NCBI GenBank assembly: GCA_964035545.1
Contig: OZ037765.1
Span: forward strand, 34,237,504-34,301,503
Length of the DNA: 64,000 nt
From: Bugula neritina
Taxonomy: Eukaryota; Bryozoa; Gymnolaemata; Cheilostomatida; Bugulidae
Reading direction: 5' to 3'
Shown here: piece by piece, positions 1 through 64,000 of the stretch
Numbering within the stretch: the stretch's first letter is position 1
How the letters are laid out: each line of letters opens with the position of its first letter
Notes under the pieces: model-generated
The model's database searches: none
What the model saw: only the letters and a program-made list of their open reading frames with translations
What the model was told of the DNA's origin: nothing
Made by a program: the position numbers and the translations under genes

Positions 1-3000
1 AATTCAAGGGCTTAGCGCTACCACAATATGTCTACCAGCAGATGAATGTTGGTTTGCTAGAGTTGTTTTCCGATGAATTTGCTGTGATTAAAGTGAAGAA
101 AAATGGCGCCAATGTCTATCAAGATGGAATCTACACACAGCTGGTACACGACTACAAATCTAGAAAAGTGTCACTCCACGTGTCATCTAATGCTGCCAAC
201 ATCAGCAGAATGTGGGAGAGACTCATCACCACCAACAACAACATCCTTAGACATGTTCTAGAAACTTGGAAAGCGAGTAGACCAGTCACTACATGCTACT
301 GTGCTCACTGTCTTCTGCTAGGACTTCCTTGTCCTAATAAAGTGCTGAATCCTCTGTGGTGCAGTCTTCGCTCCTTGAAACATTCCACACCAACAAGTCC
401 CAGACTGTGCAGCGGATCTTCAACAACCCTGTGTGGTGATGAGGAGATACCCAGTGCTCTTCTGTATCCATGTACGTGTAATTTTATTTCAAAAAATAGT
501 TGATTTCTCTGTGGTTTATTTATCAACTTCTATTATTGGAATAATTTTTGTGGTAACTGACAGTTTTTCATTCTCCAGGCAGTCCTCTTTCTCCAGAAGA
601 AGCTGATAACATAAAAAAATGTGTCAACAAACTGAGATCTGCAAGAGAAGAAACTGCTTCAACTGTCCCTGGTAGGATCAGTTGTCTATCATAAACTGTT
701 ACTGTTAGAAGTAACATCCTTTGCCTGAGCTCAGTCATATGTAAACAGCAAAGGACAAAAACTCATGACCCTCAGTTATATAGGCTCTCTGCAAAAGCTC
801 ACACACCTTCAATTGTTTTAATTTATTTGTATATTTATTGACTGAAAAACACTCAAGTACTGATTCGATTCATTGTTTATAGTCCTTTTGATACTTAGTA
901 TCTGTTACTTAGCACTGAATATATCTCTTTTTCGTTTTATTTTAGAGATGGGTAGAGAAAAGAATTGGTTAACTCAAACTACCTCAGTCCTTGTTGAAAA
1001 CGACAACATCAGTGAATGCTCTGATGTTGAAGAGGAAGGATATGCTGACTTCACTAAAGATGACCTTGAACCTTTCATATCTCTAGTTGAGGGTATGCAG
1101 CTGAAACCTACCAACAATGAACCAGTGAAACAGCTGTTTGACAACGACCGACAGGTAAAACAAGTTTTTTGATTTCTTATTAGATCATTGATTAATATTT
1201 TTTTGATATTATGGCTCTTCATCTAATTTCTATTACATTTCATACTTGATTTGATTAATCCATTTTCTGTTGTCTACTTTTAGTAATATAAAATTGATTG
1301 GTTTGCAGGTTTATGCGATGAGTGACCCTGTTAGAGGTCGTGTCATGATCATAAACAATGAGAGATTCTTTAGAGATGATGGCAGTGAACTGACTGAGGC
1401 AACCCGAGATGGTTCATACATCGACTATGTTAACATCAAAACTCTGTTGAAAGACATGGGATTTGTTGTAGCCAATGAAGATGATCCTCTGTTTGACCTG
1501 AGTAAACAGGTTACTGTATCAATTTCTTATCTTTTCCTGTAGTTTATTCTCCCCAGGCTGTAGCTAGCTGTGATATAGCCTATAGCAAGTATTTTTACTG
1601 CAGAACCGAGGCATTGTATTCCAACAAATCTACAATAATATATTGTTAAATTGTATTCAAATTATTAGTTTTTCTCAGTTCTGAGTTTTAGTTTAGAAAC
1701 AGCAGCACTACTTAATAGTTCATCTTTGTTATAAATGTTTTAGTGTAACTTTGAAGCAGCTTTTGCTCGTGCGTAGAAACATTTACTTATCCAAACTTGA
1801 TTTTACACACCATTATATACTTTTATTTTGCCAGGAGATATTATCAGAAGTGAGGAAGGAGACCACCGACAAAGACCACAAAGATCTTGGCATGTTCATT
1901 CTAGTCATCATGTCACACGGAACTTCTGGAAACATCTTCTATGACAAATACTGTAAACCTGTCAACTTGTCAGAAGTCAAAGATTTACTCTCAGCTAGTA
2001 ACTTTCTTGCCATGAGAGGAAAACCCAAACTCATCATCTTCCATGCTTGTTCTGGCAGTGAGTAATGCAGAGTTGTTCGTCATGTTACTAGAACTAGCAG
2101 TTAGATTGCATAGTTTCCTATAACTATAACATTAATTAATTTAAGGAATCATTATTTTCAAGATGCCTTATGTTATTGGAGTATGCCTATGAGGAAGTGA
2201 GCTACACCTCATAACTGGAATCCAATAAACAGTGCTGTGTAATAGAGTTCTGCTTGTGAATCCAGTCCTAACTTATTACTTACCAACAAATCACAGAGTC
2301 TACATTATATGTATTTCATATACAGGCAGAGCTGACTTTGGTAATGCTGCACAGTCGCAAAGCCCAGACACCGTCTCACCACCAACGCCAACCCCTCTAC
2401 CCTCATCTTCTGCAACAGCTGGGAGTGAGTCTTCTGCAGGTCAAAATGTGTCTCCAAATATTCACTTTGATAAATTCACTCACCTAGATGCTGATGACTT
2501 CTACATTGTGAAGCCAAGTACAGAAAGTTAGTGAGAAGAAAATTATATTTGAGTTGACTAAAACTTTTATTGGTGCAAATTAAAATATTTGTTGCATGTA
2601 AATAAAACTATAGTAAGAATTAAATAGAAAGTATTTCACATATCAATTTGGCCTTCATATTTAACTGCTCATTTTCATGTGTTGCAGCTTACAAGGCTGG
2701 TAGGAATGAGAATTATGGTACCTGGTTTATCAGAATACTGGTGGCTACATTCTACTGACACAGCTGTCACAGAGATGTTAGTGAGCTGTTTAGGATAGTA
2801 AGTACTTCAGTATTACTCTTTGCATGATACTGTGGAGCGTGTTGAGTCATCAGCTTTATATTTCTCTTATATTTATACTTACAGATACAAGACAGAGTTA
2901 GACGAGTCAGTATTGCATATTGTAAGAAGACAGGAGATGAAGCAGCTGGTGGTAATGTACCTAATTGTCAGGAATGTACTTTCACTCACCTCAGAAAACT

Positions 3001-3043
3001 TTTCTTTTTTCCAAAGTTTCATGGCAGACAACTCCCACAGTGA
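1..3043 (+). CDS. Receptor A, 3' part: COR tail plus caspase domain (partial)
   Basis: Eight exons fit GT-AG rules and matching phases: <1-471, 579-671, 946-1154, 1309-1509, 1835-2057, 2326-2526, 2688-2797, 2885-3043; the reading frame starts at base 3. The first exon aligns throughout with the end of the Roc-COR exon of receptor B and has the same cysteine cluster (CYCAHC). An acidic linker follows. The caspase p20 begins with VYAMSDPVRGRVMIINNERF, like initiator caspases, with catalytic His in MSHGT (codon 1916-1918) and Cys in HACSGS (codon 2048-2050). The p10 part shows GTWFI. An in-frame TGA at 2756-2758 interrupts p10, yet the downstream exon remains open to a TGA at 3041-3043. Expected role is a cysteine protease fused to a ROCO GTPase. 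Whether this copy makes active protease is doubtful. The upstream exons lie outside the window. Confidence 0.82.
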
Positions 3044-3696
3044 GTGACGTCTGCAGCACATCACGTGTTCACATGCAGCAGACACAGACCTGCCATATTA
3101 GCTAGTTACTTGCAGCTGCTAGACAGACTTGTCATATGTCTTTTGATTTTATGCAATTATTTCTAATTCTATTAGTTTATATATTTTCTATGTACCTGTG
3201 ACATTATTTTTATTCTGCTAAGTTTCTTATACGTGCTTTTTAGTTTTACCAATTTTTTTGTAAACAATTGATAGACGTTATCACATATTGGTGATTAGTA
3301 GCCCTTTCATACTGTAAGACCTGATCAATATCTGCTGGGAGTGGAAAGTCATGCTTAGACTCCACATTTAGGTTATTAGTGAAATCAATAGCAACTTTTC
3401 CCATTACTGCTTTTTCAGTTTATTAGCTGCTATAAATAGAGACATGATGTGTTACACAAAGGATTTCATGAATATTTATATTACATAATATGTAAAAGTA
3501 TGATAGTAATAATAGGTAGCTTTTTCTTTGCTATGTACAAGCTATCAAATTATAGCTGTTGTAGTTAAACACTGACAGAAGGTAGCAGTATTTTAACTTC
3601 TGTTGTAACTGAAACCTCAGTGATCAGCCAATCAATATATAGTTGTGGTTTTACTGATTTCTTTTAGTTGCCACTTATGCAGTTTTTATATCAAAA
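3044..3696. other. 3' flank of receptor A, no gene seen
   Basis: AT-rich sequence after the receptor A stop. No open frame with family resemblance and no obvious repeat is visible. It probably holds the 3' UTR, but no polyadenylation site can be assigned with confidence. Confidence 0.4.
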
Positions 3697-3893
3697 GTGA
3701 TTGTATGTTTTTATAAATATATATTATATCTACCCGTACACTATACTATATCTACTCTATACTATACTATATCTACTCCTTACACTATACTATATCTACT
3801 CTATACACTATACTATATATACTCTACACACTATACTATATCTACTCTATATACTATACTATATCTATTCTATACACTATACTAGTACTGCAG
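3697..3893. repeat. 21-bp minisatellite, short array
   Basis: Roughly eight or nine imperfect copies of a 21-bp unit containing TATCTACTCTATACACTA. The same unit recurs at 44990-45099 and 46937-48325 at the equivalent place downstream of receptor B, so the array predates the segmental duplication. The open frames across it are by-products of a repeat length divisible by three. Confidence 0.85.
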
Positions 3894-4303
3894 GCTGCAT
3901 GTTTTTAGCATATATAAAAATGGAGCATTTAAAAGGCGGTTGTCCACTCGAATTCATATACGTGTGCAAAATAATTCTATTTGTTGACCCTTTGAGGGTC
4001 ACATGAATGTCAGCGGGGGGGGGGGGGGGATGGGGGCACATTCGGGGCTACCTGTTGGACAGCCCTGTTTTAAGCAACAAGCAATAAGTGTTTTAGGAGT
4101 TGTATTCCTTTCGAGTAAAAATTTACTTTGCTTCAGCTATGGTTTCAAACCAAAATTACAGTATTTAAAATATATAAAAAATTAAGTGTTTTCAAAAAAA
4201 AATTCACGAGTGAAATTTACTTTTAAAACTTAGTTTTTGAATATTTCTAATACGCGAACGGTAGGATAAAAACACTACCAAAGCAGTTCCGGCATAAAAA
4301 GTC
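3894..4303 (+). promoter_or_regulatory. NOL11 copy 1 upstream region, duplicated
   Basis: This stretch aligns with 48470-48882 upstream of NOL11 copy 2 (shared blocks such as AAAAGGCGGTTGTCCACTCG). A G-run lies at about 4014-4029. Just before the ATG both copies keep GCAGTTCCGGC, which contains an ETS-like TTCCGG core. A promoter and 5' UTR are likely here by position; no TATA box is obvious. Confidence 0.35.
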
Positions 4304-7300
4304 ATGGCTACTACCAGTAAAACAACCGCAACTACAATAAATGATACTTGGGCCATTGCTTCCTTTGCAAAGGCGAATGAATTTTTGGGATGCTCTTCAT
4401 TTGACACTAGCAATGTTATTTTGACAAATAGGCAGTCTATGTCAATATATAAGGTAGTATCTTTCATTTTCTGTAATGCTAATTTGAAGAATTTTTATAA
4501 ATATAATAATTATAATAATAATAATAAAATTAATATTGTTGTACTAGTAGTAGTACAGTACTACTAGACACTAGTATAAGTATAACTACAACCAGTAGTA
4601 GTTATAGTAGTATTAGTACTACTACAACTACTAGTAGTACTACTACTAGTACTAGTACTAAACGCTAAAACAGTAACCAGTGCCCAGTCCAGAGGCAGCA
4701 GACGTTGTAGTAGTACAGGTCCTACCAGTCTACCACTACTACTAGTACTAGTGGTAGACTGGTAGGACTTGTACTTTGACTTGCAGTAAAAGTACTACTT
4801 ATACGTAGTTACACTTTGACTTTCAGTATTTTTGCCATTAGTTTTAGTGTTCGTAGTACTAGTACAACTAGTACTACTACTAAATCTAGTTTATTTCTAA
4901 CAGTAGCTGACAAACTCTAGTAACTTAAACTGGTGTGGGTATATCTAAACTAAGATTGGTAAGTACACAATTTTAGTTAGGCACTGTAACACTAATTATT
5001 AGTTAGAGTCTACTTAATGACTTGTATTTGTACGAATAGTGATAATCACAGTATGAGTATGAATAACTCAATAACTAATAACTATAAGTATAAGCAAAGC
5101 TAAGTTAAAGTGTTTTACTTTTAGTAAAATTAAGTAACAAACCACTATAACTGACTAAGCACTCAGTCAAAGTCATTTACGGTCGCTAGAAAGTGAAATG
5201 TGCTATAATAGTACAGTCAATTCAGCATAGTGACGCCGAGTCAAGCAGTTATTAATTATTATGATAATCGATCTAAATACGCAGGAATTTTTTTTCAACT
5301 TGATTTTGAATTGACTAATTCGTAATAACTATAAGTATTGGATTAAATCAGTTAATACTCGCGTTTTAATTAAGCCTTTCGGTGAATGGCACTGATTCCT
5401 AATACATATTTAAAGTAAATTTCAGTGATAACTATTGAGTATTGAAATGTGATGACACACATTTACTAACTTAGCCTTTAATTATTTTAAAATTTATTTT
5501 ATTCATACTCGGTCGTTGAGTAATTAGCATAAATCAATCACTGTAGTTCAATTCTAAATCATACTCAATCACGATAACCTTTATGTTTTTGCTAAACTAA
5601 ATCTAAATGGCCTTAAAATTTATGCCATGATGAGTTGTTTGTATCGCTTTTAAAATGATTTTAGAATTTTGCTATCAAGTTGAGAAAATAAATTTAGTTA
5701 TTTCAGAGTTTCTTCGGCCTGGATGAGTATTCTCTGCAGTAGAGCCTCTTTCTCATATAATTCACTGCGGAATAAATTATTACTGAAAGTTAAGGCAATA
5801 ATAACTCAACATGTGTTTTTATGCTTCATTCATGAGAGTAGTTCTCTGTTTAGAATATTATTAAATACTAGAGTTTGAGTTGTGATAAACTTAGGTGAGT
5901 GATCAGCAGACAGTATCAAGTTGTACTCTCAAATCAGAGAGCAGTTTCTGTCTGCCTGTGGTTTATGATCACGAAGAAGAACATTATGTTGGTTTGGTTG
6001 AGAATCTTGGAAAGAAGAGACTTTGTGTCTGGACAAATGAACTTTCTAACTACAAGGACTGGAAGAAGAAACTGGTAAATCTCTCACTTTGAATATTTCA
6101 CTTGTTTTGTGATTTATAAGATAATATGTTTACAATAACACAATTTGTTGGTCATTTGGTGGAGTATATTTATAGCATTGGAAATGTTGAAGTAGTGAGA
6201 ATAGAATATAGAGAATGATAACCTAATAATGGTTGGTTCATAATACAAGTGTAACTGTTGTAGTTATCAACTGAGGTGACTGAACTGGTAGAAGTAGAGA
6301 AGACAGAACCACTGGTGGTCACATCTAATAACTGTGTGTGCTGGTTGTCTCATGTGGAGGACACTTCACTGTCTGTCCATCTGCTGCCTCCAGATCTGAG
6401 AGATGCTGACGTGGAGATTAGTCAGTTTAAAAGTTACAGTTGGAGTAATAGAACTGAGATTGTCTACATTGTGACTGTTGATGTGAGTATCTCAATGTGT
6501 CAGTGTGGTGTCACAATGTGTCAGTATGGTGTCACAATGTGTCAGTATGATGTCACAATGTGTCAGTATGATGTCACAGTAATCAGTATGGTGTCACAAT
6601 GTGTCAGTATGGTGTCTCACCTAATAAGTAGAGTGTCACAGTAGAGTGTCACAGTAGAGTGTCACAGTAGAGTGTCACAGTAGAGTGTCACAGTAGAGTG
6701 TCACAGTAGAGTGTCACAGTAGAGTGTCACAGTGGAGTGTCGCAGTAGAGTGTCGCAATAGGGTGTCGCGGTAGAGTGTCGCGATAGAGTGTCACAGTAG
6801 AGTGTCACAGTAGAGTGTCACAGTTGTTGACATGCATCATAATCATTGCTGTTGAAATATCTACAGTTTCTGTTGTGTTATTTCAGGGACAACACCTTGT
6901 ATATAAGTTACAGTTCAACGACAAGCAGGTGTTTGGCAAGTCTACGCAGGTGTTTCTCAACTACACAGATGTGACATCAGTGTGTAGAGTTGTCCCTCAT
7001 GCTGAGCCTAATTACATTGCTACTAGTGAGTCTGATACTATTGAATATATACTGTGTCTCTGTATGACGTCACCTTTACAATAACCAGTTTATCTGAAAT
7101 ACTCTATACAGGTGGTAAGGGTGAGATACTATACTCTACCGGTACATCTGAAGAAGTTATTTCCTCTCTCAACTCACAGTTTTCTACTCAGTGTGTCTCT
7201 CTTCACCTACTAGACTCTGACCAGCTTCTCATTGCAACATCTCACAGCTCTACGAATACAGGCTAGTATATAGTTTACCTTTTCTGAAGATGATTGTTCT

Positions 7301-8853
7301 AGTAAAGTAGTTCTACTGTAACTGTATGCCTCCTTTACTTGAATATGAGTAGATGTAATCCCATCAGTGTAGCTGTACTCATAGCACCTGTTTAGACGTG
7401 TCACAGCTCAAGTATGGTGACATGTGCTGGTCTTGTAGGTGTCTTACTTATATTCAGTATCAAGTTCAGAACTACGAGGGTTCTAAAGAGTCTGGACAGT
7501 GAGCTCTACGGTGATAAACCTGTGACTCTTCTACCTCCATACATACTGACTCACACGGAGAGCTCATTGCAGGCTCACTCATATAAGTACAGCAAGTTGA
7601 CACTAAGGAGCATGATTGGCAGTTTGAGACTGTCTGCTGATTCTGAGTTGGTGAGTCACCAGGTTATTCAGTGAGTTATCAGGTTATTCAGTGAGTCACC
7701 AGGTTATTCAGTGAGTTACCAGGTTATTCAGTGAGTCACCAGGTTATTCACTGAGTCACCAGGTTATTCAGTGAGTTGCCAGGTTATTCAGTGAGTCACC
7801 AGGTTATTCAGTAAGTCACCAGGTTATTCAGTGAGTTACCAGGTTATTCAGTGAGTCACCAGGTTATTCAGTGAGTTACCAGGTTATTCAGTGAGTTACC
7901 AGGTTATTCAGTGAGTCACCAGGTTATTCAGTGAGTTACCAGGTTATTCAGTGAGTTACCAGGTTATTCAGTGAGTTACCAGGTTATTCAGTGAGTTACC
8001 AGGTTATTCAGTGAGTTACCAGGTTATTCAGTGAGTTACCAGGTTATTCAGTGAGTCACTCAAGAGAAGCTGTACTAAATCATGGTAGCGTTAACCTTCT
8101 GCATTTGTTTCTAATAATATTCAACTCTCTCTTTTAGACTAAAGCTGAAGAACTCAACTCCTGTATGAAGTATTTAGAAACTCAAGCTACGGTGTGTAGG
8201 TGCGATGTTGAGTAGATATCAGTACATTCCAGTCACAGACATCTTCTATCTTCAAATCTGTATCTTGAGAGTAGCCCAGTATACTCTGAACTTTAACCTC
8301 TTAGTGCACATAACTCCCTGACTACTGTTCTACTTGAGATTTTATGTTTAGAATGGACAAGAGTTGGTGGAAGAGTTGGCCAAGTATGATAGGAGTTTGT
8401 TATTAGAAGTTGTGCTCCCCTATACATCCCTAACCTCCATGAGATGGAGCTCCGCTGTGGTTCTAAGACTACTCAGTTATCTTACCTTACCTTCACAGTG
8501 AGTTACTATATACTACTCTACTCAGTTACTCTCACACTGAGTTACTATATACTACTCTACTCAGTTACTCTCACACTGAGCTACTATATACTACTCTACT
8601 CAGTTACTCTCACACTGAGTCACTATATTACTCTACCCAGTTACTCTCACACTAAGTTACTATATACTACTCTAGTATCTACTCAGTCAAGTAGTGTGTT
8701 TATATGTTTTCAGTAAAATATAGTTTGGCTAAACGTAATTTCACAAAGTTCTCTGCACCATAAAACCAATTTGTTCTGTGATGAGTTTCTAGGCTCTTCT
8801 CAGAATCTATTCATTTATATTCTACTTCAAGAGCATTGAATAACTGGCAGCAA
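4304..8853 (+). CDS. NOL11: NOL11-like nucleolar protein, copy 1
   Basis: Exons: 4304-4453, 5895-6074, 6264-6482, 6887-7025, 7112-7261, 7439-7650, 8138-8191, 8352-8497, 8793-8853, all phase-compatible, about 436 codons. The order of conserved segments follows NOL11: SIYKVSDQ near residue 48, then LCVWTNE, then LSTEV...TEPLVV, then IFSIKF. In vertebrates NOL11 is a t-UTP/SSU-processome component needed for rDNA transcription and early 18S pre-rRNA processing in the nucleolus, with an N-terminal beta-propeller. Vertebrate NOL11 is about 720 residues, so the C-terminal exons are unresolved, diverged or lost; a possible tail near 8990-9076 could not be joined in phase. Intron 5 appears to use a GC donor (7262-7263). 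Several introns carry tandem repeats. Confidence 0.65.
4500..4890. repeat. ACT/AGT-rich trinucleotide tract with a hairpin, in intron 1
   Basis: Dense (ACT)n/(AGT)n sequence with many ACTAGT palindromes inside intron 1 of NOL11 copy 1. Arms at 4719-4736 and 4751-4768 (GTCCTACCAGTCTACCAC and its complement) form a perfect 18-bp inverted repeat with a 14-nt loop. NOL11 copy 2 has a related but rearranged tract at 49100-49350. Confidence 0.8.
4891..5894. other. Remainder of NOL11 copy 1 intron 1
   Basis: AT-rich intronic DNA that aligns almost end to end with 49440-50443 in copy 2, with scattered substitutions and small indels. No exon-like frame is seen. Confidence 0.6.
6483..6830. repeat. Tandem repeats in NOL11 copy 1 intron 3
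   Basis: Two adjoining arrays: a unit related to TGTCAGTATGGTGTCACAA (about 6497-6615), then a 13-bp unit CAGTAGAGTGTCA (about 6627-6825) repeated about fifteen times. The first array begins at the donor GTGAGTATC. Copy 2 has the same families at 51033-51420 with different copy numbers. Confidence 0.85.
7651..8056. repeat. 20-bp minisatellite at the exon 6 donor of NOL11 copy 1
   Basis: About twenty head-to-tail copies of GAGTCACCAGGTTATTCAGT, alternating GAGTCACC and GAGTTACC. The array starts exactly at the donor GTGAGTCACC, so each unit duplicates a potential splice-donor-like GTGAGT. Copy 2 carries the same repeat at 52244-52680. No spacers are present, so it is not a CRISPR array. Confidence 0.9.
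8498..8700. repeat. About 40-bp tandem repeat at the exon 8 donor of NOL11 copy 1
   Basis: Four to five imperfect copies of a unit containing CTCACACTGAGTTACTATA, again beginning at the splice donor (GTGAGTTAC). Copy 2 lacks this array; its equivalent segment is replaced by unrelated sequence. Confidence 0.8.
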
Positions 8854-9055
8854 GTAGTGATGAAGTGAGTTGAACTCAGAACTCTTTCAGAGAAGGTATG
8901 AATCCACTCTAAAAGGTGGAGTTACTTCCCCCATTCCTCAATATGTATTACATGTGTCTACCTTTTCCTTCTTTGATATATTCTGCACAGAGTATCTCCT
9001 CTGTCTCTTGATACCAGCTGCTGAAATTCTCTTTTACTGGCTGTTTGAGAGTTGG

Positions 9056-9285
9056 CAGTGTGGTGTTGCTAGGTGACACTGTGTTGCTAGGTGATAGTGT
9101 GTTGCTAGGTGGCAGTGTGTTGCTAGGCGACACTGTGTTGCTAGGTGGCAGTGTGTTGCTAAGTGACACTGTGTTGCTAGGTGACACTGTGTTGCTAGGT
9201 GGTAGTGTGTTGCTAGGTGATAAGTGTGTTGCTAGGTGACGGTGTGTTGCTAGGTGATATTGTGTTGCTAGGTGATGCCGTGTAG
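9056..9285. repeat. 18-bp minisatellite downstream of the NOL11 copy 1 exons
   Basis: About thirteen copies of TGTTGCTAGGTGACAG-type units of about 18 bp with GACACT, GATAGT and GGCAGT variants. The homologous array after copy 2 is at 53236-53520. Open frames on both strands here are repeat artefacts. Confidence 0.88.
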
Positions 9286-9300
9286 TAACTAACTGTACTA

Positions 9301-9430
9301 TTGAAGGAGAGATACCTTGGAGTATTTATATGTTTGACTCACTGTTACAAGTTCATAGGACTTGCTTGATATCATGTGCAAGTCCTTTGAAGTTGACTTC
9401 TGAGTTGACAGAACAGTAAACCACCAATTC
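9301..9430 (-). repeat. Dispersed sequence shared with the MULE-like element
   Basis: Read on the minus strand, this segment aligns with 20440-20590 inside the MULE-like element, including a nearly exact block of about 70 bp (CAACTTCAAAGGACTTGCAC and flanks). A third copy is at 53570-53690 after NOL11 copy 2. In one frame all copies could encode VNFKGLAH...KQVL followed by TGA. It may be an exon, a UTR or a small mobile repeat. Confidence 0.6.
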
Positions 9431-10737
9431 AGTCACATGACTACAATCTACTCAGTAGTAATCTGTACTAGAATATATTCTATCATTACATCTCAATACT
9501 TACATCAACTGTTTAGTACGTCGCTAACAACAGGCATTACATGTATTTAGTTATTTGTATTATGTAATTAGTGAGTGACATTGCAACTATCCAACAGTTT
9601 AGTCTAACTGAGCTTTGAAATATCTTAGAATACTTAATTTTACATGAAACTTGTGTATGATTCAAGTTGTCACATGTTTAATGTTAGGTCACATGCCTGT
9701 CACCTTGACTTCATACTTTGTATACTAGCTAACTCTGATATCTATGAGCTAATGTAAACATAGCTATACCTATGATAAGGTGGCCATGGTAGACACGTGA
9801 CGTGCTGCAGACGTCGTTAGCTTGGGTGCTATCAAAAGGTGAAGAACGGATTTATGAGCTGAGTGAAGTTATGTTAGTACTGTAGTACTCTGTTGGAGTT
9901 GTGTTTTCTCAGTCAGTAATGAACTTCGTTCAAACTGACTGCGGGAATGCTGCATCTCACCGCTTGACAACTGAATTCAACTTAAGGTATTAACTAACAT
10001 TTACGTAATCTTGAGTGACACTGTGTCTATTTGAATATATAACTACTAAACTATGTTATCTATGAGCTAAACTATATGCTATAAACTATATGAGCTAATG
10101 TAAACATAGCTATATACCGTAAACTATGATAAGGTAGCCATGGTATGCTATACATTATACATTCTGTAGGTAACAACACAGCAGGGTAGTTCAACTGTAG
10201 CTAATGTAAGGTACAGAGTAGACAGTGTGACAGACTCTGTATACTAACAGGTATAACTATATGTACTTAAAGTTTAAACTTCTCATTCCATCACCTGATT
10301 ACATAATAGTTGATTACATGTATATTAATTTAGTATCTGTTATATAATAAATTCATGTACAATAACTGTTGAGTGTTTTGGTGAGAATGTAACTTGAAAT
10401 TTATTTGACTAACTTTTCCTAAACCCCTCAATCCAAACCTAAACCCCCTCCCAACTCCCCAAACTCAATATTGTAAATGTTCCACCTATTAAATGCCATC
10501 AACTTTTTCACTGATAGTCTAAACACAATATTCTCCTAAATTCTGAGAATAGCAAGTTTATTGTTATACTCTAATGACTATACTGTAGTTATATTACATG
10601 TAAACTGTATACACTATCATATCTACAACTAACCCTGCTATATATATTACCAGTCACTATACAGCTATTCACATCTGTCACTAGTATGTCAACTGCAAGT
10701 TTTCCTGTTGGCTGGTTGCCAAAAGTCTTCTATAAAC
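9431..10737. other. Intergenic region between NOL11 copy 1 and the receptor B leader
   Basis: AT-rich, with local near-duplications (for example GATAAGGTGGCCATGGTA at about 9775 and GATAAGGTAGCCATGGTA at about 10128) and a CCCC-rich patch at 10430-10465. No convincing exon is seen. The first part aligns with 53690-53860. Confidence 0.4.
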
Positions 10738-11030
10738 GAGAACTGATATCAAAGAGTATACATAGCTTGAGTGGGTATCATTATTCTGAGGGTAACAAAA
10801 GCCAATACCAAAGAGCATAATTTCAACAACCTATCACGTGATCATATAAACACTATTACTTGCAGTGCAGCACTAACTAGCACACACTAAGAGGGAAGTC
10901 ACTTATCCCTTCCTAGACATAGTGAGAAGATAATCAAGTTAGTTTATGGAGGATATTATGTAACATATGCAGATGGTGAAGAGTATCTCAACTCACCTGC
11001 TGACTTCATTTTAATTCACTGTAAGTACAA
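10738..11030 (+). promoter_or_regulatory. Receptor B leader exon and putative promoter, copy i
   Basis: This block of about 290 bp is repeated at 12345-12656 and 56385-56660. It contains a palindromic E-box (ATCACGTGAT, about 10846) followed by ATATAAA, and an exon-like frame at about 10892-11020 ending in a GTAAGT donor with phase 1. The frame encodes [20 protein letters not shown] and more, and joins in phase to the N-cap exon at 14445. No in-frame ATG precedes it, so translation may start in an unseen upstream exon or the exon may be untranslated. Confidence 0.5.
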
Positions 11031-14000
11031 TTTATTCAGTTAGTTATTAACTACTAAGAAATGTAGCTGAATACTAATATATATAAGTTGGTTCCCTTTA
11101 GTTTAGGTAAACCATGTGACACATAATGAGACAGTCCCATAGTTCATTACACAAGTCTAAATCTTGAGGATGTATTCTTGAAATAACATCAGTTTCAGTG
11201 TATTACTAGATTAGCCAGCTATGAGTGGATACAGTTTGCTTGTTGAAACTCAGTGACCTTGTTAATTGGTAAAAAAATTATTGCAGATTTATTAACTATC
11301 TGAATAAAATCCTCCTGTACCTCATTTGGAATCTTCAACAGAATATTGGCAAGGGTTATGTTAGAGTGGAATTTTTTGTTGTGTGAATGTAGCTCAGGCA
11401 TAGACTGGTCACACTCTGCTAAGAGTTTACCCAGTACTCCCTGTGGTGTAATGGTTAGTAGGCCTGTTGCCAAGTAGGAGGTCTCAGGTTCTAATCCTAG
11501 TGGAGCAAAAGTTTTATAATGTGTAAAAAAGTTTAAAAAAGAAACTCCGGAGCATGCTATTTTCCTAATAATTAATTGAGTGTGTGGAAAGACACAGCAT
11601 TTTCATATGTATGTGTGTCTGTCAGAACTTCAGTTTAGCTCTGAATGTGTTGATGCTATGAAAAGCAATGATGTGAGATTGTACTAGTGCATGTTAGGTT
11701 CAGATTATTTAGTGCAGCAAATATATGGTATGAAATGTTATATAGTTCATATAGATTGGCTTACATGGCTTCTAGATGTTCCTATTAGGTTTTACTTTCA
11801 AGAAACTGTTTAACCTTTATTTACAGTAACCCAGGTAACAGTTGAGGTAGAGTGATTTAATAGACATATGCATGTAGAAGTAAACTTAGATGAACTAAGA
11901 TGAAGACTATATAAATATTTTCATAGATATAGATGTACAAGTAACTTGGAAAATAAGCCACAAACTCAAAAGTCGTTAATGAACTGCTTGAATTTTTTTA
12001 AAAATAAAATTCCCCCCAGCATGGTATATAGTCTGTATCTCTGCTATTCAAGTTTATTGTTATACTGAAAAGACTATACACTCTTTGTTATTAACTAAAT
12101 ACACTGAATATATTTAGATATCAAGGATTATATTACAAACAAGTTGAGCACAACCTGTGTAATGTTACCATTCATCACAACTACAAAACTCTCTACATAG
12201 TATATTCATCTATTCTTTATAACCACCACCTTCTCAGCTAACAAAGCTTTTCATTACAAGCTATTATACATCTATTTACATTTCTCCTAGTGGCTACTGT
12301 CTAAATTTTCATGTTGGCTGATTACTAACTAGAATTATTGACTGATACCAAAGAGTATACATAGCTTGAGTGGACATCATTATTCTACATGTGTCTAAAG
12401 CCAATATCAAAGAGCATAAATTTCAACAACCTATTACTTGCAGAGCAGCACTAACTAGCACACACTGTGATCAAGTAAAAAATTTATTTCTTGCAGCACT
12501 AACTAGCACACACTAAGAGGGAAGTCACTTATCCCTTCCTAGTCATAGTGAGAAGATAATCAAGTTAGTTTATGGAGGGTATTATGTAACATATGCAGAT
12601 GGTGAAGAGTATCTCAACTCACCTGCTGACTTCATTTTAATTCACTGTAAGTGCAATTTATTTATTATATGAATGTAAGTGACTGAAAAGTTAGTTCACT
12701 TTTGTTGTAGTTGTGAGCAAACTACTAGAATTGTTGGTTATGAATGTATGTGTTGTAGTTGCTAGAAAATAGTGATATTTTGCTTCAAGTTTAAGAGAGA
12801 GAACTGAGCTTGTAATGGTAGCAGAATGAATATATTTAGATTCCTAATATAATACAACAAGCTATACACTAGTTTGCTAGTACTGAGTCTACTAGCCAGG
12901 TGTAGTGTGGGCGCTTGTGAGGGGGTGGGGGAGAACGGAGGGAGGCACAACAGTCCAAATTTTGAACTTTTTGCTCTCATTCGTCTGTTTTTCAAGTTAC
13001 TAGTTCAATAATCTCTAGTCTAAATGCTACACCAGTTGTTTATTATAGGTATCAGTTTGTTGTTTCTATCTCTTTCACAACCTTCAGAATAAAAAAAATT
13101 ATCATGACAAAAAAATGGCCCATTGTGCCCCAGTACGGTATACAATGGGCCACTGGGTGGAACACAAAAAATATATTGAAACTTTGCAGGTTTGAGCAAA
13201 CAAACTAATAACAGTGATCAGGGTGCAATGGTCAGGTGGCCCGTTGTGCCCCGGTGGCCAAGTTGAAAATAAATGTGGCTCAAAGAAAGTTTATTTTAGA
13301 ATTTGCTACGTTAGACCGGTTAAACAATATGGAGACAAGCAATGGCAACAATATCAGTAAAAGCTAGACTTATTACCTCTGAGTGTACAAAGTTATAACA
13401 ATGCTTTAATGACGTCTTAAAAATGTACAAAAAGTAGGTAAAAGCAGTTTTTGACTTGCCTCTTCAACATGTATGCTCTGCAAGTGTTGAAACTACAATG
13501 GCTGAATAATTATGTCATTACCTTTTTATTAAAAAAAAATCACAACTCTAAGTCAATAAGTTCTCTCACAATTTGACCTGCTTTTTGTACCCCTATGACC
13601 GTTGTGCCCCCCCCCACTCCGTTACCCCTAAGATAGTTGCTTGACTGGTGTATAGACATGGCTCCTGGGGTAGAGGGTCTAGATGGGGGGGGGTAGCATC
13701 TACGTGTCACGGTCATTACACTTTGACTTGTGTTAATTAACAGTAATGGGTGAAGTTATGCTGACAATGGACACACCTACAAAGTTTGCTAACTTCAAAA
13801 TGAAAAGAATTTAACCATTATTTAGTGTTATAAAATCTCTCAGTACATAATCTTACATGTGTTACTTGGTTTTACATCCTTTCTAGAGTATATTATATGA
13901 TATAACTATATGGCTGGTATACATGGTATCAGTGTAGATATGTTACAGAAATGTCAATAGCTAGCTTCAGTTTCTAGTATTCTACCATGTATATAGTTGT

Positions 14001-17000
14001 TACAGATGAGAATGAAGACTATTGAATACAACTAGAGCTGTAACCAGTGACTACAGAATGGGTCAAAGTGAATCAAGTTAGTAAATCATATAAATACTAA
14101 GTAACCATGGTAACTACAGAACTTCTATATTTTACTTTTATGTGTTATGACATTTAAGAGAAGTAGCGGAGAAGTTGAGATAGCATAAGTTCTTTATTGT
14201 TCATAACAAATTATACGATGGATGTGCAGGTTTACATTCTCACGAGAACATAACTTCTCTCTTACATTTCATCACTACAGTTTCATAACTTTGCACCTAG
14301 ATCTGTAACTGAGTATTATATTGTTATAGTGTTTATATACTATAACTATCATACTATAACTATTATACTGACTTCTACCATATTATATTATATTATATTA
14401 TATTATATTATATTATTATTTATCAAGTGGTGAATATCTTGTAGCGAAGTACAGTGTGTGGTTCAACACATCCAGTATAGATGGAGCTGATGATGAGTGG
14501 ATGAGGAATAGTACTACATCCTACACTATAGGAGAGATCAAGAAGAAAAGTAGACATCATACAGTGACTCATGTTATACTGGAGCATGACATTCCTCCAA
14601 ATATCAACACACTGTTTCCTCATCTCACACATCTGAGGGTATATGTAGTAGAGAGTAATGCTAACTGGACCAGGTACTATATTGTTATGGTATAAAACTA
14701 TATTCATAGGAGAGATATTATCTTGTAGTAGAATGTGGAGTAATCTCCCCTCACACTAACACTAGCTTTAGTAACAACTGATGCATTATTTACCTTACTT
14801 ATTGTAGCTCTATTTATGTTTCAATTTAAAGCAAACCAATATGTGATGATTATATATAAGTGAATACTGTTATACCTTTTCGTTATGTTACAGCATATCT
14901 TCACTGAAGAATCTTCAGGTACTGCAGATATCAGATAGTAAGCTACCTGAAGGTCTACCTGACAATATATTCACATCCTTACTATCATTGAGAGAGTTGT
15001 ACATGAGTGGTTGTGGACTGTCAACTCTACCAAACAGGTGTGTATTATATTATAGTGTAGAATAATACTGTAATAAAAACAATATATAAATATATTATTG
15101 AATAATTGTGTAGAAGCTTCTAATCTTTTGTGATGTACATAAACTGACTTGTATCAACTAATTACATTATATAAATCATTATACATAATATATGTGATGT
15201 CATGTCTTTACTATTCTATTCTACCAGATGTACTCAGCAAGACATGGTGTGACAACTTGGAACTTTTTACTCTGATAAATATTGGTATATAAAGTTGCTA
15301 TAACATTATGAAAAGCTCATATAAGTGACCTCTTATGATACTGTTGAGTAGAATGTACAGTATATAGTTCAATTAACTTTCATAATTTTCTACCTGTACA
15401 CAGTTAGTTTAAGGTCACACTTTTCATTTTCTGGCTCTGTGCCAGGTGCTTTATGTTCTATATGAACAATGTTCCACTGATAGCTCGAACAGGTTGAATG
15501 TCACAGGAACAAAAAAAATATGAAAAGATAAAGAAATTTATGTTCTCCAATATACTTTTTTATTTTTTTCAAAAACCAATTCATGTTTAAGTTATAGCTT
15601 GTTGAAAAACATAGTCCCCCTTCCACATTCTTTTCAATTTATACGCTCCTGACTTGTTATTGCGTCTCAATATGCCTTGTATTTGAGTGCTAGTTAGTCT
15701 CGCTTCACTAACTTTGCCTATACTTCACAAGTGCCAGTGCTGCTGGCTCAAAAGCTAAATGTTATAAACTGTCAGCTAAAACCCAATCTTGTATTCCTAG
15801 GTTGGTTGGCCTAAATAAAACAATAGTCAAATCATGATTTCATGTTTTAAAAATTTACTCTATTCTAACCTGCTGCCTAGCTATAGTTCTATTTTTGATG
15901 TATAATTACAAAATTTGTGATACATTTTTTTGGCAACCATGTGATTTATAAAATGCAGTAATGGTACTTATAATATTATATTATTATCATTATAATATAT
16001 TATATAGTATTATGTGTGTTTTTATTATACTGCATAATATCTATTTTATTATTGTTGTTGTGCAAACAAGTGCAATTAACCTAGTTTTCAAAATGTACCT
16101 CTAAATTATCAGAATATCAGTTTAGATATGTTCATGCTTTGTAAGGTAAACCTAAAAAAAGAGGCTGTATTTCCAAAGTAAAGGGTGTTGAACTATGAAC
16201 TATATTAGATTAGCCACTCTGCTACCAAGTGCATCAGTATAATATTATATGAATAGCTCTGATACTTTGTCTCAGGTGGCTGGCTGGGAAATGATAACTT
16301 GGCCAACTTCCAAGAGTTTAAAATTGGCGCAATTATTCAAGAGGTTACATACTGCACAGAGCTAGCAGTGATAGTAACCTTGCTATTGACAGTACTTATT
16401 ACAACTGCCAGCATATAAGCTGCATTGTAGAATGCCGTTGGGGTAGGCTAGTAAAACCAAATTCTGCTCTCTAATATACCTTAGACACAATGCAGCAACA
16501 CAATTTTTAGTTTCAAATTACATTTGCCACCCTTACATGAGCTGTGGGCTTCATAAAGATTCATATGATTAGAGATTTATGCTATAGGCCCTATCTGTGC
16601 TAGTGTATGATGAAAATAACACACCATTGTCAAAGTTAACTTCAAGTATGTTGTTTTCCAGAAACTCAGTAATGTCCATTTATCTCTCGCATACAAATAC
16701 TTATGTAATACCATACAGTTTAAGTTTTATTTTAGAGCACATCTGCAAACTCTACAATAAGAGCTTGCTTTACCAGTCTATTTCAGACCTGTTTTTGTAG
16801 CTAGTAATACGCAAGCTACTTATTTTTAAACTTTTGGGTTATTTGTTCAAAACCATTAGCTTTGCTAGTAACCCGAGACTATTGCAACAGTTGACTGCTA
16901 TCAACATGAATTGACAGCCTAATAATTATAACCCTTTTATGTAATGATAGTTACTCATATAGTGCGCGTCTTATTAAGGATGACTGCGTGGTCTAGAGGT

Positions 17001-20000
17001 TAGAGGCGTCAGCGAGGAGTCAGTTGGTTATGGTTCAACCCTGTTTTGTCCCAATTTTTTTTGTCAACTTATGCAAATCCTACGCATGTATAATAAATAT
17101 GGCTATAATTGTAAAGTTTTTTTTAACTTTTGTTCAACAGTAAGACAACATACATGCATAATAATTAGATACTGAACACTGGACTAAACCTTAAATTGAT
17201 CTTATAGAATACAATGTACTTAAAATAATCATATGTGAATTAGAGAAACTGAAAGTACACCTGCTGCTCTATAGACAGACCTTTACTGACAAGACTGCAA
17301 AGTGAAGTGATTTAGCTGAAATTAACTCTGCCAAACAAACAAAGAATTATGTTGTGCTGAGGCATTTTCAATATATTATTGTAACATAGTGAGATGATTC
17401 AGCTAAGTGCTAATGTAAAACAGGGAACATTATATTGGCAGAAATCCAATAGACTGCCAATTTGTGCGAGAGGGTACTATATGTTATTGTGATAGCGCAG
17501 AGCGGCAAATGTACTAGGAATGTTATAATTAGTCACAGGAGCGTAGCTAGAACCACCATATGAAGAATTTAGAAAATTGCAGTGAAACTTGCAAAATGGT
17601 GTATGTTTTTACCAAATTGTGAAGAGCATAAACAGAATTTTAAAAAACAAAGAAAGTATATTAGAGAAAACATATCAAGGAATGTCAAGTTTAACTTTTA
17701 TACTTTATAAAATGAATCCCCTGTGCTACAGCAGTGGAACATGGAGGGTGTAAAATTTTACTTATTATGCAACAACTTTCTCAAAAAAAATTTTATTGAA
17801 AAATTAAAAAAGTATATGAAAGAGGAATGCAAGAGCTATCTTTTCATGTAAAATTTGTTAATGTGAGACAAAAACTGTTCGAGCTATCCCCTGGAAACCG
17901 TTTATATATAACATAAAGCAGTGCCTGAATCTGGAAAGTAATGACCTTAAACCAACTGTGTATGTTATGTTACAGCATATCTTCACTGGAGAATCTTGAG
18001 GTATTGGATATATCAGTGAATGACCTATCTGGAGTTCTACCTGACAATATATTCACATCCTTACTATCATTGAGAGAGTTGAACATGTGGAACTGTAAAC
18101 TACCAACTCTACCAAACAGGTGTGTATTATATTATACATTATGAAGTTATCTGCACTATCTTTATTGAGTCAACTAGACTCTGCGTGTATATTATACGTC
18201 ACAAGTCTATTATTGTATTCTATTCTATTAGATATACTCAGATAGAAATGGTATCACAACTTCTCACTTATTCCTCTAATACATTATTTTGCTGTGTAAC
18301 AGTTTATATTGGCACCAGGTATAAAATTTGTTATAGTATTAAATTATATCCATATAAGTTAGATACTCTCTTGTAGCTGAGTGTAATGTGAAGCTATTAT
18401 ACATTTCTCTTTCTCTTTGAAATAACCTGAGTCTTAGTAGCAACTGCTGTATTATTTATCTGACTCTTAGTGGTCAGATCAAGAGTTAAATAAAACTAAA
18501 TTATTCTTATTCAATAATAATACTTTTATATAGTAGGTCTACTTATTAGCTTTTCGTTATGTTACAGCATATCTTCACTGAAGAATCTTGAGGTATTGGA
18601 TATAGAAAGGAATAACCTATCTGAAGGTCTACCTGACAATATATTCACATCCTTACTATCATTGAGAAAGTTGAACATGAAGGACTGTAAACTCCCAACT
18701 CTACCAAACAGGTGTGTATTATATTATACATTATGAAGTTATCTGCACTATCTTTATTGAGTCAACTAGACTCTGTGTATATTATACGTCACAAGTCAAT
18801 AATTGTATTCTATTCTATTAGATGTACTCAGATAGAAATGGTATGACAACTTCTCACTTACTCCTCTAATAAATTATTTTGCTGTGCAACAGTTTATATT
18901 GGCACCAGGTATAAAATTTGTTATAGTATAAAATTGTATCCATATAAGTTAGATACTCTCTTTTAGCTGAGTGTAATGTGAAGCTATTATATATTTCTCT
19001 TTCTCTTTGAAATAACCCGAGTCTTAGTAGCAACTGCTGTATTATTTATCTGACTCTTAGTGGTCAGATCACGGTTTTTGTAAAATGCGTAAACGTAAAG
19101 GCGGAAAAAAGTGGCGGAAACGTGAACAGGAGAAAACAACTCAGAAAAACCTCTAACGACTACTTTTAAACATAAAATCCGGTTGCGTGAGCGTGGCCAT
19201 AAAATCAGGAAACATCCAAGCCGTCGGCGCACAAAGAGTTTAGTTACACAACTAGTTTTTATTATGGTGTTGACAATTACATTTTTACCTGCTAATAATT
19301 AACTTTTAAACTACAAAACCGAGCCCAATAATTGTGATTCTCGTAGTTGCATAGATACCAAAACCTTCGATGTTTTACTATTAACTAAATTTTAGTTGTT
19401 CAACTAACATTCGTACGACTTAAGTTATCTAGCCAGCATAATATTATTTTTTTTATCGAAATTCCTATTAAAATATCTCATTAAAAACTACAGCGAAAAT
19501 AAGTTAATATTTATCGTTGCATGTAATTGTTATAATAAAAAATGCTTATTATTGTTATCATGCTCATGAGTATTTTCAAACTTTAACTATAAAACGTAGA
19601 ACTATCGTTAGTATTTATAGTACAATGCTATTTCAAATAGTGTGACTCAATTAGTATAATTTCATCAAATAAATAATTTGATAAATAAACCAAGTTAAGA
19701 CTTATGGGTTAAATTGCAGAACTTTTTAGCTTTGTGCTTAAAGTGTCTTACTTCTACTACCTCAAACTTAGGCCTTGTGCTCAAAACTTTGATCGATAAC
19801 TCACTAGAAGTAAATGAATAGCCATGGCAGCAAAGTTGTTTTAAATTTTTTGTTCTTTAAAATAATATTGTAAAGATGTGAGTGAAATTGTACATACTAG
19901 TAACTTGTATGTATTACTGTACAGCATGATGTAATCAAAGAACACAATAACTTGAAGAACTATTTGATATTTATACAATAAAACATAAAATATGATGCAA

Positions 20001-23000
20001 TAATATAAGTAAAAGTGGGAGAAAAAAAAAAAATCAATTTTTTAGTTTTGTATAAAGATGTGTTCAAGGCACAGCAAATAAAAATTACAAAAACATATTT
20101 GCTGACGAAATGTCACCAAAATGCTGAACAACTGAAACTTCGTCATGGCTTATAACGCCTTGCATATAATTGCAAATATGCAACGGCTTATCAAATCTTT
20201 AATGCCCTAAACACCTAATATGAATGTATACATTTTGCAAAGTCTTGCTAACAGTTAAAATACCGCTAAATTAATCAATACGTTCTCAGTAGGTCTTCTT
20301 TGATGCTACAATACGATCAAGAGGAAATATGTAAATAATAATGGAACAATCAGCTGTCATTCTTTACTTTGAAAGTGACAATCGCAATCACAGTGGTGTG
20401 ACAGCTACATTGAAACCAAACCAATTTGTAAAAAGCAACTTGATTACATTGGAGTCTTGTGACGGAGCTGTCAACTCAGCAGTCAACTTCAAAGGACTTG
20501 CACATGCTAGCAAGCAAGTCCTATGAATTTGTAACAGTGAGCAGCGCAGGGAAATATTCCAAGGATTCTCTTCTTGAACACAAACAAAGCTGCCAAAACA
20601 AACAATCAACAAATTACAATTTTCTTCACAAGTGCAAAGCTAATGACAAAACACACAGCAAAAAATAAACAATATAGCTGATTATACAGCTGTACCTTTA
20701 TCACAGTTATTAGAACCAGAATGTCCGTAATACCTATTGCATTTATTCTTGAGCTAATTAAATCTTTGTTCCTGCAACAGCAATAAACTGCTCTTGTATT
20801 GTGCCTCTTTGTATACAAGTATTTGTTAAATACTTCTCACCCCACTCTTATCTGTTATATAAAGCAAATCCAGTACTTCCAAGTTTTTAGTTAACTTGAC
20901 TCCTGGTTCATCAAATCTTTTCAAAGTGATAGCTAAGACTTTTGGAAGCTTTGTAAACTGAGACAGTTGTACAGTTATATCTAGACTACTAGAGCTGGAA
21001 AATAGTAACATGAGTATTTATTCAGTAGTCAGAAATTCTCAAGAATATGGTCCAAAATATTATGTAAACATAAAATGCACAAAGTACCCTTCGAAAAAAT
21101 ATCTACCTAGTTTCTTGGAACTGAATTGATGCCCTGCAGTGTGACCTCACTCTGTAACAAATAAAATAGCCAATACAAAAACGTGATGCTATAGTGCCAA
21201 TAAAATAAATGTTCTATTTGTTGCCAAATCACCTCTAATAGAGGAACTGGTAATAAATTCATTGACTGAGCAAATGCTGTTTCAGCATTGCAGAAATGAC
21301 ATTTAGTCAACTATTCAACTTCTGACCAGAACAATTTTGTCCCATTGAAGAAAAGAGCATAAGTGTTTAGTGTACCTACTAACTGTCACTTTAGGAATTA
21401 TAAACTATACATAAGCAACAAATGTGTTCAAGCAATGTTAATGTTACCCAACCTATTGCATCGCATGTTATAAACTTCCATTAATACCTCTGCAACATCA
21501 TGCTGCTCATTATTCATGAAATCAGGTAAAACCTCTAAAAACAAAGTATGTATGTAAAAGAAGCCTTAATTGGTGGCTATTCTTGATTAAAATGTCAATT
21601 ATACATTTGGTTTTTGATAAGGGATTTGAAATTTATCGTTAGCCATGAAATTCAACCCTTGATCTGTGGAATTGCTACTGGCACAGTAACAAATGAAGCA
21701 TATATAACCAAAAAAAAACACTAAAGTGAGACCAAAAGACCAAAACAGTGATCTACTTCTCGATTACAGTATGAAAAAACATGACCATTTATTTCCTATA
21801 TAAATAGAACAAGTTACTTTAAATCTAGGTTTAAAGTCATATTAATCCCCTAAGAAAAAGATAAATTAAAATTTATGTACTCACAATTTACTTGTAGCGG
21901 TGGTGTGCGGCTTATAGTTTGAATACATGCATTTAAAAAGCATGTATTTCCAAAATTAGTTATACCTCTATAATCTGTAAAAATTATCAAAACAACAGGA
22001 CCATTACAATGAATGCTAAACAATGAATATTCTTGACTTCAAATTATATAATCAGAACAACAATCTGGCTTAAAAAAAACCTAGACTTTTTGGCTTATTT
22101 AATATGAAAAAGACTGTTACCCTCACAAGACAAATGTCAAATACACTATATCTGCACCACAAGACCAAAATGAATCTTAACAGGGTATACAATGGGTTTT
22201 AAGATAACATGTGACTGAGTGTTATAGCCAATTCATTAAACACATATATGTTTAAGTTCAACTGCATCAATGTGAAAGTTTGATGCACTTTTTCTCAACG
22301 ATTTGAATAAAACACTCAAGTAGTATAAGTATTACTATCCATCTTGTCTTAGACTTACTAATTATTAATCAATATACCATAAGTATAGTTATAAACTTAT
22401 TGTAATATTATGGTTGCGGATGAAGTGGATTATATTTTGTTAATGAACACGAGCAAGTATTGTATTTAACATGGCGATAACTTTATTCAAACTGCAGGTA
22501 ACCTTGACCTAATAAAAACGTAACATTATAGCGAGTACATTATAATACAACACCTCCCTTTCTCAAGACAATAATAAAAGATGGGGAGACTACACAAAAT
22601 TGTAATACAGCAGAAAACACACATTGGAAACATATTGATGATACACAGAGACATTTTAGTACACTAGTAAAAACAAACACAATGGTAATACAATATATAA
22701 TAAAATGAAAACAAACACAGCACATAGTCTATTTACAAATCCAAAATCTGTCTAGGTTTAATAGTTCTACCAAAACTAGATTTTCTAGCGACATTATTGT
22801 CATCAGACAACTCAGTAGTTTGTAATGGCACTAGGTTGGTAACATTGCGTCTGAGTGGGACACCATTAGTACTTTTAACAACAATCGATCGGGGCCTTCC
22901 AGGGGAAGTACTAACAACTTCAGCATCACGATTCAGATCACGAACATGAACTCTATCACCAGGACTTAACGATGGAGGGACCACAACTCGATGTCTCAAG

Positions 23001-26000
23001 TCAAATGTATCTTTGCTTTGGGCTCTAGCGTGAGCCTCTTTTTGCTTAACCCGTTCTACATTGGGCTGCTTTGGGGCCAACACTGATGGCAAAGAAGGCA
23101 CCGTAGTGCGCAGTTTCCGACCCATCAACAACTCAGCTGGAGAGACACCATTTTCCAACGGTGAAGACCTATAAGCCATCAACCCTAAATACGGATCTTG
23201 TCCTTTCTTCAAAATGTTTTTAACAGTCTGAACGGCTCGTTCAGCTGCACCATTTCCCTGAGGGTGTTTAGGAGAACTGGTAACATGGGTAAAACCAAAC
23301 TTTCGGGCAAAGGATTTAAATTCCTCTGAAGCATATTGCACACCATTATCAGAAATCAGGACCTCTGGGACACCATGTCGAGCAAATATGCTCTTCAAAT
23401 GGAGTATAACCTTAGAACTGGTGAGATCCTCTAACAACGCAACTTCGATAAAACGAGAATAGTAATCGACTACTAGCAAGAACCACTTACTGTCAAAATA
23501 AAACAAGTCACTGCCTAGTTTTTCCCAAGGACGACTAGGAAACTCAGAACGAAGGAGTGAATATTGCTGAACGTTTGACTCCTTTCTACAGGACTCACAT
23601 TTTTTAACCATCTCCGCAATTTGCTGGGACATATTGGGCCACCAGACTGACTGTGCAGCTCGAGACCTACATTTGGTGATGCCAAGGTGACCACTGTGAA
23701 TCTTGTCAAGCACGGCTAGACGTTCGGCATGGGGAATAACAATGCGACTGTCAAGAACTAAAACATCTTCAATGGTAGAGAGCCTAGACCTACATTCAAA
23801 ATAGGGGCGCAACAAAATTTCATGAGAAGGCAAATATGTGGGCCAACCAGACCTAACATATTGGAGAACACGAGATAAGACCTCATCATTCTCTTGTTGA
23901 ACTTTCAACTCTTTCAAACGAGGAGAAGTGGCAGTATTATGCAATGCTGACACAGCAAAAAGCTCTACTTCTTCCATAAACATAACATCAGCCTCACTGA
24001 TGGGACCTACAGAACGAGAAAGGGCATCTGCAATCACATTCTTCTTTCCAGAAATGTGTTCCATGTGATATTGGAACCTCATGAGACGCATTCTAAACCT
24101 CTGAATACGTGCAGGGTTCTTGTCAAGCTCAATATCATTCAAGAGGGGAACTAAAGGTTTGTGATCAGTTTTGATAACCACTCTAAGACCAACAATATAG
24201 TCCCTAAACTTTTCACAAGCCCAAACAACTGCTAAAGCTTCTTGCTCTATGGTAGCATACCTCTTCTCTGTCTCACTGAGCGCACGAGAAGCAGCACAGA
24301 CTAGGCGTAGCTCGCCATTGTCTTGATATTGAAACAGAGCAGCACCTATACTACATTGAGAAGCATCAGTGTGAATAACTGTTTCACGATGAGGACTATA
24401 GGGAGCGAGTTCAACACTACGTTGTAACTCTTTCTTGATGTCACAGAAGGCTTGTTTTTGAGCAACATCCCAAATCCAAGGAGTGTTTTTATGAAGAAGC
24501 TCACGTAAGGGAGCACTGAGTTCACCTAACCTGGTGGAGAACTTGCTAAGCTGATTAGCCATTCCAAGGAAACTACGCACATCCTTGACACAAGTTGGAG
24601 TGGCAAAACTTTCTATGCCCTGAATTGCTTCGGGATTAGCACGAATGCCAGAAGAGGATATGACATGACCAAGAAACCTGATACTGCTACGAGAGAACTT
24701 ACATTTTTCAACATTTAGAGTCATACCAGCGTCAACCATCCTACGCAAAACAGCACGAACACGACTATCATGTTCTTCTTGAGATTTACCCCAAATGCAA
24801 ACATCGTCCATGTGACAGACGACACCATCCAAACCTTCCAGAACCTGTGAAACAATTTTGCAGTACAATTCTGGACTAGAGGACAACCCAAAGGGTAGAC
24901 GATTAAAGGCAAACCTACCAAAAGGAGACAAGAATGTAGTCAACATTTTAGCTTTGGGGGAGAGAGGAATCTGATAGAAACCTGAGTTAGCATCGAGTAC
25001 TGTAAAAAAGTTACCATTGCCAAGCTTGGCGAGACTTGACTCAACATGAGCCATGGGGTGCACTTCTCTACGAACAACTTTGTTCAACTCAGTGTAATCA
25101 ACACAGATCCTCACCTTGCGATTAGCCTTGGGGACTACAACCATGGGAGCACACCAATCTGTGGGCTCACTGACTGGAGAAATTACTCCTTTAGCAACCA
25201 TATCACTCAACTCCTGCTTAACACTAGACAACAAGGGGTAGGGGACCGAACGAGGGGTGTTAATAGCAAATGGTTTACACTCAGAACGCAACTCTATACC
25301 TACGGTGTGATTCATTTTACCTAGACCACTGAAAAGTTTTGGGAATTCTCTACAAAATACAGAGTTGTCAGTAACATTAGTAACAGAGTCTATATCACAC
25401 TTACAAGAAATTAACCCTAGCTTAACACATGCATTTCGACTTAGCAAAGCTTTTGTTTGGTTTACAACATAAATAGTTTCGGTGTGAGTAATACTGCCTA
25501 CTGAAAGTTTAGCATTAAAACAGCCTACAACTGGTATCTTAGTGTTACCTGGGCCTAAAAACTGCTTCTTAGTCTTTACTAATGGCACATTGGAACATAG
25601 CCTTTGGGGAAGTATGGAGACATCTGCACCAGTATCGAGTTTGAACTGAACTGGAAAGTCAAGCTTGTCTACCACAATAGTCTTGGTCCACACTCCTACG
25701 TTACTCTCAGCTATCTCACCAAGAAATACGCTGTCCACTTCTTCTTCAACTTGCTGAACTTGACTGGCAGGCTTAGATTTACACATTTTTGCGTAGTGTC
25801 CGAGTTTACCACAGCGCTTACACTTACAATCTTTCGCAGGGCATGTACCTCTGGTGTGGTTTACATAACCACATCGGCCACATGGAGTAGAGTTATTAGT
25901 TTGCCTAGTGCTGTTACTCTTAGAGCTGTGCTTATGAGACTTGTTTGTGTGACTACCACTACTACTGAATTTGGAGACAGCATCTACCGAAGTACTACTA

Positions 26001-28771
26001 GTACTACCCTGAGTATGACTTTCTGTCAAGTCTTTGATGTTTTTGTCTACTTGCTCAAATTGTCTAGCCATATTTATGGCAACCTCTTCAGTTAGGTCTT
26101 CAACATTCATTTTCTGCATTTCACGACTGCAGTTAGTGTCTGTGATTCCTACTACAATTCTGTCTCGCATTTGCTCTGATCTATTGGAAAAATCACACCT
26201 ATCTGCTATGTCATTTAGAGACCTAACATACTGTTCAACAGTTTCTCCTTGTTGTTGGCAGCGCCTGAAGAAACGAGCTCGTTCATAAATCACGTACTTA
26301 CGTGGAGAAAAATACTTCTGAAAAGCTTCAGATACTTTTTGATAGTTTTTAACATCTTCATCCGACAGTGCTAAACCATTGAAAATACTCTCGCTTTTAT
26401 TTCCCATACAATAGAGAAAGCTGTCAACTTGCAACTGTTCTTCTTCTTGATTGAGCTTTGACAGTGTCCTATAACGACTCCAGCGAGCAAACCATTCAGC
26501 CCAGCCAGACGGATCAAAGTCGAACTCTTTAGGGGGGTTAAACTTAGCCATAGCGATAAAACACACTTTAACTTTGTAAATTTAAAATAGCTAATAACTT
26601 TAACTTGGTTTCAGCAACACGTACTGGCCACCATGTAATATTATGGTTGCGGATGAAGTGGATTATATTTTGTTAATGAACACGAGCAAGTATTGTATTT
26701 AACATGGCGATAACTTTATTCAAACTGCAGGTAACCTTGACCTAATAAAAACGTAACATTATAGCGAGTACATTATAATACAACACTTATATTAATATCA
26801 CAATACCATTTAACAATTACTGGTTAGTGAATTACATATATAATTAAATGAATTAAAATAAACATATGATAAGCAGATGTGAATTACTACTACAGTATTA
26901 GAATAAGAATACCAATACAATTATGAATTATTATTATTAATAATACAAAATTATATTAAAATAATAGGCTAATAATAATACTACACTTTATATAATGACA
27001 ATGATTATCATTATGATTATATTATTATTATTGATATTAATAATTAATTTAATACTAAAATATTAATTAACATAATACTAATACTTATACTTATACTAAG
27101 TTTAATAGTAATAGTAATACTAATAGACAATAGACATAGTAATAGAACTAGTAGCACTAAGTTTAATAGTTATACTAATAGTATTACATTTACTATTAGT
27201 ATTAATATTAGTATTAGTAATATAATTATAATTATAATAAATGTAATTCAATACCTAAAGTTAAAATGATATCGTAATCTATAAGTTAATATATAATTAT
27301 CACTATAAGTATAAGTATATTAATTATTATTTATATTATTAATATTAATTAAACGCTATTAGTATTAGTATTACTATTAGTATTAGTAAAAGTGATACTA
27401 TTACTATTAGTATTACAGCATTACTATTACTATTGAGTATTACTATTACTATTAGTATTACTATTAGTATTAGTATTACTATTATTAATATTTCTATTAA
27501 TATTATTATTTATTAAATTTAATCGTTAATATGATTTAGATTATTATTTTAATCGACAATTATTTAGTTTAAAAATGCTAATAATAATTTATAAGCAGAT
27601 TGAGCTTACCCATCTCTAGCTTTATTTGTTATATTGGAAAGTCGAAGTGAGAATTTTAGGTTCAAGCAAAAAGATATAAGCGGTTCAGTTGAAGGGGTGT
27701 ACTTGTAGAGTTGAAGATATCACGTTGGTTGTAAGGGGTGAAATAGACTAAGTACTTAACACGTTGCCGAGGTTTTCTTAATGCAAGATTATTTTAATTT
27801 TAGAGTTGTGTCATTTTTTAACTAAAACCTATGCTTCGTGCATACACAAAAGTATTACGCAGCGATTACTAAAAAAATTGCTCGGTTAAGTACTTTTCCG
27901 CCGTTTTTGGAGAAATTTCCGCTTTTCCGTTTACGCAGTTTACAAAAACCGGTCAGATCAAGAGTTAAATAAAACTAAATTATTCTTATTCAATAATAAT
28001 ACTTTTATATAGTAGGTCAACTTACTACCTTTTCGTTATGTTACAGCATATCTTCACTGAAGAATCTTGAGGTATTGTATATACCAGGGAAAAACCTATC
28101 TGAAGGTCTACCTGACAATATATTCACATCCTTACTATCATTGAGCGAGTTGAACATGAGTAGCTGTAAACTGTCAACTCTACCAAACAGGTGTGTATTC
28201 TATTATACGTTATGAAGTTATCTGCACTATCTTTATTGAGTCAACTAGACTCTGTGTATATTATACGTCACAAGTCAATTATTGTATTCTATTCTATTAG
28301 ATATATGTACTCAGATAGAAATGGTATAACAACTTCTCACTTACTCCTCTAGTAAATTATTTTGCTGTGTAACAGTTTATATTGGCACCAGGTGTTATAA
28401 TTTTGCAATTATAGTGCGTGTGGGTCTCTTATTGTGCAACGAGATTACAAACTTTATCCTCGATGAATACCACGATTAATAGAATTGAATATAAGCTTTA
28501 TTTACAATATAATAATACATCCAGTATCCCAACTATCACAAACATCTATCTCTTACTACTCTGTTACTCTGACTGCAAAAACATGAGTCAGCTGCGCCGC
28601 TGGGGGTCTCACGTGATCCCCAGCTGATTGGCTGGGTTACACGTGGACAAAATGTACTACGCTGGCCACTACACTGCCCCCTCCAGCAGGAAGCCTACCT
28701 TCCTGTTAACATAAAAAAACAATTAGTATATTTCACAAATGAAAAAGGATGTACACTCTCAGGCCGACCGG

Positions 28772-28860
<89 letters not shown>

Positions 28861-28938
28861 CTTCCTGTTAACATAAAAAAACAAGTAGTATATTTTACAA
28901 AAGAAAAAGAATGTACACTCTCAGGCCGACCGGCCTAC

Positions 28939-29031
<93 letters not shown>

Positions 29032-32000
29032 AACAATGTAGATATAAAAGAAAGAGCATCTAATCGACTAAACAAATACTATGGAACGTACTTATATAAA
29101 AATGTCTATGCACATAATCTTGGGAACGGAATGTGATTGTCAAAGATGAGAGGAAGAGACACCACCTGCGGGGTAAAGTATAAAAACAGCTGGATGGATT
29201 CTAAAAGGGGGGAAAAGGTAGAAGAAAACGTCATCCACGACACCGAGGCTTGTCACGCAGATGGATGTCGGGGCAATGTGAGAGTCGGACACTCAGTCCT
29301 TGGTACTCCTCTTGAGCTGGGCCACAGAGTCCCAGAGAGATCTAAGCTCGCCTGCAGCGGCCAAGATCCTGGGCGCTAGTCGCTGGATCTCCCACTGAAG
29401 CTCGTGGGTCCTTTGTTTCACTTCTTTGAGGTTTTTGGCTATAGAGGAGTGCCGGGTGGGTGAGGAAGATTGCCAACATCGTTTTCTTGACGGCGGGGAG
29501 AGACGGGAGAAGGCGAGCTCTTCCTGTTGGGAACTTCTATCCGCCGAAGGACCACTCTGGTCTGGGTTCGGGGTCGAGGAACGGTTTGGGTGGGGGGTGA
29601 TGAAGGCTTCTTATATCCGGGGGGCTTGGTGACGGGTCCTTGAGTAACGGCCCTTGGGGTAGGGAACCCTTGAGATAAGCGTTCATAACGAACGCGGTCG
29701 GAGATGAAAGGTTCGATTAAACCTAGGAAGGTGGGGAAGGAGAGCTCATCAACGTCGTAGAGATGTCCGGGGTGACATTCCAACGTCCGTTGATGGCGGG
29801 GGATGTAGTCCCTGTGATAACATTTCCAGCATATAGCCTCCGCCGTCCCGCCTCACCAGAGAATGGCCATGCTTGCTGACCTGGAAGATTTCACACTGTC
29901 TTAATCTGAGCCGTACGTCACGCCCCATCTTAGGCCAATACCACCGGAGTTGTAATTTGGCGAGCACCCTCTGGACTCCTGCGTGAGCCTGTTTGTGTGC
30001 ATCCCATATCAACTCCCGACGGATGGCAGCTGGGCAGACTACCCTCTTTCTCTATGGGTGTCTGCTGTTCGCCGCCAGAGTCATGGTCAGCAGACCATCT
30101 GGCCCGATCCGCAGTGACTCCCAACGTTGGCTGTACAGCCGTAACTCGGCGCATCCCTGCCTGAGTTGTTTTTCACTGGGTCACCTCCCTTCCTTCTTGG
30201 CCCGATATACGTCGGCTACCACTCCTGGAAGGTTTTCCTGGAGTCTTCGTAGCTTCCTAACGTTACCGGCCAAGACAGGGTTGGCGCGGAGATTTTGCAC
30301 TACCTCCGGAGGCGTGCCAGCCTTCTGTCGGAGTTGACCCTGGTCCTAGTCATACTCAATCCTAGGATGGTCCAGTGCTTCTAACTCAGATCGCGGGGGA
30401 CCTCTGTCCCTCCTTTCGATTTGAGGCACTGCTTACATCCCTTGTCTGGTCGCCGGCTCAATCCATCTGCATTGCCCTGCTTCTTACAGGTCGGTGTTCG
30501 ATCCGGTAGGAGAACTCAGCCAGAATCTCGAGCCACCTGGCGACCTGCACAGTTAGTTTAAGGTCATTACTTTCCAGATTCAAGCACTGCTTTATGTTAT
30601 ATATAAACGGTTTCCGGGGGATAGCTCGAACAGTTTTTGTCTCACATTAACAAATTTTACATGAAAAGATAGCTCTTGCATTCCTCTTTCATATACTTTT
30701 CTAATTTTTCAATAAAAAATTTTCTGAGAAAGTTGTTGCATAATAAGTAAAATTTTACACCCTCCATGTTCCACTGCTGTAGCACAGGGGATTCATTTTA
30801 TAAAGTCTAAAAGTTAAACTTGACATTCCTTGATATGTTTTCTCTAATATACTTTCTTTGTTTTTTGAAATTCTGTTTATGCTCTTCACAATTTGGTAAA
30901 AACATACACCATTTTGCAAGTTTCACTGCAATTTTCTAAATTCTTCATATGGTGGTTCTAGCTACGCTCCTGTGACTAATTATAACATTCCTAGTACGTT
31001 TGCCGCTCTGCGCTATCACAATAACATATAGCACCCTCTCGCACAAATTGGCAATCTATTGGATTTCTGCCAATATAATGTTCCCTGTTTTACATTAGCG
31101 CTTAGCTGAACCATCTCACTATGTTACAATAATATATTGAAAATGCCTCAGCACAACATAATTCTTTGTTTGTTTGGCAGAGTTAATTTCAGCTAAATCA
31201 CTTCACTTTGCAGTCTTGTCAGTAAAGGTCTGTCTATAGAGCAGCAGGTGTACTTTCAGTTTCTCTAATTCACATATGATTATTTTAAGTACATTGTATT
31301 CTATAAGATCAATTTAAGGTTTAGTCCAGTGTTCAGTATCTAATTATTATGCATTTATGTTGTCTTACTGTTGAACAAAAGTTGAAAAAAAACTTTACAA
31401 TTATAGCCATATTTATTATACATGCGTAGGATTTGCATAAGTTGATAAAAAAAAATTGCAACAAAACAGGGTTGAACCATGACCAACCAACTCCTCGCTG
31501 ACGCCTCTAACCACTGGACCACACAGTCATCGATATTACAAACGCGCACTATATGAGTAACTATGATTACATGAATATTTCGCGCGCAAATGGGTTATAA
31601 TTATTAGGCTGTCAATTGATGCTGATAGCAGTCAACTGTTGCAATAGTCTCAGGTTACTAGCAAAGCTAATGGTTTTGAACAAATAACCCAAAAGTTTAA
31701 AAAATAAGTAGCTTGCGTAATGCTAGCTACAAAAACAGGTCTGAAATAGACTGGTAAAGCAAGCTCTTATTGTAGAGTTTGCAGATGTGCTCTAAAATAA
31801 AACTTAAACTGTATGCTATTACATAAGTATTTGTATGCAAGAGATAAATGGACATTACTGAGTTTCTGGAAAACAACATACTTGAAGTTAACTTTGACAA
31901 TGGTGTGTTATTTTCATCATACACTAGCACAGATAGGGCCTATAGCATAAATCTCTAATCATATGAATCTTTATGAAGCCCACAGCTCATGTAAGGGTGG

Positions 32001-35000
32001 CAAATGTAATTTGAAACGAACAATTATGTTGCTGCATTGTGTCTAAGGTATATTAGAGAGCAGAATTTGGTTTTACTAGCCTACCCCAACGGCATTCTAC
32101 AATGCAGCTTATATGCTGGCAGTTGTAATAAGTACTGTCAATAGCAAGGTTACTATCACTGCTAGCTCTGTGCAGTATGTAACCTCTTGAATAATTGCGC
32201 CAATTTTAAACTCTTGGAAGTTGGCCAAGTTATCATATCGCAGCCAGCCACCGGAGACAAAGCATCAGAGCTATTCATATAATATTATACTGATGCACTT
32301 GGTAGCAGAGTGGCTAATCTAATATAGTTCATAGTTCAACACCCTTTACTTTGGGAATACAGCCTCTTTTTTTAGGTTTACCTTACAAAGCATGAACATA
32401 TCTAAACTGATATTCTGATAATTTAGAGGTACATTTTGAAAACTAGGTTAATTGCACTTGTTTGCACAACAACAATAATAAAATAGATATTATGCAGTAT
32501 AATAAAAACACACATAATACTATATAATATATTATAATGATAATAATATAATGTTATAAGTACCATTACTGCATTTTATAAATCACATGGTTGCCAAAAA
32601 AATGTATCACAAATTTTGTAATTATACATCAAAAATAAAACTATAGCTAGGCAGCAGGTTAGAATAGAGTAAATTTTTAAAACATGAAATCATGATTTGA
32701 CTATTGTTTTATTTAGGCTAACCAACCTAGGAATACAAGATTGGGTTTTAGCTGACAGTTTATAACATTTAGCTTTTGAGCCAGCAGCACTGGCACTTGT
32801 GAAGTATAGGCAAAGTTAGTGAAGCGAGACTAACTAGCACTCAAATACAAGGCATATTGAGACGCAATAACAAATCAGGAGCGTATAAATTGAAAAGAAT
32901 GTGGAAGGGGGACTATGTTTTTCAACAAGCTATAACTTAAACATGAATTGGTTTTTGAAAAAAATAAAAAAGTATATTGGAGAACATAAGTTTCTTTATC
33001 TTTTCATATTTTTTTTGTTCCTGTGACATTCAACCTGTTCGAGCTATCAGTGGAACATTGTTCATATAGAACATAAAGCACCTGGCAAAGAGCCAGAAAA
33101 TGAAAAGTGTGACCTTAAACTAACTGTGTGGCTAGACGGTTCTGCTCACTTGCAAAACCAAATAAAAGAGGAGTGGTCCGTACGCAGCCGGAACCTTCTA
33201 CTGTATAGATAAGGTCTAAAGTGCTTCACTGACTTGATTACTGCCAACAGTTCCTGGCAGGTAGTGCAGTAATTTCGTTCAGTGGGTGAGAGAGACTTGC
33301 TGTAGTAGGCTACTGCTACTTCTCGGCCCTCCTGCACTTGTGACAGCACAGCGCCAACATTCTGGTCACTGGCGTCGGTATCAAGTATGTACTCCAGAGC
33401 GGGGTCTGGGTAGGCCAGGATAGGTGCCTCCAGCAGGCGACCCTTGAGGCAGTCGAACGCCCTCTGTTCGACTGAAGTCCACTGCCATGTTACTCCCTTT
33501 GCGGTGAGCCGATTTAACGGCTGTGCCACCCCCGCAAAGTCTGGTATATATTGCCTGTAATACCCCACCAGTCCCAGGAAAGCCCGGAGCCCAATCAAAT
33601 CCTGGGGGGTAACACACTTTTCTACAGCCCGTACTTTTTTATGATCGGTCGCCACGCCATGGCGGCTGACGACGTGCCCCAGGTAGTTCACCTTCGGCTG
33701 CAATAGAGCGCACTTGGAGGGTTTGAGTTTCAGACCGGCATCTCTGAGTCGTTCGAAAACCTCCCGCAGACGACTGATGTGTGTCTGAAAGTCTGGGGAG
33801 ATCACTATGATGTCATCGAGGTATATTAGCAGCGTCTTCCAGTGGAGCCCACTGAGGACCTGTTCAATGAGTATCTGGAAGGTGGCGGGTGCGGAGGTCA
33901 ACCCAAAGGGCAGCACCTTCCACTTCCACAGCCCGTCCCGTGTGATGAACGCTGCCTTTTCCTGGGCGTCGGGACTCAGAGGGACCTGCCAGTAGCTGCT
34001 CAGCAAGTCTAATGTAATAAAGTACTTGCTGCCGGCCAAGGCGTCCAGAGATTCATCAATCCGGGGTAAAGGATAGGCGTTCTGTATGGTTACGCTATTT
34101 AGTTTGCGGTAATCCACACAGAACCACCAACTGCCGTCTATGTGCTGGTTCTATGAGGCTGCGGTCCAAAAGATCCCGGACTTGTCGGCTGACCTCCTTT
34201 TCCGGTCCCAACCTCCTCGTGGGTTGCCGGATAGGGACAGTACCCGCAGTCAGCGGTATCTCATGACGGACCGCCTTAGTCAGGCCCACGTCATGGTCTC
34301 CACTGCTGAACACGTCAATGTACTCATGCAGCAACTTAGCCATAGCCGGCGCTCCCCCTTGCTCGTGCAACCATCACAGGCCATCTCGTACAACTCCTGG
34401 ACGTGTGGTGGGACGGTCCCCGCCCTTTGGACGGGCGCTGTCGGGGACCTTCCGTCGCGTCTCCGAGCAACAGTCCTATATCTTCCTCCTGGACAGAATG
34501 AAAGCGGCATAGTACAGACCCTGACGGTAGCTTTACCGCCTCCGAGAAGGGATTGACACACTGCACCAAGATCTCTCCTCGTTCAGGCAGCCGATTGAGG
34601 CTGCTGGCGAGCTGGATTTTCTCGTGCGCGCCTTCTAACACCCCTAGCCCACAGATTCGGCCGTTGTTCACTCTGCATTGAATTGTAGCCTGGTATTTCA
34701 CAGTTCCGTACTACCTGCACACCTCCCACTAGGTGACGACCAGACTTGTCGACACAGGTGAACTCCTTGCCGGCCATCAGTATGGCAGACTTGCTGAAGT
34801 CGATGCGGCACCCGTTTCGTTTCAAGAATGGCATCCCTAGTATAGCATCCTCTTCTAGTTGGCTGATGGCAAAGGTTTCCTGGATCACCTGGTCGCGGAC
34901 GCGTCCAGTCAGTTTTATGATACTGTAGAAGGGAATGCACGAGCCATCGGTCAGTGTGCCATATTCCCCGGTATATGGTGCTAGCTCCCTTTTCTCCTTG

Positions 35001-38000
35001 GGACAAAAGCATCAAAGACACGACGGCTGAGGAGGTTCATGGCACACCCGGAGTCTAGCAGGAAAGTGACGGGCTTTCCGGTCGCTTTTCCTACTAAGAA
35101 ATAGCTGTCTCCGCGCGGTTGTACCCTTACTCCCCCTGCGTGCTCAATCCCAGCCGGGTAGGGCCGTGCTCGTCCGGCCCCCGGTTTGCGTGGCCTGCGG
35201 TGACAAGGAGTTCGTCTCGGAGGCGTGACCTGTTCCCCTCCGATGTCCGGATGGACCTCGCCAGCCGTTTTTACCTCTGGTAGCCGGTCGAAGCGGTTAG
35301 TGAGTGGCAGGGTAAACGGGTCCGGTCGCCACACTGGTCGACTGATCCAATGAGGTGCCTGCCACTCGTGAGGGGCATGACGCAATGTCCGTACGGATGA
35401 CCTGCATTTTCCGCCTCTGGAATCCTTCATTTTCGGCCCGCGGGGTTTGAAGGTATCTGCGGGCTGTGAGAGTTTAACCCCTTTCCAGACTGTAGGAGAT
35501 GTCCGTGTTCGCCCATTTCCAACACAAGGCAGTTGGCCTTGGAGTCGCTACCCTCGGCCTCAAAGGTCCTTGAGTGGGCTCTGTTGGGTTGGCATGGGCT
35601 GAGACTGCCACCAACTTTTCCAGCAACTTTTCCGGTCAACCTCCGCCCTTAGGGGAGAGATGGTAGTGGCAGCAACTACTTAAATAGGAGTGTCTGGTCC
35701 AGGTTCCACGGTGATTTGTGGGCCCAGTGTAGTTGTTTGGCCAAGAGATAGGCCTCACCTTCGTGCAGGGCATCCTCTATTGTGGTCACCCTTCTTGCTT
35801 GAAGCTGGTGGTGGAGACTCAAGTCATTGAGGGACTGCACGAAGGCGTCATAAGTGTAACGCTTCCGGTGTACTTCCGGCAAGTCGCTATTCGCGATCTG
35901 TGCCAGTCTCTTCACCGTGGTAGCATGGTCTTGGAGGGGGATGCGCACTTGCTCACCTTCCATGTGTTGAGCTGTTCTTTCTGCCATGGTGTATTCTATT
36001 GTTGTCTAGATCTTTGCATTGCCACAAGTCAGAAGATCCCACCGCTGCCACCACTGTTATAATTTTGCAATTATAGTGCAAATGGGTATCTAATTGTGCA
36101 ACGAGATTACAGTCATCCTCGATGAATACCACGATTAATAGAATTGAATATAAGCTTTATTTACAATATAACAATACATCCAGTATCCCAACTATCACAA
36201 ACATCTATCACAAACATCTATCTCTTACTACTCTATTACTCTGACTGGTACTAACTACAAAAACATGAGTCAGGCGGCTCTCTGCGCCGCTGGGGGTCTC
36301 ACGTGACTCTCAGCTAATTGGCTGAGTTACACGTGGACGAAATACACTACGCTGGCCACTACAAAGGTATAAAATTTGTTATAATATAAAATTATATCCA
36401 TATAAGTTAGATACTCTCTTTTAGCTGAGTGTAATGTGAAGCTATTATACATTTCTCTTTCTCTTTGAAATAACCCAAGTTTTAGTAGCAACTGCTGTAT
36501 TGTTTATCTGACTCTTAGTGGTCAGATCAAGAATTAAATAAAACTAAATTATTCTTATTCAATAATAATACTTTTATATAGTAGGTCAACTTACTACCTT
36601 TTCGTTATGTTACAGCATATCTTCACTGGAGAATCTTGAGGTATTGAATATATCATGTAATAACCTATCTGAAGGTTTACCTGACAATATATTCACATCC
36701 TTGCTATCATTGAGAGAGTTGTACATGAGGTACTGTGGACTGTCAACTCTACCAAACAGGTGTGTATTATATTATAGTGTAGAATAATACTGTAATAAAT
36801 ACAATATATAAACATATTATTAAATAATTGTGTAGAAGCTTCTAATCTTTTGTGATGTACATAAATTGACTTGTATGAACTAATTACATTATATAAATCA
36901 TTATAGACAATATATGTGATGTCATGTCTTTACTATTCTATTCTATCAGATGTACTCAGCAAGACATGGTGTGACAACTTGGAACTTTTTACTCTGATAA
37001 ATATTGGTATATAAAGTTGCTATAATATTATGAAATGTTCATAGGTGACCTCTTATGATACTGTTGAGTAGAATGTACAGTATATAGTTCAATTACCTTT
37101 GATGATTTTATATCTGTTTATTTTATGTTACAGCATATCTTCACTGAAGAATCTTGAGGTATTGAATATATCAGGGAATAACCTATCTGAAGGTTTACCT
37201 GACAATATATTCACATCCTTGCTATCATTGAGAGAGTTGTACATGAGTCACTGTGGACTGTCAACTCTACCAAACAGGTGTGTATTATATTATAGTGTAG
37301 AATAATACTGTAATAAATACAATATATGAACATATGATTAAATAATTGTGTAGAAGCTTCTAATCTTTTGTGATGTACATAAATTGACTTGTATCAACTA
37401 ATTACACTATATAAATCATTATACATAATATATGTGATGTCATGTCTTTACTGTTCTATTCTATCAGATGTACTCAGCAAGACATGGTGTGATAACTTGG
37501 AACTTTTTACTCTGATAAATATTGGTATATAAAGTTGCTATAACATTATGAAATGCTCATAGGTGACCTCTTATGATACTGTTGAGTAGAATGTACAGTA
37601 TATAGTTCAATTACCTTTCATGATTTTCTACCTGCATGTTATGTTACAGCATATCTTCACTGAAGACTCTTGAGGGATTGAATATATCAAATAATAACCT
37701 ATCTGAAGGTTTACCTGACAATATATTCACATCCTTACTATCATTGAGAGAGTTGTACATGACGAACTGTAAACTGTCAACTCTACCAAACAGGTGTGTA
37801 TTATATTATAGTGTAGAATGATACTGTAATATATAAAATATATAAACATAAGATCAATATAATTGTGTAGAAACCTATGGTAGAAACTTAAGACACACAG
37901 GATAGTTAAGGGCAACCTTTTAGCTGCAACTGTCTTGCTGAGGTTTGCATTGTAATCATATAAAAATTCAGTGCCAGTAAAATAAAATCTCACCTAATTG

Positions 38001-41000
38001 TGCTAGAGTCAAAATTTAAAAACTATGTTGTAAATCTTCTTTTTCTCCAGTGCAACTTTTTTGGAAATTTCAATTTTCATTTTTTTTGCAAAGTTATAGA
38101 CAAAAACTGTCCAATTTTGGCCAATTTTGCCAAAAAAGCTGACTTTTCAGTGCCAGTAAAATATCTCAGCAGCAAAAGATGATATCTGAATAGAAATTGC
38201 ACTGCTGGAATCCTGCGATATTTCTCCAGTGCAGCTTTTTTTCTTTTTCCAATAACTCTGCTAGATTGCTCATAAATTGGTGATTTATACACTGAAAATG
38301 CCATATTTTTTCATGAGAAACTAGCAGCGCGCAGCACTTCACGCTTCAATGAGCACGTAGGGATGAGAAGATATTGGCGCGTACATATTAATTATAGGCT
38401 TGCTAGCTGGCAGGCTATAATGAAAAGCTCGCTTTGTGTTATGTTTATGTAGCACCCATAATGGAATGTTGATAGATAACGCAGCCCTAATGAAGGTTGC
38501 TGCTTATTGGTTGTAGTTTAATCTTAGGCTAAACAAATGCAAGTAGGCAAGACGCATGCCACCCGCAGAGCAAAATTATTCAAGAACCTGAACTACATTT
38601 TGAGAGAAATTTATGTTATTCTTAGTGAGGATGCCCTAACTATCCTGTGCATATTATTTTACCATAATCAGAGTGACTTATAATATTATTATAATTATGT
38701 CTATTATGAGATATATTATAATGTTATACTGAGATATATCATAATGTTATACTGAGATATATTATAATGTTATACGGAGATATATTATAATATTATTATA
38801 CTGAGATATAATATTATAATATTATACTGAGATATATTATAATATTATACTGAGATATAATATAATGTTATACTGAGGTATATTATAATGTTACACTGAG
38901 ATATATTGTAATGTTATACTGAGATATAATCTACTGTTATACTGAGATATAATATAATGTTATACTGAGATATAATATAATATTATACTGAGATATATTA
39001 TAATGTTATACTGAGGTATATTATAATGTTATACTGAGATATACTATAATGTTATGCTGAGTTATATTATAATATTATACTGAGATATATTATATAATAC
39101 TATACTGAGATACAATATAATGTTATACTCAGATATATTATAATGTTATACTGAGATATATTGTAATGTTGTACTGAGATATATTATAATGTCATACTGA
39201 GATATATTATAATGTTATACTGAGATATATTATAATGTTGTAATGATATATATTATAAAATTATACTGAGATATATTATAATGTTATACTGAGATATATT
39301 ATTATAATAGTAGTCAATCCACAGTTACTGTGTGATGCAATGCATCGTTTGCCTGCTCCAATTTGTATCAAACACCAGGGAGTGTAACTCCTAACAGCTA
39401 TAAAATACAATTACTAAACTACAAAAATTGTCGAGAATTTTATATATTTACTACAGTGGTATTATCTTACAACGTATATTATGGAATTTTAATATTGATA
39501 TGTTTATACAAAAGCTTTTTTAAAACAACAATTGTATTTTTGTCAGCATACAGATTCTACAGAAGTTAAAGCTACTGGACATATCGTCAAGTAACTTCAC
39601 CAATTTACCATCTCCTGTGTACACATTGAGTAGTCTGCAAGAACTGAATATATCCTTCAATTCCTCCCTGACATCCTTAGATCCTGAGATACTACAGCTA
39701 ACTCAACTTCGTTCACTGGATGTTAGACATTGTGATGCTCTCACCTCTCCTCCACCAGAAGTATGTGAGAGAGGAGAAGATGTTGTGAGACAATACTACA
39801 CAGACTTGGCTAAAGGTGCTGGTAGAAGTCTTCCATTTGCTACTATAGCTGTGCTGGGTAACACTATGGCTGGGAAGACCAGTCTGATCAGAACATTACA
39901 GAATGCTGACAGAAAGAGAGTTCTGACCAACAGAGGGCCAGATGCTGTGAGAGATGAGACAACAAAGGTGTTTAATGTTGAAGAGGTGGAGGTGGATGGT
40001 ACAGTACTCCGTGTCATTGATATGGGAGGCCAGGAGGTCTACCATATCACCTATCAACTGACACTGAAACAGAACTGTATTCCAGTCATAGTAGTCAACA
40101 TGGAACAGTATGATGAGATTTCAAATAAATCAACACACAGAGAAGCTGTTAGAAGATTAGCCTTTGATTACATGTCTCACCTCTACCTGGCTAACCCAAC
40201 TCTGGGTGCTCCAAAACTTATCTTCACACATAAAGATAAGTTTCAAACTGCAGAGTTTCAGAAGCTTCGAAAGAACTTTCTAGATACTTCAAATCAACTG
40301 TGTGAGAAGATGATTAGCGAAGAGAAAGTATTGGGTGGAGAATTTGCTCAAATCAAACATTTTAGTGAATCAACTGAAGGAGTCTTTTCTGGTGAGGACA
40401 TTTATGAGGTGGGGGAAGATGATCAGTATGAAGTGTTTGACCTGATCAAGGAGTCTCTTCTTCAAAGCAGTCAACATTTCGTGAAACCATTACCTTTGGT
40501 CTGGGAGGAAGTAAATGAAAAAGTGCTGTCTTTTTCCTCTGTGTACAGCACTTTTGATGAAATACTGAAGTACGTGCAAACCGAACTTCAACAAATTGAG
40601 TCAAGTCAGCTGGACATAATCCTCACATACATGCATGACTGCGGCAAAGTCTTGTGGTATAAAGATATCAAGTCTCTCGGGCTATACATATTCCACAAGA
40701 TTTCAGAAGTTACCAAACTTCTCTGTGTCCTGTATCATCATGATCCTAACATCTGGCAGAGTAGAGTTAACAAGTTCCAGCTGTGCTATTCACAGGATGG
40801 GATGCCTGTTGAGAAGCAGGACTTTGAGGAATCTGTTAATCATTTCACAAACACTGGTTTGATGATGCAATCTCTTCTTGTCTATTTGATTCAAAATGAA
40901 ACAGTATTCCACAGTTCTGAGAATGTTGAAGTTGCTATCTGCTTGCTCAAGACATTCCGTTTGCTGCATGGTCCAATACATAGCAAGTCTGAAGACCCAT

Positions 41001-44000
41001 GGTTCATTGTACCTCAGTTTGCTAAGAACTACTACAGCACTTCTTACTTACCACCCAAAGACATGCTGCTTCATGTTGAGACACAATTCAATGGTCTAGC
41101 CCTGCCACACTATGTCTACCACCAAATGACAGTTGGCTTGTTGGAGTTGTTTCCCGGTGACTGTCCCAGGATAAAAGTGAGAAGAAATGGCGCCAATGTC
41201 TATCAAGATGGTATCTACACACAGCTGGTACACGACTACAAATCTAGAAAAATGTCACTCTACGTATCATCTAATGCTGCCAACATCAGCAGAATGTGGG
41301 AGAGACTCATCACCAACAACAACAACATCCTTAAACATGTTCTAAAAACTTGGCCAGCAAGTAGAGCTGTCACTACATGCTACTGTGCTCACTGTCTTCT
41401 GCTAGGACTTTCTTGTCCTAAGAAGGTGCAAAGACCTCCATGGTGTCTTCGTTCTTTACAACATTCTACACCAAGTTCCAGACTGTGTAGTGGAACTTCA
41501 ACAACTCTGTGTGGTGATGAGGAGATCCCAAGTGCTCTGCTCTACCCATGTATGTTTATTTGCATTATGGTGCGGTGCCTGTAAAATTATATTTTACTGC
41601 AATTCACCACATGTGTGCATTTATTTGGAAAGGAATTATTCATTGATATAACTAGGATAATAGTGTGATTTCACGACACCCGACTGTATTTACAAGCAAT
41701 TCATTGTTTCAGGTGAACCACTGTCTGAACGAGAAGCTGATAAGTTGGAGAAGTTTGTGAAGGAACTGGATGTTCGAAGAGCTCAAGAAAGATCAGCTCA
41801 TTCTGGTGAATACAAAGTGACCAGTTTTTACAAACTTGTGTTCTTTAAAAGTTTTACTTTATTGAAAGATCTTCTCACAAGAAATTCCTGCATTGCATCT
41901 GAATACCAAACTGCTAGCTATCATTTATTATGTTTTTTACTTATTCCTTTTGTAGCTAAGTATTGTAGTCGGTTTATACTTTATAGCCGCCGACAGTAGC
42001 CAATCAGATCTCCTGACCACCGCAATAACAGCCAATGACGATCTCAGTGATCTCTCTGATGATGATGAGAATCTGTACCCTGATGGAAAGGAAGTTGAAG
42101 ATATGAAGTTTATAAGACTCAGACTGAATCCCACCAGTAACCCAAAGATAGGACAGCTGTTCTCAAACACTGACAAGGTGATCACTTCTAATGTCTATGT
42201 GCTTTATTCTTGCCAGTTGTTTATTTCAGCAGTAACAAATATTTCTCTGTTACATCCAGGTGTTTACTATGACTAGAAAAAGAGGAAGAGCTCTGATAAT
42301 AAACAACATGAACTTTGATAAGAGACCAAATTTGTGTAGGAAAGGTTCAGATGTAGATGTTGAGAATATGTCTGCCATGTTGAAATCTCTCAAGTTTGAT
42401 GTCGTGACACACACAGACCTGAAGGCTGAGGTATGTTTTGCTGCTGCTTTACTTATAAAAATGGAACTTTTTGTTAGTTTAAAAAAGCATCCATATACAG
42501 TATTTTACCATCCGATACTTTCTAGGAAATGCTGTCTGCTGTTCAATATGAGGTGGAAAAAGAGGAACACGAAGATCTGGGATGTCATGTGTTGGTTATC
42601 ATGACTCATGGAGGGCTGAACAATCACATCTATGGTACAGATCTGAAACGAGTCAAACTAACAGATGTGTATGACCTTCTGACCCCTTTGAACTTCCCAA
42701 GAATGGCTGGCAAACCAAAGGTTGTTATACTGGAAGTCTGTAGTGGAGGTAATCAGTCTATACAACATTTGTGGTTACTTCAGAGTTGTGTTCTCTTGAC
42801 TGTTAGTAAATGATTAAGTGTGTCTATATTGCTGTGTATTTATGCTATTCACTAATTTATATGTGGGTATTTAAGACTAAAGCTGATAACTGCTGAAGTA
42901 GCGTAGGGTCAAGTGTGACGTGACGTGCTAGAAAACCCGTTTAGGCCAAAAAAAAGTTTTTATGCGTCTAACATGCTGAGAGAGAATTCCGGCAAGCTTG
43001 TGCGTGTTTGATCTAATTGGCTTGTTATAATTTAGTGAGCACACTGTTTTTTATCTTAATTCAAAGTTTAGCTTTTAGCGAACTGAATTAAAACAGTTTC
43101 ATATATATCAAAAGTCGATGACGTAGAACAAATGTCTGAAGGTGAGCAGTAAAGTTCAAAGCTAATATCATTAGCTAATAAATTTCTGCACTGGCAACGC
43201 ACACATTGTGGCCCTACGCTAGAGTCTTCATAGCTTTATGAAATAGAGTACATAAGTACATAAGTACATAACGTGACAAATACTAAGCATGCAACCTAAC
43301 TTTCCAAGTGCTACTACCTAACTGTGCTCTGCTGATGCACTCTGCTAATGATCTTGCATCATTAGCTCTATCCCAAGCATTAGCTCTATCTCAAGCATTA
43401 GCTCCATCCCAAAGCATTAGCTCTATTCCAAGCATTAGCTCCATCCCAAAGCATTAGCTCTATTCCAAGCATTAGCTCCAGCTAGTGATGCACTCTGCTA
43501 ATGACCTCTTCGATTTTCCACAGATCGAGATAGCGCAACAATGTATTAGGTATTAGCTGAGTAGCAGAGTTAGCGTAGGAGTTGTCCTTTCACCACAATA
43601 TACCTAATTTCAGAGTTATCTATATGTTTTTCTATTTGACATTATGTATTTATACTCATCATTCCAAATAAATATAAAACTATGTGATCTGTATTACAGA
43701 GAGAAGTGATTATGGCCAAAGAGGTATAGACAGATTTGATATCGGAGAATCACCGAAGGAGGGGGAGAGTATCTCACCTCCACTTGCTAAAGTTCCTGGA
43801 GACAAAGATGCTGAGGCTATGAATAGACTGAACTATGATGACCTGCTAGTAGTGAAATCTAGCATGGAGTGTAAGTAAAGCACATGTAATAGAGTATTAG
43901 GTTACACCGATGCCATACATACACTGGTGTTATTAATAATTGTAGGATAGTTCACATTATTGACTCTACTTGTAGCATTCATAGCAAAGGTTCACCCTGT

Positions 44001-44348
44001 GTATGGATCTCTAATGATTAGAGCTCTTGTATCTTCCATGTATAAACATGCCTGTCACCATGACCTCTACACTATATTCAAACAGGTGAGTATATTGTTA
44101 CTATGTTAGAGGCTTTTGGAGGCGTGTCATAAATAGGTTATTTAGAATAATCTGGTACAGAATAGTCAGATTTCACTGTTGAGTTGCTAAACATTCTTCA
44201 GGTACAGACTAAAGTGAGAAAAGTCTGCTTAGATAAAAATCTAGAGAGTGGAGGACAGCTGGTTGTAGTCTGGGATACTCTCACTCATATGAGAAAACTT
44301 TACCTGTTTCCTGGGTTTAATGGCTGCAAAAGAGAAGATGACTCTTAG
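10892..44348 (+). CDS. Receptor B: LRR-Roc-COR-caspase protein (complete locus)
   Basis: Exons read from splice signals and phase: leader 10892-11020 (or 12517-12646); N-cap 14445-14673; LRR exons 14894-15037, 17976-18119, 18568-18711, 28047-28190, 36616-36759, 37134-37277, 37650-37793; Roc-COR exon 39547-41549; then 41713-41805, 41987-42177, 42260-42430, 42526-42748, 43700-43870, 43976-44085, 44202-44348 (TAG 44346-44348). All joins keep frame. The product would have about 14 LRRs in the array plus several before Roc, a Roc GTPase, COR, an acidic linker and a caspase p20-p10. No membrane span or kinase is visible. A cytosolic sensor with a protease output is inferred. Introns hold over 20 kb of nested transposons. 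The start codon is unresolved. Confidence 0.75.
11031..12344. other. DNA between the two leader-exon copies, with a tRNA-like SINE
   Basis: Mostly AT-rich DNA without a gene. Around 11438-11505 there is a tRNA-like stretch: an A-box-like TGGTGTAATGG and a B-box-like GGTTCTAATCC about 35 bases later. It has weak acceptor pairing, so it is read as a SINE head or tRNA relic and not a working tRNA. Confidence 0.4.
12345..12656 (+). promoter_or_regulatory. Receptor B leader exon, copy ii
   Basis: A near-identical second copy of the 10738-11030 block, about 1.6 kb downstream. It lacks the E-box/ATATAAA segment, which is replaced by different sequence at about 12455-12490. The exon frame and GTAAGT donor (after 12646) are kept. 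It could be an alternative first exon or a dead duplicate. Confidence 0.5.
12657..14444. other. Receptor B intron upstream of the N-cap exon, with a GTGCCCC repeat
   Basis: Intronic DNA. About 13085-13640 is a dispersed element rich in TTGTGCCCC motifs. Its end, with CCTATGACCGTTGTGCCCC, is found inverted at 63955-64000. About 13740-14060 aligns with 56715-57010 upstream of the receptor C N-cap exon. A (TATTA)n tract runs over about 14380-14418. Confidence 0.5.
14445..14673 (+). CDS. Receptor B N-cap exon before the LRR array
   Basis: A 229-bp exon entered in phase 1 and left in phase 2, bounded by CTTGTAG and a GTACTA donor. It encodes [18 protein letters not shown], then a segment ending HLTHLR...NWTR, consistent with an N-terminal cap and a first LRR strand. 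Receptor C has the equivalent at 57948-58179 with one extra codon, so this exon is under coding constraint. Confidence 0.72.
15399..17960 (+). mobile_element. CACAG-ended DNA transposon, copy 1 (non-autonomous)
   Basis: Terminal inverted repeats CACAGTTAGTTTAAGGTCA at 15399 and TGACCTTAAACCAACTGTG ending at 17960. The flanks are TA on both sides, and related LRR introns (for example near 37630) show the uninterrupted site CCTGTATGTTATG or CCTGCATGTTATG. The 2.56-kb interior has no transposase. It includes a tRNA-like segment (about 16982-17050: TGGTCTAGAGG A-box-like and GGTTCAACCC B-box-like) and a 67-codon open frame (16597-16800) also present in the inverted copy at 30548-33128. Superfamily uncertain; a 2-bp TA duplication would fit Tc1/mariner-like insertion. 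Confidence 0.75.
19240..20330. other. Left arm of the MULE-like element, no gene
   Basis: AT-rich DNA without open frames of note. Nothing resembling a MULE transposase or its zinc-binding motifs is visible on either strand. Confidence 0.4.
20440..20590 (+). repeat. Sequence shared with the NOL11 3' flanks, inside the MULE-like element
   Basis: Aligns in inverse orientation with 9301-9430 and 53570-53690. The best block contains GTCAACTTCAAAGGACTTGC, and matching continues through TTTGTAACAGTGAG. Two overlapping frames are open here (20341-20526 and 20459-20668). Conservation does not clearly favour either. Confidence 0.6.
20841..21974 (-). pseudogene. Ubiquitin-specific protease (USP) gene fragment inside the MULE-like element
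   Basis: Exon-like blocks on the minus strand: 21885-21974 encodes [18 protein letters not shown], the USP Cys box with the catalytic Cys; 21453-21534 encodes [15 protein letters not shown], the QQD-type box; about 21232-21307 encodes KCHFCNAE, a CxxC knuckle, then NLLPVPL; about 21118-21162 is a short block; 20841-20994 encodes [13 protein letters not shown] and [10 protein letters not shown], the segment before the His box. USPs (peptidase C19) remove ubiquitin from proteins. The His box (GHY) is not found and some joins break frame or phase, so it is treated as a captured, probably incomplete gene. Splice signals are kept at several blocks, so capture was at DNA level, not by reverse transcription. 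Confidence 0.65.
22401..22552 (-). repeat. Gypsy 1 3' LTR
   Basis: 152 bp, same sequence as 26634-26785. The purine tract lies just inside it at about 22553-22565 on the complementary strand. Confidence 0.93.
22733..26566 (-). CDS. Gypsy 1 Gag-Pol polyprotein, intact single frame
   Basis: 1277 codons without interruption. Gag occupies about residues 1-265 and ends in two CX2CX4HX4C zinc knuckles (about 229-242 and 249-262). The aspartic protease motif DTGA is at 311. Reverse transcriptase covers about 440-640 with LDANSGFYQ near 525 and the catalytic box as MDD (586-588) instead of YxDD. RNase H follows (HTDAS, then TDHKP). Integrase has an HHCC zinc region (HSGHLG to CESC) and a DDE core ([17 protein letters not shown]). 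A second Met six codons in (MAKFNPP) may be the true start. Gag and Pol are fused without a frameshift. Function is reverse transcription and integration of its own RNA. Confidence 0.93.
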   Translation of the reverse strand: MCFIAMAKFNPPKEFDFDPSGWAEWFARWSRYRTLSKLNQEEEQLQVDSFLYCMGNKSESIFNGLALSDEDVKNYQKVSEAFQKYFSPRKYVIYERARFFRRCQQQGETVEQYVRSLNDIADRCDFSNRSEQMRDRIVVGITDTNCSREMQKMNVEDLTEEVAINMARQFEQVDKNIKDLTESHTQGSTSSTSVDAVSKFSSSGSHTNKSHKHSSKSNSTRQTNNSTPCGRCGYVNHTRGTCPAKDCKCKRCGKLGHYAKMCKSKPASQVQQVEEEVDSVFLGEIAESNVGVWTKTIVVDKLDFPVQFKLDTGADVSILPQRLCSNVPLVKTKKQFLGPGNTKIPVVGCFNAKLSVGSITHTETIYVVNQTKALLSRNACVKLGLISCKCDIDSVTNVTDNSVFCREFPKLFSGLGKMNHTVGIELRSECKPFAINTPRSVPYPLLSSVKQELSDMVAKGVISPVSEPTDWCAPMVVVPKANRKVRICVDYTELNKVVRREVHPMAHVESSLAKLGNGNFFTVLDANSGFYQIPLSPKAKMLTTFLSPFGRFAFNRLPFGLSSSPELYCKIVSQVLEGLDGVVCHMDDVCIWGKSQEEHDSRVRAVLRRMVDAGMTLNVEKCKFSRSSIRFLGHVISSSGIRANPEAIQGIESFATPTCVKDVRSFLGMANQLSKFSTRLGELSAPLRELLHKNTPWIWDVAQKQAFCDIKKELQRSVELAPYSPHRETVIHTDASQCSIGAALFQYQDNGELRLVCAASRALSETEKRYATIEQEALAVVWACEKFRDYIVGLRVVIKTDHKPLVPLLNDIELDKNPARIQRFRMRLMRFQYHMEHISGKKNVIADALSRSVGPISEADVMFMEEVELFAVSALHNTATSPRLKELKVQQENDEVLSRVLQYVRSGWPTYLPSHEILLRPYFECRSRLSTIEDVLVLDSRIVIPHAERLAVLDKIHSGHLGITKCRSRAAQSVWWPNMSQQIAEMVKKCESCRKESNVQQYSLLRSEFPSRPWEKLGSDLFYFDSKWFLLVVDYYSRFIEVALLEDLTSSKVILHLKSIFARHGVPEVLISDNGVQYASEEFKSFARKFGFTHVTSSPKHPQGNGAAERAVQTVKNILKKGQDPYLGLMAYRSSPLENGVSPAELLMGRKLRTTVPSLPSVLAPKQPNVERVKQKEAHARAQSKDTFDLRHRVVVPPSLSPGDRVHVRDLNRDAEVVSTSPGRPRSIVVKSTNGVPLRRNVTNLVPLQTTELSDDNNVARKSSFGRTIKPRQILDL
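26634..26785 (-). repeat. Gypsy 1 5' LTR
   Basis: 152 bp, adjacent to the primer-binding site at 26633 reading leftward on the minus strand. Confidence 0.93.
28393..28673 (-). repeat. Gypsy 2 3' LTR
   Basis: 281 bp matching 36055-36363. It has lost a short internal duplication (CACAAACATCTAT) that the other LTR carries. Confidence 0.9.
28680..29031. repeat. Duplicated block with two long (AT)n arrays
   Basis: A unit of about 165 bp occurs twice: CCTTCCTGTTAACATAAAAA, then TCAGGCCGACCGGCC, then pure (AT)n at about 28774-28857 and 28937-29028. It lies in the untranslated 3' end of gypsy 2. The number of AT units may be unreliable in assembly. Confidence 0.85.
29032..30012 (-). pseudogene. Gypsy 2 integrase remnant and 3' region
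   Basis: At 29749-30012 (minus) the integrase zinc region is readable (HKQAHAG, then a tail CEIFQVSK in which the second cysteine of the usual CxxC is lost). The DDE core expected next is absent; a proline/arginine-rich frame (29439-29783) follows instead. The large plus-strand frames here are antisense to these relics. Confidence 0.65.
30013..30547 (-). pseudogene. Gypsy 2 RNase H end and connecting region
   Basis: Minus-strand frame at 30480-30547 encodes [18 protein letters not shown], the end of a gypsy RNase H domain, resuming directly after the inserted CACAG transposon. Stops and frame changes follow. Confidence 0.7.
30548..33128 (-). mobile_element. CACAG-ended DNA transposon, copy 2, nested in gypsy 2
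   Basis: An inverted copy of 15399-17960, about 2.58 kb, with ends CACAGTTAGTTTAAGGTCA (30548) and its complement (ending 33128), flanked by TG on both sides. The interior matches copy 1 along its length, including the tRNA-like stretch (about 31461-31530) and the 67-codon frame (31727-31930 minus). It splits the gypsy RNase H between ...RLA and ...ARWLE, with a few extra bases at one junction. Confidence 0.85.
33146..34370 (-). pseudogene. Gypsy 2 reverse transcriptase / RNase H remnant
   Basis: The 323-codon frame (33146-34117) holds a gypsy RT from [19 protein letters not shown], the palm motif LLIYLDD, the thumb, and RNase H ([10 protein letters not shown], then LRTDHSS). The upstream part of Pol continues in other frames (to about 34370), so at least one frameshift lies near 34110. 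Relics of a polymerase that copied the element RNA. Confidence 0.88.
34371..36054 (-). pseudogene. Gypsy 2 gag and protease remnants
   Basis: Minus-strand frames at 34583-35021 (a retropepsin-like continuation, [14 protein letters not shown]), 34981-35430 ([12 protein letters not shown], the protease active-site region with DSG), and 35676-35987 (Gag-like, [13 protein letters not shown]). They are split by stops and frameshifts, so no intact Gag or protease remains. Confidence 0.7.
36055..36363 (-). repeat. Gypsy 2 5' LTR
   Basis: 309 bp; the longer of the two LTRs, next to the primer-binding site. Confidence 0.9.
37896..38649. mobile_element. 754-bp MITE with CACAGGATAGTT ends
   Basis: Inverted ends CACAGGATAGTTAAGGGCA and TGCCCTAACTATCCTGTG with CA on both flanks. 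An inverted relative is at 45213-45828. The CACAG/CTGTG termini resemble those of the 2.6-kb elements, suggesting one family. It lies in the intron between the last LRR exon and the Roc exon. Confidence 0.75.
38690..39315. repeat. 23-bp satellite-like array in the pre-Roc intron
   Basis: About 27 imperfect copies of a unit containing ACTGAGATATATTATAATG. The same repeat appears after the last LRR exon of receptor C at 63800-63955, so it marks the equivalent intron there. Confidence 0.9.
39547..41549 (+). CDS. Roc-COR exon of receptor B
   Basis: A single 2003-bp exon entered after GTCAG with a C that completes the preceding AG, as in all LRR exons. It starts with further LRRs ([29 protein letters not shown]). 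The Roc GTPase has P-loop [10 protein letters not shown] (nt 39857-39886), switch II DMGGQE (40019-40036) and FTHKDK (about 40222-40240) as the G4 equivalent. COR follows ([10 protein letters not shown]). The exon ends with a cysteine cluster [13 protein letters not shown] and leaves in phase 1. Roc-COR modules are GTP-dependent dimerisation switches, as in LRRK and DAPK1 proteins. No kinase follows; the next exons lead to a caspase. Confidence 0.92.
41713..44348 (+). CDS. Linker and caspase exons of receptor B
   Basis: Seven exons in matching phase. The first two encode a charged linker ([15 protein letters not shown]). The p20 starts [12 protein letters not shown] with a conserved [11 protein letters not shown] segment that supplies the S1-pocket arginine in caspases. 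Catalytic His is in MTHGG (codon 42607-42609) and Cys in EVCSGG (codon 42739-42741), where most caspases have QACRG or QACQG. The p10 shows YGSLMIRAL instead of the usual GSW motif and ends KLYLFPGF before the stop. Asp-rich linker stretches could be processing sites. Active-site His and Cys are both present, so activity is possible, but substrate preference may differ. Confidence 0.88.
42901..43219. mobile_element. Small MITE with GCGTAGGG ends, TA target
   Basis: GCGTAGGGTCA at 42901 and TGGCCCTACGC ending at 43219, flanked by TA on both sides (42899-42900 and 43220-43221). It lies in the intron between p20 and p10 of receptor B. The receptor A intron lacks it. Confidence 0.55.
43330..43500. 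repeat. Tandem AGCATTAGCTC repeats
   Basis: Six to seven imperfect copies of CCAAGCATTAGCTCTAT-type units in the same receptor B intron, partly in a two-unit higher-order pattern. Confidence 0.75.
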
Positions 44349-44989
44349 AGTAGACTATGGAGAGAATGACAATTTAGACATATATTCATATGTCCTGGTT
44401 ATCTTAGCTCCATAGTTATGTCTGTATACAAATATATTGTATGCATTTCTTGTAGTATGGATGTGTCATTGTAAGACTACAGAGTAGTTTATTCATTACA
44501 TTGTCATATGATACACAGTTATACAGTTTTATACTATTATTCTGTTTTACTTCTGTTTGCTAGTTTATATATTATAACCTGAGTGGTGTACGCTAGTAGT
44601 TCTCATGTTACTCTTACAATAGACTAAGTTTTATCATAACTAGCTAAACCAAGGACACCAGGCAATAGACTATTACACTGTTATTTGGTTTATTACAGCT
44701 TTTCTTAGTATCTGTCACTTTATAACCAGTTGACAACACATTGATTTAGAACAGTGTAATAGTCATGACGATAGTTCACCAGATTAAAATACACGAACCA
44801 TATTTTCTTGGCCGAACTATAGTTACACCAATTTTAGTATTATTTAGTTGACTAATGTTACATGAAAGACCATCGCTTAGCAGTTTAATTCTCTTATTTC
44901 TATTCAAGTTGCTTGTTTTTAGAGATCAGTCAAAACTGGACTTGTATTTTATTCCATTTATGCAGTTTTTATATCAGAAGTGATTGTGT
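44349..44989. other. 3' flank of receptor B, no gene seen
   Basis: AT-rich DNA after the stop, without gene-like frames. The last 40 bases (TATGCAGTTTTTATATCA) match the flank of the minisatellite after receptor A at about 3676. Confidence 0.4.
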
Positions 44990-45099
44990 GATTTTATAAA
45001 TATATTATATTATACTATATTATATCTACTCTATATACTATACTATATCTACTCTATATACTATACTATATCTACTCTATACTATATAGTATATCTACT
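44990..45099. repeat. 21-bp minisatellite, left part
   Basis: The same unit as 3697-3893. The array is interrupted by the hAT-like element and continues at 46937. Confidence 0.85.
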
Positions 45100-45212
45100 C
45101 AGGGATGTAGTGGTACCCATACGGTCCCATACGCCGTATGACCTAGAAGAAAATAGACGGTTCTAGGCCATACGCCCGTATGGGCATAATTAGTTTTGAA
45201 AGATGATTAGTG

Positions 45213-45828
45213 CACAGGATAGTTTGGGCATCCTCACTGAGAATATCATAAATTTTGCTCACAATCTAATTTAAGTTCTTGTTAAGTTAATGCTATGTGG
45301 GTGGCATGCGTGTTGCCTACTTGTGATTGTTTAGCCTGAGATTACACTATGAATAATAAGCAGCTATCAACATTCCATTTTCTTATCTCTACGTGTTCAC
45401 TGAAGCGCGAAGTGCTGCGCATTAGTGATTACTAAGGAAAAAATATGTCTATGAAGTCTATGAAGGCTATTGAAAAGATAAAAAAGTTTGCTATGCATAA
45501 ATTTCTCAGGTTTTCGACAGTGTTTGTTTTATTCGAATACTATGCTTTCCTGCTGAGATATTTGGCAGGGATTGAAAAATAAACTTTTCAGGTAAAATTG
45601 CCCAAAATAGTAGATTTTTGTCTATAACCTTGCGAAAAAAATATTGAAAATTCGAAAAATCAGGTGCTCTGAGGAACAGGAAGATCTAAAACATAGTTTT
45701 TAAATTTTAATTCTAGCACAATTAAGTACGGTTTTATTTGGCGGGACTGAATTCTTATAATATACCAATAATGTGGCCTCAGCAAGGCTGTGACAGCTAG
45801 AAGGTTAATTGCCCTTATCTATCTTGTG
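45213..45828. mobile_element. MITE related to 37896-38649, opposite orientation
   Basis: Ends CACAGGATAGTTTGGGCA and its imperfect complement GCCCTTATCTATCTTGTG. The interior matches the 37896 copy in reverse (for example GGTGGCATGCGTGTTGCC against GGCAAGACGCATGCCACC). Flanks TG and TA do not form a clear duplication. Confidence 0.65.
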
Positions 45829-45926
45829 TAGACTTGCATTTTGTCAATAAGCAATGGAATTTGGAAAAAGCCAACATGAAATCCAGAAATAAAATCAAAA
45901 TGTCTTCAAGAAACAGTACCAGCGGC

Positions 45927-46016
45927 ACCTGTAGACCTCAGTGATAAATTTTCATTAGCCTATCCTACACATGTGTAGGAGAGGCTAATGAAAATTTATC
46001 ACTGAGGCCTACAGGT
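45927..46016. repeat. Long inverted repeat (foldback)
   Basis: Arms of about 40 bp (CACCTGTAGACCTCAGTGAT onward and its complement) meet around CACATGTG with almost no loop, giving a near-perfect hairpin. It is likely the remains of a small foldback element inside the hAT-like element. Confidence 0.8.
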
Positions 46017-46936
46017 ACTATATCCACATTTTGGTCAAAAGCCTAGCGTTATTGCATGTTAATTATTAATGCAATGAGGTTTTGCAAACTGTACACCACC
46101 ATAAGTAACCTTTTATGTTTGATTGTACTAACGTCTGGCTTTACATTTAATCATCTTCTAGGTTAACACATATTAAACCTGTCAAATTTGTTCTTTTGGG
46201 GATATTTCCTTGATGTATCTAGTGGAAGCTCAGGGGTTTTATTTTAAAACCAAGTTAACATACTCTTCTTTGGTGTGCTTTATTGTGTGTAAGGAGGTGT
46301 GGCGGTATCACCTTATGGATTAGACTAGTACTCTAATAAACTCCAAGTAGGTTTTCAACCAATTTCTGCTTGCCAATGAGTTATCAATTCAAATTGCTCT
46401 TTATAAATAACCAACGCACATTTTCTGATTAGCAATCTTCCTCTGTTTTGATCTATTATTCTTTTTCTGTGCACGGCAGTGTATTAGTTATTTAAAGTAA
46501 TCAGGTTGCATTTGGAGAGCACTTGTTACCTGCCTCTATATTCTTCCATCTTTTTGAGATATTCAGCAATTTTTCTGTACAGGTTGGACTTAGTGTCAGA
46601 ATAAACCTAACTGCAGTTGAGTAAGACTACAATACATTACGTCATTACAGTCAACAAGTATGGGACAAGACTGAATATTTATATAGTTTGCAGCAATGCC
46701 CTGTCGTCATGTAGCTGGTATGGTATGAAAATAATAGTGAGGTGCACATTTCAACACAGATTTTTTTCAGAAGAATTATAATTCACAATGGCTTTAAATT
46801 GCATAAATTTGCATCAGAAGCGCTCTGAGGGCTTCGGCAGCCGGGGCGCTGCCCCGGACCCCGCCGGGGGCCTGGGCAGCTCCCTGGACCCCGGCCTGAG
46901 AGTATGGCCTAGAATATTTTTGCCACTACATCCCTG

Positions 46937-48325
46937 TATCTACTCTATATGTATACTATACTATATCTACTCTATACACTATACTACATCTACTCTATAC
47001 ACTATACTATATCTACTCTATACACTATACTATATCTACTCTATACACTATACTATATCTACTCTATACACTATACTATATCTACTCTATACACTATACT
47101 ATATCTATACTCTATACACTATACTATATCTACTCTATACACTATACTATATCTACTCTATACACTATACTATATCTACTCTATACACTATACTATATCT
47201 ACTCTATACACTATACTATATCTACTCTATACACTATACTATATCTACTCTATACACTATACTATATCTATACTCTATACACTATACTATATCTACTCTA
47301 TACACTATACTATATCTACTCTATACACTATACTATATCAACTCTATACACTATACTATATCTACTCTATACACTATACTATATCTACTCTATACACTAT
47401 ACTATATCTATACTCTATACACTATACTATATCTACTCTATACACTATACTATATCTACTCTATACACTATACTATATCTACTCTATACACTATACTATA
47501 TCTACTCTATACACTATACTATATCTACTCTATACTATACTATAAATACTCTATACACTATACTATATCTACTCTATACACTATACTATATCTACTCTAT
47601 ATACTATACTATATCTACTCTATATACTATACTATATCTACTCTGTACACTATACTATATCTACTCTATACACTATACTATATCTATACTCTATACACTA
47701 TACTATATCTACTCTATACACTATACTATATCTACTCTATACACTATACTATATCTATACTCTATACACCATACTATATCTACTCTATACACTATACTAT
47801 ATCTACTCTATACACTACATTATATCTACTCTATACTATACTATATCTACTCTGTACACTATACTATATCTACTCTATACACTATACTATATCTATACTC
47901 TATACACTATACTATATCTATACTCTATACACCATACTATATCTACTCTATACACTATACTATATCTACTCTATACACTACATTATATCTACTCTATACT
48001 ATACTATATCTACTCTGTACACTATACTATATCTACTCTATACACTATACTATATCTACTCTATACATTATACTATATCTACTCTATACACTATACTATA
48101 TCTACTCTATACACTATACTATATCTACTCTATACACTATACTATATCTACTCTATACACTGTACTATATCTACTCTATACATTATACTATATCTACTCT
48201 ATACATTATACTATATCTATACTCTATACACGATACTATATCTACTCTATATACTATACTACATCTACTCTATACACTATACTATATCTATACTCTATAC
48301 ACGATACTGTATTAACTCTATACTA
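46937..48325. repeat. 21-bp minisatellite, long array (about 1.4 kb)
   Basis: Roughly 65 copies of a unit containing TATCTACTCTATACACTA, with occasional 2-3 base insertions and single substitutions. Because the unit is a multiple of three without stops in some frames, frames of up to 529 codons run through it. They are artefacts. Confidence 0.93.
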
Positions 48326-48882
48326 TATATCGAGGGCTACTGAAAGGGAATATTTCATGGCGAGGGCCACATTGTAAAATTTAACTTGGGCTGGAGGCCA
48401 CAGCATCTGTAATTTAAAATAACTCTATTCCAAATGCCTGTGAATCATTACACAATGAAGTCCCAATAATTAGGTACTGCAAGCTGTATGTTTTTAGCAT
48501 ATATGAAAATGGGGCATTTAAAAGGCGGTTGTCCACTCGAATTCATATACCTGTGCAAATAGTTTTATCTGTTATGCCTTTGAAGGCCACATAAATGTAG
48601 GGGAGGGGGAGGGGAGGCACATCCATGCCACCTGTTGGACAGCTCTGCTTGAGGCAACGAGCAATAAATATTTTAAGAGTTGTATTCCTTTAAAGTGAAA
48701 ATTTACTTTGCTTCGGATATGGTTTTCAACAAAAATTATAACATTTGTAATATATACAAAAATGTGTTTCCATAAAAAAAATTTATGAGTAAATTTGACT
48801 ATAAAAACTGAATTTGTGAATAATTGTAGTACGCGAACGACAGAATAAAACCATTACATGTGCAGTTCCGGCGTACAAAGTC
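48326..48882 (+). promoter_or_regulatory. NOL11 copy 2 upstream region
   Basis: From about 48470 the sequence aligns with 3894-4303. The GCAGTTCCGGC block just before the ATG is kept. The segment 48326-48470 (GAGGGCTACTGAAAGGG) is not in the copy 1 flank and may be a small repeat fragment. Confidence 0.35.
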
Positions 48883-51032
48883 ATGGCTACTACCAGTGAA
48901 TCAACCGCAACTGCAATAAATGATACTTGGGCCATTGCTTCCTTTTCAAAGGCGAATGAATTTTTGGGATTCTCTTCATTTGACACTAGCAATGTTATTT
49001 TGACAAATAGGCAGTCTATGTCAATATATAAGGTAACATATTTCATTTTCTGTAATGCTAATTTGAGGAATTTTTATAAACATAATCATAATAAAATTAA
49101 TATTGTTGTACTAGTCAAGTAGTAGTACAGTACTACTAGACACTAGTATAAGTATAATTACAACCAGTAGTACTTATAGTAGTATTAGTACTACTACTAG
49201 TACTAGTAGTACTAATAGTACTACTACTAGTACTAGTACTAAACGCTTAAACAGTAACCAGTACCCGGTCCAGATGCAGCAGACGTTGTACTCAAGTTCA
49301 AGTTGTAGTAGTACTACTACTAGTACTATGGTAGACTGGTAGGACCTGTACTTTGACTTGCAGTAAAATTCATACTTATTACGTAGTTACACTTTGACTT
49401 TCAGTTTTTTGCTTTCAGTTTTAGTGTTCGTAGTACAACTTCTATTAAATTTTGTTTATTTCTAACAGTAGCTGACTAACTCTAGTAACTTAAACTGGTG
49501 TGAGTATATCTAAACTAAGATTGGTAAAAACACAACTTTAGTTAGTTACTGTAACACTAACTATTAGTTGGAGTCTACTTCATGACTTGTATTTGTACGA
49601 ATAGTGATAATCACAGTATGAATAACTCAATAACTATAAGCGAAGATAAGTTAAAGTGTTTTAGTAAAATTAAATAACAACTTACTCTTACTGACTAAAC
49701 ACTCGGTCAAAGTCATTCACGGTCGCTAAAAAGTGAATAGTGGTATAATAGTAAAGTCAATTCAACGTAGGGCTAATGCAGCTCTGAGTGACGCCGAGTC
49801 AAACAGTTATTAATTATTATGATAATCGATGTAAACAGCAGAAATTTTTTCAACTTGATTTTAAATTGACTAATTCGTAATAACTATAAGTCTTGGATTA
49901 AATCAGTTGATACTCGCGTTTTAATTAAGCCTCTCGGTGAATGGCACTGAGTCCTAACAAATATTTAAAGTGAATTTCAGTGATTACTATTGAGTATTGA
50001 AATGTGATGACACACATTTACTAACTTAGCTTTTAGTTACTTTAAAATTTATTTTATTCATACTCAGTTGTTGAGTAATTAGCATAAATCAACCAGTGTA
50101 GTTCAATTTAAAATCATACTCAATCACAATAGGCTTTATTTTTTTGCTAAACTAATTCTAAATGACCATAAAATTTATGCTATGATGAGTTGTTTGTATC
50201 GCTTTTAAAATGATCTTATAATTTTGTTATTGAGTTGAGGAAATAAATTTAGTTATTTCAGAGTTTCACCGGCCTGGATGAGTATTCTCTGCAGTACAGC
50301 CTCTTTCTCATATAAATCACTGTGGAATAAATTATTACTGAAAGTAATAATAACTTGACATGTGTTTATATGCTTCGTTCATGAGCGTATTTTTCTGTTT
50401 AGAATATTAATAAATACTAGAGTTTGAGTTGTGATGAACTTAGGTGAGTGATCAGCAGACAGTCTCAAGTTGTACTCTCAAATCAGAGAGCAGTTTCTGT
50501 CTGCCTGTGGTTTATGATCACGGAAGAAGAACATTATGTTGGTTTGGTTGAGAATATTGGGAAGAAGAGACTTTGTGTCTGGACAAATGAACTTTCTAAC
50601 TACAAGGACTGGAAGAAGAAACTGGTAAATCTCTCACTTTGAGTATTTCACGTGTTTTGTGATTTATAAGATAACATGTTTACAATAACACAATTTGTTG
50701 GTCATTTGGTGGAGTATATTTATAGCATTGGAAATGTTGGAGTGGTGAGAATAGAATATAGAGAATGATAACCTAATGATGATTGGTTTATAATACAAGT
50801 GTAACTGTTGTAGTTATCAACTGAGGTGACTGAACTGGTAGAAGTAGAGAAGACAGAACCACTGGTGGTCACATCTAATAACTGTGTGTGCTGGTTGTCT
50901 CATGTGGAGGACACTTCACTGTCTGTCCATCTGCTGCCTCCAGATCTGAGAGATGCTGACGTGGAGATTAGTCAGTTTAAAAGTTACAGTTGGAGTAATA
51001 GAACTGAGATTGTCTACATTGTGACTGTTGAT

Positions 51033-51420
51033 GTGAGTATCACAATGTGTCAGTGTGGTGTCACAATGTGTCAGTATGATGTCACAGTAGTCAGTATGGT
51101 GTCACGATGTGTCAGTTAGTATAATGTCACATGTGTCAGTTAGTATAATGTCACATGTGTCAGTATGGTGTCACATTAGTCAGTAAAGTTACAATGTGTC
51201 AGTGGAGTGTCACTGTGTATCAGTATGATGTCACAATAGTCAGTAAAGTGTCACAATGTATCAGTATGGTGTCACAGTAGAGTGTCACAGTAGAGTGTCA
51301 CAGTAGAGTGTCACAGTAGAGTGTCACAGCAGAGTGTCACAGTAGAGTGTCACAGTAGAGTGTCACAGTAGAGTGTCACAATAGAGTGTCACAGTAGAGT
51401 GTCACAGTAGAGTGTCACAG
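51033..51420. repeat. Tandem repeats in NOL11 copy 2 intron 3
   Basis: The same unit families as 6483-6830 (TGTCAGTATGATGTCACA, then CAGTAGAGTGTCA), with different number and order, showing independent repeat turnover after duplication. Confidence 0.85.
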
Positions 51421-52243
51421 TTGTTGACATGCATCATCATCATTGCTGTTGAAATATCTACAGTTTCTGTTGTTATTTCGGAGACGGCACCTTGTATAAA
51501 AGTTACAGTTCAACAACAAGTAGGTGTTTGGTAAGTCTACGCAAGTGTTTCTCAACTACACAGATGTGACATCAGTGTGTAGAGTTGTCCCTCATGCTGA
51601 GTCTAATTACATTGCTACTAGTGAGTTTGATATTATTGAATATATACTGTGTCTCTGTATGACGTCACCTTTACAATAACCAGTTTATCTGAAATACTCT
51701 ATACAGGTGGTAAGGGTGAGATACTATACTCTACCGGTACATCTGAAGAAGTTATTTCCTCTCTCAACTCAGAGTTTTCTACTCAGTGTGTCTCTCTTCA
51801 CCTACTAGACTCTGACCAGCTTCTCATTGCAACATCTCACAGCTCTACGAATACAGGCTAGTATAGTTTACCTTTTCTGAAGATGATTGTTCTAGTAGAG
51901 TAGTTTTACTGTAACTGTATGCCTCCTTTACTTGAATATGAGTAGATGTAAGCCAATCAGTGTAACTGTACTCATAGCACCTGTTTAGACGTGTCACAGT
52001 TGAAGTATGGTGACATATGCTGGTCTTGTAGGTGTCTTACTTATATTCAGTATCAAGTTCAGAACTACGAGGGTTCTAAAGAATCTAGACAGTGAGCTCT
52101 ACGGTGATAAACCTGTGACTCTTCTGCCTCCATACATACTGACTCACACGGAGAGCTCATTGCAGGCTCACTCGTATAAGTATAGCAAGTTGACACTAAG
52201 GAGCATGATGGGCAGTTCGAGACTGTCTGCTGATTCTGAGTTG

Positions 52244-52680
52244 GTGAGTCACCAGGTTATTCAGTGAGTTACCAGGTTATTATTCAGTGAGTTACCAGGT
52301 TATTCAGTGAGTTACCAGGTTATTCAGTGAGTTACCAGGTTATTCAGTGAGTTACCAGGTTGTTCAGTGAGTCACCAGGTTATTATTCAGTGAGTTACCA
52401 GGTTATTCAGTGAGTTACCAGGTTATTATTCAGTGAGTCACCAGGTTATTCAGTGAGTTACCAGGTTATTCAGTGAGTTACCAGGTTATTATTCAGTGAG
52501 TTACCAGGTTATTATTCAGTGAGTCACCAGGATATTCAGTGAGTTACCAGGTTATTCAGTGAGTTACCAGGTTATTCAGTGAGTGACCAGGTTATTCACT
52601 GAGTTACCAGGTTATTCAGTGAGTTACCAGGTTATTCAGTGAGTTACCAGGTTATTCAGTTAGTCACCAGGTTATTCAGT
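52244..52680. repeat. 20-bp minisatellite in NOL11 copy 2
   Basis: About twenty copies of GAGTTACCAGGTTATTCAGT, several with an extra ATT. Homologous to 7651-8056 and also beginning at the exon 6 donor. Confidence 0.9.
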
Positions 52681-53235
52681 CATTGCATTGCTGTGATTTT
52701 AGTTTGAGGTTTAAGAATTGCTTCTCTTTTCAAACTTCTTCAACGCCCAAGAGTGCATATCAACCTAATTTGTGTTTTATAAGATTATCCTCCTGTCTGA
52801 TTTTACCATGGATGCCGATTCCAAAGGAGATGCTGGAGTTGACCTTCACTTCCCACTGGACCAGCTCTGAAGGTGTGTCTATATGTTTTCAGTAGAGTCT
52901 AGTTTGGCTGAAGCAGAATCTCACCAAGTCCTCTGCACTATATAACCAGTTTATCCTCTGATGAGTTTCTAGGCTATTCTCAGAATCTAGTCATTTATAT
53001 TCTACTTCAAGAGCATCGAATAGATGGCAGCAGGTAGTGATGAAGTGAGTTAAACTCAGAACTCTTTCAGAAAAGGTATGAATTCACTCTAACAGGTGGA
53101 GTTATTCCCCCCATGTCTCAATATGTATTACATGTGTCCACTTTCTCATTTCTCTATATATATTCTACACAGTTCTCCTCGGTTTCTTAATCCCAGCTGC
53201 TGAAACTCTTTTCTGCAGGCTGGTTGGGAGTTGGC

Positions 53236-53520
53236 AGTGTGGTGTTGCTATGTGATAGTATGTTGCTAGGTGATGCTGTGTTGCTAGGTGATGATGGGTT
53301 GTTAGGTGATAGTTTGTTGCTAGGTGATAGTGTGTTGCTAGGTGGTAGTGTGTTCCTAGGTGATGATATGTTGCTAGGTGATTGTGTGTTGCTAAGTGAT
53401 GGCTTGTGCTAGGTGACAGTGTGTTGCTAGGTGATGATGTGTTGCTAGGTGATAGTGTGTTGTTAGGTGATGCTGTGTTGCTAGGTTACAGTGTGTTTCT
53501 AGATGACAGGGTGTTGCTAG
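53236..53520. repeat. 18-bp minisatellite after NOL11 copy 2
   Basis: Units of TGTTGCTAGGTGATAG type, more diverged than the array at 9056-9285. Confidence 0.85.
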
Positions 53521-53569
53521 GTGATGCAGTGTAGTAACTAACTGTACTATTGGAGGAGAGACACCTTGG

Positions 53570-53690
53570 AGTATTTATATGTATGACTCACTGTTACAAG
53601 TTCATAGGACTTGCTTGATATCATGTGCAAGTCCTTTGAAGTTGACTTCTGAGTTGACAGAGCAGTAAACCACCAACTCAGTCACATGAC
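53570..53690 (-). repeat. Third copy of the NOL11-flank / MULE shared sequence
   Basis: Nearly identical to 9301-9430 and alignable with 20440-20590 in inverse orientation. Confidence 0.6.
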
Positions 53691-56384
53691 TACAATCCAC
53701 TCAGTAGTAATCTGTACTAGAATATATTCTATCATTACATCTCAATACTCACATCTACTGTTTAGTACACCAACACTAACAACAGGCATTACATGTATTT
53801 AGTTATTTGTATTGTGTAATTAGTGAGTGACAGTGACATTGCAACTATCCAACAGTTTAGTACACTTGAACTTGAAAGTTGTTGTTTTGTCATTATCTAA
53901 GTTTTCTTTGCTGTAAGTTAAACATAGAGATTTGTTAGAATTCAAAATTTTATTAAAATACTTCAAGATAACTTGACCTTGTCCCCATTCTAATACTTAT
54001 AAACTGAAGTAATATTTATGCTGTATTATATGAATAGATACATTTAATCTATTTGATTACCTCCTATTACACATCTATACTACTTTACTCACACCCTTCT
54101 CTACTCACAGGATTATAAACAATGAAGAGTTGCTAACCACAGCCATTATTATTTATTTGTTACAATTTCAAGGTCAACCAGAGAGTAAAGCAGTGCAATG
54201 AATAAACTGCATCTAAGTTCAAAGCTGGAAATGACAGTTTTATATCTCATATATTTTCTTTTATTATTCTATAGGGATAATTATCTTACTAATCATTGAT
54301 TTGAATTTATTCTAATTGACAAAAATCACTCCTACTTGAAATAAATTATATACGAAATATTGAAAGATGCTCACTAAACTAGATTGAATAGTGTTGGGGT
54401 GTCAACATGCAAGAATACTGCTTCCTGTTTGGGTATCAGTGAGCTTCATATATACTGCAAATTGTGAAAGAAGCAGAGGCTGTTACTCTACTATAAAGAG
54501 ACTGCTCTTCACAGTGATATGTCAATTACATAACTTTTAGTCTTTAAGAAATGCTCCCTCTGTATCTTATGGTTCAAAAGAAGAGTTTGGACTCCGTATT
54601 GTGGCTGATTATATTCCATGTGTGTATAGGATCAAACTGGCTAAATTTACTATCAGTGAGTTAATTCTGGAATATTACTACTTCATGAGTCTAGACTTCA
54701 GGACCTCAGCTTATATTTTAACCCCTAGATACTAATAATTACTTGCTTATTGGAACCAGTAATATGTTGGCTTACTTATAAAGGTGAGCATTAAATAGAT
54801 ACATGGAAAGACAGAGATTGGTGTGTCCCACAAGGCTAGTTTTGCATGTTGGCATCTCATTACAGATAATACTATTAGTACTTTGCTTTTATTAGTCTAT
54901 TATCATCATTTTAAAATATACATTGATTTCACACAAACTTTCATTGGAGAAATTAGCATTTAAGTCACCAAAAATAGTCCTTCAAAAAACTATAATAGAC
55001 GAGAGGTTAGTTTGTAGGCAACACAGGTAATGTAGAGGAATTCATGATAATATGTCTTCATAAAGATGCAAAGGTATTAGGACTAGTAGCTGGACCAGTA
55101 TTAGGACTAGTACCAGGGCCAGTATTAGGACTAGTAGCTGGACCAGTATTAGGACTAGTAGCTGGACCAGTAGCTGGACCAGTATTAAGACTAGTACCAG
55201 GGCCAGTACCAAGGGGACTAATAAGGCTACTACTCAGTTCCAACACAGCATTTTCCACTGTATATGCAGACAAATTCTACATGATTTAAACCATCACAGT
55301 TGTTGGCCTAGACATAAATATATTTTTAACCGGAATAATAATAATAATGGAGAAAGGTTGTGTTCTAGATAAGAAAACATGTTACTGTTACAATATAAGG
55401 TTCTACTAACTCGACAGTCTATAATAAAGTGCCACTCCAATAGCCAATATCCAAGCCATACAAGCTGGTAGGAAATCTGGACGCCTGTAAGGCAGTTAGC
55501 CAATCACCTCAGGTTAGCTTGTAGCTTATCTACTAAAGACTATAAACTACATTATATTCCATGCCCTCCTTTTTATAGAGATGAACTACAGTATATGCCA
55601 GCCGTAATAATTCCAGTGGTTTATAGCTTTATTACTGTAGAACCAAGACTAGAAGAACATAAACATATCATCTGCCTGCAGGTTTGACCAGCTTGAAAAA
55701 CCCAGCTATTACCAAAAGCTTCAAATAAAGCTAAAGCAGAAATATGCTTTCTAAAGTTTCCTCATTAAAAAAGTTTCTGGAGGGAATCTTTGGAGTTGTA
55801 AAGTCATAAACAGAGTACCTTTAGTGACAGATTCCATGAATCCATTTAATTAATTGCTTTGACTTATATATTTGTATTATCTCTTAACATAATCTTATGA
55901 AATGTTTTACATATTATAATAACAGTAAGTATATACTATATAATAACAATAAGTATATACTATATAGTAATACAAAGTACATACTATATAATAATAGTAA
56001 GTATATACTATATAATAATAATAAACTCTCTCCATAGGTCATGATTCATTCTCACAAGATTCCATATAGATCATGAAAAGGGCAAGGACCCTGTGTTTTG
56101 TCTTTTTTCTTATGTGTACTTGTTTATGCATGTGTGTTTAGGGACAAAAACAGTAAATTCAAATATCAGGAATTATATTACAAACAAGTTGAGCATAACT
56201 TGTGTATCACAGCTACGCGTATTCGCCTATTCTTATAGCCATCACCATATCAGCTAACGAAGCTTTTCATTATACCAGCATGTTCACATATCTTCACATT
56301 TCTCACTGGTTATAGGCAGTATAGCTGATTTGTCAACTGCAAAGGTACTATATAAACTAGAACTAATACCAAAGAGTATACATA
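53691..56384. other. Intergenic region before receptor C, with a 24-bp minisatellite
   Basis: Unique AT-rich DNA without a recognisable exon. At about 55075-55215 a 24-bp unit with AGCTGGACCAGTATTAGG occurs about six times, producing a spurious GPVLGLVA-type frame. At about 55915-56025 there are four copies of an AAGTATATACTATATAATA unit. Confidence 0.45.
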
Positions 56385-56660
56385 GCTTGAGTGAATATCA
56401 TTATTCTAAATGTGTCTAACGTCAATACCAAAGAGCATAATTTCAACAACCTATCACGTGATCATATAAACACTATTACTTGCAGCGCAGCACTAACTAG
56501 CACACACTAAGAGGGAAGTCACTTATCCCTTCCTAGTCATAGTGAGAAGATAATCAAGTTAGTTTATGGAGGATATTATGTAACATGTGCAGATGGTGAA
56601 GAGTATCTCAACTCACCTGCTGACTTCATTTTAATTCACTGTAAGTACAATTTATTTATT
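56385..56660 (+). promoter_or_regulatory. Receptor C leader exon and putative promoter
   Basis: Third copy of the 10738-11030 block, with the palindromic E-box (ATCACGTGAT, about 56454) and ATATAAA kept as in copy i. The exon-like frame ends at 56640 with a GTAAGT donor, phase 1. One residue differs (YADG against CADG). Confidence 0.5.
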
Positions 56661-59600
56661 ATATAAATGTAAGTGACTTGACAGTTAGTCCACTTTAGTG
56701 CTGTGTGGGCCCATAATAAGTAAATTTAGGTTGAATATGGACACATCTACAGAGTTGATTAACCTGAAAATGAAGAGAATTTAACATTTATTTGATGTTA
56801 TAAAATTTCTCAGTACATCATGTTACAGGTGTTACTTGATTTTACATCCTTTCTAGAGTATATTATATGATATAACTATATGGCTGGTATACATAGTACC
56901 AGTATAGATATGTTACAGAAATGTCAAAAGCTAGATTTAGTTTCTAGTATTCTACCATGTATATAGTTGTTACAGATGAAAATGAAGACTATTGAATACA
57001 ACTAGAGCTGTAACCTGTGACTACAGGATGGGTCAACGTAAATCTGTTCCTAGAGACGAATCAAGTTAGTAAATCATATAAATATAAATACTACCAGTTA
57101 TAGCTGCAGAATTTTTACATTATACGTTTTTATGAGTTATATGACATTCAGTTGCAGCACTAGAGAAATTGAAGTAGCATTAGTTCTATAATTCTCTTAA
57201 AAAAATTTGCATTGGGGTGTGGTTAAAAATCTCACGAGAACATAACTCTATTTGTTACATTTCTGATCTAGAAACACCAGCTTTGTTCAACTTTTTATTA
57301 CTTTGCTCCTAACTTTTTGTTGACCACAACTGGGTGCATTATTGTATAATGTTATTATACTGAAGCTTATATTATAATAATATATTAAAGTATGATATAT
57401 TATTATTATACTGACTTATATTATAATATATCAAAGTATAATATATTGTTATACTGACATATATTATATTATATCACAAATAAAGTGTTATTATTATTTT
57501 ATATTATATTGTAACTAATATACTAACCTACATCATGTTACGTTACAATAATTGTAGTAACCTTAGTAAACTGTTATAACATGCACATTTTACTGACCTA
57601 TATTGCTTTATATTACATTATATTACACTAGAATACTATAACACATACTGTACAGAAGTATAAACAACATGGCTACCCTTTACCTGTCATCTGCTATAGT
57701 TGATGTCTGCATCAGTTACAGGGATGAGTCATACTCTTAGGTATAAACTGACAAAGTGGGCACAACTTGAATATACATTCAGATTTTATCACAGGATTTC
57801 AATTTAATTATCTGTAATTTTAAGTAGTTAAAATGTAAAATGTTTATTGTGTAACTATTGCCAGTTATGGTTCTATGCATTGATAGTGTTTACAAACATT
57901 CTATTATAATAAAAACTTTTATTTATAAAGTAGTGAATATCTTGTAGGGAAGTACAGTGTGTGGTTCAACACATCCAGTATAGATGGAGCTGATGATGAG
58001 TGGATGGAGAATGATATCACATCCTACACTATAGAAGAGATCAATGATATAAGTAGACATCATACAGTTATAACTCATGTTATACTGAAGCATGACATTC
58101 TTCCAAATATCAACAAACTGTTTCCTCATCTCACACATCTGAAGGTATCTGGAGTAGAGAGTGATGCTAACTGGACCAGGTATTATTTTATTACAATATG
58201 AAACTATATTAATAAGTGAGATATTATCTTGTAGTAGAATGTGGAGTAATCTCCCTTCACAATAACACTAGCTTTAGTAACAATTTTTGTATTATTTACC
58301 TTATTTATTGTATTTCTATTTATGCTTCAATTTAAAGTGAGTTGGTGTCATTCAAACATAGTCTAAACATATAATAGTATAATAGTATGTGATAATTATG
58401 TAGAATTGAATATACTGTTACACCTGTATATAATTATTATGTTACAGCATATCTTCACTGAAGAATCTTGAGGTATTGGATATGTCATTCAGTGACTTAT
58501 CTAAAGGTCTACCAAACAATATATGCAGATCCTTACCATCATTGAGAGAATTGTACATGGAGGTCTGTCAACTTCCAACTCTACCAAAAAGGTGTGTATT
58601 ATATTATACATTACGAATTTATCTGCACTATCTTTATTGAGTCAACTAGACTCTGTGTATATTATACGTCACAAGTCAATTATTGTATTCTATTCTATTA
58701 GATATGTATACTCAGATAGAAATGGTATAACAAATTCTCATTTATTACTCTAATAAATCTGGACAAGTAAATTATTTTGCAGTATAACTATATAACTATG
58801 TTGCATTAAATAGGTTATATTGAGAACAGGTGATAATACAGACCCTTTTCCAATGCCCCCCCCCCCCCCCCGGTACTCAATTTCAAGTTAGGAGTTGAGT
58901 CCTCTTCAACAGGGATTGAGTTAAACCATGTTTTAGAGAGAAAACTAATTACAACTTTAAAGTTTGACTGTTATTTAAAATCTCAACTATGCTATGGAAT
59001 TGTTCTTATAGGAGATAGATATTCTGGTATAGCACACATATTAGCAGTTCAAGAAATATTTTACAAACATTTCTTCATAATAAGTTTTGAAAAAAAGTAA
59101 ATTTGAAAGCCTTTTCGTGATTTTGGTTATTGAGCAATGCTGAAGAGCAGTTGAGGTATGAATTCCTTTATTTATTTGTTGTGCTGGCTGTCACCACTTT
59201 GTTTAGATCTGTTAACCTTTCAATTCCTTGGAAAAGGGTCTACTGATATAAAATAAGCTATACTCTTAAGTGAACTATTACACTGTTGAGTGAAATGTAG
59301 AGTGCTAATGATAATACCCAGGAGTTCAATAGACTTTGATGATTTTCTACCCGTGTGTTATATGTTACAGCATATCTTCACTGAAGAATCTTGAGGTATT
59401 GGATATATCACATAACTACCTATTTGAAGGTCTACCTGACAATATATTCACATCCTTACTGTCACTGAGAAAGTTGTACATGATGGACTGTAACCTGTCA
59501 ACTCTACCAAACAGGTGTGTATCATTTAATTGTACATATATAATAATATAGAGTAGGAGAAACTCTACTAACTATACAATATTAATTCATGACTTGGCTG

Positions 59601-62600
59601 TTAAAATATTATTATTGGAGTGGTTTGTGCAGTACATGTGTACTTGATATTCAGGTAAATGACAACTCTCAATACTCTGTTAGTAAAAGTAGATTTGATG
59701 TCATGTTTTTATGGGTTACATGCTGTGGTTATATTCTTACTAAAATATTATACAACATTTCATACCTGTATGTTATGTTACAGCATATCTTCACTGAAGA
59801 ATCTTGAGGTATTAAATATATCATATAATAACCTATCTGAAGGTTTACCTGACAATGTATTCACATCCTTACTATCATTGAGAGAGTTGAACATGGTGAG
59901 GTGTGAACTGCCAACTCTACCAAACAGGTGTGTATTATATTAGCCAATCCAAAGATCAGCACCATGAAAGTCAGTCATATGTTGCTGCCTTTTTCTATCA
60001 AAACTAAATGCATAAACATTTTACTCACTAACATAGAGCCAAATTTTAACTGTATGTTTTTTGGCATAATACACCCCAATATAGGGGGCAGGTTGAACTG
60101 CCCGTGGGAAAGTTGAATCAATGCGTTTATCCTATAATATAATTTGTTTTATCTATTTTGTAAGTTAAAAAATGACTTATTAAAAAGTAACAATAAGAAT
60201 CATTAAAAAAATTAGAACAAATAACAGAATTTCTGAATGTGATCTATCATTGTAACCATTCAACATCTCAAAGTAGATACTTTAAAACCCAAGCAGCAGC
60301 AGCAGCAAACTGGCAGGAAGCTCTTTTTGCAATTCATCCTTGAACAATGTATGCAGATATGAGATGGGGTCCTCTCATATGACATCAGAAAATACACAGC
60401 GCAGCATGGTTGAGTCTAACCAACTTATTTTGTTGGCTGTTTGAAGGCTCTCAACCTAATGAATTACACTATCCTGCCTTGCTTTACCGTTATAGGTCAT
60501 TGCCCAGCTTTGAAACTATGTTGAAAATATATTCTTGAACTTGACTGATCTATTAAAACTTGAGAAGCTATGCAAGTTTTTATGAAAATGGCAAATTTTT
60601 AATTTGATCATTTTTATGCAAACAGTGTGAAAAATCCTCTCTCACCTGAAAACTTCATTTCATACATTTCCATATGTTTGATAATGTTGTGAATTTATGC
60701 CGTTAAATCTCAATGTGTTATTGAGATTAGAGCATAAGCTGGTATATTGCGAGTGTAATATTCTATTTATCTGAAGCAAGATTTCATACCTGTATTTAAT
60801 ATGTTACAGCATATCTTCACTGAAGAATCTTGAGGTATTGAATATATTAGATAACTACCTATCTGAAGGTCTGCCTGACAATATATTCACATCCTTACTG
60901 TCATTGAGAATGTTGAGCATGGAGAACTGTACACTACCAACTCTACCAAACAGGTGTGTATTATATTATACATTATGAAGTTATCTGCACTATCTTTATT
61001 GAGTCAACTAGACTCTGTGTATATTATACGTCACAAGTCAATTATTGTATTCTATTCTATTAGATATGTACTCAGATAGAAATGGTATAACAACTTCTCA
61101 CTTATTACTCTAATAAATGTGGACAACTCAATAGATCCCATTCAGAGGTCCTCAAGATCTCCCTTACATTTAAGAGTTGTGTCCTCCCAAAAAGAAAATA
61201 GATTGAACAAAATAATCTTGAATTCCTTTTTGTGACTTTGGTTGCTGAGCAATGCTGAAGTGCCACTTCAGCATTGCTCAGTAAAGAAAATCACAAAAAG
61301 GAATTCAAGTTTATTTTTTTCAAAATTCTCTTGAAGAAATATCTTTAAAAAAAATTTTCAACTGCTAATATGTGTGCATATACCAAAATATCCATCTCCT
61401 AAAAAAACAATTCTATAACATAATTATAATTTTAAGTAGCAGCCAAATGTTAAATTTTGAATGGGTTTGCTCTTTAAACAAAAGTTCAACTTACTTACTT
61501 TGAGAAGACGTAACTCTTAAGTGTAAAAGAGATATCCGGGCACCTGAAAAGGGTCTATTATTTCAAATGAAATAAGTTATATTAAATTGAGTTATAAATA
61601 TGTTATAATATTATGCAATGCTCATATATTGTTAAGTATAGAATGTACAGTAATAGTAATAATATGTAGTATAGTTAAATTAACTTTGATTATTTTCTAC
61701 CTGTATATTTTTATGTTACAGCATATCTTCACTGAAGAATCTTGAGGTATTGAATATATCACAGAATAACCTATCTGAAGGTCTACCTGACAATATATTC
61801 ACATCCTTACTATCATTGAGAAAGTTGGGCATAAATAGTTGTAAACTGTCAACTCTACCAAACAGGTGTGTATCATTTAATTACATGTATAATAATAATA
61901 TAGAGTAGGAGAGACTCTACTAACCATACAATATTAATTCATGACTTGACTGTTAAAATATTATTATTGAAGTGGTTTGTGCAGTACATGTGTACTTGAT
62001 ATTCAGGTAAATGACAACTCTCAATACTCTGTTAGTAAAAGTAGATTTGATGTCATGTTTTTATGAGTTACATGCTGTGGTTATATTCTTACTAAAATAT
62101 TGTACAACATTTCATACCTGTATATTATGTTACAGCATATCTTCACTGAAGAATCTTGAGGTATTGTATATGTCAGAGAATAACCTATCTGAAGGTCTAC
62201 CTGACAATATATTCACATCCTTACTATCATTGAGAGAGTTGAACATGAAGAACTGTGAACTGTCAACTCTACCAAACAGGTGTGTATTATATTACATTAT
62301 GAAGTTATCTGCACTGTCTACATCAGGCGCACCAAACGCTGTGTGTACAAGATTTCTTAAGACAATTACTATATTGTATCAGATGTACACAAATAGAAAT
62401 CATGGTATGACAATTTCTCATTCATTACTCTGATATATGTTGTCAACTAAATTATTCCGCAGTGAAATATGTTATATTGAGACTAGGTATGAATATGTTG
62501 CAATGTAAAACTATACTAGAACATAAATGAGCTATTGAGTAAAATGTGGAGTATTAATACGTATTATAGTTAAATTGACTTTGATGATTTTCTACCTGTA

Positions 62601-63711
62601 TTTTATAGCAGCATATCTCCACTGAAGAATCTTGAGGTATTGAATATATCAGAGAATAACCTATCTGAAGGTCTACCTGACAATATATTCACATCCTTAC
62701 TATCATTGAGAAAGTTGAACATGAGGAACTGTAAACTGTCAACTCTACCAAACAGGTGTGTATTATATTATACATTATGAAGTTATCTGCACTATCTACA
62801 TCAGGCGCACCAAACGCTGTGTGTACGAGATTTCTTAAGACAATTACTATAATATTGAGTCAGATGTACACATATAGAAATGGTATGACAATTTCTCATT
62901 CATTACTCTGATATATGTTGACAACTAAATTATTCCGCAGTGAAATATGTTATATTGAGACTAGGTATGAATATGTTGCAATGTCAAACTATACTAGAAC
63001 ATAAATGAGCTATTGAGTAAAATGTGGAGTATTAATACGTATTATAGCTAAATTGACTTTGATGATTTTCTACCTGTATTTTATAGCAGCATATCTCCAC
63101 TGAAGAATCTTGAGGTATTGGATATATCAGAGAATAACCTATCTGAAGGTCTACTTGACAATATATTCACATCCTTAATATCATTGAGAGAGTTGAACAT
63201 GAGGAACTGTAAACTGTCAACTCTACCAAACAGGTGTGTATTATATTATACATTATGAAGTTATCTGCACTATCTACATCAGGCGCACCAAACGCTGTGT
63301 GTACGAGATTTCTTAAGACAATTACTATAATATTGAATCAGATGTACACATATAGAAATGGTATGACAATTTCTCATTCATTACTCTGATATATGTTGAC
63401 AACTAAATTATTCCGCAGTGAAATATGTTATATTGAGACTAGGTATGAATATGTTGCAATGTAAAACTATACTAGAACATAAATGAGCTATTGAGTAAAA
63501 TGTGGAGTATTAATACGTATTATAGCTAAATTGACTTTGATGATTTTCTACCTGTATTTTATAGCAGCATATCTTCACTGAAGAATCTTGAGGTATTGGA
63601 TATATCACAGAATAAGCTATCTGAAGGTCTACCTGACAATATATTCACATCCTTATTATCATTGAGAGAGTTGAAAATGGGTAGCTGTAAACTGTCAACT
63701 CTACCAAACAG
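56513..63711 (+). CDS. Receptor C, 5' part: leader, N-cap and LRR array (partial)
   Basis: Leader to 56640, N-cap exon 57948-58179 (232 bp, one codon longer than in receptor B), then nine LRR exons. All join in frame. The Roc-COR and caspase exons would lie beyond the window; the 23-bp satellite after the last exon (from about 63800) is the same one that precedes the Roc exon in receptor B, so the Roc exon may follow soon. Same family and inferred role as receptor B; it has more LRRs and so a longer sensor. Confidence 0.72.
56715..57947. other. Receptor C intron between leader and N-cap exon
   Basis: The first 300 bases align with 13740-14060 of receptor B. The rest is AT-rich with TATTATA-type low-complexity runs at 57350-57500 and no exon-like frame. 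Confidence 0.45.
58840..59241. mobile_element. MITE with AGACCCTTTTCC ends, copy 1
   Basis: AGACCCTTTTCCAATG at 58840 and GGAAAAGGGTCT near 59241. It contains a C-run of about 18 at 58855-58872. It sits in the intron between the first two LRR exons of receptor C. Confidence 0.6.
59928..60809. other. Long LRR intron of receptor C
   Basis: An intron of about 880 bp, longer than its neighbours, with an insertion-like segment from about 59941 (ATTAGCCAATCCAAAG) that other LRR introns lack. No terminal repeats could be identified and no gene is seen. Confidence 0.4.
61131..61558. mobile_element. MITE with AGACCCTTTT-like ends, copy 2, with an internal hairpin
   Basis: ATAGATCCCATTCAG at the left and CTGAAAAGGGTCTAT at the right, with interior matches to 58840-59241 in opposite orientation. 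Arms within 61217-61309 (CTTGAATTCCTTTTTGTGA and its complement) form a 40-bp-class inverted repeat. Confidence 0.55.
62612..63711 (+). repeat. Recent 478-bp tandem triplication of LRR exon plus intron
   Basis: Exon starts 62612, 63090 and 63568 are separated by exactly 478 bp, and the two introns between them are almost identical (CATCAGGCGCACCAAACGCT and following). The preceding unit (62136) shares the 5' part of that intron. Confidence 0.9.
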
Positions 63712-63799
63712 GTGTGTATTACATAATAGTGTAGAAAGATAATTATTGTAATAAATATAAGTTAAAAATATATTTTTACATGTGTTCATAAAACTCTAA

Positions 63800-63954
63800 C
63801 AGATTTGCTACACTGAGATATATTATAATATTATACTGAGATACATTATAATGTTATACTGAGATATATTATAATACTATATATACTGAGATCTATTATC
63901 ATGCTATACTGAAATATATTATAATATTATACTGAGATATATTGTAATATTATA
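63800..63954. repeat. 23-bp satellite, start of a second array
   Basis: Same unit as 38690-39315, seven or so copies. It ends at a GGGGTAACAGGGGCAC repeat that runs out of the window. Confidence 0.85.
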
Positions 63955-64000
63955 GGGGGTAACAGGGGCACAACGGTCATAGGGGTAGAAAAAGCCGGCG
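63955..64000 (-). mobile_element. End of an inverted GTGCCCC dispersed repeat
   Basis: GGGCACAACGGTCATAGGGG is the complement of sequence at about 13591-13615. The element continues beyond the window. Confidence 0.6.

Follow-up and report, generated by a model that had tools for sequence, protein, structure and literature searches.

The gene at 39547-44348 on the + strand of the window, the 64-kb stretch of Bugula neritina DNA analysed here, joins LRRs, a Roc GTPase, COR and a caspase in one predicted chain. We put at about 0.6 the probability that this locus belongs to a large single-chain receptor family whose members, on sensing, would change the state of Roc-COR and so activate the fused protease. 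The family looks like an undescribed group of immune or cell-death receptors. Its modules are known ones, brought together in a new combination and on a large scale.

Eight + strand exons between 39547 and 44348 splice in frame into an LRR-Roc-COR-linker-caspase protein of 1035 residues, with an open frame, canonical splice sites and no lesion in the exons. The large first exon (39547-41549) encodes the last LRRs, the Roc GTPase, COR-A and COR-B, as assigned by Pfam and by fold. It is followed by a linker exon (41713-41805), which aligns with two bryozoan proteins (P0025 and P0031), and by an acidic linker exon (41987-42177; median dN/dS 0.17). The first part of the caspase p20 subunit (42260-42430), placed by Pfam and by alignment with CED-3, includes the S1-pocket Arg in CRKGSDVD, and the next exon (42526-42748) carries the catalytic His (MTHG) and Cys (EVCSG, with Glu at the usual Gln). 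The intersubunit linker and the start of p10 come next (43700-43870), then a p10 exon in which Val aligns with the usual S1 Arg (43976-44085), and finally the end of p10 with a TAG stop codon (44202-44348).

A Pfam search of the 1035 residues, proposed in the preliminary description for all three domains, recovered Roc (29.9 bits; cut-off 27) and Peptidase_C14 (6.6e-38, covering positions 1-212 of 233) and gave no match for COR. Because Pfam alone missed COR, we used fold comparison, and the region directly behind Roc has a confident fold that matches LRRK1/2 and the C. tepidum Roco protein. The caspase half aligns with CED-3 across both subunits and has both catalytic residues, although EVCSG stands where QACXG would be expected. 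At E 1e-3, Pfam matched neither CARD nor DED nor a death domain within the 1035 residues, the N-terminus beyond them lying outside this search, and it matched no NACHT or NB-ARC domain in the same residues, which contain Roc instead. In-frame splicing, Pfam and fold thus bear out the original description of one + strand exon series encoding LRRs, Roc, COR and a caspase with both catalytic residues, and of a sensor, a GTPase switch and a protease in one gene, with no adaptor domain (CARD, DED or death domain) at that threshold in that range. The term "initiator-type caspase" may fit in part: the profile, His and Cys are those of a caspase, but the replacements of Gln by Glu and of Arg by Val, and a Pfam search that found no CARD, DED or death-domain prodomain in the 1035 residues, set it apart from a textbook initiator caspase.

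Seven further LRR exons lie upstream on the + strand, at 14894-15037, 17976-18119, 18568-18711, 28047-28190, 36616-36759, 37134-37277 and 37650-37793. Each is 144 nt long with phase 2 at both ends, and they were assigned to the window gene by phase and homology; with them the gene model comes to 1371 residues up to the stop. Ahead of them is a predicted N-terminal cap exon (14428-14673, +; 246 nt), whose phase-2 donor fits the first LRR exon. It is conserved with window positions 57929-58198, ahead of the next receptor, and resembles, by eye only, the N-terminus of Watersipora P0025 and P0045; no start codon was found upstream of it. The introns hold two antisense retroelement open frames: a single open frame of 1282 residues at 22733-26581 (-), with gag, reverse transcriptase, RNase H and integrase, and a frame at 33146-34150 (-) with reverse transcriptase and RNase H. 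An Rfam search of the 64-kb window gave no matches.

The same arrangement recurs across this genome. At least 66 Roc-COR exons have at least 63% identity to the window exon, and 64 of them have no stop over the matched stretch, the other two carrying one; at least 134 catalytic caspase exons are listed. Because only part of the candidates were scored (66 of 150 for the Roc-COR exons and 150 of 338 in another profile search), these family counts are lower bounds. A same-strand caspase exon lies within 12 kb downstream of 65 of the 66 Roc-COR exons (median 1602 bases; 63 within 7.6 kb), a limit chosen with knowledge of one pair at 11.6 kb, and the 66th has its caspase exon at 15.4 kb. By contrast, of the three control directions, upstream on the same strand yielded a caspase exon for 1 of 66, and the two opposite-strand directions for none of the 66. 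A COR-A profile search for more distant members found the pair in 21 of 23, the direction controls applying to the 66 only, and loci L020-L022 add three pairs; a Roc-COR and caspase pair is therefore present at at least 89 loci, receptor A included. The P-loop, DMGGQE and THxD motifs were intact in all 20 loci read. A GT donor follows COR in 21 of 21 rows, which represent 20 distinct loci with receptor A entered twice. At the remaining borders tested, the sequence is AG or GT except in two cases, one in L009 (receptor A) and one in L028 (GC).

The loci are clustered, with 21 of the 66 at C1:32.5-35.1 Mb, where the window lies, and 29 at C6:2.5-6.3 Mb. The LRR exons of the next paralogue are already within the window (58449-63711, +), and its Roc-COR exon follows past the window end, at C1:34303709. 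Window positions 3885-8059 and 48474-52667, upstream of the LRR exons of neighbouring receptors, are 89% identical and have minisatellites in common, a likeness that probably reflects a fairly recent duplication. Among the 134 listed caspase exons, 48 have no paired Roc-COR exon, three of them from L020-L022. The remaining 45, about one third of the 134, have no Roc-COR exon upstream among the matches listed, and could be stand-alone caspases, caspases fused to a different kind of sensor, or the partners of Roc-COR exons that fall outside the lists.

Receptor A, an upstream paralogue represented in the window by the end of its COR exon, its linker and its class A caspase exons (1-3043, +), had been cited as a repeat of the arrangement that spoke against an accident of prediction. 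The arrangement is indeed no such accident, because 65 of 66 Roc-COR exons are paired against 1, 0 and 0 of 66 in the controls, but receptor A itself looks decayed. Its p10 exon contains an in-frame TGA (2756-2758), and the acceptor of its LRR-Roc exon reads TG for AG (L009 5965-5966), where the near-identical L010 has AG. Receptor A is probably a decayed gene, a pseudogene. We give hardly any credence to decayed repeats or an assembly artefact as an account of the whole family: the two lesions of receptor A and the two stop-bearing Roc-COR exons are what it would predict, whereas 64 of 66 exons are open, the coding sequence is under purifying selection and the window gene has no lesion in its exons. 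A prediction artefact was rejected on the 65 of 66 pairs, the 64 of 66 open frames and the purifying selection.

Only a little more probable, and still very improbable, is a pair of neighbouring genes, an LRR-Roc-COR gene followed by a separate caspase gene with its own promoter. The large Roc-COR exon is by itself a long open frame, running to a stop at 41584, so retention of the first intron could give a Roc-COR-only product, and Watersipora P0045 is modelled without a caspase. A Met also stands just ahead of the caspase core (VFTM), but Met is usual at such a place in caspases, which counts against two genes. The linker between the halves is conserved (dN/dS 0.17) and collinear with single annotated bryozoan proteins, and on this conservation, together with the GT donor after COR in every row and the same-strand pairs, the separate caspase gene was rejected.

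Selection was estimated by Nei-Gojobori counting over ten loci of class B, the class of the window gene, with seven and six loci for the p10 exons. Median dN/dS was 0.15 for Roc-COR, 0.17 for the linker, 0.17 and 0.18 for the p20 exons and 0.16 for both p10 exons, with single pairs reaching up to 0.80 (linker). For the catalytic exon, the ratio was 0.21 in class A and 0.33 in class C. These low values in Roc-COR and caspase alike indicate that both halves are maintained. The 15 LRR exons of the window gave a pN/pS of 1.40, uncorrected for multiple hits. The ratio was 2.39 in the five most variable columns against 0.84 elsewhere, from 15 short exons and with the hypervariable columns chosen from the same data. 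These columns fall mainly at the strand positions that usually make up the ligand face of LRRs. Judged by these ratios, the LRR exons diversify in the way that a recognition surface would.

The caspases read fall into class A (receptor A-like, mostly HACSG), class B (mostly EVCSG or ETCSG), class C (mainly in the C6 cluster) and one outlier. Trees were built for 18 loci, without L014 and L027, whose caspase exon lies outside the fetched stretch. In the Roc-COR tree, A loci L009, L010, L012 and L013 cluster with B loci L015 and L016 (100/100), whereas the class A caspases stand far apart in the caspase tree. A Roc-COR tree constrained to keep the five A loci in one clade was rejected (p-AU 0.0107), in a clade test that takes in L017, a long branch. 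From this conflict between the trees we infer that loci have swapped halves or undergone gene conversion with one another, and either half could have been the one affected. Long minisatellites with 23-base units lie between and inside the receptor genes, at 46955-48323 (about 59 copies) and 38707-39302 (about 26 copies), and are possible recombination sites.

Active sites were read in 78 of the 134 catalytic exons, after L009, a cut copy of receptor A, which is counted from the window, had been left out of 79 rows. The catalytic His is present in 77 of 78 exons, with Leu in one, and the catalytic Cys in 66; the other 12 have Ser (10), Ala (1) or Tyr (1). Two positions ahead of the Cys, where textbook caspases have Gln, 57 exons encode Glu, 13 His and 8 Gln, so that 70 of 78 have Glu or His there. 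The P1 Asp is bound in caspase-7 by Arg87, Gln184 and Arg233 (PMC4357240). Of these three residues, the window gene retains the first Arg, carries Glu instead of Gln, and has Val where the second Arg of CED-3 aligns. In a simple alignment of 15 loci, the second S1 position is Arg in 5 of 5 class A loci, 2 of 7 class B loci, 2 of 2 class C loci and the outlier; the class B loci that differ have Ile (3), Val (1) or Ser (1). The Ser-for-Cys members use two codon forms, AGC in eight and TCC in two, and have a pN/pS of 0.41 versus 0.34 for Cys members of the same class.

It should not be assumed that these proteins kill by cutting after Asp, because two of the three P1 side chains are replaced and some paralogues have no Cys. 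The changes from Gln to Glu and from Arg to Val argue against an ordinary caspase. Given the altered S1 residues and the Cys losses, plain cleavage after Asp is probably not what this caspase family does, and some members are likely to have no catalytic activity.

In protein searches, one of which scored the 7998 candidates sharing most words, all named-protein matches with E below 1e-100 came from Watersipora subatra and Bugula neritina. Over LRRs, Roc-COR, linker and caspase, the window protein aligns end to end with two Watersipora subatra proteins, P0025 (36% identity) and P0031 (33%). Watersipora P0049 has LRRs, Roc and a caspase, P0046 and P0120 have parts of the order, and P0054 is a short match at the E limit (2.9e-100); Bugula neritina P0047 has Roc-COR and part of the caspase. 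Thus, all or part of the domain order seen in the window gene is found in one predicted protein in P0025, P0031, P0049, P0046, P0120 and P0047. Unlike the window gene, these entries keep QAC where the site is included (P0025, P0031, P0049 and P0120 from Watersipora and P0047 from Bugula), and they are uncharacterised or auto-named. Roc and COR profile matches in P0025, P0031 and P0049 are below the Pfam cut-offs or absent, and the P-loop of P0031 seems degenerate by eye; GTP switching may therefore fail in some relatives. A long-query protein search returned Watersipora only, within length limits and a shared-word filter under which absence elsewhere is not implied. In a quick tree with several long branches and a three-row outgroup of Branchiostoma and cyanobacterial Roco proteins, the window family, the bryozoan proteins and metagenome frames formed one clade (SH-aLRT 100).

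The LRR-Roc-COR order and fold are common to the window gene, bacterial and archaeal Roco proteins, MFHAS1 and LRRK1/2, and some Watersipora relatives are auto-named as MFHAS1 homologues. LRRK proteins carry a kinase behind COR, where the window gene has its caspase. NLRs have NACHT or NB-ARC and recruit a caspase through death-fold adaptors, whereas Roc-COR and a fused caspase stand here; LRR sensor, nucleotide switch and caspase output would nonetheless follow in the same proposed sequence as in animal NLRs and inflammasome caspases. MFHAS1 has nothing behind COR, and placozoan ROCO proteins come with CARD and death domains (PMC4104024); TIR-ROCO proteins are described from Aplysia (PMC9334734).

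The preliminary description knew of no LRR-Roc-COR-caspase protein, and among the matches listed from the open-licence literature searched (titles and abstract starts), we found none in which Roc-COR is joined to a caspase, nor does the text consulted from the papers cited here describe such a fusion. The novelty is nevertheless somewhat reduced by two precedents. Amphioxus LRRs-caspase and TNFR-caspase hybrids, proposed as a direct link from recognition to apoptosis, also fuse a sensor part straight to a caspase, but the accessible text names no Roc-COR switch in them and they keep QACXG where the window gene has EVCSG (PMC2575513). Brown algal LRR-ROCO candidate immune receptors also form a large family with exon shuffling, diversifying selection and phase-2 LRR exons of one length, 72 bp there and 144 bp here, and the word caspase is absent from the text available (PMC11378527). 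A figure of that paper draws some forty animal ROCO domain combinations, and the caspase combination may be among them.

The receptor would consist of an N-terminal cap, phase-2 LRR cassettes, a Roc-COR GTPase switch, an acidic linker and a C-terminal caspase, and we assume that it is cytosolic. Ligand bound on the concave LRR face would change the nucleotide and dimer state of Roc-COR. This change would bring two fused caspase domains together, and proximity would drive proteolysis, bypassing any CARD, DED or death-domain adaptor. Such activation would probably end in cell death or inflammatory cleavage, whether in defence or on self/non-self contact, with a P1 preference that is probably not the classic Asp. 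Members without Cys may serve as dimer partners or brakes, as c-FLIP does. What the sequence supplies is the anatomy; the functional steps and the location are those that we infer. The case for an immune role draws only on family expansion, clustering and LRR diversification. The candidacy as an innate immune or cell-death receptor has gained from the genome-wide family, the diversifying LRRs and the end-to-end bryozoan relatives, and it stays a candidacy.

Two other readings compete with that of a sensing receptor that fires its own protease. The fused domain could be a protease with a re-tooled P1 pocket, or a pseudoprotease scaffold, signalling non-lethally through Roc-COR assemblies rather than acting as an Asp-cutting executioner, a reading that is unlikely but carries real weight. 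It would account for Glu or His in place of Gln before the Cys in 70 of 78 exons, for 12 losses of the Cys, for the change to Ser through both AGC and TCC at a pN/pS of 0.41 against 0.34 in same-class Cys members, and for Val in the window gene where CED-3 has the S1 Arg; in caspase-7, side chains at these positions hold the P1 Asp (PMC4357240). However, His is kept in 77 and Cys in 66 of the 78 exons, class A keeps the S1 Arg in all five loci read, and the Watersipora and Bugula proteins keep QAC. Distinctly less probable is a lineage-specific expansion serving development, tissue remodelling or endosymbiont management rather than defence. Colonial animals remodel tissue by cell death, which counts in favour of such a role, but the LRR exons have a pN/pS of 1.40 while the other tested exons are constrained, and 21 and 29 of the 66 loci in two big clusters with halves exchanged are the pattern of a recognition family.

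Beyond the receptor reading itself, we tentatively suggest, at rather less than even odds, that bryozoans possess an extensive modular receptor system, evolved in parallel with NLR inflammasomes. In it, hypervariable LRR cassettes, themselves shuffled, would be joined to a ROCO switch that would directly fire exchangeable fused proteases with rebuilt P1 pockets, and with pseudoproteases as brakes, in immunity or colony allorecognition. ROCO GTPases are known mainly from LRRK2 and Parkinson disease. If the receptor reading is true, they would also be immune switches wired directly to a protease, which would offer a simple readout of how Roc-COR transmits its signal. There would then be a GTPase-based counterpart to NLR inflammasomes, and for self/non-self recognition in colonial animals such as bryozoans there would be a concrete set of candidate genes to test. 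Catalytic, re-pocketed and Cys-less caspases on a closely related chassis make a ready comparison set for protease specificity.

Other observations were made in this genome. A search gave 44 innexin matches (best 9.2e-102); innexins are not known from sponges. Mitochondrial COX1 reads sensibly, as judged by eye, with AGR as Ser and ATA as Met (invertebrate code) but not with the sponge-type code. On these two observations a sponge origin of the genome was rejected. A COX1 copy of 433 bits lies inside a large contig (C6:11174072-11175412), compared with 435 bits for the copy on small contig C295; the C6 copy would be a nuclear mitochondrial insertion or an assembly join. Small contigs C17, C58, C65, C90, C99 and C196 hold other COX1 versions or strong Roc-profile matches, and are perhaps DNA of associated organisms.
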